A DNA stretch of 64,000 bases from Tessaracoccus defluvii (lineage in GTDB: Bacteria; Actinomycetota; Actinomycetes; Propionibacteriales; Propionibacteriaceae): the NCBI RefSeq assembly GCF_014489575.1, contig NZ_CP060789.1, forward strand, positions 2,108,001-2,172,000. The letters are read 5' to 3'. This document shows positions 1 through 64,000 of this stretch, piece after piece. The notes beneath the pieces are model-generated. The model was not told where the DNA came from. It ran no database searches and saw only the letters and a list, made by a program, of their open reading frames with translations. The first letter of the stretch is position 1. Every line of letters begins with the position of its first letter. Position numbers and translations under genes: made by a program.

Positions 1-20
1 ACCACCGTCACTGCACGCAT
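1..20 (-). CDS. 5' end of a second lipoprotein-like gene (truncated by window edge)
   Basis: Only six codons are present, reading MRAVTV on the minus strand from an ATG at position 20. They resemble the start of the lipoprotein at 1249-1869 (MRVVAVV). The roughly 100 bases upstream of both start codons are also nearly the same (see 21-119 and 1870-1968). I infer a tandem paralogue that continues off the left edge. Nothing can be said about the mature protein. Confidence 0.5.
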
Positions 21-119
21 GCCCACTCCGTTCCCCCTGGAATGGGGTGATCCTGCCAACCAGGAGGCGCAACCTGAAGGGCACTCGTGTGAACTGTGGA
101 CAAAGGTCAATCGCCGTCC
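21..119 (-). repeat. Duplicated upstream region, copy 1
   Basis: This stretch matches 1870-1968 closely. The shared blocks include a run ending in gatcctgccaaccagga and a later block ctgtggacaaaggtc, in the same order and spacing. Each copy sits directly upstream of a minus-strand ATG that begins MR.V. The pair probably represents a duplicated promoter and leader that moved together with a duplicated lipoprotein gene. Confidence 0.7.
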
Positions 120-358
120 CAGCTCAATACCTCCGCCTATCCCAGGCTCACTACCTTGCCGATCTCGCCGCTCGTCAGGGCTTCCTTGAACTGCCTCGAG
201 CCGCACCTCGAGGTCAGCCGGAGCCACACGAACGTCCAGGCGAGCTGTGAGGCTCGAATGGTCACCGGCGCGTTACACAGGTGCGGCTACTCGACGCGGG
301 CGCTACTTCAAGTAGCGGCCTGGTGGTCGGTCCGTTCGCCGGCCAGCACCAGCGCTGC
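120..358. other. Intergenic stretch without a convincing gene
   Basis: About 240 bases lie between the downstream end of the secreted protein at 359 and the duplicated upstream region. The minus strand has a short open stretch ending in FKEALTSGEIGKVVSLG and a stop. It is loosely like the tail of a sugar dehydrogenase segment, but it has no start codon or ribosome site. I call no gene here. Confidence 0.3.
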
Positions 359-1291
359 TCAGCGATTGACGCTGACGGTCTGGAGCTCACCGACGATCAC
401 CTCGGCCTCACGACTCAACGTCAACGGGATCGTCCCCGACTGGCCACCACCGGACCAGGCCACCTCCCACGTCGACGACCCCCGCACCGTGTACCGACCG
501 TCAGCCTCATAGACATACCCACACGTCGGCGACGCCACGTTCTTCCCACCCGTAGCAGCCAACGTCCAGGCGGTTCCCTTGCCACACGAGACTGAGTCTC
601 CGTTACCCATATCCCACGTCATCGACGTCACCCGCGCCGTCAAACTCACGGACACACCGCCTTCAGACTGCGACGCGGACACAGGGCCCCACTGTCGATC
701 CGAATCGGCGGCAGCCCACAGCCACACGTTCCAGCCCACGAAGCCCATCCGCTGGGCAGAGTCTCCTCGGGGGAAGACACCCAGTTCGGGCGATTCTAGG
801 TCCAACTCAGCCAGGATCCGCCACGCGATCGTCTCAGGATCCGGTGCCTCCGGCGCCGCCGGCAACCACCGCGTCACCACCATCGCCGGATCGGGAATCC
901 CACTATGCGCTGGACGGGTACAGAGGTAGATCGCACCCGTCGTGTTCCCACCCCACGCAGAATCAGACAACGGCGGCTGTGGCACCCGCAAGGTGCACCA
1001 CGCTTCTACCCGGTTACTCCAGTAGCCGACCGCATTCGAGCAGGGAATCTCGTACCCATTGAAGCGGCACGGCTGAGGAGGACCATCGGGCGCGACAACC
1101 AAAACCGGCATTCCCGGGCCAGGCGCCCCATCGATCCAGACAAGACAGACGCCGCGCTTCGGCTCATACCGAATGCACTCAGGGTCACCCGACGCCACGG
1201 GCACATTGCAAATGCCACTGAAGATGGCCAGAACCACGGCTATTACACTCAGCACGACGCTTCGCTGTTGCGGACGCGTGAGACTCTCCAT
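359..1291 (-). CDS. Secreted PKD-like domain protein of unknown function
   Basis: This 310-residue protein begins with a hydrophobic segment at about residues 11-35, consistent with a signal peptide ending near SGD. The C-terminal third has a PKD-like fold pattern (MTWDMGNGDSVSCG, then SPTCGYVYEADGRY, then WEVAWSGGGQSG). This pattern is seen in a poorly characterised family of exported actinobacterial proteins. Several cysteines in the mature part could form disulfides. Its start overlaps the upstream lipoprotein gene by 43 bases, so the two are probably co-transcribed and perhaps translationally coupled. No catalytic motif is visible; binding or envelope display is only a guess. Confidence 0.75.
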   Translation of the reverse strand: MESLTRPQQRSVVLSVIAVVLAIFSGICNVPVASGDPECIRYEPKRGVCLVWIDGAPGPGMPVLVVAPDGPPQPCRFNGYEIPCSNAVGYWSNRVEAWCTLRVPQPPLSDSAWGGNTTGAIYLCTRPAHSGIPDPAMVVTRWLPAAPEAPDPETIAWRILAELDLESPELGVFPRGDSAQRMGFVGWNVWLWAAADSDRQWGPVSASQSEGGVSVSLTARVTSMTWDMGNGDSVSCGKGTAWTLAATGGKNVASPTCGYVYEADGRYTVRGSSTWEVAWSGGGQSGTIPLTLSREAEVIVGELQTVSVNR

Positions 1292-1869
1292 TTCGCATCC
1301 TCCCCCTGCTCCATCGTCGTGGTTTCGCTATAGACCCCAGAACGCGGCAGTTGCTCCCCGGTATCGATGTTAAAGACCCGAAGATCACTCACGTCCAGGC
1401 AGTACTCAAGCGTCGCTTCACGAACACCCGATTCACCGGTGCCGACGCTGGCAATCGTGACGTCACGGAAGACAAGCCCACCATCGGAGCGCAACCGCTG
1501 CTGCCGAAGCCCCTCGATTTCCAGAATGATCTCGTTCGCCGCGTCACCAGTCGTTACATACTGCGTCTCCCCAAAGTCTTTGAACCCGAAAGGGTCCGAA
1601 GTGAACTTCTCCAAGACACGCTGGTACTCCTGCCAGCCCGCGATGATCGCAGCCGACTCCGGATCCCCCGTCGGCAGATCAGCCGGATACGACTCCACTG
1701 CCGTCGGAGACGGCGACGGGCTGGGACTCGGTGAAGGAGATGGACTCGGCGAGGGCGAGGGCGTCGGCGACGACGTCACCGCCGTCGGACTCGGCGACGG
1801 AGACGGCACCTCCGCAGGCGAACACCCCACGAGTAACACCAGACACGAGACCACCGCCACCACACGCAT
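1249..1869 (-). CDS. Putative lipoprotein with Ser-Pro linker
   Basis: The ATG at 1869 is chosen because the protein then begins with a short basic-hydrophobic signal (MRVVAVVSCLVLLVG) leading straight into the lipobox LVGC. The cysteine at about residue 16 would be lipidated. A low-complexity linker rich in SP dipeptides follows (about residues 20-58), typical of a tether that holds a globular domain away from the membrane. The C-terminal domain (about 140 residues, with paired cysteines near the end) resembles small NTF2-like exported domains of actinobacteria, without a recognised activity. It precedes and overlaps the PKD-like secreted protein. A second copy appears to start at position 20. 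Confidence 0.75.
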   Translation of the reverse strand: MRVVAVVSCLVLLVGCSPAEVPSPSPSPTAVTSSPTPSPSPSPSPSPSPSPSPSPTAVESYPADLPTGDPESAAIIAGWQEYQRVLEKFTSDPFGFKDFGETQYVTTGDAANEIILEIEGLRQQRLRSDGGLVFRDVTIASVGTGESGVREATLEYCLDVSDLRVFNIDTGEQLPRSGVYSETTTMEQGEDAKWRVSRVRNSEASC

Positions 1870-1968
1870 GACCACTCCGTTCCCCCGGGAATGGGGTGAT
1901 CCTGCCAACCAGGACGTCCAAAGTGAAGACTCCTTGTGCAAACTGTGGACAAAGGTCTACCCCGGCCA
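1870..1968 (-). repeat. Duplicated upstream region, copy 2
   Basis: This is the partner of 21-119 and lies immediately upstream of the lipoprotein start at 1869. The rest of the gap to 2012 holds the leaderless promoter of the divergent DUF222 gene. Confidence 0.7.
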
Positions 1969-1999
1969 GGCTCCAGGAAAAAGTGTCAGTGGGGGTCCG

Positions 2000-2005
2000 T
2001 AGCGT
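2000..2005 (+). promoter_or_regulatory. Leaderless-type -10 element of the DUF222 gene
   Basis: TAGCGT lies six bases before the ATG at 2012. That places the predicted transcription start on the start codon itself, a pattern repeated at many genes in this window. Confidence 0.45.
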
Positions 2006-2011
2006 AGGAAC

Positions 2012-3454
2012 ATGGAAGCCACACTCCGTCGCCAGTCGACCGCCGCAGCCGAGGCGCTGCTCGCGGCCGACAGCATGCGTCGCCGTGGCGAAGCCGACGC
2101 GATCACCGCCCTCTGCGCCATCGCCGAGACCTACCGCGTCGACGAGGGCGAGCTTCTCGAGGTCCTGACTGAACGCTTCGTGTCCGTCGGCGGCGTGGGC
2201 ACCCCCACCGTCTCGGAGTTCCTGCGCCTCGAGTTGGCCGGGCTGCTGCGCTGCTCACCGGATGCAGCGCTGGCGAAGCTGGCCGACGCGATCAACCTGA
2301 AGTACCGCCACCCACGCCTCTACGAGGCCGTCCGCAGCTACGACATCGAGCCGGCCCGCGCGCTGCGCGCCGCTCGCATGTGCCGCGACCTGCACCCCAT
2401 GCTCGCCGACCCGGTGACCGCCGAGTGGCTCCACCTGCAGGCGGGCCACTCCTGGGCCGCGGCGTTCGCCCTGCTCACCCGGCTCATCCTGGAGGCCGAC
2501 CCCGAGGAGGCCTCCCGCAAGGAGACCAACGCCCGTGGCTTCCGTGGGGTCTGGACGTGGGGCCTGGCCGACGGCGCCATGAACCTCACCGGCCGGCTCG
2601 ACGTGCTCGATGCCAAGTTCTTCGACGCACGGCTCGACGAACTCGCCCGCCACATCGCATCCACCTACCCCGACCTCACCCAGGACCAGCGCCGCGCCAA
2701 AGCCGTCGGTGTGCTGGCCCATCCCGCCGAGGCGCTACGCCTCCTGCAGGAGGCCTACCAGCCCACCTTCGGCCTGACACCAGCCGGGACCGCTGCCCAG
2801 GCAACCGCACCACGCGAGGAGCCTGCACCCTCCGCCGCTCCACAGGACGGGCACACGCCCCCGCCAGGGCACGGCCCCGACTGCATCGGGCCCCACTGCG
2901 GGCGGATCACCGTCCCTCCGGCCCGGCTCCGACCCCGCCTGGGGCTGGCGGTCCACATCCACAGCGACGCCGTCGGCGAGCTGACGGGTGCGGCACGTGT
3001 CGAGAGGGCAGGGTGGATCACCGCGGAGCTCCTAGCCGAGTTGCTCGGCGACGGCATCAACGGCAGCGGTGTACAGCTGAGCGTCCAACCTGTCATCGAT
3101 CTGCCCCGCCTTGAGCCTGCCGACGCGTACGTCCCGCCGCCGCGTATGGAGCGCGCGATCCGACTGACCTTCCCCACCGAGGCGTTCCCCTACTCCAACC
3201 GCGCCTCGGCCGGGCTGGATCTCGACCACACCGACCCCTACCGGCCCGGCCGCCGTGGCCAGACGCGGCTCGGCAACCTGGCTCCCCTGACGCGAGGGGT
3301 CCACCGGCCCAAGACCGCCGGCTTCTGGGTGATGGATCAGGTCGAGCCCGGCCGCATCCTCTGGACGAGCCCGCTGGGCTACCGCTACGAGACCACCCCG
3401 ATGGGAACGGGCCTGGCGAAGCGCGCCGGCCCCCTGGCTGCGACGGCGGTGTAG
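2012..3454 (+). CDS. DUF222 (13E12-type) protein with degenerate HNH end
   Basis: This 480-residue protein has the long helical DUF222 region (about residues 1-260). A Pro/Ala-rich linker (about 250-300) and a C-terminal domain follow. The C-terminus keeps the HNH-like pattern LDLDHTDPYRPG followed by RLGNLAPLTRGVHRPKT. It lacks the usual zinc-binding cysteines, so nuclease activity is doubtful. Such genes are multicopy and mobile-looking in actinobacteria and their role is not established. The start at 2012 is supported by the -10 element six bases upstream. It is followed at once by a strong hairpin and is convergent with rsmA. Confidence 0.8.
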   Translation: MEATLRRQSTAAAEALLAADSMRRRGEADAITALCAIAETYRVDEGELLEVLTERFVSVGGVGTPTVSEFLRLELAGLLRCSPDAALAKLADAINLKYRHPRLYEAVRSYDIEPARALRAARMCRDLHPMLADPVTAEWLHLQAGHSWAAAFALLTRLILEADPEEASRKETNARGFRGVWTWGLADGAMNLTGRLDVLDAKFFDARLDELARHIASTYPDLTQDQRRAKAVGVLAHPAEALRLLQEAYQPTFGLTPAGTAAQATAPREEPAPSAAPQDGHTPPPGHGPDCIGPHCGRITVPPARLRPRLGLAVHIHSDAVGELTGAARVERAGWITAELLAELLGDGINGSGVQLSVQPVIDLPRLEPADAYVPPPRMERAIRLTFPTEAFPYSNRASAGLDLDHTDPYRPGRRGQTRLGNLAPLTRGVHRPKTAGFWVMDQVEPGRILWTSPLGYRYETTPMGTGLAKRAGPLAATAV

Positions 3455-3478
3455 GGCTCGCCGCTACTCGGCGAGCCC
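3454..3478 (+). terminator. Hairpin terminator after the DUF222 gene
   Basis: GGGCTCGCCG, loop ctact, then CGGCGAGCCC gives a perfect 10-bp stem starting on the last base of the stop codon. There is no T-run, as is usual in actinobacteria. It may serve the convergent rsmA operon as well. Confidence 0.7.
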
Positions 3479-3535
3479 GGTCGCACCCCAGTGCTGCATG
3501 GCGGATCGGAGATGGTCCGGCGTCAGCATGAACAT
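3464..3535 (-). CDS. Possible 23-codon small ORF downstream of rsmA
   Basis: An ATG at 3535 opens a short frame (MFMLTPDHLRSAMQHW and on to a TAG inside the hairpin loop). A GGGAGGAGC stretch lies about ten bases upstream. The same frame is open further upstream into rsmA, so it could instead be the surviving C-terminus of a lost gene. There is no family assignment. I list it only as a candidate. Confidence 0.2.
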   Translation of the reverse strand: MFMLTPDHLRSAMQHWGATGLAE

Positions 3536-3566
3536 CGGTTGAAGCTCCTCCCACACGGGATGGGGT

Positions 3567-4427
3567 TCACGCTGTCTCCGCCGCGAGCTGCTCCGCGATC
3601 GCCGCGAACGCCGTCACGTCCAGCATCTCGCCGCGCAGCTGCGGATCGATCCCCGCCCGCCCGATGATCTCCGACGACGCCGCCGCCGACCCCGTGATCC
3701 CCGCCAGCGCCGCCCGCAGCATCTTCCGCCGCTGCGCGAACGCCGCATCGATCACCCGGAACGTCTCCTCACGGCTCGCCGACGACGCCGGCGCCGGTCG
3801 ACGCGTGATCCGCACCAGCCCCGAGTCGACGTTCGGCACAGGCCAGAACACCTTCGGTGGGACCGTACCCACCCGGGCCGTCTCCGCGTACCAGGCGGTC
3901 TTCGCGCTCGGCACCCCGTAGACCTTCGAGCCGGGCTTCGCCGCCAGCCGGTCGGCCACCTCCAACTGCACCATCACCAAGCCGTTCTCCCACGTCGGGA
4001 ACAGTTCCAGCATCCGCAGCAACACGGGCACCGACACGTTGTACGGCAGGTTCGCCACCAGCGCCGTCGGCGCCCACGGCAGCTCGTCGACCGTCAGCGC
4101 ATCCTCCGCCACCACCGCGAGCCGCTCGGCAGCATCGTCGCCGAGGCGTTCCCGCACCGTCCGCATCAGCCGTCCCGCCAGCCGCTCGTCGATCTCGACG
4201 GCGACCACCCGGGCCCCCAGCTCCAGCAGCCCCAGCGTCAGCGACCCGAGCCCGGGCCCGATCTCGAGGACGACATCGTCCGCGGTCACCTCTGACAGCG
4301 TGACGATGCGCCGCACCGTGTTGGGATCGACGACGAAGTTCTGGCCCCGCTGCTTCGTGGGACGCAGGTCGAGTTCGGCGGCGATGCGCCGCACGGAGTT
4401 CGGGTCGAGCAGTCCGAGGTCAGGCAT
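3567..4427 (-). CDS. rsmA: 16S rRNA dimethyladenosine transferase RsmA (KsgA)
   Basis: This is a 286-residue SAM-dependent enzyme that dimethylates two adjacent adenines near the 3' end of 16S rRNA during small-subunit maturation. It shows the family opening RPTKQRGQNFVVDPNTVRRI, the SAM motif VLEIGPGLGSLT and the catalytic NLPYNVSVPVL segment, at the usual length for the family. The start at 4427 (MPDLGLLDPNSV) overlaps the end of tatD by eight bases, so translation is probably coupled. The upstream frame appears joined to tatD only because tatD contains a one-base deletion; this is not a genuine fusion. The frequent neighbour ispE is absent here. Confidence 0.93.
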   Translation of the reverse strand: MPDLGLLDPNSVRRIAAELDLRPTKQRGQNFVVDPNTVRRIVTLSEVTADDVVLEIGPGLGSLTLGLLELGARVVAVEIDERLAGRLMRTVRERLGDDAAERLAVVAEDALTVDELPWAPTALVANLPYNVSVPVLLRMLELFPTWENGLVMVQLEVADRLAAKPGSKVYGVPSAKTAWYAETARVGTVPPKVFWPVPNVDSGLVRITRRPAPASSASREETFRVIDAAFAQRRKMLRAALAGITGSAAASSEIIGRAGIDPQLRGEMLDVTAFAAIAEQLAAETA

Positions 4428-5285
4428 CGTGGCCCCACTTCCCATAGGCGGCAAACGTGTTGGCGACGACGAGGTCGCAGAACTCACCGACGTCGACGCC
4501 GAGCTCTGCGGCGACGAACCGTGCGGTGTGCGGCAGCAGGTACGGCGCATTCGCCTTCCCCGGCACGGCTTCGGCGTCAGGTAGGGCGCGTCGGTCTCGA
4601 TCAGGATCCTGTCGCGCGGCGTCACCGCCAGCGCCTCCCGCAGCGACCCCGCCGACCCGAAGGTGACCACCCCGGGATAGGACAGCCAGAACCCACGCTC
4701 GACACACTGCCGCGCGAAGTCGACGTCGCCCGAGAAGCAGTGCATGACGACCCGCTCCGGGACGCCCGCATCGTCGAGGACCCGCAGGATGTCGGCGTGA
4801 GCGTCGCGGTCGTGGATCATCAGCGTGCGGCCGTGCCGCTTCGCCCACTCGATGTGACGGCGGAACGACATCTCCTGCACCGCCTGCCCCGCCGCGTCGC
4901 GGGTCCGGAAGTAGTCGAGCCCCGTCTCCCCGACGGCGACCACCACCTCCGACGGCACGAGCCCCTCGATGACGGCGAGCGCCTCCTCGAGCGCCGCCTC
5001 CCCCGCCGAGGCGACCAGCCGGGCCGCGTCGTTGGGGTGGATGGCGACGGCGGCCCGCACCCTCGGGTCACGGCCGGCCAGGTCGACGGCGAAGCGGGCG
5101 TCCGCGACATCGCAGCCCACCTCGATCACGCGGGTGACCCCGACGGACGCGGCCAGCTCCAGCGCCTCGGCGACCGGCAGCCCCGAATATCCGTGGGTCG
5201 AGGCGAGGTGGGTGTGGTTGTCGATGATGGGACGCGGCAGCGGCTCCGGCAGGGGCGGCAGCCCCAGCTCGTCGATGACGCTCAC
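4420..5285 (-). CDS. tatD: TatD-family metal-dependent DNase (with one-base frameshift)
   Basis: The product is a TatD-type metallohydrolase (288 residues once repaired), a 3'-5' exonuclease/DNA-repair class enzyme. The metal-binding IDNHTHL motif sits near residue 20. Further conserved pieces are VAVGETGLDYFRT, MIHDRDAHADIL, VMHCFSGD and IETDAPYLTPKP. At about 4557-4561 the frame breaks. The correct tail (ANAPYLLPHTARFVAAELG and on to GKWGHDA) continues in the next frame and ends at 4420, so one base is missing in a short G/C run. The GTG start at 5285 overlaps the rsmI stop by four bases. Confidence 0.9.
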
Positions 5286-6129
5286 TTGCCCTCCTTCGCG
5301 GCCAGCGCGGCCGCGTACAGTCCCTTGCGGTTCAGCCCCGTGAGCTTCGCCACGTCACCGACCGCCGCGGACAGTTTCGCACCCCCGGCCACGGCCTGCC
5401 GAACCAGCTCCAGTGCGTCAGCCTCCGAATCGAGCCGCGTCTCGGCCCCGGCGACGACGACCGTCACCTCCCCGCGGGCCCCCTCGACCGCCCACTGCGC
5501 CAGTTCCCGCAGCCCACCGCGGACGACCTCTTCATGCGGTTTCGTCAGCTCCCGACACACCGCGGCGGGGCGCTCGTCGCCGAGCGCGTCGGCGGCGTCG
5601 GCGAGGAACTCCGCCAGCCGGTGGGGGCCTCGAAGAACACCATCGTGCGCTCCTCCGCCGCCAGCGACCCCAGCCGACGGCGCCGCTCCCCCGCCTTGCG
5701 GGGCAGGAACCCCTCGAAGCAGAACCGGTCGACCCCCAGCCCCGACACGGCCAGCGCCGTCAACACCGCCGACGGCCCCGGCACCGCGGTGACCCGCAGG
5801 CCGGCCTCGACGCACGCGACGACAGCCCGGTAGCCCGGGTCCGACACCGACGGCATGCCGGCGTCGGTGACCAGCACCACCCGTTGCCCGGCTGCGACGG
5901 CGTCGACCAGTTCCTGTGTCCGCGACGCCTCGTTGCCCTCGAAGTAGCTGACCACCCTGCCGCCCGGTTCGATCCCGATGCGCCGCGCCAACGTGAGGAA
6001 GCGGCGCGTGTCCTCTGCCGCGATCACGTCGGCCGTTGTCAGCGCCTCGCTCAGCCGTGGGCTGGCGTCCGTGGAAGTGCCGATGGGCGTGCCCGCCAGG
6101 ATCAGTGCGCCGTCAGAATGGGGTGTCAT
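5282..6129 (-). CDS. rsmI: 16S rRNA (cytidine-2'-O)-methyltransferase RsmI (with one-base frameshift)
   Basis: This enzyme methylates the ribose of a decoding-centre cytidine of 16S rRNA. The N-terminal tetrapyrrole-methylase fold is clear: [38 protein letters not shown] and [14 protein letters not shown]. At 5623-5627 a G-run (C-run on the coding strand) lacks one base. After repair FFEAP continues as [16 protein letters not shown] and [15 protein letters not shown], giving 282 residues, normal for the family. It is the first gene of an overlapping rsmI-tatD-rsmA operon and is divergent from pmt. A TAGGCT six bases before the ATG suggests a leaderless mRNA. Confidence 0.92.
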
Positions 6130-6135
6130 GCCGTC

Positions 6136-6145
6136 AGCCTAGAAT
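6136..6145. promoter_or_regulatory. Overlapping divergent -10 elements of rsmI and pmt
   Basis: On the minus strand TAGGCT (6141-6136) lies six bases before the rsmI ATG at 6129. On the plus strand TAGAAT (6140-6145) lies six bases before the pmt GTG at 6152. The two hexamers share the central TA pair. Both genes would be leaderless, and their promoters would compete for polymerase. Confidence 0.55.
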
Positions 6146-6151
6146 GCTCAC

Positions 6152-7707
6152 GTGCAGACGACCCTCCAAGCCCTCGACGACGGCCGCCTGCACGACCGCG
6201 CCCGCGCATGGGTGATGACCATCACGATCACCGCCATCGCCTTCGTCCTGCGCTTCTACAACGTGGCCTTCCCCAACAAGATCCTCTTCGATGAGACCTA
6301 CTACGCCAAGGATGCGTGGGGCATCCTCCAGTCCGGCTACGAACGCCGCTGGGCCGAGGACGCCAGCACCCAGATCCCGCAGGGCGACCTGTCGGGCCTG
6401 CTCGATGCTCCTGCCTTCGTGGTGCACCCGCCGCTGGGCAAGATCCTGATCAGCTGGGGCGAGGCGCTGTTCGGGATGACCTCGCTGGGCTGGCGTTTCG
6501 CGTCGGTGATCTTCGGGACGCTGCTGGTGTTCTTCACGATCCGGATGGCGCGCCGCCTGTCCCGCTCGACGCTGGTCGGCGCGATCGCGGGCATCCTGCT
6601 CACCTTCGACGGCCTCGCGTTCGTGATGAGCCGGCTCGCGCTGCTCGACATCTTCCAGGCCACGTTCGCCGTCGCCGCCGTCTCGGCCCTGATCGCCGAC
6701 CGCGACTACTTCCGCCACAGACTCGCCGACCATCTCCGCGCCAACAACCTGCCCGACCTCGACGGCGCCTACGGGCCCCTCCTGTGGTGGCGGCCGTGGC
6801 GCTACGTGGCCGGCATCATGTTCGGCCTCAGCTGCGCCGTGAAGTGGAACTCCATCTTCATGATCGCCGTCTTCGGAATCCTGACGGTGGTCTGGGACGT
6901 CGGCGCCCGCCGCCTCGCAGGCTCCGGCCGCAAGTCGTACCTGTCGCTGGTCAGCGACGCCCCCTGGGCCTTCGTCCAGCTCGTCATCGTCGCGATCCCC
7001 ACCTACCTGCTCACCTGGTGGAACTGGCTCGCCACCGATGGCGGCTACACCCGCGACTGGGGCTCCAAGCACCCCGACGAGTGGCTGGTCCGGACCTTCG
7101 GGGAGGCCTTCGGGTCGCTGCTCAAGTACCACCAGCAGGCCTACGAGTTCCACGTCGGCGACGGCATGATGGTCGACGCCACCCACCCCTACGAGGCGCA
7201 CCCGGCCGGCTGGCTGCTGATGCTGCGCCCCATCGGCATCGAGGCCGAGAACGGCATTGAGCCGGGCGCGCAGGGCTGCGAGGCCGTCGGCACCACCTGC
7301 CTGCGGATCATCTCCGGCATGGGCACCCCGCTGCTGTGGTGGGCCGCCGTCGCCGCGATCGTGCTCGCCGTGTTCTGGTGGATCGCCGGGCGCGACTGGC
7401 GCTTCGGCGTGCCGCTGCTCGCCATCGCGTCCACCTGGCTGCCGTGGTTCCGCTACGCCGACCGCCCGCTGTTCTTCTTCTACGCCATCATGATCATCCC
7501 GTTCAGCGCGACGCTGCTCGCGATGGCTCTCGGCAAGTTCCTCGGCCCGAAGGACCATCCTCGACGGCGGCTGCGGGCCATGATCGTCGGCATCATCGTG
7601 GCGCTGATCGTGGCGAACTTCGCGTTCATCTACCCGATCCTGACCGCCGAACTCCTCACCCGCCCGAATGGCTGTGGCGGATGTGGCTGGGCAACCTCTG
7701 GATCTGA
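6152..7707 (+). CDS. pmt: Polyprenol-phosphate-mannose protein mannosyltransferase (with one-base frameshift)
   Basis: This is a multi-spanning GT39-family enzyme that moves mannose from a polyprenyl carrier to exported proteins. The early FDETYYAKDAW motif carries the catalytic acidic residues in the first extracytoplasmic loop. HPPLGKILI and many hydrophobic segments follow up to FAFIYPILTAELLT. A C-run at 7663-7665 lacks one base. Repaired, the protein ends RPEWLWRMWLGNLWI at 7707, giving 518 residues as expected. It is divergent from rsmI, a common actinobacterial arrangement, and uses a GTG start. Confidence 0.9.
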
Positions 7708-7715
7708 CCGTCGTC

Positions 7716-8795
7716 TCAGCGACGGCGTAGCCGCCGCATCCCGAACGCCCGCAGCTGGCTGGTCGGCGGCAGCGCTGTCCCGGAACTGCGCGGGTCGGCG
7801 ATCAGGCCGGCGAGATAGTGCGCCGACGCCGTCCCGTTCATCAGTTCGCCGCGCCCGTTGCCGCGGGCGTAGAAGCCACCGGGGATGGCCGAGGCACCGA
7901 CGACGGGACGCCCGTGGTCGCTCGGATCGATCGCGAGGCGACCGGGGACGATGTCCGTGGCGCCGAACTCGTCCAGGACCCAGGCGGACAGTTCGTCGAC
8001 GGCGCCGTCAATCCCGCTGAGCGTCGTCTTGCGTCCGAGGACGAGGATCCCGTCGTCGGAGGTGGGGCGGACCATCCAGGCGGTCGCCGAGTCCCGCAGC
8101 GTCACGTCGGCGACGGGGTCGGGGACACGGCAGTTGATGACCGGCACCCACTGCGCCGGCCCGATCCGGGCGGCCCGTCCCCAGGGGCTGACGCCGAGCG
8201 TGTCGACGACGGCGTGGCCGGAGATCATGCCCGGCTCCCGGGCCCAGGCGAGGTTGCTGCGGAAGTAGATGCGGGTGGCGCCTTCGTTGCGTGTCAGGTG
8301 AGTGACGGTGGTGCCGTGGACCACCTGCGCCCCGGCCTTCACGGCCGCGGCGCGCAGGGTGGCGGCGTACGCGACGGGGTCGAGGACGAGGGCAGTGGTC
8401 CGCACGAGCGCTCCGTCGGGGCCATTGACTACCTCGGCCACGCCGCCGGCCTCCTGGAACCGGCGCGCGACCTCGCGGGTCTCCCTGCTGCTGCCGCCAG
8501 GAAGCGAGCTGTCGTACAGCGGCACCTCCGTCGCCTCCGGGTGCAGCTTCCGGATCGCGGCCATGCCGGCGAGGTTCCGCACGAGGTGCTCCTGGACGAC
8601 GCCCGGGCCGTAGGCGTGGTCCATGGTGGCCACCGTCGACGCGTGCCCGATGGCGGCGACGCCATGGCCGACGGCGGCGCTGCGCCCCTCCACGTTGGGG
8701 TCGATCACCACGACGTCGAACCCGCGGCGCGCCAACCTTCTGGCCAGCGTCAGGCCGGCGATGGTGGCGCCGAGCACCACAACGTCATGTGCCAT
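7716..8795 (-). CDS. FAD-dependent oxidoreductase
   Basis: This 359-residue protein opens with a Rossmann FAD-binding motif (VVVLGATIAGLTLARRLARRG, then VVVIDP). Its end retains a second FAD contact region near GGFYARGNGRGELMNGTASA. The order of elements fits the DAO/GMC-like group of flavoprotein dehydrogenases, but the substrate cannot be read from the sequence. The ATG at 8795 is preferred because TAGGGT lies seven bases upstream. The gene is convergent with pmt, only eight bases away, and divergent from the permease. Confidence 0.7.
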   Translation of the reverse strand: MAHDVVVLGATIAGLTLARRLARRGFDVVVIDPNVEGRSAAVGHGVAAIGHASTVATMDHAYGPGVVQEHLVRNLAGMAAIRKLHPEATEVPLYDSSLPGGSSRETREVARRFQEAGGVAEVVNGPDGALVRTTALVLDPVAYAATLRAAAVKAGAQVVHGTTVTHLTRNEGATRIYFRSNLAWAREPGMISGHAVVDTLGVSPWGRAARIGPAQWVPVINCRVPDPVADVTLRDSATAWMVRPTSDDGILVLGRKTTLSGIDGAVDELSAWVLDEFGATDIVPGRLAIDPSDHGRPVVGASAIPGGFYARGNGRGELMNGTASAHYLAGLIADPRSSGTALPPTSQLRAFGMRRLRRR

Positions 8796-8875
8796 GACCC
8801 GAACCCTACCGGCGGGCACCCTGCTGCGACTCGCCAGGTGACCAGTAACATGCCCCGACGAAAGGACTCAGCCCC
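8796..8875. promoter_or_regulatory. Divergent promoter region: oxidoreductase and permease
   Basis: On the minus strand TAGGGT (8808-8803) sits seven bases from the oxidoreductase ATG, a leaderless arrangement. On the plus strand TAACAT (8846-8851) is a probable -10 for the permease, followed by a short leader with the ribosome site AAAGGA. Confidence 0.4.
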
Positions 8876-10317
8876 ATGTGGAAGCTGCACAACAACGGAA
8901 TTCTTGAGCCAGGAGCGGTAGTCAGGCCGCGGGAGCGGCTCAGCTGGGGCAGGACGATCGGGCTGGGTGCCCAGCACGTCGTCGCCATGTTCGGCGCGAC
9001 GTTCGTCTTCCCCTCCTCATGGGCCTCAACGCCCAGCTCGCCGTCATGATGTCGGGCGTCGCGACGCTGATCTTCCTGTTCGTCGTCAAACACAAGGTGC
9101 CCAGCTACCTGGGGTCTTCTGCCTCGTTCGTGGGCGTCGCGACGGCGATCTACTCGGCCGGCGGTAACCCGGCCGACCTGACGGGCGCCCTGTTCGTCGT
9201 CGGCCTGACCCTGTTCATGGTCGGCCTCATCATCCACTTCGCCGGCGCCCGCGTCATCCACAAGGCGCTGCCGCCGGTCGTCACCGGCGCGGTCGTGCTG
9301 CTGATCGGCTTCAACCTGGCCCCCGTCGTCGCGACGGTGTACTGGCCGGTCGACCCGTGGCTGGCCTTCGTCGTCATGCTGATCGTCATCGCCCTGTCCA
9401 TCGGGCTGCGCGGATTCCTGGGCCGCATCGCGATCTTCCTTGCGCTCGTGATCGGCTACATCCTGTCCTGGATCGTCGACCTGGTCGCCGGCCCCATGAC
9501 GTCGGTCGACGCCTCCGGCGCGGCAGTCGAGACGTTCCGCGTCGACTGGTCGGGTGTCGTCTCGGCCAACTGGTTCGGCTTGCCGCCCGTCACCGACCTG
9601 GCCAACTGGGCCTACGGCGCCGATACCAACGTCGTCGGCTTCCACCTGCCCAGCTTCAACCTGGCCGCCATCATCGTCGCGCTGCCCGTCGTCATCGCCC
9701 TCATCGCGGAGAACGCAGGCCACGTGAAGGCCGTCGCCGAGATGACCGGCGACGACCTCGACCCGCTCATGGGCCGCGCGGTCGCCGCCGACGGCGCCAC
9801 CTCGATGCTGGCCACCGTCGTCGGCGCTGGCCCGACGACCACCTACGCAGAGAACATCGGCGTCATGGCCGCCTCCCGCGTCTACTCGACGGCGGCGTAC
9901 GTCGTGGCCGCCATCGTCGCCATCCTGTTCGGCTTCTCCCCGAAGTTCGGCGCCGTGATCTCGGCCACCCCGTCGGCGGTGCTCGGCGGCATCACCGTCG
10001 TGCTTTACGGCATGATCGGCCTTCTCGGAGCGAAGATCTGGCACGAGAACAAGGTCGACTTCGGCAACCCGCTCAACCTGATCCCCGCCGCGGCGGGCAT
10101 CATCATCGGCATCGGCAACGTGTCGGTCCCGATCGGCGACGACTTCGAACTCGGCGGCATCGCGCTCGGCACCATGGTCACGATCGGCGTCTACCACCTG
10201 GCCCGCCTCATTGCGCCGAAGTCGATGAAGGACGCCGCCGACGGCGCGTCGCTGATCTACGACGCGCCTGGCATCTACGAGTCGGACGGCGACGACCCCG
10301 CGGAGGACCGCGCCTGA
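8876..10317 (+). CDS. NCS2-family uracil/xanthine permease (with one-base frameshift)
   Basis: This is an integral-membrane nucleobase:cation symporter of 480 residues when repaired. It begins MWKLHNNGILEPG. The C-run at 9010-9013 lacks one base, and repair joins ATFVFP to LLMGLNAQLAV. Family markers include SYLGSSASF, the substrate-site stretch LIAENAGHVKAV and GAGPTTTYAENIGVMA, which holds the second conserved glutamate. These fit UraA-type uracil carriers best, though xanthine or other nucleobases cannot be excluded. The true start at 8876 has AAAGGA upstream. Confidence 0.87.
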
Positions 10318-10414
10318 CTCCGGCCTCCTCGCCCCGAGGGCCGGTCAACCGACGCGGCGGGGAACTGGAATATCGGAGAGCACGGCGACCTGGGCGTAGC
10401 GGACGAAGATCGGA

Positions 10415-10436
10415 CGCCGCCCAGGCTCAGGCGGCG
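10415..10436. terminator. Bidirectional hairpin between convergent genes
   Basis: CGCCGCC (10415-10421) pairs with GGCGGCG (10430-10436) across an eight-base loop. It follows the permease and overlaps the last codons of the antiporter gene on the other strand. The rest of the 10318-10426 gap shows nothing else. Confidence 0.5.
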
Positions 10437-11812
10437 GGTGTCCTGCTCCGCCCGATCACCCACGCCCGTAGCACGATCCCGACGGCGACGACGCCGCCCA
10501 GCACCTGCCACAGGACGCCGTCGGTGAGGAAGATCAGCGCCATCGCCGTCAGGGTCGGGACCATGAAGCGCAGGCTGGCGACGATGTAGCCGCCAAACGA
10601 CGGCGTCTCCACGCCGTCCGCGTCGGCGACGGACTTGACCATGAAGTTGGGCCCGTTGCCGATGTAGGTGAGCGCCCCGCCGAAGACGGCACCCAGGGAG
10701 ATCGCCACCAGCAGCGCCTCCGGCACCCCCGCCACCCGCGGGTCGCCGGGAAGCGCGGTGGCGATCTCGAAGAACGTTGCGTAGGTGGGGGCGTTGTCGA
10801 GCAAGCCAGAGATGCCTCCGGTGAAGATGAACATGGTGATGCGGTTGAGCGGCAGCCTGTCGGCGATCTGGCCCAGGTAGTTGAGGGCGGGGATCATCGT
10901 CAGGAAGATGCCGATGAACAGCGCCGCGACCTCGAGAATGGGGGTCCAGGTGAACTGGTTCTGCTCGAATCGCACCTTCCTGCTGCCCAGGAAGTAGGAA
11001 CCCGCCGCACACGCCAGCATCAGCAGCTCGCGCCACGGGACGGCGTCCGTCCAGACCCCGTGCCCCGACTCGAGTGCGTGCAGGTCGATGGAGGGGACGA
11101 ACGCGACACCGGCGATGATGCCGGCAAAGAAGGCCAGGTTGAGCGCGCCGTGGAGCCGCAGCGGCTCCCGCTGCGTGTCGTCGAAGAAGATCGCGTCCGG
11201 CTCCTCGTCGGCGTACGCGCGCCGGTCGAGGGCGTAGTAGGTGATCAACAGGAGGGTGTTGACCAGCAGCCACTGCGGGAACAGCCCGAACGTCCAGGTG
11301 AAGGGGACACCGCGCAGCATGCCGAGGAACAGCGGCGGGTCGCCCAGCGGCGTCAGCAGACCGCCGCTGTTGGCGACGACAAGGATGGTGAAGATCACTG
11401 TGTGCGCCTTGTTGCGGCGCTCCCAGTTGGTGTTCAGCAGCGGTCGGATCAGCAGCATGGCGGCGCCGGTGGTGCCGATGAACGACGCGGCGACGGCGCC
11501 GATGGCCAGGAAGATCGTGTTGTTGCGGGGGGTGGCGCGGATGTCGCCCGCGAGGAACAGCCCGCCTGCGACGACGAACAGCGCCAGCAGCAGGATGATG
11601 AACTGCCCGTACTCGACCAGCGCGTGGACGACCTCGATCCCGGCCCCGGCGAACGTGAACCAGGCGGCGATCGGCAGGCCCAGGACCAGTGCGACCGTCA
11701 GCTTGACCGAGTTCTTCTCCCAGGCGTGCGCCGTCCTCGGAATCAACGGCAGAACCGCGATACAGAGCAGCAGGGTCACGAACGGGATGGCACTCCACCA
11801 GGCGACAAGCAT
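10427..11812 (-). CDS. Sodium:proton antiporter / citrate-transporter superfamily protein
   Basis: This 461-residue membrane protein has about eleven hydrophobic segments. It carries ion-transporter superfamily signatures: SFIGTTGAAMLLIRPLL, NSGGLLTPLGDPPLFLG, GGISGLLDNAPTYATFFE and ALTYIGNGPNFMVK. These match the NhaD-like group of Na+/H+ antiporters, annotated in many actinobacteria as sodium:proton antiporter. A role in sodium or pH homeostasis is inferred from family membership. TAGGTT lies seven bases before the ATG at 11812, suggesting leaderless expression. It stands alone between convergent and divergent neighbours. Confidence 0.82.
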   Translation of the reverse strand: MLVAWWSAIPFVTLLLCIAVLPLIPRTAHAWEKNSVKLTVALVLGLPIAAWFTFAGAGIEVVHALVEYGQFIILLLALFVVAGGLFLAGDIRATPRNNTIFLAIGAVAASFIGTTGAAMLLIRPLLNTNWERRNKAHTVIFTILVVANSGGLLTPLGDPPLFLGMLRGVPFTWTFGLFPQWLLVNTLLLITYYALDRRAYADEEPDAIFFDDTQREPLRLHGALNLAFFAGIIAGVAFVPSIDLHALESGHGVWTDAVPWRELLMLACAAGSYFLGSRKVRFEQNQFTWTPILEVAALFIGIFLTMIPALNYLGQIADRLPLNRITMFIFTGGISGLLDNAPTYATFFEIATALPGDPRVAGVPEALLVAISLGAVFGGALTYIGNGPNFMVKSVADADGVETPSFGGYIVASLRFMVPTLTAMALIFLTDGVLWQVLGGVVAVGIVLRAWVIGRSRTPAA

Positions 11813-11906
11813 GGGGAAAAACCTATCAGGGCCTCCCTAGAAGCCATTTCGCTCAGGGCGCACGGACAGCGTCCGGACGGCGTGGGGCGTCAACTAGCCT
11901 CGGGGT

Positions 11907-12422
11907 GTGGACAATCTTGAAGCAGAGTTCCGGGAGGCGATGGCGCGAGTCTCGTCCCCGGTCACGATCATCACGGCGGTCATCGACGGCCAGCCGACGG
12001 GCACGACGGTGTCCAGCTTCGCATCGCTGTCCATCGACCCGCCGATGGTGTTCTTCGCCCTCGACAACCGGGGCGCCATGATCGAGCGGACCCACCGGGC
12101 CGGACGGATCGGGATCAACATCCTGGCCGGCGACCAGTCCGAGATCGCGCTGCGTTTCGCCCGCCGCGGCGTGGAGGATCGCTTCGCGGGAATCGACTGG
12201 CGCCTCGACAACGGGCTCCCGCACATCGCCGGTGTGGCGTCATGGCTGCAGAGCGACCACCTCACCTTCGAGCCGGGCGGCGACCACACCCTCGTCCTGG
12301 CCAAGATCTCCCACGCCGAGACCTACGGCGATTCCTCCCTCGGATACCACCTGCGGCAGTTCCGTGATGTGAGGCCGCAGCTGCGCGAGGTTCCGCCACT
12401 CCCCACTGTCGCGAACGGCTGA
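11907..12422 (+). CDS. Flavin reductase-like (HpaC-type) domain protein
   Basis: This 171-residue protein of the FMN-binding split-barrel flavin reductase family supplies reduced flavin or binds FMN. Recognisable pieces are SSPVTIITAVIDGQPTGTT, SFASLSIDPPMVFFAL, RIGINILAGDQ and a C-terminal region ending DVRPQLREV. The GTG at 11907 is chosen because TAGCCT lies six bases upstream and the split-barrel fold starts at once. No partner monooxygenase is nearby, so the electron acceptor is unknown. Confidence 0.82.
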   Translation: MDNLEAEFREAMARVSSPVTIITAVIDGQPTGTTVSSFASLSIDPPMVFFALDNRGAMIERTHRAGRIGINILAGDQSEIALRFARRGVEDRFAGIDWRLDNGLPHIAGVASWLQSDHLTFEPGGDHTLVLAKISHAETYGDSSLGYHLRQFRDVRPQLREVPPLPTVANG

Positions 12423-12452
12423 TTGTCGGTTCCTCATGTCACACTAGGAGCC

Positions 12453-13208
12453 ATGAGTTACGACCCGTACGCCACCGACGACCAGAACCCGGCCGAGCCC
12501 TCCGACGAGCGGCCCGAGTACACGTACGGGCCCGGCCCCGTCACGGAGCCCTCGTTCGCCCCGTCGCCGTACGCCGAGCCGTACGCTGCACCGCAGCCGT
12601 ACGCCACACAGCCCTACGGCCAGCAGCCGCAGACGTACGGACCGCCGGCACAGCCCTATGCCGACCCCGCCCAGCCGTACGGCGCACCCGTCGGCCCCTA
12701 CGGCCAGCAGGTGCAGTCCTACGGCGTCGCTCCGTACGGCCAGCCCGGTCAGGTCACCGGCTACCCCGTCAGCCCCGGCTACGGCCGTCCGCTCATCGAC
12801 GACCCGACCGGTCCCGATGCGCCGCTGCGCGGAGCCACCTTCCCGGAGGCCGTCAAGCGCTACTGGACGCGCGGCGTCACGTTCACCGGCCGCGCCAGCC
12901 GCTCCGAGTACCTGTGGGCCTCGTTGATGAACGTCATCGCCATCTTCGGCCTCGGCTCGCTCGGCGCCCTGACCGACGGCACCGCGTTCAACTCACTGAT
13001 CGCCCTGCTCATGGGACTCTTCCTGCTGGGCACGGTCGTCCCGGGCATCGCGCTGACGATCCGTCGTCTGCACGACACCAACACGCAGGGCACGATGTTC
13101 CTGCTGTCGCTGATCCCCTACCTGGGCTCGTTCATCGTCATGATCATGTGCCTGATGCCCGAGAAGCCCGAGGGCGCCCGCTTCGACAAGATCAACGGCG
13201 CCGGCTAA
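12453..13208 (+). CDS. DUF805 membrane protein with Tyr/Pro/Gln-rich N-terminal tail
   Basis: This is a 251-residue protein. Residues 1-115 are low complexity, with many PYG/PYA steps and glutamines, likely a disordered cytoplasmic tail. Residues 125-250 form the DUF805 domain: YWTRGVTFTGRASRSEYLW, three to four hydrophobic helices, RRLHDTNTQG between helices, and a tail in PEKPEGARFDKI. The function of DUF805 is unknown. The ATG at 12453 is preferred over an upstream TTG because it is 11 codons closer to the domain and has an AGGAG-like stretch before it. It overlaps the convergent reductase gene by four bases. Confidence 0.85.
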   Translation: MSYDPYATDDQNPAEPSDERPEYTYGPGPVTEPSFAPSPYAEPYAAPQPYATQPYGQQPQTYGPPAQPYADPAQPYGAPVGPYGQQVQSYGVAPYGQPGQVTGYPVSPGYGRPLIDDPTGPDAPLRGATFPEAVKRYWTRGVTFTGRASRSEYLWASLMNVIAIFGLGSLGALTDGTAFNSLIALLMGLFLLGTVVPGIALTIRRLHDTNTQGTMFLLSLIPYLGSFIVMIMCLMPEKPEGARFDKINGAG

Positions 13209-14416
13209 CGCGTCACCTCGTCCAGGCCGACGGTGGGGTCCGCGAATCTGCGCGGATCCGCCGGCCTGGCCTGACGCAGCAGCGCCTCCAACGAGTCGCC
13301 TTCCCACTGGTTGACGTTCATCGCCGCCCGCGGCACACCGTCCCGGTTCAGCCAGATCACCAGGTATTCCGCACCGCTGCCGCGCTGGATCATGGTGGCC
13401 TCGTCCGGGATGACGCCACGGAACTCCATGCTCAGGTCGTACTGGTCGGTGTAGAAGAACGGCGGGCCGTCGAAGTGCGCCTCGTCACCGACCAGGGTGC
13501 GGGCCGCGATGGCCGGCTGCGTCAGCGCAGTGGCCCAGTGCTCCACGCGTAGTCGGCCTCCGAACCAGGCGTTCTCCGGGGCCGCGATGTCACCGACGGC
13601 GACGATGCGGGGATCGCTGGTGGCGAGCGTGTCGTCCACGAGGACACCGTTGCCGACCTCCAGCCCGGCCTCGCGGGCGAGTTCCACCCGCGGCTCGGCC
13701 CCGACGGCGATCAGCACCCGGCGGGCCTCGATCACCCGGCCACCCACCAACGTGACCCCGGTGACGGGCCCCCTGTCGCCGTCGCCGTCGATCGAGGCGA
13801 GCTCACCACCGAAGACGAACTCCACACCGTGCTTCCGGTGCAGTTCGATGAAGCGTTTGCCGATCTCGTGGCCGAGCGCCGGCAGCACGGTCCGGTCCCG
13901 CACGAGGACCGTGACGGGCGCGCCGTGGTGGCGGGCCGCCGCGGCCGCCTCGAGCCCGATCCAGCCGCCGCCGACGATGACGATGGGGTCGCCCGCCGCC
14001 AGCGAGTCCCGCAGCTGCGTCGACTCCGGCAACGTCCGCAGGGTCTGCACGCCGGGCCGTCCGACCCCAGGCACGGTGAGGCTGCGGGGCCGGGAGCCGG
14101 TGGCCAGCGCCAGGCCGTCGTAGTGGATGCTGGTGCCGTCGGTGAGGTACACGAGCTGCGCGGCCGGGTCGATGGATGAGGCGTTCTGTCCGGCGTGCAG
14201 CTCGATCTGGTTGTCGGTGAACCAGCCGGCGTCGTGCAGGACGATGTCGTTCTCCTGCTTGGCGCCCAGCAGGTAGTCCTTGGTCAGGGGCGGCCGGTCG
14301 TACGGCAGCGCCGCCTCCCCGGCCACAAGGACGATCCGCGCGTCGCCGTCGAGGTCGCGCAGTTCCTCGGCGGTCCGGGTTCCGGCGAGCCCGCCGCCGA
14401 CGATCACGTAGGTGCT
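13205..14416 (-). CDS. NAD(P)/FAD-dependent ferredoxin reductase-like oxidoreductase
   Basis: This 403-residue protein of the rhodocoxin/ferredoxin reductase type moves electrons from NAD(P)H to a small redox partner. It shows the FAD dinucleotide fold YVIVGGGLAGTRTAEELR, the family motif LPYDRPPLTKDYL, a second NAD-binding fold IVIVGGGWIGLEAAAAA, the FAD motif RIVAVGDIA and the C-terminal FFYTDQYDLSMEFRG. No ferredoxin or P450 gene is adjacent, so the partner is unknown. The ATG at 14416 has ACAGGAGGAACCCT just before it, an excellent ribosome site. A longer upstream frame lacks one. Confidence 0.85.
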   Translation of the reverse strand, partial: STYVIVGGGLAGTRTAEELRDLDGDARIVLVAGEAALPYDRPPLTKDYLLGAKQENDIVLHDAGWFTDNQIELHAGQNASSIDPAAQLVYLTDGTSIHYDGLALATGSRPRSLTVPGVGRPGVQTLRTLPESTQLRDSLAAGDPIVIVGGGWIGLEAAAAARHHGAPVTVLVRDRTVLPALGHEIGKRFIELHRKHGVEFVFGGELASIDGDGDRGPVTGVTLVGGRVIEARRVLIAVGAEPRVELAREAGLEVGNGVLVDDTLATSDPRIVAVGDIAAPENAWFGGRLRVEHWATALTQPAIAARTLVGDEAHFDGPPFFYTDQYDLSMEFRGVIPDEATMIQRGSGAEYLVIWLNRDGVPRAAMNVNQWEGDSLEALLRQARPADPRRFADPTVGLDEVTR

Positions 14417-14487
14417 CATAGGGTTCCTCCTGTCACCCCCGAGGCTAGGCGCGAACCCCATTGTCCGAGCGGGATCCGGGTTATCCC

Positions 14488-14639
14488 CTTCGAGACGCTC
14501 GCTGGCGCTCACTCCTCAGGGAACACCTTCGAGACGCTCGCTGGCGCTCACTCCTCAGGGAACACCTTCGAGACGCTCGCTGGCGCTCACTCCTCAGGGA
14601 ACGCCTTCGAGACGCTCGCTGGCGCTCACTCCTCAGGGA
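14488..14639. repeat. Four tandem copies of a 39-bp repeat spanning a gene 3' end
   Basis: Copies begin at 14488, 14527, 14566 and 14605, each with the core gagacgctcgctggcgctca and then ctcctcaggga. The last copy supplies the final codons (PEE) and stop of the DUF1593 gene read on the minus strand. The outer copies lie beyond the stop. The unit is rich in imperfect palindrome, as in REP-like elements. Confidence 0.9.
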
Positions 14640-16044
14640 CCGTGACGACCACCCGCTGGTGCCGCGTGAGCGTTGGGGTGCCCGAGTCCCGCGCCGTGCA
14701 GATCACGTGGATCCTCTCCCCCGGCGACGCCGTCGGAGGGACGACGAACGACACCGTCTCCCCCACCACGTCCAGCTCCAGCGTCGACGACGACGTGCCC
14801 GCCTCCACGTACTGCCACCACTCGACCCTGACCTCGTCGCCGTCCGGATCCCAGGTCTCTGCCGTCAGTCTGACGACGTCGCCCGCGGCCGCCGTCCGCT
14901 CCAGCCCGTCGACCACCCGGACCACCGGGTGATGGTTGGCCGCCGCGTACTCCCCCTCCACCGACCACCGCAGCCGCGCCGCGAAGTCGTTCTGGAACTC
15001 GCCGATCCAGCGCGCCGAGTCCCACTCGTCCACGTTGCTCCACGACGACGGATCGTCGGCTGCCCGCTCCTGGCGGCCACCCCAGCCGCCCCAGCCCGGC
15101 TCAACCCAGCTGCGCAGCCCGTTGTCGACCAGGAGGGCAAAGTTGGAGGAGTCGCCCTCCGAGATGAACGCGCCCTGCTCCTGCGGAGGCATCCAAACCT
15201 CGTAGCCCTGCGCCGCCAGTTCGTCGGCCGACAGCCCGCTCAGCCCGAAGTAGTCCTCGGCATCGAACCCGTCGGCCATCTGCTTCCCATCGCCCCACAC
15301 GCGGTACTCGGCACCGAGCGGCCCGACGGCGGTGACGTTGCGGCGCGTCCACTCCGCCGTCAGCAGGTGCTGATCCTCGTCGGCGACGACCGTGCGGGCG
15401 AAGTAGCCCCACACCCGTGTGGCGACCTCCCTGCTCTCCAGCGCCGGCCAGTTCGGCCGGATGTAGTCGGCGAAGGTGTGGTCCTGGTGGCCGAAGCTCG
15501 TGACGACGGCCTTCGCCGAGATCCGGTCCCGCAGCCGCGGCCATTCCGGCGTCGCGCCGAATTCGTCCTGGATCGACCGCAGGGCCCGGGCGACGGTGTT
15601 GTGGCCGCCCCACACCTGCAGGAACACCCGGCCGGGCTCATCGTCGAGCAGGATGCGGCGGATGAGGTCGGAGCCGGGGGTGTCGGCAGCCATGTCGCCG
15701 ACGTCGGCGACGTTGCCCCACGCGATCAGCGACCGCAGGTGTTCCGGCGTGGGGTACCGGTCGTCGTGAACGACGAGGTTGTGGTGCACGCGGGCGTAGG
15801 CGTCGACGGCCTGGTCGATGTGGAAGACGGCGCCCGGCGCGGGCCAGCGGAACGGCGGCCTGCCTTCGGCGGCGTCGCCGGCGTAGTGGAACTGGCTCGA
15901 CGAGTACACGAGGCCGACGATGTCGATCTCGTTGCTGTACAGCAGCAGCCGCAGCATCGAGTTCAGGTCGTCGAGTTCCGGGTCCGTCGTGATGATCGTG
16001 CGGGGGGCCGCGTCGTCGCCGCGCGCAGTGCTCATGTTCGTCAC
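14626..16044 (-). CDS. DUF1593 (nucleoside-hydrolase-like) protein
   Basis: This 472-residue protein has an N-terminal nucleoside-hydrolase-like domain. The acidic metal-site pattern ITTDPELDDLNSMLRLL lies near residues 18-33, and VWGGHNTVARAL and SFGHQDHTFADYI follow. The C-terminal 90 residues form an Ig-like beta domain (AETWDPDGDEVRVEWW). DUF1593 proteins often sit in polysaccharide-utilisation loci, which fits the adjacent GH35 gene. No signal peptide is evident, so it probably acts in the cytoplasm. I take the GTG at 16044, since CAGAAT lies six bases upstream, though an ATG at 16035 is possible. The gene ends inside the 39-bp tandem repeat. Confidence 0.82.
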   Translation of the reverse strand: MTNMSTARGDDAAPRTIITTDPELDDLNSMLRLLLYSNEIDIVGLVYSSSQFHYAGDAAEGRPPFRWPAPGAVFHIDQAVDAYARVHHNLVVHDDRYPTPEHLRSLIAWGNVADVGDMAADTPGSDLIRRILLDDEPGRVFLQVWGGHNTVARALRSIQDEFGATPEWPRLRDRISAKAVVTSFGHQDHTFADYIRPNWPALESREVATRVWGYFARTVVADEDQHLLTAEWTRRNVTAVGPLGAEYRVWGDGKQMADGFDAEDYFGLSGLSADELAAQGYEVWMPPQEQGAFISEGDSSNFALLVDNGLRSWVEPGWGGWGGRQERAADDPSSWSNVDEWDSARWIGEFQNDFAARLRWSVEGEYAAANHHPVVRVVDGLERTAAAGDVVRLTAETWDPDGDEVRVEWWQYVEAGTSSSTLELDVVGETVSFVVPPTASPGERIHVICTARDSGTPTLTRHQRVVVTVPEE

Positions 16045-16091
16045 CGTTCCATTCTGGTCGCCGTCGGGCGGCCGTTGCCATACTGAGGGCC
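16045..16091. promoter_or_regulatory. Short divergent leaderless promoter region (DUF1593 / GH35)
   Basis: Only 47 bases separate the two divergent starts. CAGAAT on the minus strand (16056-16051) and CATACT on the plus strand lie six and seven bases from their start codons. Both genes therefore look leaderless and are likely co-regulated. Confidence 0.4.
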
Positions 16092-17889
16092 ATGTCGATC
16101 GATGCTGCTCACCGGCCCGATGCCGGGCCCGTGCCCACCCTGACGTGGGCCGCCAACCGCTTCTTCCGCGACGGCGCCCCCACCAGGTACTCGCCGGCTC
16201 CCTGCACTACTTCCGCGTGCATCCCGACCAGTGGCGCGACCGGCTGCAGCGGCTCATCGACCTGGGCCTCAACACCGTCGACACCTACGTCGCGTGGAAC
16301 TTCCACCAGGCCACCAAGGACGCCGCGGCCGACTTCACCGGCTGGCGCGACCTGCGGCGCTTCCTGGAGATCGCCGCGGAGGTCGGCCTCGACGCGATCG
16401 TCCGGCCCGGCCCCTACATCTGCGCCGAGTGGGCCAATGGTGGCCTGCCTGTGTGGATCACCCGCGGCGGCGCACCGCTGCGCACCATCCGCGGCGATTT
16501 CCTCGCCCGGGTGGCCGACTGGTTCGACGTGCTCCTGCCGCAGTTCGTCGACCTGCAGGCCGGCCGCGGCGGCAACGTCGTCGCCGTGCAGGTGGAAAAC
16601 GAGTTCGGCAGCTACGGCAACGACGGTGACTACGTCGCCGCCATGGCCGAGCTGCTGCGGGAGCGCGGCATCACCGAGCTGCTGTTCACCGCCGACGGCC
16701 CCACCGACCCCATGCTCACCGAGGGCACCACCCCCGGCGTGCTGGCGGCCGTCACGCTCGGCTCGAAGCCGGCCGAGGCCAGGGCGCTCGTGCGCACCCA
16801 CCGTCCCGACGAGCCGTTCTTCGTCGCCGAGTTCTGGAACGGCTGGTTCGACCACTGGGGCACCAACCACCACGTCCGCACCCCGGAGAATGCGGCCGCC
16901 AACCTCGCCGAGATCATCTCCGACGGCGGCAGCGTCAGCATCTACATGGCCCACGGCGGCACCAACTTCGGGCTGTGGGCAGGCGCCAACCGGGTCGACG
17001 GCCGGATCCGGTCGACGATCACCAGCTACGACTCGGACGCCCCGATCGCCGAGGATGGCACCCTGACCGCCAAGTTCCACGCGATGCGCGAGGTGCTGGG
17101 CGCGACGGCCCCATCGTCAGCGAACCTCCGACGTTCCTGCCCGAGGCAACCATCCCGGTCCGTGCCGGCGCCGGCCTGCCCACCCTGCTGCGCACGTTCG
17201 CCGGCGACCCGCTCGAGGTCGCGGCGACCAGCGCCTTCGAGGATCTGCCGGGGGTGCCCGCCGCAGTGGTCTACCGGGCCGACGTCCGGCTCCCGGCCGG
17301 CGACGTCGACCTCATCTTCACGGGCGTCGCCGACCGCGCCACGGTGTTCAGCGACGACGTCGCCGTAGGCTCCGTGCTGGAGGAGGGCTCGATCACACTG
17401 CACGGCACCGGGGAGATGGTGGCGCTGACCGTGCTGGTCGAGGACCTGGGCCAGGTCAACTACGGCCACACCACCGGCGGAGCCAAGGGCATGGTCGGCC
17501 CCGTGCTGCTCGAGCGCCGCATCGTGCAGCGCTGGACGGCCCAGGAGTTCGACCCGCGCCGCCTCGCCCCGGACGCACTGGCCGGGACCGCCGACCGGGC
17601 CACCCCCGACGGCGCCGGCGTGGCCGTCGGCGTGTTCGAGGCGGACGAGCCCCGCGACACGCACCTGGCGCTGCCGGGCTTCGGCCGCGGCTGGGTCTAC
17701 GTCAACGACTTCCTGGTGGGTCGCTACTCGGCCGAGGGTCCGCAGCGGACGCTGTACGTCCCCGCGCCGCTGGTGGCGCGGGGACGCAACGTGGTCGTCG
17801 CCGTCGACCTCGAGGGTCGCGGCACGACCATGGAGCTGCGCGCCGCCGCCGAGCTCGGGCCCGAGGAGGAGTTCGTCGAGGAGTTCTGA
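16092..17889 (+). CDS. GH35 beta-galactosidase (two one-base frameshifts)
   Basis: Repaired, this is a 599-residue glycoside hydrolase family 35 enzyme that removes terminal beta-galactose. The TIM-barrel part shows LAGSLHYFRVHPDQW, GLNTVDTYVAWNFHQ, RPGPYICAEWANGGLP, the acid/base region VQVENEFGSYG and the nucleophile region VAEFWNGWFDHWG. MAHGGTNFG and two beta-sandwich domains follow. Single bases are missing in the C-run at 16177-16181 (between DGAP and QVLAG) and in the G-run at 17098-17100 (between AMREVLG and RDGPIVSEP). It lacks a signal peptide, implying cytoplasmic action on imported galactosides. It ends 41 bases from the convergent GH43 gene. Confidence 0.9.
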
Positions 17890-17930
17890 GCCACCCCTCC
17901 CCCGCCCGGGGCCGACGACGGCGCGCATCG

Positions 17931-19421
17931 TCAGGAGTTGTCGCCCGCGTAGTCGACGTGGGCGAACGCGACGGTGCCGGAGGTGGCGTAGACGCCGAAC
18001 ACCCGTCCCGTGAACGACCCCGCCGTCTCGTTGGACAGGTAGCGGGCGTCGACCTCCAGCAGAATGTGTTCCCCCGCCTCGTCCCGGTATCCGAGCCTGA
18101 CAAGGTCGGACGACACGTGGCCGAGGCCCGCGGCGGGCGGCACCCGGGAGCCGAGAATCAGCTCGACGGGCCCGTCACCGACCTGGGCGGTCGCCTCCCG
18201 GACGAATCCGGGGATGACGGCGCGCGCCGTGACCGTGCCGTCCGGGGAGGCCTCGACCTCGTAGTGCAGGCCCTCGTCGTAGCGCACGGCCAGGCCGCCG
18301 ACCCCGGCGGAGGCGTCGGCCACCGTCGCGATCTCGCACGTCTGGTGCTGCTGCCGGTGCCCGATGAAGACGGGGCGGAACGCCCCCATCCCCTCGCCCT
18401 CGCCGGTCAGCACGAGCCAGCCCGGGCGCGACGTGAGGTCGGCCAGCTGGTCGGGCCGGCGACGCACGCCGATCCACTGCGGGCCCAGCTCGCCGTCGAA
18501 GTCCTCCACCCAGCCGAAGCCGGGGCGTGGGTTCAGCTCGACCTGGTCGATCTCCAGCCACCCGTCGTCGGTCCACCGCGCGGGCGAGATGAACGTCTCG
18601 CGACCGAGCGCCGAGAAGGAACGGACCATTCCGCGGGGGCGGGTGCCGAGCATCGCGACGTACCACTGGCCGTCGGGCCCCTCGAACAGGTCCCCGTGGC
18701 CGGTGCACTGCACGGGCCGGGCGGTGCCGCGGGCCGTGACCAGCGGGTTGGCCGGGCACGAGGTGAACGGGCCCTCGGGCGATGGTCCCCGGGCGATCGA
18801 GATCGAGTGCCCCCGCTCCGTGCCGCCCTCGGCGACCAGCAGGTACCAGTGGTCGCCGTGCCGGTAGAGGTGCGGCGCCTCGGGGAACATGCCGCCGTCG
18901 CCCGACCACAGCGACCGCTTCTCCCCCAGCAGTGCGCCGGTGACGGTGTCGATGCGGATCTGCTCGATTCCCCGGTGCGCCCCCAGGTCGGGGCCGGACA
19001 GCACCAGCCCCGAGTACGTGACGTAGGCGGTGCCCTCGTCGTCCCAGGCCAGGTCCGGGTCGATGCCCTCCAGGTCGACGACGACGCCGTCACTCCACGG
19101 CCCGGCCGGATCGGTGGCCGTGAACAGACAGGTGCCGCGGCCGGCCGTGTCGGTGACGATCAGGTAGAAGACACCGTCGCGGTGCCGGATCGTCGGTGCC
19201 CAGACGCCGAGGTTGGTGGGCGCGTTGACGACGCCCAGCTGCTCGTCGCGCACCGCGACGTTGCCGATCTGCGTCCACGTGACCAGGTCGGTCGAGTGGT
19301 AGATCGGCACGCCGGGCAGGTACTCGAACGTCGACGTCGCCAGGTACCAGTCGTTGTCGACGCGCACGACGCTCGGGTCGGGATTGAAGCCCGGGATCAG
19401 CGGGTTGGGCAGCGCGGTCAC
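17931..19421 (-). CDS. GH43 beta-xylosidase / alpha-arabinofuranosidase
   Basis: This 496-residue family 43 enzyme has a five-bladed propeller with the catalytic base in GFNPDPSVVRVDNDWY, a pKa-tuning aspartate region in GIDPDLAWDDEG and the general acid in GGMFPEAPHLYRHG. A C-terminal beta-sandwich follows (about residues 320-496), as in xylosidases of this family. There is no signal peptide, so it likely trims imported xylo- or arabino-oligosaccharides. It is the last gene of the opp-glycosidase operon, and its GTG start overlaps the GH3 stop by four bases. Confidence 0.88.
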   Translation of the reverse strand: MTALPNPLIPGFNPDPSVVRVDNDWYLATSTFEYLPGVPIYHSTDLVTWTQIGNVAVRDEQLGVVNAPTNLGVWAPTIRHRDGVFYLIVTDTAGRGTCLFTATDPAGPWSDGVVVDLEGIDPDLAWDDEGTAYVTYSGLVLSGPDLGAHRGIEQIRIDTVTGALLGEKRSLWSGDGGMFPEAPHLYRHGDHWYLLVAEGGTERGHSISIARGPSPEGPFTSCPANPLVTARGTARPVQCTGHGDLFEGPDGQWYVAMLGTRPRGMVRSFSALGRETFISPARWTDDGWLEIDQVELNPRPGFGWVEDFDGELGPQWIGVRRRPDQLADLTSRPGWLVLTGEGEGMGAFRPVFIGHRQQHQTCEIATVADASAGVGGLAVRYDEGLHYEVEASPDGTVTARAVIPGFVREATAQVGDGPVELILGSRVPPAAGLGHVSSDLVRLGYRDEAGEHILLEVDARYLSNETAGSFTGRVFGVYATSGTVAFAHVDYAGDNS

Positions 19422-21850
19422 AGGACGACCTCCAGTTCAGCGACGGTGTCGACGACGCTCGTGCCGACGTGGAGCAGGAAGCGCCCCGGCTCGAGCTGCC
19501 AGCCGCCGTCGAAGTGTTCGAAGCGACGGCGTGGGATGCGGATCTGCACCTCGGTCGCCTCGCCCGCCCCGGCCCGGACGGGGGCGAAGCCGACGAGCCA
19601 GCGGACCGGCCGGTCGACGGCGCTGCCCGGGCGCGACGCGTAGACCTGGACGACCTGCTTGCCCGCCCGGTCCCCCGTGTTCGTGACCCGCACGGACACC
19701 GTGACGTCGTCCTCGGCGCGCTGCGCCGCCGCGTTCGCGAGCCGCCAATGCGTGTAGCCGAGGCCGTGGCCGAACGGGTACGCCGGCTGGGTGCCCGCCT
19801 TCAGCCAGGCGCGGTAGCCGATGTGGATGCCTTCGGCGTAGCTGACCCTGCCCTCCTCGTCCGGGGTGCAGTCGAGCACGGGCACGTCCTCGATGTCGAC
19901 GGGCCAGGTGGTGGGGAGCCTGCCGCCAGGCTCGGCGGCGCCGAGCAGCATGTCGGCGATGGCGTTGCCGTACTCCTGGCCGCCGAAGTAGCCGAGCAGG
20001 ATCGCTGCGACGTCGTCGCGCCACGGCAGCAGCACGGGCGAGCCGGAGTTCACGACGACGACGGTGCGCGGGTTCGCAGCGGCGACGGCGCGTACGAGGG
20101 CGTCCTGGTGGCCGGGCAGGTCGAGGTCGTCGCGGTCGTAGCCCTCCGACTCGACCCGCGAGTTGGTGCCCACGACGACGACGGCCACGTCGGCCGCGGC
20201 CGCGGCGCGGGCCGCGTCCTCGATCAGCACCTGCGGGTCGAGCGCGCGGGGCGCCGTGCCGAAGGTGACGCCGATGGCGCCGGGAACGCCGAACGTGCTC
20301 GTCTTCAGGTCAAACTCGACGCGGATCGCCACCGGGGTGCCTGCCGTGAATGCGACGGGACGGGTGCCTGACGGCGGGGCCAGCAGGGCCGCGCCGAGGT
20401 CGGAGCCGGTGACGACGGGCTGGTCCTCGAACAGCAGTTCGCCGTCGACAAAGACCCGCCCGCGCAGCGACGTGGCGAAGCCGAGCTCCCGTTCCTCCGT
20501 GGTCGCGGGGGTGTAGACGGTCTCCAGGACGAGCTTCTCGGCGGTGCCGATGTACTCCTCGCCGCCGCCGAACCAGGTCAGCGACGTGGCGAAGCGGTCC
20601 TCGGTGAAGGCGGCGATCCCGTCGGCGGCGACGAACGACGCGGTCAGGCCGCGGCCGCCCGTGCGCGGGTTGGTCAGCAGCTCGGGATCGAGCGGGCCGA
20701 CACCCTCCTGCACGATCGCGCCGACGCTGTAGGTCACCTCGACGCCGGGCAGCGCCTCACGGAGCCCCGACAGCGGGTTGACGACGCTCGCCGGCACGAC
20801 GGTGGCGCTGCCGCCGCCCTGCGTGCGGGCCTCGTCTGCGTTATGGCCGATGACGGCCACGCTGCGGAGCGCGGACGCGTTCAGCGGCAGGATCCCGTCG
20901 TTGGCGAGCAGCACGCTGCCCTCCGCGGCGGCGGACCGGACGAACGCGAGCCCGTTGATCGGGGCGACCGGCTTCGGTTCGGCGTCGCCGAGGGCGCCGA
21001 CGCGCTGGGCCAGCAGGAGCAGCCGGGCGACGTGACGGTCGATGGCCGCCTCGTCGACCTCGCCGCTGCGCACGGCCGCCAGCAGGGCGTCGCCCCAGAC
21101 GCCGGGGCCGGGCATTTCGAGGTCCTGCTCGGCGTTGGCTGCGGCGGTGCTGCGCACGGCCGTCCAGTCGGACACGACGACGCCGTCCCAGCCCCATTCG
21201 GTGCGCAGCGGCTCCCGGAGCAGGTCGTTCTCCGTCATGGTGGTGCCGCCCACGGAGTTGTAGGCGCTCATGATCGACCAGGTGCCTGCCTCGACGGCGC
21301 GCTCGAATGGATGCAGGTAGACCTCCCGCAGGGTGCGCTCGTCGACGACGACGTCGACCGTGAACCGGTCGGTCTCGAAGTCGTTGGCGACGTAGTGCTT
21401 CGGTGTGGCTGCCACCCCGTTGTCCTGCAGGCCGCGGACGTAACCGTGAGCGAGGTCGCCGGTCAGCATCGGGTCCTCGCTGAAGCACTCGAAGTGGCGG
21501 CCGCCTAGCGGGGAGCGGTGCAGGTTGATGGTGGGGCCAAGCACCCAGTCCACGCCCTTGCGGCGGGCCTCTGCGGCGGCGGCTGCGCCGTAGTCGTAGG
21601 CCAGGTCGGTGTCCCAGGCGGACGCCAGCGCCGTCGCCGATGGCAGGTTCAGCGACGGCGAACGCTCGTCCCAGACGGGGCCGCGGACGCCGGACGGGCC
21701 GTCGGAGAGCGTCAGCTTGCGCAGCCCGATCTCCGGCACCTCGATGGTGGTCCAGAAGTCCTCGCCCGTGATCAGGCGGACCTTGGTCTCCAGGTCGAGC
21801 GCGGCCACCAGCTCGGCGACGGTGGTCGTGCGATCGGCGGTGTCGGTCAT
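19418..21850 (-). CDS. GH3 beta-glucosidase/xylosidase with PA14 insertion
   Basis: This 810-residue family 3 enzyme starts at MTDTADRTTTVAELVAALDL (ATG at 21850, overlapping the GH1 stop as ATGA). The barrel carries LTLSDGPSGVRG, RSPLGGRHFECFSEDP, ATPKHYVANDFE and the nucleophile region DGVVVSDWTAV. The second domain has VVVVGTNSRVESEGYDRDDL, with the acid/base region. A stretch at about residues 395-540 resembles a PA14 substrate-gating domain. A C-terminal FN3-like domain ends the protein. It has no signal peptide. It likely cleaves terminal beta-glucose or xylose from imported oligosaccharides. Confidence 0.9.
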   Translation of the reverse strand: MTDTADRTTTVAELVAALDLETKVRLITGEDFWTTIEVPEIGLRKLTLSDGPSGVRGPVWDERSPSLNLPSATALASAWDTDLAYDYGAAAAAEARRKGVDWVLGPTINLHRSPLGGRHFECFSEDPMLTGDLAHGYVRGLQDNGVAATPKHYVANDFETDRFTVDVVVDERTLREVYLHPFERAVEAGTWSIMSAYNSVGGTTMTENDLLREPLRTEWGWDGVVVSDWTAVRSTAAANAEQDLEMPGPGVWGDALLAAVRSGEVDEAAIDRHVARLLLLAQRVGALGDAEPKPVAPINGLAFVRSAAAEGSVLLANDGILPLNASALRSVAVIGHNADEARTQGGGSATVVPASVVNPLSGLREALPGVEVTYSVGAIVQEGVGPLDPELLTNPRTGGRGLTASFVAADGIAAFTEDRFATSLTWFGGGEEYIGTAEKLVLETVYTPATTEERELGFATSLRGRVFVDGELLFEDQPVVTGSDLGAALLAPPSGTRPVAFTAGTPVAIRVEFDLKTSTFGVPGAIGVTFGTAPRALDPQVLIEDAARAAAAADVAVVVVGTNSRVESEGYDRDDLDLPGHQDALVRAVAAANPRTVVVVNSGSPVLLPWRDDVAAILLGYFGGQEYGNAIADMLLGAAEPGGRLPTTWPVDIEDVPVLDCTPDEEGRVSYAEGIHIGYRAWLKAGTQPAYPFGHGLGYTHWRLANAAAQRAEDDVTVSVRVTNTGDRAGKQVVQVYASRPGSAVDRPVRWLVGFAPVRAGAGEATEVQIRIPRRRFEHFDGGWQLEPGRFLLHVGTSVVDTVAELEVVL

Positions 21851-23217
21851 CGGTTGTCTCCTTGGTTGTCGGTTGCCCGCCTGGACGCGATGAAGTCGCG
21901 GTACCAGTAGGCGCTGTCCTTGGGGATGCGGCGTTGGGTGGGGAAGTCGACGTAGACGAGCCCGAAGCGCATCGAGTAGCCCCACGACCACTCGAAGTTG
22001 TCCATGAACGACCAACAGAAGTAGCCGACGACGTCGGCGCCGTCGGCCCGGGCCCTGACGACGGCGTCGGTGTAGCCGGCGAGGTACGCGACACGCTCAG
22101 GGTCGTGGACCTGGCCGTCCGGGGTCGGGTAGTCGTGGAACGTGGCGCCGTTCTCGGTGACGATGAGCGGCAGGTCCGTGTACTCCCGGGACACCTGCAG
22201 GAGCAGGGCGTGCAGCGCCTCCGGCGTGTCCGACCAGTCGAAGCTGGTGGGCGTCGGCTCCACCTGGATCATGCGGTAGCCGTGGAACGGCGACTCGTCG
22301 TCGGCGCGGATCAGCACGTTCGTGTAGTGGTTGACGCCGGCGAAGTCGCCGGGCGCGGAGATGAGTGCCAGGTCGCCGTCGCGCACCAGTTCCGGATCGC
22401 GCAGCTGCGGGAAGACGGCCTCGACGGCGTCGCCGTAGGCCCCGCGGTACACGGGGTTGAGGAACAGTTCGTTCATCCTGGCCCTGGCCTCGTCGGCCTT
22501 GGCAATGTCGGCGGGGCTGTCGGAGAAGGGGCGGATCCGCGATAGCAGGTTGGTGATGCCGACGGCGGCCTCGGGACGGATTCGGCGGAAGTTGGCCAGC
22601 GCCAGCCCGTGCGCGAGCAGCAGGTGGTGCGCGGCCCGAACCGCCTCGTCCTCGTCCGTGTGGCCCGGGGCCTGCATGCCCCAGTCGTACGACAGGAACG
22701 ACGCGCAGATGGCCTCGTTGATGGTGATCCAGTTGTCGGCCAGCTCGCCAAGTTCGGCGATGACCAGCGCGGTGTACTCGCCGAACGCCTCCGCTGTGGA
22801 GCGGACCGGCCACCCGCCCTCGTCGGCCAGCGGCTGCGGCAGGTCCCAGTGGTACAGCGTGACGTACGGCTCGATGCCCCGCTCGCGGCAGCCGCGGAGC
22901 AGGTCACGGTAGAACGCGACGCCCTCCGGATTCAGCGGCCCACGGCCGGCGGGCTGGAGCCTGGCCCAGGACAGCGACAGCCGGTAGGCGGGGATGCCGA
23001 GGGCGGCCATGAGGTCGAGGTCGTCGCGCCACCGGTGGTAGTGGTCGCAGGTGACGTCGGCGTCCTCGCCGTGGAAGATCGCCCCGGGCTGCCGCTGGAA
23101 CGTGTCCCAGTGCGACGGGCCACGGCCGCCCTCCGCGACGGCCCCCTCGATCTGGAAGGCCGCCGTCGCCACTCCCCAGACGATGCCGGCCGCGTCGGCC
23201 GCTGCTGTGCTGACCAC
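21847..23217 (-). CDS. GH1 beta-glucosidase
   Basis: This 456-residue family 1 enzyme shows the N-terminal signature WGVATAAFQIEGAVAEGGRG. The acid/base glutamate lies in WITINEAICASF (E168; the usual P after E is A here). The nucleophile lies in LPLIVTENGATFHDY, and GYFCWSFMDNFEWSWGYSMRFGL follows. It probably hydrolyses cellobiose-like or aryl beta-glucosides in the cytoplasm. The GTG start at 23217 comes one base after the oppF stop, with GGAGGAG just upstream. It ends in a four-base overlap with GH3. Confidence 0.92.
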   Translation of the reverse strand: MVSTAAADAAGIVWGVATAAFQIEGAVAEGGRGPSHWDTFQRQPGAIFHGEDADVTCDHYHRWRDDLDLMAALGIPAYRLSLSWARLQPAGRGPLNPEGVAFYRDLLRGCRERGIEPYVTLYHWDLPQPLADEGGWPVRSTAEAFGEYTALVIAELGELADNWITINEAICASFLSYDWGMQAPGHTDEDEAVRAAHHLLLAHGLALANFRRIRPEAAVGITNLLSRIRPFSDSPADIAKADEARARMNELFLNPVYRGAYGDAVEAVFPQLRDPELVRDGDLALISAPGDFAGVNHYTNVLIRADDESPFHGYRMIQVEPTPTSFDWSDTPEALHALLLQVSREYTDLPLIVTENGATFHDYPTPDGQVHDPERVAYLAGYTDAVVRARADGADVVGYFCWSFMDNFEWSWGYSMRFGLVYVDFPTQRRIPKDSAYWYRDFIASRRATDNQGDNR

Positions 23218-23218
23218 G

Positions 23219-24081
23219 TCAGACTCCTCCTGCTCCGGCCTGCTCGGCCTGTTCGCGTTGTTGTTCGATCATCCGCAGCCGTTCGGCCCGTCGGCGTTCC
23301 TGCCGGTCGGGGTCGGGCACGGGGCGGCCATGAAGAGCCGCTGCGTGTACGGGTGTTCGGGCGCGCCCGTCACCTGGGCGACGTCGCCCTGCTCGACGAT
23401 CTCGCCGCGGTACAGCACCGCGACGCGGTGGCTGACGTGGCGGACGACGGAGAGGTCGTGCGTGACGAACAGGTATGCCACGCCGGTCGCCTCCTGGATC
23501 TCGACGAACAGGTCGAGCACGCGGGCCTGCGTCGACAGGTCGAGCGCGGAGACGGCCTCGTCGGCGACGATGAGGCGCGGGTCGAGCGCCAGGGCCCGCG
23601 CGATGGCGATGCGCTGCCGCTGGCCGCCGGAGAACTCCTTGGGGAGTCGCCCGGCCGCGTCGGTGGGGAGACGCACCTTGTCGAGCAGGTCCTTGACCTT
23701 GTTCCGGGCGGCGCGCCCCTCCACCCCGTTGGCGGTGAGCGGCTCGGCCAGAATCTGTTCGATGGTCATCGAAGGATTGAGCGACGAGTATGGGTCCTGG
23801 AAGACCACCTGGATGTCGCCGGCCAGGGTGCGCCGTTCCCGGCGCGATAGGTGCGAGATGTCGCGCCCGTCGAACCGGATCGAGCCGCCGCCGACCGGGG
23901 CCAGCCCGAGGACCGCGCGGCCGAGCGTGGTCTTGCCCGAGCCGGACTCCCCCACGAGCCCCACCGTCTCGCCGGGACGGATGTCCAGGCTGACGGACCG
24001 GAGCGCGTGGAACGGCTTGCGGCCCCTGCCGCCGGGGTAGATGACGTCGAGGTCGGTGACCTCGAGCAGTGACGCGGTCAT
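23219..24081 (-). CDS. Oligopeptide-type ABC transporter ATP-binding protein OppF/DppF-like (frameshifted near end)
   Basis: This is a cytoplasmic ATPase of an Opp-family importer. It shows Walker A GLVGESGSGKTTLGRAV, Q-loop VVFQDPYSSLNPSM, signature FSGGQRQRIAIARAL, Walker B LIVADEAVSALD and the switch histidine FVTHDLSVVRHVS. The C-terminal HPYTQRLFMAAP is typical of the group. A G-run at 23321-23324 (C on the coding strand) lacks one base. Repaired, the tail reads VPDPDRQERRRAERLRMIEQ and ends at 23219, for 287 residues, one base before the GH1 start. It overlaps oppCD by four bases. Confidence 0.9.
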
Positions 24082-25874
24082 GCGTTGCCTCCCAGCGAGA
24101 GTGGTGGCCGGACGGGGCCGTCCTCGTCGAGCATGGCGTCGAGGAGCGACGTGGTGTAGTCGTGCAGGGGGTTGGCGAAGATGGACCGGACCGGCCCGGT
24201 CTCGACGATCACGCCGTCCTTCATGACGGAGACCCGGTCACACAGGTCGGCGACGACGCCGAAGTTGTGCGTGACAAGGAGCACGGCCATGTGGAGTTCC
24301 TCCTGCAGGTCGCGGATCAGGTCGAGCACCTCGGCCTGGATCGTGACGTCGAGCGCCGTGGTGGGCTCGTCGGCGATGAGCAGGTCGGGGTCGCAGGAGA
24401 CGGCGCCGGCGATCAGCACCCGCTGCGCCATGCCGCCGGAGACCTGATGCGGGTACGCGTTGTACGTCCGCTCCGGGTCCGGGATCCCCACCCTGGCCAG
24501 CAGGTCGAGCGACTTCTGCTTCGCTTCCTGGCGGCTCAGCCCCCGGGTCGCGCGCAGCGGTTCACTGAGCTGGCTGCCGATCGTGAACATCGGGTCCAAG
24601 TTGCTCATCGGCTCCTGCGGGATGTAGGCGATCTTCTTGCCCCGGACCGCCGCGACGGCCTTGGCGCTGCCTGCGACGAGGTCGGCACCCTCGAAGACGA
24701 TGCTGCCCGAGACGACGCGACCACCGGTCGGCAGCAGTCCCAGGACCGCGAAGGACGTCTGCGACTTGCCGGAGCCGGACTCGCCGATGAGGCCGTGGAC
24801 CTCGCCGCGGCGGATCGTCAGGTCGACCCCCTTGACCACCTCGGTGACGCTGCCGTCCGGCTGGTCGTAGCCGACGCGCAGGTCGGTGACCTGCAGCAGC
24901 ACGTCTCCGGTGCGGGCGGCTGCGCGGGCGTCGTCGTCATGCGTGAGGGTGACGACGGAGCGCTCGGCCGGCGAGGCGACCGCGGCACCGGGACGGCGGC
25001 GGGGCCGTCGGACCCGGGCGACGGTGCGCTCCAGTTCGTCGCGCATGACGTTGGCCAGCAGCGTCAGCGACACGGTGGCCAGGCCGATGGCCAGCGAAGG
25101 CCACAGCATGTTGATCGGCTTGCGGTACATCGTGTCGAACGCGTCCTTCAACATGGATCCCCAGGTGGGGGTCTGCGCGTCGCCGATGCCGAGGAACTCG
25201 AGGCCGGACTGGATGGCGATCGCGATGCCGAGCACCATGGCGGCCTGGATGATGATGGGGGCGCGGACGACGCCGAGGATGTGCCGCGTGATGATCCGGG
25301 TGTCGGACAGGCCGGCCACACGGGCGGCGTCGACGTACAACTCCTCGCGGACGGTCGAGACCGACGCGTAGACGAGCCGGTAGAAGCCGGGGCTCATGAG
25401 GACGCCGAAGATCATCATGGCCCACCAGACCGAGGGGCCGACGACGGAACGCGCAGCCAGCAGCACGATGATCCCGGGCAGCGCCATGGTCAGCGACGCG
25501 ATCCAGGTGAAGGCCGTGTCGAGCCATCCCTTGTAGTAGCCCGCGTACAGGCCGGCGAGGACGCCGATCACGAGGGCGACGACCAGGGCGACGATGGCCG
25601 CCCCGACCGAGATCTGCGTGGAGACCAGCAGCCGCGACCAGATGTCGCGGCCTGCGCCGTCGCGGCCGAGCAGGGAGCCGTCGCCGGGGTCGGCGAGGAT
25701 CTGGTAGGCGTCGGCCTCGTTCGCGTCGAACGGCGCCAGCATGCCGCCGAAGAGGGCGACGAACGCGATGGCGGCGAGGATGATGAGCGCGGCGAGGCCG
25801 ACGGGGTTGCGGAGGATCCGCCGGACGAGGCCGGCCTTGCGCGGGAGCGCCGCGACGGGGATCAGGCTGGTCAT
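24078..25874 (-). CDS. Fused Opp-type ABC permease and ATP-binding protein (OppC-OppD)
   Basis: This single 598-residue chain joins a permease (residues 1-290) to an ATPase (about 325-598). The permease half has six hydrophobic segments and the EAA-loop-like YVDAARVAGLSDTRIITRH. The ATPase half has GLIGESGSGKSQTSFAV, YIPQEPMSNLDPMFTI, VSGGMAQRVLIAGA, LLIADEPTTALDVT and VTHNFGVVADLC. Such fusions are known for Opp/Dpp systems of actinobacteria. It starts at MTSLIPVAALPR (ATG 25874), overlapping the oppB stop by four bases. It ends in an ATGA overlap with oppF. The other permease (oppB) and binding protein (oppA) precede it. Confidence 0.9.
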   Translation of the reverse strand: MTSLIPVAALPRKAGLVRRILRNPVGLAALIILAAIAFVALFGGMLAPFDANEADAYQILADPGDGSLLGRDGAGRDIWSRLLVSTQISVGAAIVALVVALVIGVLAGLYAGYYKGWLDTAFTWIASLTMALPGIIVLLAARSVVGPSVWWAMMIFGVLMSPGFYRLVYASVSTVREELYVDAARVAGLSDTRIITRHILGVVRAPIIIQAAMVLGIAIAIQSGLEFLGIGDAQTPTWGSMLKDAFDTMYRKPINMLWPSLAIGLATVSLTLLANVMRDELERTVARVRRPRRRPGAAVASPAERSVVTLTHDDDARAAARTGDVLLQVTDLRVGYDQPDGSVTEVVKGVDLTIRRGEVHGLIGESGSGKSQTSFAVLGLLPTGGRVVSGSIVFEGADLVAGSAKAVAAVRGKKIAYIPQEPMSNLDPMFTIGSQLSEPLRATRGLSRQEAKQKSLDLLARVGIPDPERTYNAYPHQVSGGMAQRVLIAGAVSCDPDLLIADEPTTALDVTIQAEVLDLIRDLQEELHMAVLLVTHNFGVVADLCDRVSVMKDGVIVETGPVRSIFANPLHDYTTSLLDAMLDEDGPVRPPLSLGGNA

Positions 25875-26812
25875 GCGAGCCTCACCTTCGGGTTGAGCAG
25901 GCCCTGCGCCACATCGATGACGAGGTTGACGACGATGACGATGACGGCGGTGGCGACGACGAGTCCCATCACGATCGGGATGTCGCCCTGCGTCGTGGCG
26001 CCGACGGCGAGCTGGCCCAGGCCGGGCATCTGGAAGACCTGCTCGACGATGACAGCGCCGCCGAGCATGCCGACGAACTGGACGTTGAGGACGGCGAGCG
26101 CCGGACCGACCGCGTTGCGCAGCACGTGCTTGAACACGACGCTGCGGGTGCTGAGGCCGCGTGACCGGAGGGTCCGGACGTAGTCGCGCTGCAACGCGTC
26201 GACGACGGAGCCGCGGATCTGCTGGGTGACGGCGGACGCGCCGCCGATCGACAGGGCGACAATCGGCAGGGTCACGGAGCGGGCCCAGGGGCCGAGGCCC
26301 TCGGCGATGGCCGTGTAGCCGGTGGCGCTGAACCAGCCGAGGTTGATCGCGAAGACGAGCACGAGGCCGACGGCGATGAGGAAGCCGGGGACCGCCATGC
26401 CGAGCACGGTGAGGAACTGGATGATGCGGTCGACCCAGCCGCCGGCGAGCGCCGCCCAGACGCCGAGCACCACGGCCACGACGGCGGTGATGATGGTGGC
26501 GCCCAGGACGAGCGACAGGGTCACCATCAGGCGGTTGGTCACGCCGTCGACGACGAGCTGGCCGGAGAACCAGGAGCGGCCGAGGTCGCCGGTCAGCGCG
26601 TTGCCGAGCCAACCGACGTACTGCTCCCAGAGGGGACGGTCGAGCCCGAGCTCGGCCGCCTTCGCCGCCACCTGTTCCTGGGTGGCGGTCTGTCCGAGGA
26701 TGCGGCGGGCGATGTCGCCGCTGCCGACGTAGAGGAGCAGGAAGGCCAGGGTGGTGATGGCGAACACCAGCACCACCCCGGAGGCCAGTCTGCGCCCGAC
26801 GAATCCGAGCAT
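25871..26812 (-). CDS. Opp-type ABC permease (OppB/DppB-like)
   Basis: This 313-residue membrane permease begins MLGFVGRRLASGVVLVFAIT, the usual OppB opening. The DIARRILGQTATQEQV loop leads to DRPLWEQYVGWLGNALTGDL. The cytoplasmic coupling loop is DALQRDYVRTLRSRGLSTR, and the C-terminus has VIVEQVFQMPGLGQLAV. It has six predicted membrane segments. AGGACAGACAG before the ATG at 26812 is the ribosome site. It lies 14 bases after oppA and overlaps oppCD by four bases. Translocation of oligosaccharide rather than peptide is inferred from the glycosidases downstream. Confidence 0.9.
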   Translation of the reverse strand: MLGFVGRRLASGVVLVFAITTLAFLLLYVGSGDIARRILGQTATQEQVAAKAAELGLDRPLWEQYVGWLGNALTGDLGRSWFSGQLVVDGVTNRLMVTLSLVLGATIITAVVAVVLGVWAALAGGWVDRIIQFLTVLGMAVPGFLIAVGLVLVFAINLGWFSATGYTAIAEGLGPWARSVTLPIVALSIGGASAVTQQIRGSVVDALQRDYVRTLRSRGLSTRSVVFKHVLRNAVGPALAVLNVQFVGMLGGAVIVEQVFQMPGLGQLAVGATTQGDIPIVMGLVVATAVIVIVVNLVIDVAQGLLNPKVRLA

Positions 26813-26826
26813 CTGTCTGTCCTGAC

Positions 26827-28380
26827 TCAGGCGGGGAGGACGTCGTAGATGTTGGGCAGGGTGTTGGTCGGCAGCATGGTCACCTTGGTGGCCTTGTCCG
26901 AAGCGACGACGCCCTCGACACGGTAGAACGGCGCGAACCAGGCCTGCTCGACGATGTAGGCGTTCAGCTCCTTGATGATCTCGGAGCGACGGTCGTCGGC
27001 GGCGACGCGGTACTCGTCGAGCATGGCGGCGACCGTGGGATCGGCGTAGCCGAACGGGTTGAAGACCGCATCCTCGGCGATCATGAACTGCGTCAGCTGC
27101 CAGTCCGGGTTCTGCTCGAGGGCCATGAAGCAGGCGGACCACTTGGGCGCCAGCAGGTCGGCGATGAAGTTCGTGCCCGGGTCCTCGTGCTTGACCCGGA
27201 TGCCGATCTCGCCGAGCGCCTGCGCGATCAGGGCGTAGACGGTGGTGCCCAACGCCGTCGAGCTCGGCATCGTGATGTCGAAGCCGTCGGCGTAGCCGGC
27301 CTCGGTCATCAGCTGCTTGGCCTTGGCCACGTCGTAGGGGTAGCGCTCGTCGAGGCCGTCGTCATAGGCGGCCGACGTCGTCGGGAACACCTGCCCGGTG
27401 ACCGTGCCGAAGCCGAGCGCGACGGCCTGCAGCAGCGCGGGGCGGTCGATGGCGTGGTTGATGGCCTGCCGGACCTTGACCTCCCCCATCGGCGCGGACT
27501 GGGTGCCGGCTCGGTCGAGCAGGAGGAGGCCCTGGAAGTCGAGCTCGTTCTTGTTCAGCGTCCAGCCGGCGGACGCCGCCTGGTCGAACGTGTCGGCGAC
27601 GGCGAGCTTGGCGTAGTTGAGTTCGCCCGCGCGGACGGCGTTGAGCATCGAGGTCGGGTCTTGGAAGACGCGCATGACGATCTTGTCGTAGTGCTGCACG
27701 TCGGCGTTCCAGTACCCCTCGCGCGCCACGAACGTGTAGCTGGTGCCGGTGACGGTTGCGGCGACGTCGAGCGTGTAGGGGCCGGAGCCGACGGGATTGG
27801 TGGGCAGGTCCTCGTTGCCGACGGCCTTGGGGCTCATGACGAGGCCGGCGGTGCGGGTCAGGTAGTTGAGGAAGGCCGGGTCGGGGGCGGTGAAGGTGAC
27901 GATAACCGTGGTGGCGTCGGGCGCGGTGATGGCGTCGACGTTGCGCATGTAGCCGGCGTCGGGGCCCGTGCCGTCCTTGAAGCGATTCATGCTGAGCGCC
28001 ACGGCGGCGGCGTCCAGCTTCTCGCCGTCGGAGAACGTGACGCCCTCGCGGATCTTCAGCGTCAGCGTGGTCTGCGGCTCGTCGTAGGTGAACTCAGTGG
28101 CCAGGTACGGGTCGATGGTGCCCTCGGGGGTAGCGAGCAGCAGCGTGTCGTAGACGGCCTGGTAGAAGGGAAGCCGGTTGCCCCACTCAGCCATCGACGG
28201 ATCGAACGAGGTGGGGGCGGTGATCAGCCCCATGACGAGCTGCGCGCCACGGCCACCTCCGCCCGTTCCTCCACCGGTCGGGGTGCTGCCCCCACTGCCC
28301 TCACCGCTGCAGGCGGTCAGGCCGATGGCGCCCGCCCCGACGGCTGCGACGCCCAGCTTCATGAAGTCTCTGCGGATCAT
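26827..28380 (-). CDS. Opp-family solute-binding lipoprotein (likely oligosaccharide-binding)
   Basis: This 517-residue family 5 solute-binding protein has twin arginines near the start (MIRRDFMKLGVAAVGAGAIG) and a lipobox LTAC, so it is exported and lipidated. A Gly/Ser/Thr linker follows. The fold markers include FSDGEKLDAAAVALSMNRFK, LPTNPVGSGPYTL and KVRQAINHAIDRPAL. In family members next to glycosidases the ligand is often a beta-glucan or xylan oligosaccharide. The seven-gene operon here (binding protein, permease, permease/ATPase, ATPase, GH1, GH3, GH43) supports that reading. Expression probably depends on the divergent TetR protein. Confidence 0.87.
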   Translation of the reverse strand: MIRRDFMKLGVAAVGAGAIGLTACSGEGSGGSTPTGGGTGGGGRGAQLVMGLITAPTSFDPSMAEWGNRLPFYQAVYDTLLLATPEGTIDPYLATEFTYDEPQTTLTLKIREGVTFSDGEKLDAAAVALSMNRFKDGTGPDAGYMRNVDAITAPDATTVIVTFTAPDPAFLNYLTRTAGLVMSPKAVGNEDLPTNPVGSGPYTLDVAATVTGTSYTFVAREGYWNADVQHYDKIVMRVFQDPTSMLNAVRAGELNYAKLAVADTFDQAASAGWTLNKNELDFQGLLLLDRAGTQSAPMGEVKVRQAINHAIDRPALLQAVALGFGTVTGQVFPTTSAAYDDGLDERYPYDVAKAKQLMTEAGYADGFDITMPSSTALGTTVYALIAQALGEIGIRVKHEDPGTNFIADLLAPKWSACFMALEQNPDWQLTQFMIAEDAVFNPFGYADPTVAAMLDEYRVAADDRRSEIIKELNAYIVEQAWFAPFYRVEGVVASDKATKVTMLPTNTLPNIYDVLPA

Positions 28381-28440
28381 CCTTGGTCCCTTTCACAGTG
28401 GCGTCGCTCCCTATTGCGCTGCCAGTGGAGGCAAAGCTAA

Positions 28441-28472
28441 CACGAAAACCAACCACGCGCTAGGTTTTCATG
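28441..28472. promoter_or_regulatory. Inverted repeat operator between oppA and the TetR gene
   Basis: GAAAACC (28444-28450) and GGTTTTC (28463-28469) form a perfect seven-base inverted repeat with 12 bases between. Extending outward, CACGAAAACC and GGTTTTCATG match at nine of ten positions. It is the only strong dyad in the 139-base divergent gap and is the likely binding site of the adjacent TetR-family regulator. Confidence 0.55.
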
Positions 28473-28519
28473 TGCGAGAATCTCATCGACGCAACCGCCC
28501 CGAGCAGAGGAGCCCGAAG

Positions 28520-29218
28520 ATGATGCCTTTTGCGCCGGTCGTCGCAGCCGACGAGGAGCAAGGCCCGCGCGGCCGCTACAAGAAGACGGCCAGGACGCGG
28601 GAGCGGATCCTCGACGCCGCACTGGAGGTGTTCGGGGAGAACGGGTTCGAGTCGGGCTCCCTGCGCCAGGTCGCCGAGCGGGCGGGCATCAGCCAGGCCG
28701 GCCTGCTGCACCACTACCCCAGCAAGGTCGCCCTGCTGTCGGCGGTCATCGAGCGCCGCGACGAGCGCGCGAGCGTCACCTCGCTGGCGCATTCGCCGGG
28801 TGCGCACCAGATCCGCGGCGTCCTCGACTTCGCCCGCGCGAGCGCCGAGCTTCCCTTCGAGATCGATCTGTTCGCCGTGCTGTCCGCCGAGGCGACCCGC
28901 CCCGACCACCCCGCCAACGCCTACATGCGCCGTCGGTACGCGTGGGTCTCCGACGTCTTCGAGCGCACGTTCGAGGCGATGGCCGCGGCGGGGCAGCTCC
29001 GCGACGGCGTCGACCCGATGGTCTCCGTGAGCCAGTTCATCGCCCTGTGGGACGGGCTGCAGATCCAGTGGCTGCTGCGGGTCGGGGATGTCAACATCGC
29101 CGACCGGCTGGAGCTGTTCATGAACCAGCTGCTCGTGCGCCCGCTCGCGGAACTGCTGGCTGAGTCGCCTGACGCGCCGGCCACGGTCGCGGTCGTCGAC
29201 GGCGCCATCGACAGCTGA
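28520..29218 (+). CDS. TetR-family transcriptional regulator
   Basis: This 232-residue regulator has its helix-turn-helix in the N-terminus: TARTRERILDAALEVFGENG, then SLRQVAERAGISQAGLLHHYPSK. The C-terminal ligand domain is helical. The ATG at 28520 (MMPFAPVV) follows AGAGGAGCCCGAAG. It is divergent from the opp-glycosidase operon, with a dyad operator between them, so it likely represses that operon and itself until an oligosaccharide or related inducer binds. The final codons and stop lie in the first copy of a 31-bp tandem repeat. Confidence 0.88.
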   Translation: MMPFAPVVAADEEQGPRGRYKKTARTRERILDAALEVFGENGFESGSLRQVAERAGISQAGLLHHYPSKVALLSAVIERRDERASVTSLAHSPGAHQIRGVLDFARASAELPFEIDLFAVLSAEATRPDHPANAYMRRRYAWVSDVFERTFEAMAAAGQLRDGVDPMVSVSQFIALWDGLQIQWLLRVGDVNIADRLELFMNQLLVRPLAELLAESPDAPATVAVVDGAIDS

Positions 29219-29323
29219 GAGCGTCCTCGACGGCGCCGTCGACTGCTGAGAGCGTCCTCGACGGCGCCATCGACTGCTGAGAGCGTCCTCGACGGCGCCA
29301 TCGACTGCTGAGAGCGTCCTCGA
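29190..29323. repeat. 31-bp tandem repeat (four copies plus partial) spanning the TetR 3' end
   Basis: Copies begin at 29190, 29221, 29252 and 29283, with a partial copy from 29314. Each has the core gcgtcctcgacggcgcca and ends ctgaga. The first, slightly diverged copy holds the last codons and stop of the TetR gene. The others lie beyond the stop. Confidence 0.9.
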
Positions 29324-29367
29324 CCCCGAGAGCGCGACCGTATGAAACCGCCAGACCCGGGTCCCGC

Positions 29368-29460
29368 GTGCATAAATCTGGCTTCGGCGAGCATTCGGCT
29401 GGCTCAAGCCGCCGCTACGGCGATATGCACACAGCGGCCGCTCAGCGGAGATTCGTGCAC
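29368..29460. repeat. 93-bp interspersed repeat, copy 1
   Basis: The unit starts gtgcataaat and ends attcgtgcac, which are imperfect inverted ends. It contains an internal hairpin core cgccgctacggcg and the motif atatgcacacagcgg. Related copies lie at 29544-29636 and 29736-29828, all exactly 93 bases long. The spacers between copies are GC-rich and different. Confidence 0.9.
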
Positions 29461-29543
29461 AGGGACTGCGATGCGGACACCCGCGCCAGCAACCCGTCGG
29501 GCCGGACACACGTCCGGCCGCCCGGGCACGACCCTGCCCCTCC

Positions 29544-29636
29544 GTGCATAAATCTGGCTGCGCCGAGCATTCTGCTGGCCCAAGACGCCGCTACGGCGAT
29601 ATGCACACAGCGGCGGCCCAGCGGAGATTCATGCAC
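29544..29636. repeat. 93-bp interspersed repeat, copy 2
   Basis: Same unit as 29368-29460. Here the ends gtgcataaatc and gattcatgcac match as an inverted repeat at ten of eleven positions. Between this copy and the next are four short direct repeats built on gcacaaccctgcccctcc. Confidence 0.9.
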
Positions 29637-29735
29637 AGGGACGGCGATTCGGGCCCCCCGCGCGCCCACACCGCGTGCACAACCCTGCCCCCTCCGGGCA
29701 CAGCCCTGCCCCTCCGAGCACAACCCTGCCCCTCC

Positions 29736-29828
29736 GTGCATAAAACTGGCCCCACCGAGCATTCTGCTGGCCCAAGACGCCGCTACGGCGATATGCACAC
29801 AGCGGCGGCTCAGCGGAGATTCGTGCAC
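29736..29828. repeat. 93-bp interspersed repeat, copy 3
   Basis: Third copy of the 93-bp unit, starting gtgcataaaact and ending attcgtgcac, just upstream of the hairpin after the copB-like gene. The interval 29324-29735 otherwise holds no gene that I would support. Confidence 0.9.
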
Positions 29829-29848
29829 GGGGGCACAGACAAGGACGG

Positions 29849-29885
29849 GGAGCCGGTCGGCTAGCACAGCTCGCCGGCCGGCTCC
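29849..29885 (-). terminator. Hairpin downstream of the CopB-like ATPase
   Basis: GGAGCCGGTCGGC (29849-29861) pairs with GCCGGCCGGCTCC (29873-29885) with one G-T wobble, giving a 13-bp stem and an 11-base loop. It sits immediately after the minus-strand stop at 29890. Confidence 0.65.
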
Positions 29886-29889
29886 GTTT

Positions 29890-32078
29890 CTATCCCCGGC
29901 CCCTGCCCGGGGTGAGATCGAGGCGCCGCAGCAACTGCGCGTTGAGCGCGACGACGACTGTCGAGACCGACATCAGGATCGCACCGACGCTCATCGGCAG
30001 CACGAACCCGATCGGCGCCAGCACACCCGCCGCGAGCGGCACGGAGATCAGGTTGTACCCGGCCGCCCACCACAGGTTCTGCTTCATCTTCCGGTACGCG
30101 GCCCTGCTCAGCTCGATGACGGAGGTCACGGAGCGCGGGTCGGACGACGCGAGGATTACGCCCGCAGACGCGATCGCCACGTCGGTTCCGGCACCGATCG
30201 CGATGCCGACGTCCGCCGTCGCCAGGGCGGGGGCGTCGTTGACGCCGTCGCCCACCATCGCGACGGTGCGCCCCTCGGCCTGCAGCTCGGCGACCTTGGA
30301 CGCCTTGTCCTCGGGCCTGACCCCGGCGAACACCCGGTCGATGCCGAGTTCGGCCGCCACCGCGTCTGCCACGTCCCGGGCGTCACCGGTGATCATGACG
30401 ACGCTCATCCCGGCCGCGTGGAGGGCCTCGACGGCCTCGCGGGACTCGGGGCGGATGGCGTCGGCCACCTTCAGCGCGCCCACCACCCGGTCATCGGCCA
30501 GGACGTGGAGGATGGTCGCCCCCTCGCCGTTCCACTTCTCCGCCCCCACCAGCGCGGAAACGCCGGCCTCCTGCAGCAGGTACGGGCCGCCGACGGCGAT
30601 GCGCCTGCCGTCGACCGTCGCGCGGACGCCGACGGCCGGGGAACTGGAGAATTCGGTGGCCGCCGGCAGCGTGAGGCCCCGGTCGGCCGCGGCCCGGGTG
30701 ATCGCCCTGGCCAGGGGGTGTTCACTGTCGGCCTCGGCGGCCGCGGCCAGCGTGAGCACCCGCTCGTCGTCGAGCCCCTCCGCGCCGACGATGCCGGTGA
30801 CGGCCGGCTCGCCCATGGTGAGCGTGCCGGTCTTGTCGAAGAGGACGGTGTCGACGGTGCGCATCTGCTCGAGCGCCAGCCTGTCCTTGACCAGAACGCC
30901 GCCGCGGGCGGCCCGCTCGGTGGCGATGGACACGACCAGCGGGATCGCCAGACCCAGCGCGTGGGGGCAGGCGATCACCAACACCGTGACCGTCCGCACG
31001 ACGGCCTCGCCCGGCTCCCCCATGAGCGCCCAGACGATCGCCGTGATCACGGCCGCGCCGAGCGCGAACCAGAAGAGCAGCGCGGCGGCCTTGTCGGCGA
31101 TCCGCTGGGCGCGGGAACTGGAGTTCTGGGCGTCGCTGACGAGGCGCCGGATCCCGGCCAGCGCGGTGTCGTCACCCGTGGCGGTGACCTCGACCCGCAG
31201 GCCGGAGTCGGTGGCGACCGTGCCGGCGACGACGTGGTCGCCGACGCCGCGACGCACGGGCTTCGACTCGCCGGTAATCATGGCCTCGTCGACGTGGGCG
31301 GCGCCGTCGACGATGCGGCCGTCCGCGGGGACGGAGGCGCCGGGCCGCACCAGGACGACGTCGCCGACGCGCAGGTCTCCCGGCGCGACGGTGACGACGG
31401 CGTCGCCGTCGACCCGCTCCGCCTCGTCCGGCAGCAGTGCGGCGAGGGAGTCGAGCGCGGAGGTCGTCTGCGCCAGCGAGCGCATCTCGATCCAGTGCCC
31501 GAGCAGCATGATGACGATCAGCAGCGCCAGCTCCCACCAGAAGTCGAGGTGGTGTGGCAGCACGCCCAGCGTCGCACCCCAGGAGGCGACGAAGGCGACG
31601 GTGATCGCCAGTCCGATCAGCAGCATCATGCCCGGCTTGCGGCGGCGCACCTCGTCGACGGCACCGGTCAGGAACGGCCTGCCGCCCCAGAGGTACATGA
31701 CGGTACCGAGGACCGGCGAGACCCCGGTCAGCCAGCCAGCATCGGGGAGGTCGTAGCCCAGGAGGTCGGCGAACATCGGGTTGAGCCCGACGACGGGGAC
31801 CGCCATGGCGAGCATGATCCAGAACAACCGCCGGAACTGGCCGACGTGGTCGCCGTGCCCCGCATGACCACTGTGCCCCGCGTGATCGCCCTGCCCGCAT
31901 GACCACCGTGCCCCGCGTGATTGCCGTGCTCCGCGTGGGGATCGTGTTCGGCGTGCTCCGCGTGGCGCGCGTGCTCCGCGTGATGCGCGTGCCCCGGGGC
32001 GGGGGCGCCGGGAGCGTGCTGATGCATCCCGGCGCCGTCCGTCCCGTGATCCATGACGTGGTCTCGTTCTGCTTCCAT
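29890..32078 (-). CDS. copB: CopB-like copper-exporting P-type ATPase with His-rich N-terminus (one-base frameshift)
   Basis: Repaired, this is a 729-residue P1B ATPase. Residues 1-75 are a histidine-rich tail with repeated HAEH and HAGH steps, a metal-binding region that replaces an HMA domain. The body has the TGESKPV actuator motif, the metal-site CPH in VIACPHALGLAIP, the phosphorylated DKTGTLT, SEHPLAR and VGDGVNDAPAL. CPH marks the CopB-type subclass, reported for Cu2+/Cu+ or silver. One base is missing in the C-run at 31894-31896, which splits the His-rich tail from the body. A CsoR-type box overlaps its promoter, and TAGGCT lies six bases from the ATG at 32078. Confidence 0.88.
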
Positions 32079-32089
32079 ACCGGAAGCCT

Positions 32090-32106
32090 ATACCCCCCAG
32101 GGGTAT
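32090..32106 (-). promoter_or_regulatory. CsoR-type copper operator at the copB promoter
   Basis: ATACCCC, three bases, then GGGGTAT is a dyad typical of CsoR-family repressor sites. Read toward copB it runs directly into TATAGGCT, so a bound repressor would cover the -10 element. No csoR gene is in the window. Confidence 0.7.
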
Positions 32107-32124
32107 TGAGCAAGGGTTCTTGGA

Positions 32125-33741
32125 TCAGTGATTGAGCGCCTCCCCCGCCCCGGCCCCGGTCATCGACCGCATCTCCATCTCGATCGCGAGCTCGCCGTCG
32201 GCCGCCTTCTTGCTGGTGATCGTCCCCAGCCAGCCGGCGAGGAACGCCAGCGGCACCGACACCAGCGCCGGGTTCGTCAGAGGGAACCAGGCGAAGTTGA
32301 CGCCCTCGCCGAGCATCGACGACGCGCTGCCCGAGATCGACGGGCTGAACACGATGAGCACGACCGAGCTGATCAGGCCCGTGTAGATGCTCCACACGGA
32401 GCCGCGGGTGGTGAAGCGGCGCCAGTACAGCGTGTAGAGGATCGACGGCAGGTTGGCCGACGCGGCGACGGCGAACGCGAGCGAGATCAGGAACGCGATG
32501 TTCTGGCCGTTGGCGAGGATGCCACCCAGGATGGCGAGGACGCCGATGACCACTGAGGTGATGCGGGCGACCTTCACCTCCTGCTCCGGGTCGGCCTTGC
32601 CGTCCTTGAGGATCGAGTTGTAGACGTCGTGCGCGAAGGATGCCGACGCCGTGATCGTCAGGCCGGCGACCACCGCGAGGATCGTCGCGAACGCGACACC
32701 CGAGATGATGCCCATGAACACCTCGCCGCCGAGGTGCAGGGCGAGCAGCGGCGCGGCCGAGTTGGCGGCGCCGGGCGCCTCGAGGATCGTCTGCTGGCCG
32801 ACGAGCTTCGCCGCACCCATGCCGAGCACCAGGGTGATGAGGAAGAACGCGCCGACGAGCCCGATCGCCCACACCGCCGAGCGGCGGGCCTCCTTCGCCG
32901 TCGGGACGGTGTAGAAGCGCATCAGCACGTGGGGCAGGCCGGAGGGGCCCGCGACCAAGGCGATGGACAGCGACAGGAACGACAGCTTGGTGAACTCGGT
33001 CTTGCCGTACTGCTGCATGGGCTGCAGCACGTCGACGCCGGTGCCGGTCGCGGGGTCGAGGCCGGCCGCCTGCGCCGACGACAGGAGCGCGGACAGGTTG
33101 AACCCGCTGCCGAACAGCACCAGTGCCGCCATGATCGCGGCGCCGCTGACGAGCAGGACGGCCTTGATCATCTGCACCCAGGTGGTGCCCTTCATGCCGC
33201 CGATGAGCACGTAGGCCACCATCAGCGCGCCGACCAGCCCGATGACGACGCCCTGCATGGTGCGGTCGGACACGCCGAGCAGCAGCGCGACGAGACCGCC
33301 CGCGCCGGCCATCTGTGCCAGCAGGTAGACGAACGAGATGACGAGCGTCGAGGTAGCGGCGGCGGTGCGGACCGGCTTCTGGTTCATCCGGAAGCTCAGC
33401 ACGTCGGCCATCGTGTACTTGCCGGTGTTGCGCAGCGGCTCGGCCACCAGGAACAGCGCGACGATCCAGGCCACGAAGAAGCCCACCGAGTAGAGGAGGC
33501 CGTCGTACCCGTAGAGGGCGATGGCGCCGGTCACGCCCAGGAAGGCGGCCGCGGACAGGTAGTCGCCGGTGATGGCCAGGCCGTTCTGCCTGCCGGAGAA
33601 GGCGCCGCCGCCGGTGTAGAAGTCGGATGCCTTGGACTTCTGGCGGGTGACGGCGATGACGATGCCGAGCGTCGCCGCGACGAAGATCGCGAAGACGGCG
33701 ATGTTGATCGTGGGGTTCCCGTAGGACTCGAGCTGGATCAT
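32125..33741 (-). CDS. actP: Cation/acetate symporter (SSS family, ActP-like)
   Basis: This 538-residue sodium:solute symporter has about 13 hydrophobic segments. SSS markers include SKASDFYTGGGAFSGRQNG, AITGDYLSAAAFLGVTG, GPSGLPHVLMRFYTVP and AKEARRSAVWAIG, all characteristic of ActP-type acetate permeases. The start at 33741 (MIQLESYGNPT) overlaps the DUF485 stop by four bases. The DUF485-actP pair is the standard acetate uptake arrangement. It lies between copB and the Crp/Fnr gene, all on the same strand. Confidence 0.88.
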   Translation of the reverse strand: MIQLESYGNPTINIAVFAIFVAATLGIVIAVTRQKSKASDFYTGGGAFSGRQNGLAITGDYLSAAAFLGVTGAIALYGYDGLLYSVGFFVAWIVALFLVAEPLRNTGKYTMADVLSFRMNQKPVRTAAATSTLVISFVYLLAQMAGAGGLVALLLGVSDRTMQGVVIGLVGALMVAYVLIGGMKGTTWVQMIKAVLLVSGAAIMAALVLFGSGFNLSALLSSAQAAGLDPATGTGVDVLQPMQQYGKTEFTKLSFLSLSIALVAGPSGLPHVLMRFYTVPTAKEARRSAVWAIGLVGAFFLITLVLGMGAAKLVGQQTILEAPGAANSAAPLLALHLGGEVFMGIISGVAFATILAVVAGLTITASASFAHDVYNSILKDGKADPEQEVKVARITSVVIGVLAILGGILANGQNIAFLISLAFAVAASANLPSILYTLYWRRFTTRGSVWSIYTGLISSVVLIVFSPSISGSASSMLGEGVNFAWFPLTNPALVSVPLAFLAGWLGTITSKKAADGELAIEMEMRSMTGAGAGEALNH

Positions 33742-34175
33742 GCGGGCTCCTCCCCGACGAGACGGGCCTTGAGGTCGGCGGCGATGGGGTCGAGACGACG
33801 GGTGGCGTAGCGGACGTAGAGGGCAGTCCACACATACGTGACGGCGAACTGGGCGAGACCGAGCGTCATTCCGACGTTCAGGGATCCAAATAGCGGGGTT
33901 GCCATGGCGTCAGTGGCATAGATGGACAGCACCACGTAGACGAAATACGAAGTCAGCCCAGCAATGGTCATCGGGAAGGCGAATGAACGGAATGCGTGGC
34001 GCAGCTTTGCGTATTCCGGCGTCGCCGCGGCGGCGACGAACTCGCTCGTCGTCGGCTCCGCGGACGGGGTCTTCTGGCGCGGTTCCGGCTGGGCCGGGGT
34101 CGTAGTGGGCAGGTCGGACGGTGTCTTTGACTTGTCGGCCCGGGAATCGGGCTCGTGGTCACGTTCTTGCGTCAT
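33738..34175 (-). CDS. DUF485 inner-membrane protein (YjcH-like)
   Basis: This is a 145-residue protein with a hydrophilic Pro/Thr/Glu-rich N-terminus (about 55 residues, longer than in E. coli YjcH). The DUF485 domain follows: TPEYAKLRHAFRSFAFPMTI, two hydrophobic helices, then YVWTALYVRYATRRLDPIA. It accompanies ActP permeases and may assist their assembly; that role is inferred from conserved neighbourhood. The ATG at 34175 follows GAGGAGCGCCCC. It overlaps actP by four bases. Confidence 0.85.
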   Translation of the reverse strand: MTQERDHEPDSRADKSKTPSDLPTTTPAQPEPRQKTPSAEPTTSEFVAAAATPEYAKLRHAFRSFAFPMTIAGLTSYFVYVVLSIYATDAMATPLFGSLNVGMTLGLAQFAVTYVWTALYVRYATRRLDPIAADLKARLVGEEPA

Positions 34176-34302
34176 GGGGCGCTCCTCACGCGGCCTCCGG
34201 ACCCCCATTGGCCCGGGTGCGATGACGATAAATTACGCGGCCTTCATCTCCAAATCGGCGCGGAATTAAACGAATCAATGGCAATTGGATCGCCACAATT
34301 CA
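34176..34302 (-). promoter_or_regulatory. AT-rich intergenic region between the Crp/Fnr gene and DUF485-actP
   Basis: This 127-base gap is much richer in A/T than its surroundings. It holds the dyad AATTG (34283-34287) and CAATT (34296-34300), and a TAATTT hexamer that may be a -10 for DUF485-actP. A TTGAT half-site (34273-34277, minus strand) lies nearby. A promoter here is likely but its exact elements are uncertain. Confidence 0.35.
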
Positions 34303-34986
34303 TCATCCGGGGGTCGCGGCCTCCTCGAGCGCATCGGCGTCGAGGATGCGGATTCCACGCCGTCCGACGAGTCCGATCGTTCCCGCCGCGGCCAGCGCCG
34401 CGAGGCGCCGGCTGAGTGTCTCGGGCGTCGTGCCCAGGTAGCGGGCGACCTCCTGCTTGGCCATGGGCAGCTCCACGTCGACGGCGCCGTCGACGAAGGT
34501 TCCGGGCAGGTCGAGCAGATAGGCCGCGACGCGGGCCGTGACGTCGCTGGAGGTGACCGCGGCGAGCAGCCGCTCGACGGAGGAGAGCCGGTCGGAGAGG
34601 GTGCGCAGCATCCGCTGGCTGATGTCGGGGTAGTCGCGGAGCAGGGCGGCCAGGTCGGCGTGGTCGAAGACACACATGCGGCTGTCCTCGAGGGCGACGA
34701 CGAGGTCGCAGGGCCGATGCCCGGTGAGGAAGGCGCGCTCGCCGACGACGTCGCCGTCGGTGACGGTGCGCAGGATCTGCTCCTGACCGTTGAGGGACTC
34801 GTGGCTGACCTTGAGGCGGCCGCTGTGCATGACGAGGAGGCGGGAGGTGGGCTGGCCGGGCAGCTGGACGGTGTCGCCGCGGCTCACCTGCATGGGCCGC
34901 GCGAACTTGGCGACGCGCAGCTGCTCGGCGCGGGTGAGGCCGCGGAAGATCGGGACGCGGGTGACACACAGGTCGTCGTCTGCCAT
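34303..34986 (-). CDS. Crp/Fnr-family transcriptional regulator
   Basis: This 227-residue regulator has a cyclic-nucleotide-binding-like beta barrel (residues 10-125) and a C-terminal helix-turn-helix (about 165-215). The recognition helix reads TPETLSRRLAAL, with E189, S192 and R193. These correspond to the FNR residues that read TTGAT half-sites. It has only three cysteines, not the four of an Fe-S FNR, so its signal is unknown. TAGGCT lies seven bases before the ATG at 34986, suggesting leaderless mRNA. It is divergent from copZ, whose promoter has a near-perfect FNR box, so direct control is likely. Confidence 0.88.
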   Translation of the reverse strand: MADDDLCVTRVPIFRGLTRAEQLRVAKFARPMQVSRGDTVQLPGQPTSRLLVMHSGRLKVSHESLNGQEQILRTVTDGDVVGERAFLTGHRPCDLVVALEDSRMCVFDHADLAALLRDYPDISQRMLRTLSDRLSSVERLLAAVTSSDVTARVAAYLLDLPGTFVDGAVDVELPMAKQEVARYLGTTPETLSRRLAALAAAGTIGLVGRRGIRILDADALEEAATPG

Positions 34987-35019
34987 GGCCACGAGCCTAC
35001 TGACCCCTCTGACCGCAAC

Positions 35020-35033
35020 TTGATCCGCGTCAA
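35020..35033 (+). promoter_or_regulatory. FNR-type box in the copZ/ATPase promoter
   Basis: TTGAT-CCGC-GTCAA matches the FNR/ANR consensus TTGAT-N4-ATCAA at nine of ten positions. The likely -10 TACTTT is at 35056-35061, placing the start near 35067 and the box centre near -41. That is the class II activator position. Confidence 0.7.
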
Positions 35034-35100
35034 GGAGTAATCGGACGCCGCTGCCTACTTTGGGGTCATCCACCGGGAATGACAACGAAAGGAACCCGAG

Positions 35101-35340
35101 ATGTCCACCATCGACACCACCGCCACCCACACCACCCTCCGCGCCGAGGGCTTCTCCTGCCCGTCGTGCGTCGAGAAGATCGAGGCCCGCGTCGGCCGCA
35201 TGGACGGCGTCAGCGCCGTCAAGGTCCACTTCGCGTCGGGCCGCATCGAGGTCGACCACGACCCGGCCCGCTCCTCCGTCGAGGATCTCGTCGCCGCCGT
35301 CGCCAAGGCCGGCTACACCGCCGCACCGTCGGCGTTCTGA
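35101..35340 (+). CDS. copZ: Heavy-metal-associated (HMA) domain metallochaperone, CopZ-like
   Basis: This 79-residue protein is essentially one HMA domain. The metal-binding motif GFSCPSCVEKIE is near residues 17-28, and the C-terminal AVAKAGYTA completes the fold. Such proteins carry Cu+ (or Zn2+/Cd2+ in relatives) to a P-type ATPase. CPSC rather than CANC or CAGC makes the metal less certain. AAAGGA precedes the ATG. It is followed after 52 bases by the P-type ATPase, with which it is probably co-transcribed from the FNR-box promoter. Confidence 0.85.
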   Translation: MSTIDTTATHTTLRAEGFSCPSCVEKIEARVGRMDGVSAVKVHFASGRIEVDHDPARSSVEDLVAAVAKAGYTAAPSAF

Positions 35341-35392
35341 CACCCCCTCCCCCGCCCCGCTCGAGGCGGGCCTCCCAGAAAGGTCGATTGAC

Positions 35393-37390
35393 ATGACACG
35401 GTTCGCCAAGTGGTTCACGAAGAACCCCGTCCCGACCGTCTCCGGCGCGCTCATCCTGCTGTCGTTCGCGGTCGGTCGGATCGCAGGCGGGGCGGCGGAC
35501 CTGACCCTCACGCCCCGCTGGTGGCTCGACGCCGGCGAACACGCCACAGACGCCGGCACGTTCACCATCAGCGGGGCGCTGATGATCGCGGCCGCGCTGG
35601 TCGCCGGGTACGGGATCGTCGTGAAGGCGGCCCGGGCGCTCGCCGTCCGGACCGTCGGGATCGACCTGCTCGTCTCGGTGGCCGCCATCGGCGCCATCGT
35701 GATCGGCAACTTCTGGGAGGCCGCGGCGGTGACGTTCCTGTTCGCCGTCGGACACGCCCTCGAGGCCGCCACCCTCAACAAGACACGTTCGGCGCTGGCC
35801 GCGCTGGTCGCCGTCGCCCCCGATTCGGCCGTCGTCCTCCGCGACGGCGAACAGGTCGAGATCCCCGCCGGCCAGGTCCGGATGGGCGAGACCGTGCTCG
35901 TCAAGAACGGGGCCAAGGTGCCGGTCGACGGCGACGTCGTCGGCGGGACCGGCGCCATCGACGAGGCCTCCATCACCGGCGAGTCGATCCCCGTCGAGAA
36001 GTCCGACGGCGACCGCGTGTTCGCCGGCACGGTCTCACGCGGCGGCTTCCTGCAGGTGCGGGCCACCGGCGTCGGGGCCGACACCACGCTCGCGCGGATC
36101 ATCCACCGCGTCGAGGAGGCGCAGGACGCGAAGGCCCGCACGCAGGCGTTCATCGACCGGTTCTCCCGCTGGTACACGCCGGGCGTGATGGCGCTGGCGC
36201 TGGTCGCCGGGCTGATCTCCGGCGACATCGTCCTCGCCCTGACGCTGCTCGTCATCGGCTGCCCCGGCGCGCTCGTCATCTCGATCCCCGTGGCGATCGT
36301 CGCCGGCATCGGCCGCGCCGCCCGCTACGGGATCCTGATCAAGGGCGGCGAGTTCCTGGAGACGTCGGCCAAGATCACCGCCGTCGCCCTCGACAAGACG
36401 GGCACGCTGACGGAGGGCAGGCCCGAACTGACCGACATCGTCGTCCTCGACCCCGCGCACACCCGGACGGATGTGCTGCGCTGGGCAGCGGCCGCCGAGG
36501 CTGGCTCCGAGCACCCCCTCGCGCGCCCCATCCTCGAGACGGCCGCCGCCCACGGCGTCGCACCGCGCGGCATCCCTGCCGAAGTTCTCCCCGTACCCGG
36601 CAAGGGGATCGTCGCGACGGTCGACGGGGCGGTCGTGCTGGTCGGCAATCCCCCGCTGCTCGACCAGCACGGCCTGCCCGCCGACGCCGTCGAACGCGCC
36701 GCCGGGGCCGCCGCCGAGTTGGCCGCAGCCGGCCGCACGCCGATGATCGTCGCGGTCGACGGCGCGGTGATCGGCGTGGTCGCCGTCGCCGACCGGATCC
36801 GGACCGACGCCCGCGAGATGGTGACGCGCCTGCATGCGGCCGGCGTGAAGCGGGTGGTCATGCTGACCGGCGACGCCCGACCGGTCGCCGACGCCGTCTC
36901 CGCGGCGACGGGCATTGACGAGGTGCACGCGTCGCTCCTGCCCGAGGACAAGCTCGACGTCGTCGCCGATCTACAGCGCCGCGGCCACGTCGTGGCGATG
37001 GTGGGCGACGGCGTCAACGACGCCCCGGCCCTTGCCACGGCCGATATCGGCGTGGCGATGGGCGCGGCCGGCTCGGCGGTCGCCGTCGAGACCGCGGACA
37101 TCGCGCTGATGGGCGACAACCTGCTCCGGCTGCCGGAGGCGATCGGCCTGGCGCGGCGGACGACGCGGGTGATGCGTCAGAACATCACGATCGCGCTGGT
37201 GACCGTGGCACTGCTGCTGGCGGGCGTGTTCGCGGGTGGCGTGACGATGTCGCTGGGGATGCTGGTGCACGAGGCGTCGGTGCTGATCGTGATCGTCAAC
37301 GGGATGCGCCTGCTGCGGGGCGCGGCGGCGGGGCCGCGGGCGACCGCAGTCGCGGAGTCTCCTCAGCCGGCCGAAGCCGCCGCCGTCTGA
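35393..37390 (+). CDS. Heavy-metal P-type ATPase with unusual CPG metal motif
   Basis: This 665-residue P1B-type ATPase shows the TGESIPV actuator motif, the phosphorylation site DKTGTLTEG, SEHPLARPI, and VGDGVNDAPAL. The transmembrane metal motif is CPG (VIGCPGALVISIPVAIVAGI) rather than CPC, CPH or SPC, so the transported ion cannot be assigned by rule. There is no N-terminal HMA domain; the upstream copZ-like protein may supply that function. The ATG at 35393 has AGAAAGG upstream. It is followed by a strong terminator. Control by the divergent Crp/Fnr protein is inferred from the box upstream of copZ. Confidence 0.87.
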   Translation: MTRFAKWFTKNPVPTVSGALILLSFAVGRIAGGAADLTLTPRWWLDAGEHATDAGTFTISGALMIAAALVAGYGIVVKAARALAVRTVGIDLLVSVAAIGAIVIGNFWEAAAVTFLFAVGHALEAATLNKTRSALAALVAVAPDSAVVLRDGEQVEIPAGQVRMGETVLVKNGAKVPVDGDVVGGTGAIDEASITGESIPVEKSDGDRVFAGTVSRGGFLQVRATGVGADTTLARIIHRVEEAQDAKARTQAFIDRFSRWYTPGVMALALVAGLISGDIVLALTLLVIGCPGALVISIPVAIVAGIGRAARYGILIKGGEFLETSAKITAVALDKTGTLTEGRPELTDIVVLDPAHTRTDVLRWAAAAEAGSEHPLARPILETAAAHGVAPRGIPAEVLPVPGKGIVATVDGAVVLVGNPPLLDQHGLPADAVERAAGAAAELAAAGRTPMIVAVDGAVIGVVAVADRIRTDAREMVTRLHAAGVKRVVMLTGDARPVADAVSAATGIDEVHASLLPEDKLDVVADLQRRGHVVAMVGDGVNDAPALATADIGVAMGAAGSAVAVETADIALMGDNLLRLPEAIGLARRTTRVMRQNITIALVTVALLLAGVFAGGVTMSLGMLVHEASVLIVIVNGMRLLRGAAAGPRATAVAESPQPAEAAAV

Positions 37391-37439
37391 GCGGCCACTG
37401 GCCTCAGCAGTCGACGTCGAGAGCGCGGCGCAGAAAGGT

Positions 37440-37480
37440 GCCCGTCGCCGGGAGGGTCCGTATTCCTCCCGGCGGCGGGC
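37440..37480 (+). terminator. Long hairpin terminator after the P-type ATPase
   Basis: CGCCGGGAGG (37446-37455) and CCTCCCGGCG (37465-37474) form a perfect ten-base stem with a nine-base loop. It extends through a T-G wobble to GCCCG/CGGGC on the outside. Confidence 0.8.
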
Positions 37481-37482
37481 AT

Positions 37483-37494
37483 TGAAACGTTTCT
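37483..37494 (+). promoter_or_regulatory. LacI-family operator-like palindrome
   Basis: TGAAACGTTTCT contains the perfect palindrome GAAACGTTTC, typical of LacI-family sugar regulators. It lies about 250 bases before the pectinase start. No lacI gene is in the window. Confidence 0.5.
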
Positions 37495-37609
37495 CGGGCA
37501 CCGTAGAACACTTTCAGCCCCGACGCAAGGAGCAATCCACCATCGGCCGGAAATCTGGGAAAGGGCTTGCCCATGACCCGGCTCCGTGCGAGACTTCCAC
37601 CAACCGCCC

Positions 37610-37629
37610 GACGGAATGCGCTTTCCGTC
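37610..37629 (+). promoter_or_regulatory. Inverted repeat in the pectinase upstream region
   Basis: GACGGAA, six bases, TTCCGTC: a perfect seven-base dyad 110 bases upstream of the GTG start. It may be a second operator or a leader-RNA hairpin. The rest of 37495-37740 shows no supported gene. Confidence 0.35.
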
Positions 37630-37740
37630 AAGCGGTGCTGGACGGGGCCGAGTCCGTACGAGCCCCTACACATGCGAAGTGGTTCCCGCGCCGTAGCGGG
37701 GGCCGTCGCTCCTTTGCCGATGCAGACAGAAGGAGAACCC

Positions 37741-40700
37741 GTGTCCGACCCGTCCGCGCGCTTCCAGCGCGCAGCCTCACCCCAGGCGCCACCGGCGCCA
37801 CCCCACCGCCCCTTCGTGAGACGCGCCGTCGCCACCGCCGCGACCGCCGCCCTGTTCGGCACGATGATGTCCGTCTCCCCCGCCGCAGCCGATCCCATCC
37901 AGGCCAATGACGACGGCGCCTACCTGTTCGACTTCGGCACCGCGACCAGTCCCGTCGCCGACGGCTACACCCCGGTCCATCCCGGCACCGCGTACACCGC
38001 CGAGCAGGGCTACGGACTCGCGTCCGGCACCCCGACATCGCGCGACCGCACCGGCAGCACCACCCCCGCCGATCCCCTGGCCAACGACTGGGTCGGCGGC
38101 GGCACGTGGGAGTTCCTGGTCGACCTGCCCAACGGCGCCTACGACGTGACCGTCTCCAGCGGCGACCAGCTGGCCGGGACGTCCACCGTCAACACCGAGG
38201 TCACCCTCGAGGGAGTCTCCGCGGGACGGATCTCGGCCCGCCAGGCCGTCACCGTCCAGACCTACCGCACCGTCGTCGAGGACGGCCAGCTGTCGGCCAC
38301 GTTCTCCGGCACCGGCGTCGCGGGCCTGGTCAACGGGCTCGCCATCGCGCCGCTGACACCGGCCGCCCCGGCCGACGTGACCGTCAGCCGCGTCGCCTGG
38401 AACGCCGTCGAACTCACCTGGGGCACCGTCGCCGAGGCAGCCACGTACTCCGTGCTGCGCGCCGACGTCGACGCCGCCGGCACCACCGGCGCCTTCAGCC
38501 CGCTCACCGACGGCCTCACGGGCACCTCGTTCGTCGACGAGACGGTGGCCGTCGGCGGGTCCTACGCCTACGCCGTCACCGCGGTCAGCGCCTACGACCG
38601 CCCGTCCGCCCCCAGCGCCGAGGCCCGCTCCGGCGAGATCCCGGCCCTGGCCGCGCCCGCCGCCCCGGCCGATCTCGCCGTGGCCGCCGTCACGGCGCAG
38701 GGCGTCGCGCTCACCTGGTCGGCCGTCGCCAACACCGACGACTACCTCGTCGAGCGGGCCGCTGCGGGCAGCAACGCCTTCCAGAGCGTCGCCACCGTCG
38801 CCACGCCCGGCCACACCGACACCGTCGACACCTCGCAGGCGTGGACCTACCGCGTCACGGCCCGCAACGCCGCAGGCGAGGCCGCCGCGACGGTCGTCTC
38901 GGCCGTCTACACCACCCCCGTGCCGCTGCCCGACGGCGACGTCATCACCTTCGACTTCGGCCCCGGCCAGCTCGCCGACGGCGCGCTGCCGGTGACCGCC
39001 GCCACCGGGTTCAACGCCGAGTGGGGCTACGGCTTCACCACCGCCCCGACGGCGGCCCCCGCCGACGTCGATCGCGGCACCGGCGACGCCCTGCGCAGCG
39101 ACTTCGTCGCCGTCGCCGGGTCGCAGTTCGCCGTCCAGTTGGGCGCGGGCGACTACTCGGTGCGCCTGATCGCCGGCGACGAGCAGGCCGCCACGACCAC
39201 CACCCTCACCGCGGAGGGCATCGCGAAGGTGCTCGCCAACCCGCAGGCGGCCGGCTCGTACCTCGACATGTCGTTCACGATCGCGCTGGTCGACGGCGCG
39301 CTCACGCTCGACTTCGCCGGTGACGCCGCCGCCCTCAACGGGCTCACCATCACCCGGCTCCCGGAGCGGGTCGCCGGTGCGTTGACCACCGTCTACATGA
39401 CGGGTGACTCGACGGTGCAGACCTACGACGCGACGGCATACGCGCCGCAGGCCGGCTGGGGCCAGATGTTGGAGCGGTTCTTCGACGACGACATCGCCTT
39501 CGCCAACCACGCCATCGGCGGCCGCTCGTCGAAGAACTTCATCACGCAGGGCCGCCTCGACGAGGTGCTGCGGGCGATCCGCCCCGGCGACTACCTGTTC
39601 GTGCAGTTCGGCCACAACGACGCCACGCAGGGGGTCGACGACCGCTACGCCAGCCCCGCAGACTACAAGGAGTACCTGCGCACCTATGTGCAGGGCGCCC
39701 GCCAGCGCGGAGCGACGCCGGTGCTTGTCACGCCCGTGTCGCGGCGCAGCTTCGACGCGGCCACCGGCCTGTTCAACGTCAGCTTCCCCGAGTATGTGGC
39801 GAAGATGATCGAGCTGGCCGACGAGGAGGACGTGCTGCTGGTCGACCTGTCGGCCTCCAGCCGCGCCTACCTCAACGAGATCGGCCCGGAGGCCGCCAAG
39901 GCGGTGTTCCTGCACGTCGATCCGGGGATCTTCCCGAACCGGCCCAGCGGCACCGTCGACGACACGCACTTCCAGGAGTACGGCGCCATCCAGATGGCCC
40001 GCCTGATCGCGCAGGACGTCGCCGAGCTCGACGACCCGCTGGCCGAGGAGGTCGCCGACATCACGCCCCCGGCCGAGGTGCCGGTCGCGCCGCAGAACGT
40101 GGTCGCGGGCGCCATCTCCAACGGTGGGGCGACGCTGCAGTGGGATCCCTCCCCCACCGCCGACATCTACAAGATCTACCGTCAGGCCGTCGCCGATCCC
40201 GATACCGGGTGGGCGCTGGTCGGCATGGTGACGCAGACCTCCTCCATCGTGCAGGGGCTCGCCGAGGGCACCGCCTACCGGTACCGCGTCGTGGCCGTCA
40301 ACGGCCGTGGCGAGTCGGAGGCGTCCGCAGTGGTGACCTTCACCACCAAGGAGGCCAAGTACAAGTTCGACATGCAGCTGGCGGGCAACCCGATCATGGC
40401 CGGCTACACCGAGGTGACGCCCGACCTGGGCTACACCGCGGAGCGCGGATTCGGCTGGGCGACCCCGCTCGCCGCGAACGCCGGCCGCGACCGTGGAGCC
40501 GCCGACGGCGCCACCGACCTGTCGCGTGACTTCGTCCTGCCGGGCGACGCGTCGACGTTCTCGCTGGACGTGCCCAACGGCACCTACTCCGTCAAGACGT
40601 ACTCGGGTGACTGGATCGGTTCGACCCGCACCAGCTTCCGCGTCGAGGGCAAGGAGGCCGGCACCGGCAACGCCGGCCGTGGCGCCGTCAACGACACGCT

Positions 40701-43700
40701 GCGTGGCCCGTTCCTCGTCACCGATGGGCAGCTGAACGTCGAGGCGTACGGCGCCGCGGCAGGCACCCGCTTCAACGGCCTCGAGGTCACCCCGATCCTG
40801 CTCGGCCCCACCGGGCTCGAGCTGGTCGACGTCAACACCGACGCGGCTGCGCCGAGCGTGTCGCTGAGGTGGGACGACGAGGCCGGCCTCACCTGGCACG
40901 TGTACCGGAAGTCGCCGTTCGAGGCGAAGCCGGTGCTGATCGCCGCCATCGACGCACCCGCGTTCGTCGACGCGTCGGCCCGCCCGGGCCTCGACTACGA
41001 GTACCACGTCACCGCCGTCGACCAGACCGACCTGGAGTCGGTGCCGTCGGGCACCGTCACCGTCTCGTTCGTCGACGAGGACGCCACCGCCCCGTCCGCC
41101 CCCACGGGCCTGACGGTGGAGGCGCTCGAGGCGCGGATGATCGAGTTCTCCTGGTCGTCGACGCTGGACACCCTCTACTACCTGGTGTTCCGCTCCGAGA
41201 AGGCCGGCCAGCAGGGCGAGCTCATCGGCATCGCGCCGACGAACCGCTTCGTCGACACCGATGTGCTGACGACGATCCCGTACTTCTACACGGTGGTCGG
41301 CGTGAACGCCGGCGGCGCGGGCGCGCCGTCGGAGCAGCTCGAGACGGAGGCCCCGACCGTGCTGCAGCGCCAGGCCGAGTACCTCGACCGGGCCCCGCAT
41401 GCGATGGCCACCGACGACGGCAACCTCGTCACCTGGCGTCTGCTGGGCACCGACCCGGCGTCGGTCGGGTTCCACGTCTACCGTGACGGCAAGCGCATCA
41501 CCGACGAGCCGGTCACCGGGTCGACGAACCTGCTCGATGCCGACGGCGACGTCGACTCGACGTACTTCGTCACGAAGGTGCTGAGCGACGTCGAGACCAC
41601 CGAGACCGAGCCGTTCGGCGTGCAGAGCAGCGCGTACCTGTCGCTGCCGCTGCAGAAGCCGGCCGACGCGTACACGAAGGACGGGCAGCCGTACAGCTAC
41701 TCGGCCAACGACGTCTCCGTCGGCGATGTCGACGGCGACGGCCAGTACGAGTACTTCGTCAAGTGGTACCCGTCGAACGCGAAGGACAACTCGCAGTCCG
41801 GCTACACCGGCAACGTCTACATCGACGCCTACCGGCTCGACGGGACGCGCCTGTGGCGGGTCGACCTGGGCGTCAACGTCCGGGCCGGCGCGCACTACAC
41901 CCATCACATGGTCTACGACTTCGACGGCGACGGTTCGGCGGAGATGATCGTCAAGACCGGCGACGGGACCATCGACGGTGTCGGGCAGCCGATCGGGAAG
42001 GCGTCCGCCGACCATCGCAACAGCTCCGGCTACGTGTTGACCGGGCCCGAGTACCTGACCGTCTTCGACGGCAGGACGGGGCGGGCGATCGACACGATCG
42101 ACTACAACCCGTCCCGCGGTGACGTCGGCGCCTGGGGCGACGCGTACGGCAACCGGGTCGACCGGTTCCTCGCCGGCGTGGCGTACCTCGACGGCGAGAC
42201 CCCGAGCGCGATCTTCAGCCGCGGGTACTACACGCGCGCCGTCGTCGCCACCTACGACTTCGATGGTTCGAAGCTGATCGAACGTTGGGTGGCCGACTCG
42301 AACGACGAGGGGCTCGAGGCGCTGTACGGCGAGGGCTACCACTCGTTGTCGGTGGCCGACGTCGACGGTGACAGCAAGGACGAGGTGATCTTCGGATCGG
42401 CCACGATCGACGACGACGGCTCGCTGCTGTACGCCACCGGCCTGGGCCATGGCGATGCGCTGCACGTGTCCGACTTCGACCCGAGCCGTCCCGGCCTGGA
42501 GGTGTTCGCCTCGCACGAGACGATGGGCGCCTCCGGCAACCGGGGCGCCACGTTCCGCGACGCCGACACCGGGGAGGTCCTCTGGGGCATTCCGGCGCAG
42601 GTGGACACCGGCCGTGGCGCCGCCGGCGACATCGACCCGCGTTACGCGGGGCCGAGGGCTGGGCCATCGGCGGCGACGCCGCGTGGAACTCCCGCGTCGG
42701 CTACCTGATGTCTGCCGACGGCCAGCGCATCGGGGAGAAGATCCCGGCGGCGAACTTCCTCGCCTGGTTCGACGGCGACGCGCTGCGGGAGATCGTCGAC
42801 CACTCGTTCGACTCGGACGCCTACTGGGGCTACCCGACGGTGTCCAAGTGGAACTGGGAGACCGGCACCGAGGAGGTCATCCTGGCCGACGAGGGTGCCC
42901 GGTCGAACAACGGCACGAAGGGCACGCCCAACGTGCAGGCCGACCTGTTCGGCGACTGGCGCGAGGAGCTGGCGTACCGTTCGGCCGATTCGTCCGAGCT
43001 GCGCATCTACTCCACCACCGACGAGACCGATCTGCGGATCCCGACGCTCATGCACGACACCCAGTACCGGGTGGCCGTGGCGTGGCAGAACACCGGCTAC
43101 AACCAGCCGCCGCACCCGTCGTTCTTCATCGGTGAGGGCATGGATCCCGCTCCCCTGCCGCAGATCGCGGTGACCGGGGCGCCGTCCGGCGAGGGTGACA
43201 CGACGGCGCCGGTGGTGACCGGGGTTCCGGCCGACGGCACGCTGCTGGCGTCGACCGGCGCGTTCACCGTCGATGTGACGGCGACCGACGACGAGTCCGG
43301 GGTGCGCAGCCTCGACATCGCCTTCGACGGCCGTCCCGTCGCCAACGGCGAGACCATCGCCCTGGCCGACCTGGTCGGGACGCACACGTTCACCGTCAGG
43401 GCCGTCAACCACGACGGCCTGGTGACGGCGGTGTCGGTGCAGCTGCTGGTGTTCGACGACGAGGGCGCGACCAGGGCCCCCGGCCGCGGCACCCTGTCGA
43501 GCGATTCGGGCTGGGACAACGGGCTGCACGATGGCACGTTCACCATCTCGATGAACCTGTGGCACGGCGTCAACGGGTCGGTGTTCCGGCTCTACGAGAA
43601 CGGCACGCTGATCTCGACGAAGCTGCTGGAGGCGAACTCGCCGAAGGCGCAGCTGACGACGGTCGACATCGCCGGCCGCGCCAACGGCACCTACGTCTAC

Positions 43701-44048
43701 ACGGGCGAACTGGTCAACGCCGCGGGCGTGACGAAGACGACGTCGACGACGGTGAAGGTGAGCAACGCGGCCCCGGCGGCGCCGGTGGTGTCGCACGACA
43801 ACTGGGACAAGGACGGCAACTTCATCGTGACGGCCAACATGTGGTGGGGCACGAACGCCACCACGTACCGGCTGTACGAGAACGGGGTGCTGATCGACGA
43901 GCAGCCGCTCGTGGCTGCCACGCCGAACGCACAGAAGGCGAGCACGGCCATCGCGGGTAGGGCGTCGGGCACGTACGTGTACGTGGCTGAGTTCTCGAAC
44001 GCGGCGGGTGCGACGTCATCGCAGGGGGTGAAGGTGACGGTGAAGTAG
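37741..44048 (+). CDS. Giant secreted pectinase: rhamnogalacturonan acetylesterase (CE12-like) plus PL11 lyase (one-base frameshift)
   Basis: Repaired, this is a 2102-residue exported protein. The GTG at 37741 follows AGAAGGAG and opens a signal peptide ending in SPAAA. Three related beta-sandwich modules begin YLFDFGT (about residue 57), ITFDFGP (400) and YKFDMQL (877). FN3 domains lie at about 205-395, 780-870 and 1020-1205. A GDSL esterase (about 549-750) has YMTGDSTVQTY, FVQFGHNDATQ and the Asp-His pair in DDTHF. A PL11 rhamnogalacturonan lyase domain (about 1207-1800) contains SVGDVDGDGQYEYFVKW and HHMVYDFDGDG. An Ig-like domain and two C-terminal repeats (LWHGVNGSVFRLYENG, MWWGTNATTYRLYENG) follow. 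One G is missing at 42648-42651. It would deacetylate and cut rhamnogalacturonan I outside the cell. Confidence 0.9.
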
Positions 44049-44061
44049 TAGGTGGAAGGTT

Positions 44062-44097
44062 GATGGCCCGGTGCGCTGAGAGGCGCGCCGGGCCATC
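44062..44097 (+). terminator. Strong hairpin terminator after the pectinase
   Basis: GATGGCCCGG (44062-44071) pairs perfectly with CCGGGCCATC (44088-44097). Inner GCGC/GCGC pairs extend the stem to about 15 bp around a six-base loop. Confidence 0.85.
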
Positions 44098-44193
44098 GGC
44101 GTCTGGGTAGGTGCCTGACTAGCGTTCCGCACGAGGCTTGCTGGGGTATAGGAGGTCGCACCCAAAGGGTGGACGACCTGCGATGATCAAACC

Positions 44194-45144
44194 ATGACCA
44201 CACGCCGACGCGCTTCGCCAAGATACTGGGATGCCGGGCTACTCAAGCGCGGTGAGACATGGCACCACATTCGCGGCCTGCGAGCGTTGAGACCACCGCT
44301 AGTGACGGATGAGCGTGCACCGCTCTTCGGCGCAGCGCTGGAGCAGGCTGAGCAACAGTTCCGAGCGGCTGAGGGCGTCCCGTACGTCTCACGGCCGCTC
44401 AATCTGTTCTACGGCCTATCGCAAGCTGGTCGCGCCGTGGCAGCTGCTCGAACACCCGAAGGTGAGCAGTTCACGTTGGCCGGGCACGGGATCCGCCAGA
44501 TCCGCGAGGATCCCAACAATGTCAACCCGAGCAACTTCCCCGACTTCCGCGCGAAGGACCAGCCCCGAGGTGCGTTCGTCCGCCTGGCCGAGGTTCTCGA
44601 CTCAGCGTCCCTTCCGGAGGGCGGGACCATGGCAGAGCTGTGGCGCGGGCTCTACGAGCCGGTGCTGCACTACCCACTGATCGTCGATGATTCACCATGC
44701 ATGATTGACGTGATGACGGAGCATCCGCCTGGGTCAGGGTTCGTCTACACGGCAAATATCAAGTACGAGGCCAGCGAGCTGGAGAACCTCAAGGCCGCAT
44801 ACCCGGATATCGCATTGGCTGCCGAAGTTCGACCATGTCGGACCATGCGTCATAACGACGGCAGCGAACTCCTGGCGCTCAATCCGGGCATTCCCCTACG
44901 CAGGTACCGCAACACTCCAGTTCTGATGCCGTCGATCGGCGGCCAGGCGAAGACGATGCACCCGCTCCTCGTCTGGTGGGCGATCTTGCACTCGTTATCC
45001 ATGCTCGCCCGATATCAGCCGGTCGAGTGGACGGCCCTGCTCAAGATCGACCAGTCGCCCGTAGCCAACGCCATCGAGTACTTGCTTGACGTTGCTCTCG
45101 ACTCAGTTCCCGAGGTCCTGTACGACACGCTGCGCGGGCTCTAG
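44194..45144 (+). CDS. YaaC-like protein
   Basis: This 316-residue soluble protein resembles the YaaC family. A conserved N-terminal stretch VSRPLNLFYGLSQAGRAVAAA precedes a Gly-His region (LAGHGIRQI). A C-terminal helical part follows (MHPLLVWWAILHSLSMLARY), with WTALLKIDQSPVANAIEYLL at the end. The biochemical role of the family is unknown. Its codons and lower GC differ somewhat from the flanking genes, which could indicate later acquisition. It ends 236 bases from the far (old) end of the CRISPR array. I see no evidence that it belongs to the CRISPR system. Confidence 0.65.
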   Translation: MTTRRRASPRYWDAGLLKRGETWHHIRGLRALRPPLVTDERAPLFGAALEQAEQQFRAAEGVPYVSRPLNLFYGLSQAGRAVAAARTPEGEQFTLAGHGIRQIREDPNNVNPSNFPDFRAKDQPRGAFVRLAEVLDSASLPEGGTMAELWRGLYEPVLHYPLIVDDSPCMIDVMTEHPPGSGFVYTANIKYEASELENLKAAYPDIALAAEVRPCRTMRHNDGSELLALNPGIPLRRYRNTPVLMPSIGGQAKTMHPLLVWWAILHSLSMLARYQPVEWTALLKIDQSPVANAIEYLLDVALDSVPEVLYDTLRGL

Positions 45145-45380
45145 CGCAGGCGCATGGTAGGTGGGTGGCGGGACTGGCGGCAGGCGAGGGAGTCGCGCTG
45201 AGGTTCAGATCGTCAGTCTGGGGCCATACGGTACTTCTCGGAATCCCTCCGGCTCCGGAGACCACTCGCACCGCAGCAGGGAGATGCTCCCCTCTCAGCG
45301 GCTCAGGACCTTTGAGCGATCAGCGGCCTGTCAAGACCTCCTCGCAGTCAGACCGCGATGCCGTTCACGACGCTCCACTG
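45145..45380. other. Gene-free stretch at the trailer end of the CRISPR array
   Basis: These 236 bases hold no supported gene, no clear hairpin and no further repeat copy. They mark the boundary between the YaaC-like gene and the oldest, degenerate CRISPR repeat. Confidence 0.6.
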
Positions 45381-48300
45381 GACTTGACCCCGCGTTGGCG
45401 GGGAGCACGATGAGACGGGCATCGTCGTCCCGGAAGGTGAGCGGATCATCCCCGCGTTGGCGGGGAGCACTCCTCGGGATAGATAGCGTGATCCGTGCCA
45501 GACGGGATCATCCCCGCGTTGGCGGGGAGCACTGCTGCGCGGTCTGCACGCGGGACGCGGCCGCCGGATCATCCCCGCGTTGGCGGGGAGCACTCGGTCT
45601 GATCACGATGACGTCGGCGGCTGCGCGGATCATCCCCGCGTTGGCGGGGAGCACTGACCATCGAAACCAAGTTCGGCCCCATCGAACGGATCATCCCCGC
45701 GTTGGCGGGAGCACGTCTTCGCAACGCCCATCAATGCCGTCATCCGCGGATCATCCCCGCGTTGGCGGGGAGCACGGTTCATCGACCGCGACTAACTAGG
45801 TTGGTGCGGGATCATCCCCGCGTTGGCGGGGAGCACGGCACGCCATGGATGTGCGGCGCCCAGTTGCCCGGATCATCCCCGCGTTGGCGGGGAGCACGGC
45901 GCCCTCCTGGACGACGACGCAACCCAGCTGGGATCATCCCCGCGTTGGCGGGGAGCACCTCGGCAGAGCCCGCGGTGACGAACCCACTCCCGGATCATCC
46001 CCGCGTTGGCGGGGAGCACTGCCACCGCCTCGATGGAGTCCTGGACGACGAGGGATCATCCCGCGTTGGCGGGGAGCACGTGCCCAGATTCGCGGCGGCG
46101 TGGATGTGCTGGGGATCATCCCCGCGTTGGCGGGGAGCACTTGCGGGCGATCCGCTGCTCCCGCTCGGCGACCGGATCATCCCCGCGTTGGCGGGGAGCA
46201 CAGCCCGCGCGACCAGGAGAAGGCGCGCCGGCCCGGATCATCCCCGCGTTGGCGGGGAGCACGGCAATTCACTTTCTTGGGCCTCCAGCATTTCCGGATC
46301 ATCCCCGCGTTGGCGGGGAGCACCTCGCAGCCTGGGCCCGCTACAACGAGAGCCAGGGATCATCCCCACGTTGGCGGGGAGCACACGGTCACCGTCAGGA
46401 CGGTGCCGATCGCGCTGGGATCATCCCCGCGTTGGCGGGGAGCACCCCGGCCGTCATCAACCGCATCACGTCTCCCGAGGATCATCCCCGCGTTGGCGGG
46501 GAGCACGTGGCGAACTCGTCGGGCGATCTGAACTCGCTGGGATCATCCCCGCGTTGGCGGGGAGCACTGTCGAGGTTGGCGTCGGGCCCGCGCTGCGTCG
46601 GGATCATCCCCGCGTTGGCGGGGAGCACCCCGTCGCGGTGTCGCGGATCCAGTCCCACGCCGGATCATCCCCGCGTTGGCGGGGAGCACTTACAGATAGA
46701 GAGGAAGTTCCCATGATGAACAGGATCATCCCCGCGTTGGCGGGGAGCACGATGAGACTCTGCGACGTAGGCGCAACGGTGGCGGATCATCCCCGCGTTG
46801 GCGGGGAGCACGCGGTCGGCAGCGTGTCGGTCCAGATCCAGGTGGGATCATCCCCGCGTTGGCGGGGAGCACCAACGAGGAGATCACGCGATGAGCACCG
46901 ACATCGGATCATCCCCGCGTTGGCGGGGAGCACAGATCCAGGGTCCGCGCGTTGTCCTTGCCGCCCGGATCATCCCGCGTTGGCGGGGAGCACGCGAAGC
47001 CGCTCGGGTTGGTCACCGGGAAGACGGGATCATCCCCGCGTTGGCGGGGAGCACCCCGCATCCTCGACCACCTCGACGCTCAACGGAGGATCATCCCCGC
47101 GTTGGCGGGGAGCACTTTACGGAGCTGACGGCGCGCGAGGCGCTGGAAGCTGACGGCGCGCGAGGCGCTGGAAGGATCATCCCCGCGTTGGCGGGCAGCA
47201 CCCGCGCTCGCAGCCGGAGGTGTCGGGAAACTGGGGATCATCCCCGCGTTGGCGGGGAGCACGCGTTAAGCGTAGGCCGGTCAATGAACCCAGCGGGATC
47301 ATCCCCGCGTTGGCGGGGAGCACCGAGTCCACGACGTCTTCACGCGCCGGACGTACGGATCATCCCCGCGTTGGCGGGGAGCACGGTCGTGAACATTCCG
47401 ACGGGCAGGGCCACCGTCGGATCATCCCCGCGTTGGCGGGGAGCACCCGCTGGGCACGCAGGCTACCGGCGATGTGGCGGGATCATCCCCGCGTTGGCGG
47501 GGAGCACCTGCGCCTGTCGCGGGATGCCAACGGGCAGTACGGATCATCCCCGCGTTGGCGGGGAGCACACGAGGACTACCAGCTGGGCATCCTTCGCGAG
47601 GGGATCATCCCCGCGTTGGCGGGGAGCACGGATGTTGTGCCCGCGTTCGAGATTGCGGTGAAGGATCATCCCCGCGTTGGCGGGGAGCACGACTGGCGCG
47701 TGACGGTCAGGTCCCAGGGGGTGGGATCATCCCCGCGTTGGCGGGGAGCACACCGCGACGACCTCGACGCTGTAGCTGGCGCCGGGATCATCCCCGCGTT
47801 GGCGGGGAGCACCTCGACCTGCGCCTACCCGAGTGGGTCCAGGACGGATCATCCCGCGTTGGCGGGAGCACCGCGTGCAAAGTTCTGGCCCACCGCTTGG
47901 CCGCGGATCATCCCGCGTTGGCGGGGAGCACAAAGCAGACTGCCGCGCATCGCTGACGCGATGCGGATCATCCCGCGTTGGCGGGGAGCACCCGATGAGG
48001 GGCGATCCGGTGGCGACGGAGGCCGGATCATCCCCGCGTTGGCGGGGAGCACATCAGGTTGAGCCAGAGCCCGATTTTGCGGGGCGGATCATCCCGCGTT
48101 GGCGGGGAGCACACTACGCCACCGGCGGCATCCGGGAGCGGCATGGGATCATCCCGCGTTGGCGGGGAGCACGTAAGGACGCGGTCACGGCTGCGCAGCG
48201 TGAGCGGATCATCCCCGCGTTGGCGGGGAGCACGTGGGCAGGGGAGGAAAAATCATCATCTACTCCGGATCATCCCCGCGTTGGCGGGGAGCACGGACGA

Positions 48301-51300
48301 GTTGGACGTGACGCCGGTGACGACGAAGGATCATCCCCGCGTTGGCGGGGAGCACGCGGGCCGTGGCTTCTCGGGCGATCTGATTCTTGGATCATCCCCG
48401 CGTTGGCGGGGAGCACGGCGTAACCGTGTCACGCTCCCAATCCATGCAGGGATCATCCCCGCGTTGGCGGGGAGCACACCTGGCTACTACCATTTTCGGG
48501 CTGGGTGTTAGGATCATCCCCGCGTTGGCGGGGAGCACCCATCGGACGTTACCGACCACATAGAGGGAGGGGGATCATCCCCGCGTTGGCGGGGAGCACG
48601 GCCCGGTGTACTCGCCGTCGTAGATGCCGTGCGGATCATCCCGCGTTGGCGGGGAGCACGTCACCTCCTGCGGCCCGGAGATCAGTTTGCCGGGATCATC
48701 CCCGCGTTGGCGGGGAGCACGTCACCTCCTGCGGCCCGGAGATCAGTTTGCCGGGATCATCCCGCGTTGGCGGGGAGCACGGACGTATGCGGCAACTGTT
48801 GGCGGGATTGTGAGGATCATCCCCGCGTTGGCGGGGAGCACCAGCAATCCGCGACACGTCCGCATCAGACAGGGGGATCATCCCCGCGTTGGCGGGGAGC
48901 ACCCGCCAGGCACGATGGCGGCGCCGCTCGGGCCCGGATCATCCCCGCGTTGGCGGGGAGCACTCACCGACCGCCGACGTCATGATCGCCACAACAGGAT
49001 CATCCCCGCGTTGGCGGGGAGCACGCACCGACTCAGCATCACTTCCCGGCCGACACCGGATCATCCCGCGTTGGCGGGGAGCACGCGTCAGATGGTCGTC
49101 TCGGCCGGCCTGGCCGACGGATCATCCCCGCGTTGGCGGGGAGCACACCGACGCCGGCCTCGTCGGCAAGATCCGCGTCGGATCATCCCCGCGTTGGCGG
49201 GAGCACCCCCAGGACTAGCAACGACAGCAGGAATCGCACGGATCATCCCCGCGTTGGCGGGGAGCACCCAGCGAGTGCGTGGCCACGAATGCAGGTGGCC
49301 GGATCATCCCCGCGTTGGCGGGGAGCACAGCGAGAAGGCGCAGCAGCTGGCCGACGATTACGGATCATCCCCGCGTTGGCGGGGAGCACCCCCAGGACTA
49401 GCAACGACAGCAGGAATCGCACGGATCATCCCCGCGTTGGCGGGGAGCACCCAGCGAGTGCGTGGCCACGAATGCAGGTGGCCGGATCATCCCCGCGTTG
49501 GCGGGGAGCACAGCGAGAAGGCGCAGCAGCTGGCCGACGATTACGGATCATCCCCGCGTTGGCGGGGAGCACCGTATCGGGCTGATGGGTCTCGGGCGAA
49601 TGATGGGATCATCCCCGCGTTGGCGGGGAGCACCGTTTGCGCCACTCCCAGGCACCCTGCGGCCCGGGATCATCCCCGCGTTGGCGGGGAGCACAGCCAG
49701 TACACAGCGTCCGCACCGTCGCCGTCCGGATCATCCCCGCGTTGGCGGGGAGCACAGGTTAGGTTGTCGAAGGATTGGCTGCTGGGGGGGATCATCCCCG
49801 CGTTGGCGGGGAGCACGGGGTGGGGGTCTCGGTGCGGGTCGCGGCCTCTGGATCATCCCCGCGTTGGCGGGGAGCACCCTGTCTCGGGGCCCCGGGCCAC
49901 GATGACAGACGGATCATCCCCGCGTTGGCGGGGAGCACGTGACGCTGCCGCTGTCGTCGAGCAGCGTGCCGGGATCATCCCCGCGTTGGCGGGGAGCACC
50001 CATCGAGGCGCTGCTGCGTGAGGCACCCGAGGGGATCATCCCCGCGTTGGCGGGGAGCACCCGTCCTCCAGGCGCGCCAACACCGCCAGAGCGGGATCAT
50101 CCCCGCGTTGGCGGGGAGCACCGAGGTTTGACGTGCTGCACGGTGCACGCCTGCGGATCATCCCCGCGTTGGCGGGGAGCACGCCACCGACTCCAACCGG
50201 TGGACCTCCGCCGACGGATCATCCCCGCGTTGGCGGGGAGCACTCTGTGACCCGCATGACCCGATGGCCTCCGAGCGGATCATCCCCGCGTTGGCGGGGA
50301 GCACGTCTCCGTGACCTCCTGCCAGCCGTCGGGCCCGGGATCATCCCCGCGTTGGCGGGGAGCACCAGCCGGCGAACGGGTTCACGATCTTGACGTACGG
50401 ATCATCCCCGCGTTGGCGGGGAGCACATGGCGAAAAGCGCGTCGCCGAGATCCTCGGCCGGATCATCCCCGCGTTGGCGGGGAGCACACGGCCCGTGTGA
50501 AGGTGATGCACGCCAACGGCGGATCATCCCCGCGTTGGCGGGGAGCACACGGCCCGTGTGAAGGTGATGCACGCCAACGGCGGATCATCCCCGCGTTGGC
50601 GGGGAGCACTCCCGGTGGATAGGGAGTGGATTGCTGAACACAGGATCATCCCCGCGTTGGCGGGGAGCACAGCCGATCGGCGGCTGCGGGGTTCGATGCG
50701 GTGGGATCATCCCCGCGTTGGCGGGGAGCACTATCCGATGAGTATGCAGGCACCTATCCTCGCCGGATCATCCCCGCGTTGGCGGGAAGCACTGCCCCGC
50801 CGTCCTCCCCGTCCAACTACGCATAGGATCATCCCCGCGTTGGCGGGGAGCACTCGTCATCGTCATCGAGGTGGGCGAGCGGGTCCGGATCATCCCCGCG
50901 TTGGCGGGGAGCACATCGCGCCCCGCCTCGAGGACATGGCCGGCGGGGGATCATCCCCGCGTTGGCGGGGAGCACTTTAACGGGATTTCCGAAGGGGAGC
51001 AGGACCGGGGATCATCCCCGCGTTGGCGGGGAGCACCCATGGCCGTGCCGTCCCAGTAGCGCACGGCCGGGATCATCCCCGCGTTGGCGGGGAGCACGAC
51101 GTGGCCTCGAAACTGGGGTTCGGCGCGGCGGGATCATCCCCGCGTTGGCGGGGAGCACGTTGCCGCATCACCAAGACCGAAAGCCGTGCCCGGATCATCC
51201 CCGCGTTGGCGGGGAGCACGTGGAGGGTCCGTTTCCGGAACTCTGCCGGGGGGGATCATCCCCGCGTTGGCGGGGAGCACTCGCGAGCGAACTCGTCGGC

Positions 51301-54300
51301 CTCCGCCGAAAGCGGATCATCCCCGCGTTGGCGGGGAGCACTTCAACTATGGCCCGCCTCCGGTCGAGTTCAGCGGATCATCCCCGCGTTGGCGGGGAGC
51401 ACCTGCGCCTGTCTCGGGATGCCAACGGGCAGTACGGATCATCCCCGCGTTGGCGGGGAGCACTCGTCGAACTCGCAGACCCGCGGGTCGTCGAACGGAT
51501 CATCCCCGCGTTGGCGGGGAGCACTCCGAGATCGCGCAGGTGCTCGGCTGGTCCCGGGGATCATCCCCGCGTTGGCGGGGAGCACCAGGCTGATCTGCTC
51601 GGTGTTGCAGGCGGCGCAGGATCATCCCCGCGTTGGCGGGGAGCACTGCGCCTGCGTGAGGCCAGCAGCGGCAGCAGCCGGATCATCCCCGCGTTGGCGG
51701 GGAGCACATCCTCGGAGGCATCGGTCGAGCCGGCGTTCGCGGATCATCCCCGCGTTGGCGGGGAGCACGGACCATGACGGACCATGTGCCGGTGCCGCCG
51801 GGGATCATCCCCGCGTTGGCGGGGAGCACACCGGCCCGCTGCCCAAGACGGCACTCGAACGCGGATCATCCCCGCGTTGGCGGGGAGCACCCGCCAGGCA
51901 CGATGACCGCGCCAGACGGCCCCGGATCATCCCCGCGTTGGCGGGGAGCACAGCCCGTCGCACCCGTCGCACCAGACCCACCGGGGATCATCCCCGCGTT
52001 GGCGGGGAGCACGCGCACCGCTCGACCAGGTCGGCGGGGATGAGGGGATCATCCCCGCGTTGGCGGGGAGCACGGCAATCGCCGGGGGCTGCTGTCGTTC
52101 TAGGCCGGATCATCCCCGCGTTGGCGGGGAGCACACCTGCGTTGCGGTAGCCGACTGGCCAGCCTGCGGATCATCCCCGCGTTGGCGGGGAGCACGCGAT
52201 GTTGAACACGGCAGTGTTGAGGGTGTCGGGATCATCCCCGCGTTGGCGGGGAGCACGGCTTGGCATAGGTCGTAGCTCACGCGGTCTCCGGATCATCCCC
52301 GCGTTGGCGGGGAGCACGTCACGAAGACGGTCAGCGGCACCCCGGAGCAGGGATCATCCCCGCGTTGGCGGGGAGCACCCGTCCAGCTCCTGGGACCTCC
52401 CGAGGAACACAGGATCATCCCCGCGTTGGCGGGGAGCACCCGTACCCCCGAAAGGACATTCCGATGGGACTAGGATCATCCCCGCGTTGGCGGGGAGCAC
52501 TCTCGTGGGGTGTAGCCGTCGGCTCCGGCCTCGGGATCATCCCCGCGTTGGCGGGGAGCACGCGAAGCTTCGGTCGGTCGGTGTCGAGTTTGACGGATCA
52601 TCCCCGCGTTGGCGGGGAGCACGGAAGGCTGTCACGATCGTGGGCACTGGCTTCCGGATCATCCCCGCGTTGGCGGGAGCACATTTCCGAGGGACCCGGC
52701 AATACCGGTCCACAGGGATCATCCCCGCGTTGGCGGGGAGCACTCGCGGACCAGGCCGACGAGGCGACGCTCTTGAGGATCATCCCCGCGTTGGCGGGGA
52801 GCACCGGGCGCGCTTGGTGCCGCCTGCGGTGGCGGACGGATCATCCCCGCGTTGGCGGGGAGCACGCGACGAGGGTGACCTTGCCCTTGAAGCCGCCCGG
52901 ATCATCCCCGCGTTGGCGGGGAGCACTCTAGTTCCGTCCGGCATAACCAGAGCGTGCGGGGATCATCCCCGCGTTGGCGGGGAGCACTGACCATCCTTTC
53001 GTTCCGCTCCCGGCCGGCTCGGATCATCCCCGCGTTGGCGGGGAGCACAGGTCGAAGCCGAACTGGCCGCCATGCACGGCGGGATCATCCCCGCGTTGGC
53101 GGGGAGCACGCATCTACGACGGCGAGTACACCGGGCCGTGGAGGATCATCCCCGCGTTGGCGGGGAGCACGTCTCGACAGTGCGGATCACGTCGTCCATC
53201 GCGGGATCATCCCCGCGTTGGCGGGGAGCACCCTGTCTCGGGGCCCCGGGCCACGATGACAGACGGATCATCCCCGCGTTGGCGGGGAGCACTCTTTATG
53301 GTCTGTATCTGGTCTGGTCTGGTCGGGATCATCCCCGCGTTGGCGGGGAGCACGCAGCCAAGCCAGCGGCCAGATATCCGGCCGCCGGATCATCCCCGCG
53401 TTGGCGGGGAGCACACGAGGTGGCCGGCTGTGAGTGTGAAGTGACCGGGATCATCCCCGCGTTGGCGGGGAGCACCAATGGCTGGCAGTTGTTTTGTGCA
53501 GCGAACCAGGATCATCCCCGCGTTGGCGGGGAGCACTGTGCCCGGAACGCGGCCTACCCGCTGGGCACCGGATCATCCCCGCGTTGGCGGGGAGCACCTC
53601 GACCTCAGCGCCGCCGATTGGGAGCCCAGCGGATCATCCCCGCGTTGGCGGGGAGCACGCGCCGGTCGCCGGAGTTGATCGTCTCGGTGACGGATCATCC
53701 CCGCGTTGGCGGGGAGCACTACGGCAGCGTCCGGCCCGTGGTGCGGGCCTGGGGATCATCCCCGCGTTGGCGGGGAGCACTGACGGACGGCGCTATCTCC
53801 GTAGGTAAGTCCAGGATCATCCCCGCGTTGGCGGGGAGCACACCCCCGCCGCAAACGTCGGCTTGCCCACGACCGGATCATCCCCGCGTTGGCGGGAGCA
53901 CGACGCGAGATCCGCGCCGGTCTGGATCAGCTCGGGATCATCCCCGCGTTGGCGGGGAGCACTCTACCTGACCCTGGCGGCCGAGTAGTCGGCTGGGATC
54001 ATCCCCGCGTTGGCGGGGAGCACACCCGAGGAACCTCACCCTGCCCGGTGTGTGGGGGATCATCCCCGCGTTGGCGGGGAGCACTGTCGCCACGGTGCTG
54101 CCCTCCCCCGCGCTTACGGATCATCCCCGCGTTGGCGGGGAGCACACAACATTCTTCATGATGAAGTCGGCCAACGTCGGATCATCCCCGCGTTGGCGGG
54201 GAGCACTACGAACTCACCAGGCCGAGCGACAAGCAAGTCGGATCATCCCCGCGTTGGCGGGGAGCACGGTGGCTATATCCGGGACTTCGTCATCCCGTAC

Positions 54301-54695
54301 CGGATCATCCCCGCGTTGGCGGGGAGCACGTATGGATTGACGTACTCCCCAGTATGGGGAAGGGATCATCCCCGCGTTGGCGGGGAGCACGTGGGGCGCT
54401 GCCGCAGTCGCAGCTGGATGCCCGGATCATCCCCGCGTTGGCGGGGAGCACACCATCATGCAGGCCAGCGCCGATACCGCGGACGGATCATCCCCGCGTT
54501 GGCGGGGAGCACGGGGCCTGCCTGCTCGAGCAGTGCGATCAGGGCGGATCATCCCCGCGTTGGCGGGGAGCACCGCTCCACGCAGCCCTCCGGTGACGGT
54601 GGGGCAGGATCATCCCCGCGTTGGCGGGGAGCACCCGATGAGGCCACGGTAGAGGCTGACCTGTCGGGGATCATCCCCGCGTTGGCGGGGAGCAC
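45381..54695 (-). CRISPR. Type I-E CRISPR array, about 153 repeats
   Basis: On the minus strand the 28-base repeat starts GTGCTCCCCGCCAACG and ends CGGGGATGATCC, alternating with 33-base spacers (period 61; the first spacer base is probably PAM-derived, usually G or C). Coordinate arithmetic gives about 153 repeats and 152 spacers. The repeat at 45381-45408 has seven altered bases at its outer end (GACTTGA instead of GGATCAT on the plus strand). This marks the old trailer end, so the leader is at the right next to cas2. About 15 repeats lack one or two bases in their C or G runs, and a few carry substitutions (for example near 46370, 47195 and 50786). Several spacers are duplicated. Confidence 0.99.
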
Positions 54696-54735
54696 ACTTG
54701 CTGACAAGGACCTTAGTCCACCATCCGCATCATTC
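54696..54735 (-). promoter_or_regulatory. Very short CRISPR leader with array promoter
   Basis: Only 40 bases separate the cas2 stop from the first repeat. On the minus strand TAAGGT (54715-54710) is a probable -10, placing the start near 54703, about eight bases before the first repeat. The small dyad GGAC/GTCC overlaps it. Further leader signals must lie inside the cas2 coding region. Confidence 0.5.
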
Positions 54736-55095
54736 TCAGTCGGTTTGCGTCCTGCTTCGCAGGTAGCGGTACCTCGCCGCCTTCGGGATCACGGTTCGAA
54801 CCGTAGGCCCCGTGATGTCGTTTGCCGGCGGCCTCCGCAACAGCACCATCCCGTCCAGGTCGACCGGCTCCCATCGATGGCCGACATTGCGCACCTCGAA
54901 GCCCTGCTCATTTCTTGCCGAGAGCACCATGAGCGCCGTTCCGGTCTCGATCCCGTCACAGGTGATCTTCCATAGTTCGTCCCGCACCCGGGGGTTCACC
55001 CGACCGACGAACACCCCCGGCGCCACCTCCATGAGCCACTTGGTCAGGTGTCCCCGGATTCCCTCAGGAACCTTGCTGAGTACGATCGTGATCAC
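54736..55095 (-). CDS. cas2: CRISPR-associated endonuclease-like protein Cas2 (type I-E)
   Basis: This 119-residue partner of Cas1 forms the central dimer of the spacer-integration complex. It opens MITIVLSKVPEGIRGHLTKWLMEV, as Cas2e does. GVFVGRVNPRVRDELWKI, typical of the I-E subgroup, follows. It is about 20 residues longer than E. coli Cas2, with a basic tail (AARYRYLRSRTQTD). The GTG start overlaps the cas1 stop by four bases. It is the last gene of the operon, 40 bases from the array. Confidence 0.95.
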   Translation of the reverse strand: MITIVLSKVPEGIRGHLTKWLMEVAPGVFVGRVNPRVRDELWKITCDGIETGTALMVLSARNEQGFEVRNVGHRWEPVDLDGMVLLRRPPANDITGPTVRTVIPKAARYRYLRSRTQTD

Positions 55096-56027
55096 CAGTC
55101 CACCTCATCCCCGTACGAGACACCGGCCGCCACCGCCCCAGCCCGGTCATCCCACAGCTGGATCACATCGATATCCAACTCAGTCTCGTCACCCGGCAGG
55201 AGCAGATCCCTCAGATCCCGGACGCAGCGCTTGAGGATGTCCCCCTCTCGCAACGCGTCGCGCACCGCCCTACGCACCTCCCCCGTAATGTCCGGAGGAT
55301 CGTCAGCGACGGTGTCGAAGGCGATCGGGATCGTGCACTGCGCCTTGTAGAGGTCGGCCATGTCATAAACCAACGCACGGGAATGGCCAGTGTGAACGAA
55401 CCCGAGCCCCGGCGAGCATCCGAGGCTGACGATGACCGCGTGAACAACGCCGTAGAGGCAGGAGTGGGCAGCAGACAACGCCTGGTTGATGGCGTCGGAA
55501 TCAGTGAACGCTTCGGGATCGTAATCGCGACGTTTCCAGTCGACCCCCGTCCGCTCGGAATGGAGCCGATAGATCGACCGGACGCGTGCCCCCTCCCGGC
55601 CCCGTAGCTGCTGCATCGTCAGGCCGGAGACGACTTCATCGGGAAACCGCATCTCGTACATGCGCCTCGCGACCGCGAGCCGCTTACGGGTGTTGGAGAC
55701 CGCATCGGCCTGCGCCTCGAGAAGGCGCGTGCTGCGCGCCAAAGACGAGCCATGCGCGTAGTAGCGGACCCCCTGCTCCCCCACCCACACCACAGTCACC
55801 CCGCACTGCGCCAGCAACATCATGGCGTGATGCGTGACCCGCGTTCCGGGGCCCAGCAGCACGGCACTCAGCGTCGCGGCCGGCACATGGACGGTGCCGC
55901 GCTGATCGGTCGCGGTGATGGCGTTACTGTCACGGCTGATCGTGCAGCGCTCCAGGTGGAGGAAGGTGACCCTGTCCTCCACCCGGAGCAGCTGACGTGA
56001 CGACGGAGGCGCCGCCCCCTTCATCAC
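55092..56027 (-). CDS. cas1: CRISPR-associated integrase Cas1 (type I-E)
   Basis: This 311-residue integrase inserts new spacers. The metal-binding residues are visible: E145 in LRGREGARVRSIY, H212 in GFVHTGHS and D222/D225 in LVYDMADLYK. The N-terminal beta domain (about 1-95) and helical catalytic domain have the normal order and length for Cas1e. The GTG at 56027 overlaps the cas6e stop; an ATG one codon later is equally plausible. It overlaps cas2 by four bases. Confidence 0.97.
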   Translation of the reverse strand: MMKGAAPPSSRQLLRVEDRVTFLHLERCTISRDSNAITATDQRGTVHVPAATLSAVLLGPGTRVTHHAMMLLAQCGVTVVWVGEQGVRYYAHGSSLARSTRLLEAQADAVSNTRKRLAVARRMYEMRFPDEVVSGLTMQQLRGREGARVRSIYRLHSERTGVDWKRRDYDPEAFTDSDAINQALSAAHSCLYGVVHAVIVSLGCSPGLGFVHTGHSRALVYDMADLYKAQCTIPIAFDTVADDPPDITGEVRRAVRDALREGDILKRCVRDLRDLLLPGDETELDIDVIQLWDDRAGAVAAGVSYGDEVDW

Positions 56028-56659
56028 AAGGGCGCGAGTGTCATCAGGCCACAGCCGTAGGCCTTGGCCCTGCCGATCCCTGAGGTCAGCGCCCGTCGGA
56101 ATGCCTCCGGATCGGTGACTCTCAGAGCACCGTCGAACGTGGCACGCCCCAGCGTGACGGTGCCCTCCGCGCGCCGGAACTTGCGGACCTCACGGCTGGT
56201 CAGCGTGAACGTGGGCTCCTCAGCGGACCCCAGGTCCACGCCGATCGCTTCCTGGCGTGACGAGAGCCACCCGACCTGCTGCGCCACCGTCACGTGCGCG
56301 ACGATCTGCTGTCGCCCGTTGATGGTTGCCCGATGGACCGGGTTGGCCGTCAAGCGGAACGCCCACGCAGACCCCTCCGACACCGCATCAAGGAGAGGCA
56401 CATACGACATCGACTGGGTCGTCGGCTGGCTCGGCCACCCGGCCTGCTCCTCGACATGGACGAAGTCGGGAGTCTTCTCACTGAGGACGTACAGGGCGGG
56501 TCGCAGCGGATCGTCGGGGTCGATCCGCCAGAGAGGCCTGCCCGGCTCCACATCCGGCGGGAACCCACTCATGATCGCCGCATGCATGGCCTGCGGCGAG
56601 CCGAGCAGCTTCCGCGCACCGTCACGCCGAACGTTGAGATACGTACGGGTCAGGATCAT
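56024..56659 (-). CDS. cas6e: crRNA-processing endoribonuclease Cas6e (Cse3/CasE)
   Basis: This 211-residue subunit of Cascade cuts the repeat hairpin and stays on the crRNA 3' end. The likely catalytic histidine is H26 in SPQAMHAAIMSGFP, matching the position in Thermus Cse3. The C-terminal glycine-rich loop is GIGRAKAYGCGLMTLAPL. The ATG at 56659 overlaps the cas5 stop by four bases and its end overlaps cas1. Confidence 0.95.
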   Translation of the reverse strand: MILTRTYLNVRRDGARKLLGSPQAMHAAIMSGFPPDVEPGRPLWRIDPDDPLRPALYVLSEKTPDFVHVEEQAGWPSQPTTQSMSYVPLLDAVSEGSAWAFRLTANPVHRATINGRQQIVAHVTVAQQVGWLSSRQEAIGVDLGSAEEPTFTLTSREVRKFRRAEGTVTLGRATFDGALRVTDPEAFRRALTSGIGRAKAYGCGLMTLAPL

Positions 56660-57381
56660 TTCACTCCTCCCAGGAAGGCCATCGGATCGTGTGCAGGCCC
56701 GCCGCGGCTTTCGGCTACGTCGTTGCCGGTGGGGATGACGACGAAACTGTCGACGACCATGCGTGTGCCGTACTGACGGCGCTCGGGGTCCCAGGAGACC
56801 GGGACGTCCGGGAGCTCCTTGCTGGGGACCTCGTCCGGGAACACGGACTGGTCGGCCTGAACGGGCAGTTCCACGCTGCTCTCACGCCTCGCCTGCCGCC
56901 GCCCCGTCTCGCCTGCCATCCACGGCATGTCGCTCAGCGACTCGGCTACTGACGCCTCGACGATGTCGAGGACAATCCGTCCTTCGGGCACACATGCCCG
57001 CCGACCGAAGTACAGCGGAAAAGCGGGATCACGGAGCGACTCCGCCAGCCCCTCCAGCACCTCACGCGGGCCACCGATGTGGGCGGTGAACACCGCATCC
57101 GACCAGTAGTAGCGGTCGGTCAACGGCATGGCCGCCCCCGTGACCTGATGATGCGCGGTGTGAAAGTCACGGAGGGGTTGGCCCTGCTGTTCGGTTCGCA
57201 CTCCGAGCTCGAGCTTCAGCAGGTCCTCGATGGGGTCGCTCCTTCTGCGGCCCTCGGCGGCGGCGAGCAGCCCAAGAATCCCACTCTTGGTGGGAATCGG
57301 CTCCGTGCCGCGGCGGGTGAATCGGCTGGTGGCCCCCCAGCTCTGTAGGGGGCCCGCCAACCTGAGCCTCAGGACGCTCAC
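56656..57381 (-). CDS. cas5e: Cascade subunit Cas5e (CasD)
   Basis: This 241-residue protein holds the crRNA 5' handle. It opens SVLRLRLAGPLQSWGATSRF, a RAMP-type beta strand with the family LQSWG motif. PIPTKSGILGLLAAAEGRRR follows. FPLYFGRRACVPEG near residue 150 is also typical. The GTG at 57381 is chosen because the motif starts at once and it overlaps the cas7 stop as GTGTGA. A longer upstream frame would run into cas7. Confidence 0.95.
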   Translation of the reverse strand: MSVLRLRLAGPLQSWGATSRFTRRGTEPIPTKSGILGLLAAAEGRRRSDPIEDLLKLELGVRTEQQGQPLRDFHTAHHQVTGAAMPLTDRYYWSDAVFTAHIGGPREVLEGLAESLRDPAFPLYFGRRACVPEGRIVLDIVEASVAESLSDMPWMAGETGRRQARRESSVELPVQADQSVFPDEVPSKELPDVPVSWDPERRQYGTRMVVDSFVVIPTGNDVAESRGGPAHDPMAFLGGVK

Positions 57382-58502
57382 ACCGACTCCAGCACGCTGC
57401 TGCCAGCAGCCTCCACGAGCTCGTCGAACGAGCGCAGGTCGCCGAGGTCCGCCAGTGCTCCCAGCTCGGACGGCGTACCGGTGACCCACACGCTGCTCGG
57501 CTGACGCCAGGTGCCGAACACCTCTGAAGCGTGCTTGGCCAGGGCTTCGACCGCCCGGGCGACGTAGCCGTCACTCGAGCGGATGGGCTTCTCGAAGGCG
57601 CCGACGAGGCTGCTCGGCTGGCCGCTGGCGACGGTCACGAGAACGGCAGCCGGCCTGGTGCCGTTCGCGAACGTGTTCTGCTTCCCCGAGGGCATCGAGT
57701 TGACGAAACTCCGGACGAAGGCCTCGAGCGCGAGACGCGCCGCCTCCTCATCGCCGAGGTTGGCCCGCAGCTGATCAAGGTTCACCGCGGCGTAGCGGTA
57801 GAGGGTCGAGGACACGAAACCGACGGTGCCCATCATTCCGGCGCCCGCGTCCTCCTCGTCAGCGTTACGGCTCTTGGCGTCGTCGACTGCGGTGAAGAAG
57901 TCGAACTCGGGGATGGCCTCGTGGACGCTGATGGCATGGGCAACCTGGCAGGCCGCGTCGACGTTGAGATCAGCGGCGTCGGCGACCATCCGGCCGAAGA
58001 GGGCGATGTCGACGGAGTGGTCAGCGTCAACGAGATCCTTGACCTTGGCGGCCTTCATGGCATTGAGCGGGTTGTCCTCGCCGCTGGCCTCGATGGCTGC
58101 GGCCGCAAGGCTCTCGAGTTGGCGCTGCGACAGGAACACCAGGTACCCGGTTTCCGGAGCCCCCGCCGTGTCCTTGCCGGTCTTGCGGGGTACAGGCTTC
58201 TTGAAGCCGGCCGCTTCCATGGCCGCCACAGCAAGCTCCTGAGCCTGGGGGGCCAGGTCTTCACGGGCTTCGACGATCATTTTCTCGATCGACGTGACCA
58301 GCATCCGGCTGCGGGTGCCGACGTCCTTCGGATCGAGGTGATTGTTGAAGTCGGTGCGCATGGCGCGCTTCCATGACTGTGAGGACACCCGGGCGCGCGT
58401 GACGCCGCCGTAGATGGCGCTCTTGGGGGATCCGGTGTCGTCGCGGTTGAGGTTCGCCGGAGGAACGGACTGGATCGCGTGGATCTCGAGGTACGTGGTC
58501 AT
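57378..58502 (-). CDS. cas7e: Cascade backbone subunit Cas7e (CasC/Cse4)
   Basis: This 374-residue RAMP protein is present in six copies along the crRNA in known type I-E complexes. Conserved parts are the opening LEIHAIQSVPPANLNRDDTG, AIYGGVTRARVSSQSWKRAM, DIALFGRMVADAADLNVDAA and the C-terminal thumb/glycine region FVNSMPSGKQNTFANGT. Its start overlaps the cse2 stop by four bases. Confidence 0.96.
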   Translation of the reverse strand: MTTYLEIHAIQSVPPANLNRDDTGSPKSAIYGGVTRARVSSQSWKRAMRTDFNNHLDPKDVGTRSRMLVTSIEKMIVEAREDLAPQAQELAVAAMEAAGFKKPVPRKTGKDTAGAPETGYLVFLSQRQLESLAAAAIEASGEDNPLNAMKAAKVKDLVDADHSVDIALFGRMVADAADLNVDAACQVAHAISVHEAIPEFDFFTAVDDAKSRNADEEDAGAGMMGTVGFVSSTLYRYAAVNLDQLRANLGDEEAARLALEAFVRSFVNSMPSGKQNTFANGTRPAAVLVTVASGQPSSLVGAFEKPIRSSDGYVARAVEALAKHASEVFGTWRQPSSVWVTGTPSELGALADLGDLRSFDELVEAAGSSVLESV

Positions 58503-59092
58503 TCTGAAACTCCTTCGTTGGATTCGGTCTGCAGGTAGTGGAAGTCGCGGCCCCAGCGGCGGTGCACGTCACGTGCACCGGAGGGAGCCAGGAACCAGTA
58601 GAGGTCTTCGGCGTATCGGCCGTAGTCGAACGCGATCTCATGCGTGCGAAGCTGGGTGATCAGCCCTCGCGAGTGGGCAAGGAGCCCTGGCAGAGTGCTC
58701 GCCGTCGACATGGCAGTGAACCGGCGGTAGACCGGTGACTCATGCGGCTCCGCCTTGTTCGAGATGTCGGCGAGGCGCCGGACGGCACGGCCGAACGGCT
58801 GCTTCGGATCGTGCATGTTCCGCGACCGGGACTGCTGATGCACCGCGAACTGCGTGAGGGCGATGTGCACCGCCTGCTCGGCCCGCTCCCGGTAGCCCCG
58901 GGGTAGGTCCGCAGGGATGCCTTCCAGGGTCACTGCCCAGACGGCGGGGGCAGTTCCGGGCTCGGCCGCAGCAGCCTGACGCAGCTGCGCCAGGAGAGCC
59001 TTGGAGTTCGGCGACATGCGGCCGGGGTCAGCCCCGACCAATTGATGGATGCGTCGGGTGACGAATGACCCGACTTTGAAGTCACTGCTCAT
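58499..59092 (-). CDS. cse2: Cascade small subunit Cse2 (Cas11e/CasB)
   Basis: This is a 197-residue helical protein that sits as a dimer along the inner face of Cascade and stabilises the displaced strand. Family pieces are RMSPNSKALLAQLRQAAA, AVHIALTQFAVHQQSR, FGRAVRRLADISN and the C-terminal FDYGRYAEDLYWF. I chose the ATG at 59092 (MSSDFKVGSFV), which overlaps cse1 by 11 bases, over a longer upstream frame lacking conservation. Confidence 0.93.
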   Translation of the reverse strand: MSSDFKVGSFVTRRIHQLVGADPGRMSPNSKALLAQLRQAAAAEPGTAPAVWAVTLEGIPADLPRGYRERAEQAVHIALTQFAVHQQSRSRNMHDPKQPFGRAVRRLADISNKAEPHESPVYRRFTAMSTASTLPGLLAHSRGLITQLRTHEIAFDYGRYAEDLYWFLAPSGARDVHRRWGRDFHYLQTESNEGVSE

Positions 59093-60686
59093 TGTCTGCT
59101 TCCTTGTTGGGATCCTGCGGGTAGGCAAGCACCAGCTCCTTGCGGAGAGCGGCGCGGAGGTAACTCTCGGCCTTCGCTGCGGTCATATAGCCAAACTTCG
59201 TCATGCGCCCCGTTACCGCAGCCGGGCTGCAGCTCACGGCCATGCGAGCGGCCAGGGTTTCGATCACTGCCGCCACGCGCCTGTGCCAGTCGCGGCGGGC
59301 CTCGATCGTGTCGGTGTCGGCATCGAGGGTGCCCAGCCAGCTGCGGGCGGGGTGGTCGAGCTCAGCCCAGGCTGTCTCACGGGCACGATCCCGGGCTCCA
59401 TCGACACCGTCGAAATCCCCGGCAGCGCTGGCGATGTTCGCGGCCATCCGTCCCAGTGCCCACACTGCCTGGTCGGCAGAGCGGACGACGTCGTAGAGCA
59501 TCAGCTGCACCTCGGCGGCGTCCTCGCCGAGCATGCGGAGCCGCAGGTCGAGTGAGTCGTGCACCATGTCGTTGACGGTCGCTTCCTGTGGACCGTACTC
59601 AATGCCGACCAGCTCAACCACCACCTCCGTGTCCAGTTCCGTGAACTGCTCGGAGTGCCCGGCGAGGCTGGCGACCGTCGCCGGCCGGATGCTCTCCTCA
59701 TGCCCGTCCGCCGTCCGGCTCGGGGCGTCCGAAACCAGTCCCGGCATGCCTCGCCATGCGGCCCGGCTGGGGTCGTGCTTGCGGGGCATGTAGACCGGGA
59801 TCTTGTGCTTTTTGCTCTGCGGCTCGGAGTAGCGCCATGCGGTCATGTGCTCGAGCGACTGCCGGTTTTGGGGCGTCATCCGATCGCCCTGGGCCAGAAC
59901 GACACCCGTGACACCGTCGCGATCCCCGACAAGCCGGATCCGGCGCGACTGCCAGACCAGCACTTGTACCGGGCCCTGGGGATCGGGTTCCATCTGTCGC
60001 ACTGCTGTCTGCGGCACGTCGTTCGTCCAGACTGGGCGATCGAGCGGGTTTTCCGGCGTCGGCACCACGTTGTAGACCAGCGTGTGGGCGAGGGTCTGGC
60101 CATGCAGCACAACGCCTCCGATCTGCCCTGCCCAGGCGGGGCCGATGGGGTATCCCTTGCCCGCCTTGACCTCTGGATCCCCGACGGCGCCCGAGCGGAT
60201 GCCAGCCGCATCGAAGGCCTGCGCATGCACCACCCACAGCGCCGCCTCGTGGGCCGGGATAACCCTCAGTGCTTCCCCTCCACGCGTCGTCAGGAAGGGG
60301 GCCCCGTTGGGCACATCGCTGATCAGCTTCTCCAATGGCGAGGCCTCGTCCTTGGCTGTGCGGAGGCCCACGACCTGCATGAACGGACGCTCCGGATGGA
60401 AGAGGTCGAAACGGTCCGCGTAGCGATCGAGGTAGGCCGCGATGGTGGACTGGTCCAGCCCATCGCGGAGACTTGCAGCCACGTCCGCGCTCCGATGGAA
60501 CCCGACCGCGTCGTGATGGATGGCCAGGAGAAGTCTCAGGACGGCGAACGATTGGGTCGGCAGATCTGCGCTGATACGCCGCACCTCGCTGGCACGCGTG
60601 AAGGCATCGCGGATGGACAGCCGCACGGCTGAGCCGTCGGTGAGGATCGCCGGGATCCAGCGTTCGGTGAGCAGGTCGTAGCTCAT
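59082..60686 (-). CDS. cse1: Cascade large subunit Cse1 (Cas8e/CasA)
   Basis: This 534-residue protein recognises the PAM and recruits Cas3. It opens MSYDLLTERWIPAILTDGS, the standard Cse1 start. FHPERPFMQVVGL, GAPFLTTRGGEALRVIPAHE and PLDRPVWTND follow, with a C-terminal four-helix bundle. The start overlaps the cas3 stop by four bases. If the cre-like RNA upstream of cas3 works, this subunit would have to accept a AAA-type PAM at the cas3 promoter. Confidence 0.96.
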   Translation of the reverse strand: MSYDLLTERWIPAILTDGSAVRLSIRDAFTRASEVRRISADLPTQSFAVLRLLLAIHHDAVGFHRSADVAASLRDGLDQSTIAAYLDRYADRFDLFHPERPFMQVVGLRTAKDEASPLEKLISDVPNGAPFLTTRGGEALRVIPAHEAALWVVHAQAFDAAGIRSGAVGDPEVKAGKGYPIGPAWAGQIGGVVLHGQTLAHTLVYNVVPTPENPLDRPVWTNDVPQTAVRQMEPDPQGPVQVLVWQSRRIRLVGDRDGVTGVVLAQGDRMTPQNRQSLEHMTAWRYSEPQSKKHKIPVYMPRKHDPSRAAWRGMPGLVSDAPSRTADGHEESIRPATVASLAGHSEQFTELDTEVVVELVGIEYGPQEATVNDMVHDSLDLRLRMLGEDAAEVQLMLYDVVRSADQAVWALGRMAANIASAAGDFDGVDGARDRARETAWAELDHPARSWLGTLDADTDTIEARRDWHRRVAAVIETLAARMAVSCSPAAVTGRMTKFGYMTAAKAESYLRAALRKELVLAYPQDPNKEADNEQ

Positions 60687-63547
60687 GAGTCGTTCACCTC
60701 CATCCCCTGTTCGGGCGAGTAACGCAGCTCATAGCTGCGCGTCCCCACCGTGAGTGTCGTTGACAAGGTGTTACTCCCTTCGTGGGTCTGTGCCATGACG
60801 AGCAGCAGTTCGCTGCGGAGCAGTGGGTGTCGCCTCAGAAGCCAGCGCCGGGTGCGGGGGTCGCGGTCGATCTCTTGGATGACCGCATCCAGCGCCCCGT
60901 CCCAGCGCGTGAGCCGCCCGGGGAGGCGCACGGACCAGCTGGCCACCTCGCGTGCGAGGTCGTCGCTGGGCAGTGACGAGACGTCCAGGATGCTGGTTCC
61001 CGTTTTGAGCCACGGTGGTCGGATCGCACTGGAGCCGTCAGGCAGGGTCGGCACGAGGATGACCTCCAGCGACGGTTCCGTGTCCCGCACCGCGGCACCC
61101 ATCGCGAGCTCGGTGAAGTCGCCGCTGGTCGCCAGCCACTCGCCGAGCGTCGCGCGGTCGTCCTCCGCGCCGGCCCACGGACGGACGCACCACTGCGCCG
61201 CCTTGGCCCGGGCCTTGGCGATCTGAGCCAGATACTTCCCGCGGGCCGTGTTGACGGGTCCTGCCCAGTCCGACAAGAGCTCCGCTTCGGGGCCTAGCGC
61301 CGAGGCAACCAGCGGCGCCGTGTCCTGCGGGAGCGTGATGACGGCGCCGTGCTTGGTGAGCGCCTCTGTGGTGCGCAGCAGGAGGTACCCGCCGTAGACG
61401 ATCTCTGATCCCTTGGTCGGCGCGGGGATGGGACCCGAACCGACGTCGGTCAGGAAAAATGTGCGCGCTTCACGGTGGGACTCCGGGCGGGCTCGCCACG
61501 AATGGCGATGGAGCCTGCCGATTCTCTGGAGGAGGAGGTCGGCCGGGGCGATGTCGGTGTAGAGGGCGTCGAAGTCGATGTCCAGACTCTGCTCGACCAC
61601 CTGCGTCGCCACGACCACCTGGCCGGGCCGAGTTTCCTCGTCAGACCCCTTCCCGAACCGGTGGATGAGGTCGAGGTCGTTGTTGGCGCGGTCGACCGCA
61701 ATGAATCCCGCATGGTTGAGCGTCACCGGCAACCCCGCCTCGGTCAGCGCATCGGCGGTGGCCTGGGCATCCTTGACGGTGTTGCGCACCACAAGAACAC
61801 ACGCGCCCGCGTCCGCGTCTGCACGAACCGATGCGACGATCTCCTCCACGCTGGTTCCATGCCACGACCAGGTGACGCTGCGTTCCTGGCCCCGCTCGTC
61901 CACCACCTCGAGCCTCACGGGCTGGTCATCGCGCGGGACAACCGAGATCAGCGGGTAGTCGTCCTCACACATAGGGAGGGCATCGATCTCTGCGGAGCGC
62001 GCGCCCGCGTAGGCTTTCATCATTGCCCGCTTCCGCTCGGCGGTGAGTGTTGCGGAGAGGACGATGATAGAAACGTCGTAGGCGCCCAGCCAGCTGAGAA
62101 CAGACTCCAGATAAACCGACATGAATTCGTCGCTGGAGTGCGCTTCATCGATGATGACAATCTTCCCGGAGAGTGCGACGTGGGCGAGCATGAGGTGCTT
62201 GCGCTGCAGCCCGGCCATGAGCAGCTGATCGATCGTCACCACGCTGAAATTTGCAAGCAGACGACGCTTGGAGGAAAGGAACCACTGATGCACGACGGCA
62301 TTGCACAGCATGCCGTCGGTTTCATCCTCATGGATGCCGGAGCTTCTGGCTGTGTTGAACACGTGATCGAAGTTACGCACCGCCTCAGACATTTTGGCGT
62401 AGCGCCTGTTGAGGGAGGCCTTTCCATGGCCGAGGGTCACGGCCCAGGCCGCGGACTCCTTGGGGAGTTCTGGCAGTCTCTCCAGCCAGTCCGCGATGCG
62501 GGTGAACATTGCGTCCGTCGTTGCCTGGGTGGGCAGGGCGATGAGGATTCCCTGAGCTCCCCGTTGGGCGCCAACCACCTCAGCCACAGCCAACGCGGCC
62601 TCCGTCTTTCCTCCTCCAGTGCTGGTCTCGATGAACATGAGCCCCACGTCCACAGTCGAAGCCAACTCAACCGCTGTCTGCTGAACGGCGTGCGGAACCG
62701 CGTCGTCGGGGAGGGCGAACCGGGCGCGGAAGAACGCCTCGAGGTCGCTCGTGTCCACGGGCGCTGGCTCCCACGGAGGAGGCATCGCCGCCTCCTCCCA
62801 TCCGTGGAGCGCCCGCGCACCCATGTCAAGAGTCGGCGCCCCATCCTCGTCGCGACCGCGGAGCGGAAACAGTCTCGTGTTTGAGGCCAACCAGTCAGAG
62901 ACAATCACGAGTCCGGTCACCTCGACCAGAATGGGAAGCGGAATACGCGGCAGATCGCCACTCACGAGAACCTCAGAGAATCCGGTGAGCTCACTGATCC
63001 AGTCGATGAGCTCATTGCGCACCGCCCGCCAGGGATCTCCTCCCATTCCCTGCTTCCGAATGCGCGGGTTTCGCATTCGTCCCTCTGCCATCGGGGTACC
63101 ATGGTGAGCGCCGACGACGGAGGCGAGCGGTTCTGCGACCTCCTTGTCGAGCCCTTCGAGCATGAGCCACTGCCTCAAGGAGTACTCGCTGATCAACGAG
63201 TGAGGCAGTTCCCGTCGGTCGTCGCGGATCTCGCTCATCAGGCGGCAGGCGAGGCCGGCGTCGCGTGCCTTCTGCGCCAACGGCTCGCTTTGAGCGACAA
63301 ACGCGGGGGCTGCTTTTCCCACGTCATGTACGCCCGCGAGAAACAGCACCATAGACCTGAACTGCCCGTCACTCAGTCCCGTGGAATTCCAGCGCTCTCT
63401 GACAGTGTGGGAAATCCAACTGTCATAGAGATACGCAGCGATCCAGACGCTGTCGAGGAGATGCTGATCAAGAGGCAGCCACTCGGTTGGCCCTCCGGTC
63501 TTGGCCCAGACCGACATCGCCTGCTCACTGAGTTGCCTCGTCGTCAT
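60683..63547 (-). CDS. cas3: CRISPR-associated helicase-nuclease Cas3
   Basis: This is a 954-residue effector with an N-terminal HD nuclease (histidine in PLDQHLLDSVW; HD in FLAGVHDVGKAAPAF). The SF2 helicase has STGGGKTEAALAVAEVV as Walker A, IVIIDEAHSSDEFMSVYLES as the DEAH box, IIVLSATLTAERKRAM, and VVATQVVEQSLDIDFDAL with the final arginine motif IGRLHRH. It unwinds and degrades DNA bound by Cascade. I prefer the ATG at 63547, which has GGGGTGGGGATA before it. A GTG at 63556 in the same frame would add three residues. It is the first gene of the eight-gene operon. Confidence 0.96.
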   Translation of the reverse strand: MTTRQLSEQAMSVWAKTGGPTEWLPLDQHLLDSVWIAAYLYDSWISHTVRERWNSTGLSDGQFRSMVLFLAGVHDVGKAAPAFVAQSEPLAQKARDAGLACRLMSEIRDDRRELPHSLISEYSLRQWLMLEGLDKEVAEPLASVVGAHHGTPMAEGRMRNPRIRKQGMGGDPWRAVRNELIDWISELTGFSEVLVSGDLPRIPLPILVEVTGLVIVSDWLASNTRLFPLRGRDEDGAPTLDMGARALHGWEEAAMPPPWEPAPVDTSDLEAFFRARFALPDDAVPHAVQQTAVELASTVDVGLMFIETSTGGGKTEAALAVAEVVGAQRGAQGILIALPTQATTDAMFTRIADWLERLPELPKESAAWAVTLGHGKASLNRRYAKMSEAVRNFDHVFNTARSSGIHEDETDGMLCNAVVHQWFLSSKRRLLANFSVVTIDQLLMAGLQRKHLMLAHVALSGKIVIIDEAHSSDEFMSVYLESVLSWLGAYDVSIIVLSATLTAERKRAMMKAYAGARSAEIDALPMCEDDYPLISVVPRDDQPVRLEVVDERGQERSVTWSWHGTSVEEIVASVRADADAGACVLVVRNTVKDAQATADALTEAGLPVTLNHAGFIAVDRANNDLDLIHRFGKGSDEETRPGQVVVATQVVEQSLDIDFDALYTDIAPADLLLQRIGRLHRHSWRARPESHREARTFFLTDVGSGPIPAPTKGSEIVYGGYLLLRTTEALTKHGAVITLPQDTAPLVASALGPEAELLSDWAGPVNTARGKYLAQIAKARAKAAQWCVRPWAGAEDDRATLGEWLATSGDFTELAMGAAVRDTEPSLEVILVPTLPDGSSAIRPPWLKTGTSILDVSSLPSDDLAREVASWSVRLPGRLTRWDGALDAVIQEIDRDPRTRRWLLRRHPLLRSELLLVMAQTHEGSNTLSTTLTVGTRSYELRYSPEQGMEVNDS

Positions 63548-63597
63548 TATCCCCACCCCGGTCGGAGATTGTCTGCGGGCTGTGCAACGCTGCTCAT
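63547..63597 (-). CDS. Possible 16-codon leader ORF coupled to cas3
   Basis: ATG at 63597 opens MSSVAQPADNLRPGWG, with the stop TAA sharing its last base with the cas3 ATG (TAATG). GGGTGAC precedes the ATG, a weak ribosome site. The tight overlap suggests translational coupling of cas3 to a leader peptide, but chance cannot be excluded. Confidence 0.3.
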   Translation of the reverse strand: MSSVAQPADNLRPGWG

Positions 63598-63605
63598 GTC
63601 ACCCG

Positions 63606-63631
63606 CGAAGGAACCTTCACTGGCTCCTTCG
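63606..63631. promoter_or_regulatory. Inverted repeat at the predicted cas3 transcription start
   Basis: CGAAGGA (63606-63612) and TCCTTCG (63625-63631) form a perfect seven-base dyad with 12 bases between. It covers the predicted start near 63629 and could be a repressor site or a 5' UTR hairpin. Confidence 0.4.
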
Positions 63632-63635
63632 AAGA

Positions 63636-63641
63636 AGGATA
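63636..63641 (-). promoter_or_regulatory. Probable -10 element of the cas operon
   Basis: TATCCT on the minus strand. With a 17-base spacer the -35 position falls at 63659-63664, inside the 11-base sequence shared with the cre-like RNA. The -35 itself does not resemble TTGACA. Confidence 0.4.
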
Positions 63642-63657
63642 GCACGCCATCCGTCAC

Positions 63658-63668
63658 GAGGCGGCTAG
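63658..63668 (-). promoter_or_regulatory. Seed-match target of the cre-like RNA in the cas3 promoter
   Basis: On the minus strand CTAGCCGCCTC is identical to the first 11 bases of the spacer of the CRISPR-resembling unit at 63684-63771. The base after it mismatches, then two match. The three bases 5' of the match are AAA, in the PAM position for a type I-E protospacer. Confidence 0.6.
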
Positions 63669-63683
63669 TTTGCGCAACAATTT

Positions 63684-63771
63684 CCGGAAGCCCCGCCGAG
63701 GCGGGGAACACAGGTACCTACAGGCCTTCGCAAGAGGCGGCTAGCGGATCATCCCCGATCACGGGGCACAC
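63684..63771 (-). ncRNA. CRISPR-resembling RNA unit (degenerate repeat-spacer-degenerate repeat), candidate cas autoregulator
   Basis: Read on the minus strand, the first degenerate repeat (63771-63746, 26 bases) begins GTGTGCCCCG and keeps the last 11 bases of the array repeat, GGGGATGATCC, so the crRNA 5' handle is intact. Next come one G at the PAM-derived position and a 33-base spacer (63744-63712). The second degenerate repeat (63711-63684, 28 bases) keeps the hairpin CCCCGC-CTCG-GCGGGG needed for Cas6e but has lost the handle (CTTCCGG). The unit could therefore give one crRNA only. Its spacer starts CTAGCCGCCTC, found again in the cas3 promoter. Partial pairing of this kind permits Cascade binding without Cas3 cleavage in described CRISPR-resembling RNAs (CreA/CreR). 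The functional role here is inferred. Confidence 0.75.
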
Positions 63772-63786
63772 CTGCGGGCGCGTCAC

Positions 63787-63792
63787 ACCTTA
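63787..63792 (-). promoter_or_regulatory. Probable -10 of the cre-like RNA
   Basis: TAAGGT ends 15 bases before the first degenerate repeat. The main array has the identical hexamer ending 14 bases before its first repeat, which supports both as real promoters. Confidence 0.45.
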
Positions 63793-64000
63793 CGGGGCGA
63801 AGGGCCAGACGGCGAGCAGATCGCGCCGGTCAAGGAGCGCCCTCGCCCACCGCGATGGAGCCGGGTCGGCGTGGTGCCTAGCTAGCTAGTAGTAGTTACC
63901 TCCCCGCCCCCGCCCAATCACTCTGGCAGCTTACCGATCCCGATCCAACTGATCTCGAGAGCAGAGGGCACCGGGCTGCTCGGTACCAGCGGTCGCTGTA
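63793..64000. other. Region beyond the cre-like unit, no gene seen
   Basis: No supported gene lies here. It contains a TTGACC (63833-63828, minus strand) that could be a -35 element, and an odd simple-sequence tract around 63879-63895 where CTAG is repeated three times and then TAG. The last 80 bases show no start codon or RNA gene that I can support. Confidence 0.4.

Follow-up and report, generated by a model that had tools for sequence, protein, structure and literature searches.

A candidate CreR-type guide ahead of cas3 in Tessaracoccus defluvii, with guide-site covariation in related cas3 loci

Just upstream of its type I-E cas operon, and on the same (minus) strand, Tessaracoccus defluvii carries a short CRISPR-like unit that stands apart from the CRISPR array and whose spacer begins with 11 nucleotides that recur ahead of cas3. 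What does such a unit do there? We analysed it within the window, by which we mean the whole 64,000-nt stretch of T. defluvii DNA under study, and in related cas3 loci. The simplest reading is that the unit is CreR, a cas-regulating guide such as has been described in types I-B, I-E and V-A.

The unit and its match ahead of cas3

The operon next to the unit is a typed one. The cas3 gene (60683-63547, minus strand; likely ATG at 63547) passed both the core and the HD models and scored under the cut-off of the E. coli-type full-length model, and cas8e, cse2, cas7, cas5, cas6e, cas1 and cas2 (54736-60686, minus strand) each exceeded the cut-off of the NCBIfam type I-E models, by which the cognate effector genes beside the unit are intact. 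Directly 3' of cas2 lies the large type I-E array (45381-54695, minus strand), with 151 repeats by one count and the repeat consensus GTGCTCCCCGCCAACGCGGGGATGATCC. There, 144 of the 150 gaps measure 33 nt after a 28-nt repeat, which makes the spacers 32 nt if the variable 29th base is given to the repeat, the convention used for the units below. The array also contains six pairs of identical spacers, a near-exact 183-bp block duplicated around 49179-49573, 13 repeats that are shorter by one base, and a perfect 25-bp tandem repeat (47123-47174) in a 58-nt gap between repeats. Elsewhere in the window there are two short tandem arrays (14487-14639, 39 bp x 3.9 at 99%; 29192-29324, 31 bp x 4.3 at 96%), and past its right end, upstream of the unit (L002:12212-16368), we observed a partial DDE transposase match and a protein that combines a TOTE conflict-system primase domain with helicase domains.

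The unit itself spans 63684-63771. Its first pseudo-repeat (63745-63771, minus strand, 27 nt) forms a 5-bp hairpin, CCCCG-TGAT-CGGGG, followed by ATGATCCG, the 8-nt handle of the array, unaltered at 63745-63752. The 33-nt guide (63712-63744, minus strand), delimited by sequence and a length rule, has its seed, nt 1-11, at 63734-63744, and the second pseudo-repeat (63684-63711, minus strand) retains a Cas6-type 6-bp hairpin, CCCCGC-CTCG-GCGGGG, and has no handle. The first-pass annotation had described exactly this, two degenerate type I-E repeats on the cas-operon strand around a 33-base spacer, the upstream one with an exact 5' handle and the downstream one with the cleavage hairpin only, and a direct reading of the sequence bears it out. 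With a single spacer between two degenerate repeats of the cognate type, the unit has the anatomy of a mini-CRISPR; 135 of the 151 array repeats are identical, whereas both repeats of the unit are degenerate, so that the near-identical repeats of an ordinary CRISPR array are lacking.

Type I-E processing, with an 8-nt handle and cleavage after the hairpin, predicts a mature guide RNA of ~62 nt from 63752 down to 63691 (minus strand). The species of roughly 61 nt that had been proposed, from 63753 to about 63692, differs from this by one base. Folded as a single RNA, the unit was no more stable than its shuffles (z = -0.10), which counts against it, although the centroid structure contained both hairpins; the fold was given no weight as support. 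A search of 63500-64000 against Rfam returned no family match up to E = 1, and a known RNA family was on this ground rejected as the identity of the unit.

The start of the spacer, CTAGCCGCCTC, is repeated exactly at 63668-63658 on the minus strand, with AAA before it (63669-63671) and a mismatch at nt 12, just as had been noted earlier. This target lies downstream of the spacer and ahead of cas3, 76 nt from the spacer start, so that the unit has what marks CreR, partial seed complementarity, with a PAM, to the region ahead of its cognate cas operon. AAN is the reported PAM of the Streptomyces avermitilis type I-E system according to the accessible portion of PMC12231136, and the PAMs of type I-E given in the corresponding portion of PMC8482600 include AAC, AAG, AAN, AAT and AAA.

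Guide-site pairs in related cas3 loci

We collected related loci by cas3 searches in overlapping genome sets, which matched 43 of 198 genomes in the family set, 45 of 391 in the order set, 52 of 394 in the class set, and 22 of 197 and 13 of 199 in a second and a third family. From the class set 51 of 55 matches were used; those left out were T. defluvii's own, one already in the family set (L025), one partial Cas3 and one starting at a contig end. A scan of named genomes with an alignment as query retained 80 of 331 loci; with one Cas3 as query, the same scan confirmed no relative. After four named loci on contigs already sampled and three repeats of loci already sampled in the last two sets had been dropped, 207 distinct cas3 loci remained (43 from the family, 6 from the order, 51 from the class, 20 and 11 from the two other families, and 76 named), of which 204 had at least 300 nt upstream.

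From the 700 nt ahead of cas3, every exact handle was taken as a word, regardless of whether it belonged to an array, to a pseudo-repeat or to neither. Each word was then given the score of the AAN site that matched it best in its own region, with both strands considered and spacer nt 1-5 and 7-11 counted. For CreA of type I-B, the part of PMC8501985 available to us reports that these guide positions are needed for repression and that positions 6 and 12 are irrelevant. The 207 loci yielded 182 handle words, of which 17 scored 9/10 and 16 scored 10/10 in their own region, 33 in total. When words were paired with the regions of other loci (n = 5460), 14 reached 9 and none reached 10; about 0.5 matches are therefore expected by chance among 182 words. 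Conserved pairing of the seed with the region ahead of cas3, whose absence in relatives the first-pass annotation had named as a refutation, is thus present, in 33 of 182 words at home as against 14 of 5460 swapped.

The 33 matching words belong to 32 loci and represent 31 distinct spacers. One of them, at -626 in locus L006, has its site inside cas3 and no second hairpin, and is probably the expected chance match; it was kept in the counts, so that for true units 30 distinct spacers is a likelier figure than 31. A handle with one mismatch precedes two more units (L052 and L054), which enter the length and hairpin tables, outside the covariation counts, and another (L119), at 8/10, fell below the threshold. 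Units were found in 21 of the 43 family loci and in 11 of the 164 others (order 1/6, class 3/51, the two other families 3/20 and 2/11, named genomes 2/76), a frequency from which it follows that a type I-E operon can do without the unit.

The guides differ between lineages, yet a change in the guide goes with a change in its site. In the close kin L026, L027 and L030/L031, guide nt 7 and 11 differ and the site has changed likewise, and nt 6 drifts; in Rothia nasimurium (L045) and in L196, which stands next to it on the Cas3 tree, nt 7-11 read ATGTG and TTATA respectively, each matched at home. The positions that were left unscored carry information of their own. Across the 31 distinct spacers, nt 6 pairs in 4 and nt 12 in 6, as against nt 13 in 24, nt 14 in 21 and nt 17 in 19; nt 18-32 pair at about one quarter on average, with the exception of nt 19 (15/31). 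An earlier run on fewer loci, in which nt 1-11 were weighted equally and no PAM was imposed, gave 4/21 for each of nt 6 and nt 12, and in that run AAN preceded 15 of the 20 matches that scored 10-11, 8 of the 29 at 9 and 1 of the 50 at 7-8, so that the PAM class emerged in relatives unprompted. The T. defluvii unit is alone among the 31 distinct spacers in having AAA. The conserved pairing within each locus, together with the gaps at nt 6 and 12, supports the suggestion, made earlier from the T. defluvii sequence, of a predicted Cascade guide directed at the DNA upstream of its own cas3.

The second repeat is conserved as well. A repeat-like hairpin follows the spacer in 31 of the 32 units, which had been chosen by handle and seed and not by hairpin, whereas under the same rule one follows 320 of 2515 starts chosen at random in these regions. 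The rule did not find a second hairpin in L054. Pair-by-pair inspection of 30 units gave six paired positions in 29 and a shorter 5-bp stem in L016, and stem pairs 3, 5 and 6 have two-sided changes among them. Two loci have a more complex layout. In L014 a regular array (646 to 139 nt upstream of cas3) holds the regulatory guide in its last stretch, where the first repeat of the guide has diverged; it looks as though the unit had arisen from the array, or the array beside the unit. In L031 the unit, 231 nt upstream of cas3, has its hairpin repeat in a second copy, and may be a two-spacer mini-array.

As to where the targets lie, a -10-like hexamer in T. defluvii, TATCCT (63636-63641, minus strand), 27 nt after the target start, marks the predicted cas3 promoter, which was absent from the output of a sigma-70 consensus scan. 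Among 26 same-strand targets, TAnnnT occurs 22-27 nt after the target in 10 and 28-33 nt after it in 6, as against 1-3 in every other 6-nt bin, and the seed would therefore be predicted to cover the -35 region. Five of the 31 targets are on the opposite strand and two lie upstream of the guide, on its far side from cas3; the geometry with respect to the cas promoter is thus not fixed.

Competing explanations and a predicted mechanism

The degenerate repeats could also be those of an ordinary one-spacer array in decay, with an 11-nt match in the same intergenic region that arose by chance. In the 3.86-Mb genome the target ahead of cas3 is the one place with the exact pattern of PAM and seed core, AANCTAGCNGCCTC, and since about 0.5 occurrences are expected in random sequence of that size by our own arithmetic, one exact match per genome could indeed be chance; with one mismatch tolerated, there are six further places in the genome, compared with ten for a reversed control pattern. 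Against this, the match lies close to the guide with its PAM in the correct register, and shuffling the spacer 20,000 times gave a full 10/10 core match once, with all 46 AAN sites counted outside the guide in the 760-nt region of the unit open to it. True array spacers upstream of cas3 in five loci (L014, L028, L117, L209 and L219) score 5-7/10 where the units score 9-10, and the pairing of guide and site is conserved in relatives. We consider array decay very improbable, and reject a chance match on the basis of the shuffles and the swapped pairings. The least probable of the explanations considered is that the 11-mer is a direct repeat bound by a protein regulator of cas3, its CRISPR-like flanks being incidental: it is repeated in the same orientation, like many operators, but the site sequences differ across lineages and are preceded by an AA dinucleotide, and unpaired nt 6 and 12 would be unexpected for an operator. 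The PAM and the pattern at nt 6 and 12 led us to reject it.

Somewhat less remote, yet still unlikely, is that the guide is a CreA antitoxin that silences a small toxin gene, as in CreTA, rather than a regulator of cas. Its anatomy and seed rule would be identical, and small RNA toxins are easily missed, with ~110 nt between the target and cas3. Against this, cas3 comes directly after the site, that strand carrying no ORF of at least 100 aa in between, and the genome has no second exact site for PAM plus core.

We therefore favour, with a probability of about 0.87, the reading of the T. defluvii unit as a CreR-type element, the source of a predicted Cas6e-cut, crRNA-like guide that likely takes Cascade to a site ahead of cas3, where the 11-nt seed match would block transcription without cutting by Cas3. 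In this scheme Cas6e would cleave the unit transcript to give the crRNA-like guide, which would bring Cascade to the site just ahead of cas3; the 11-nt seed match would be enough for binding and a transcription block and too short to license Cas3 cutting; and array crRNAs or anti-CRISPR proteins would draw Cascade off the guide, so relieving repression. From the published CreR mechanism we infer that the unit is transcribed, that its target is the promoter of cas3, that Cascade bound there lowers expression of cas3 and the operon, and that the loop senses crRNA or free Cascade, with array crRNAs and anti-CRISPRs lifting the repression. CreR guides are reported to act on cas promoters in types I-B, I-E and V-A and to be relieved by crRNAs and anti-CRISPRs, as far as the accessible text of PMC13131331 and PMC12737573 goes. 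The unit is thus predicted to be a thermostat with which the defence complex likely turns down its own production, and if the guide works as predicted, it would be a built-in gauge, with cas expression rising when crRNAs or anti-CRISPRs divert Cascade. In the guide-site pairs of relatives, evolution has in effect run a mutagenesis series: pairing is kept at nt 1-5 and 7-11 and often at 13-17, and the pairs supply matched sets for swap experiments.

Spacer lengths and relation to known systems

Unit length, from the spacer start to the second repeat by one rule, was measurable in 31 of 32 units, with 20 nt in 8, 21 in 9, 22 in 2, 30 in 1, 32 in 6, 33 in 2, and 34, 38 and 44 nt in 1 each. Thirty of the 31 lengths equal 32 + 6n + 0 to 2 nt, the exception being L170 at 30 nt, and no unit measures 23-29 nt; hairpins after random starts, located by the same rule, show no steps (63, 60, 45, 34, 62 and 56 across the six classes). 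Mapped onto a Cas3 tree built from 28 loci with a unit, size class requires 8 changes; for the short class, well-supported branches force 7 of these. On this tree T. defluvii, with its unit of 33 nt, is sister to L005, with one of 20 nt (support 96/94). The chance that all eight states fall in the right half of the cycle is ~0.004 if the band had been fixed beforehand, and the band was partly seen first; with few independent changes, the statistics of the size steps are modest. Judged by eye, short and long units have no claimable difference in pairing length.

These lengths suggest, at even odds in our estimate, that the Cas7 backbone dictates a fixed set of sizes for cas-regulating guides in actinobacteria (20-22, 32-34, 38 and 44 nt, or -12, canonical, +6 and +12), that lineages have switched between them repeatedly, and that many build a shortened or lengthened Cascade solely to repress their own operon, with standard-size complexes doing immunity. 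The size steps do not concern the T. defluvii unit, which has the canonical length and would rely on its short match. For a repressor barred from cutting or priming against its own operon, natural units of 20-22 nt would be a good fit, and if the steps hold, the question of how cells stop Cascade from cutting their own cas genes would become directly testable. The covariation across the family and the size steps are a more interesting product of this analysis than the T. defluvii unit itself.

The primary CreR paper is Liu et al. 2023. A class of standalone repeats whose spacers partly match cas gene promoters was reportedly computed by Shmakov et al. 2023; the lists of these CRISPR-derived RNA regulatory elements may include some of the present loci. 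In the accessible portions of PMC13131331, PMC12737573 and PMC12948488, CreR resembles the T. defluvii unit in being a mini-CRISPR with degenerate repeats and a partial match ahead of its own cas operon, from which autorepression via Cascade would be expected here too; for the T. defluvii unit, expression and repression are predictions. Those portions give no account of covariation between guide and site across the family, or of size steps, in Actinomycetes, and a literature search, with subscription papers mostly outside its coverage, found no description of size steps or of CreR in this family. CreA of CreTA shares the degenerate repeats and the identical seed rule (pairing at nt 1-5 and 7-11, with 6 and 12 irrelevant) in what is accessible of PMC8501985 and PMC9458426, in which the first repeat is the more diverged one; CreA guards a toxin gene, whereas the T. 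defluvii site precedes cas3 and no toxin gene was seen. The closest parallel to the size steps is in engineered guides. According to the available part of PMC10989794, changing the length of the spacer gives type I complexes of altered stoichiometry, and in type I-B spacers of 21-24 bp repress strongly, 20 bp represses more weakly (44% of mRNA remaining), and spacers of up to 24 bp support neither cutting nor priming. The likeness is repression by short spacers without cutting or priming; the difference is that those guides are engineered and of type I-B, while the units described here are natural type I-E units of 20-22, 38 and 44 nt. If the size steps hold, nature uses as dedicated regulators the altered Cascade sizes otherwise met only in engineered guides.
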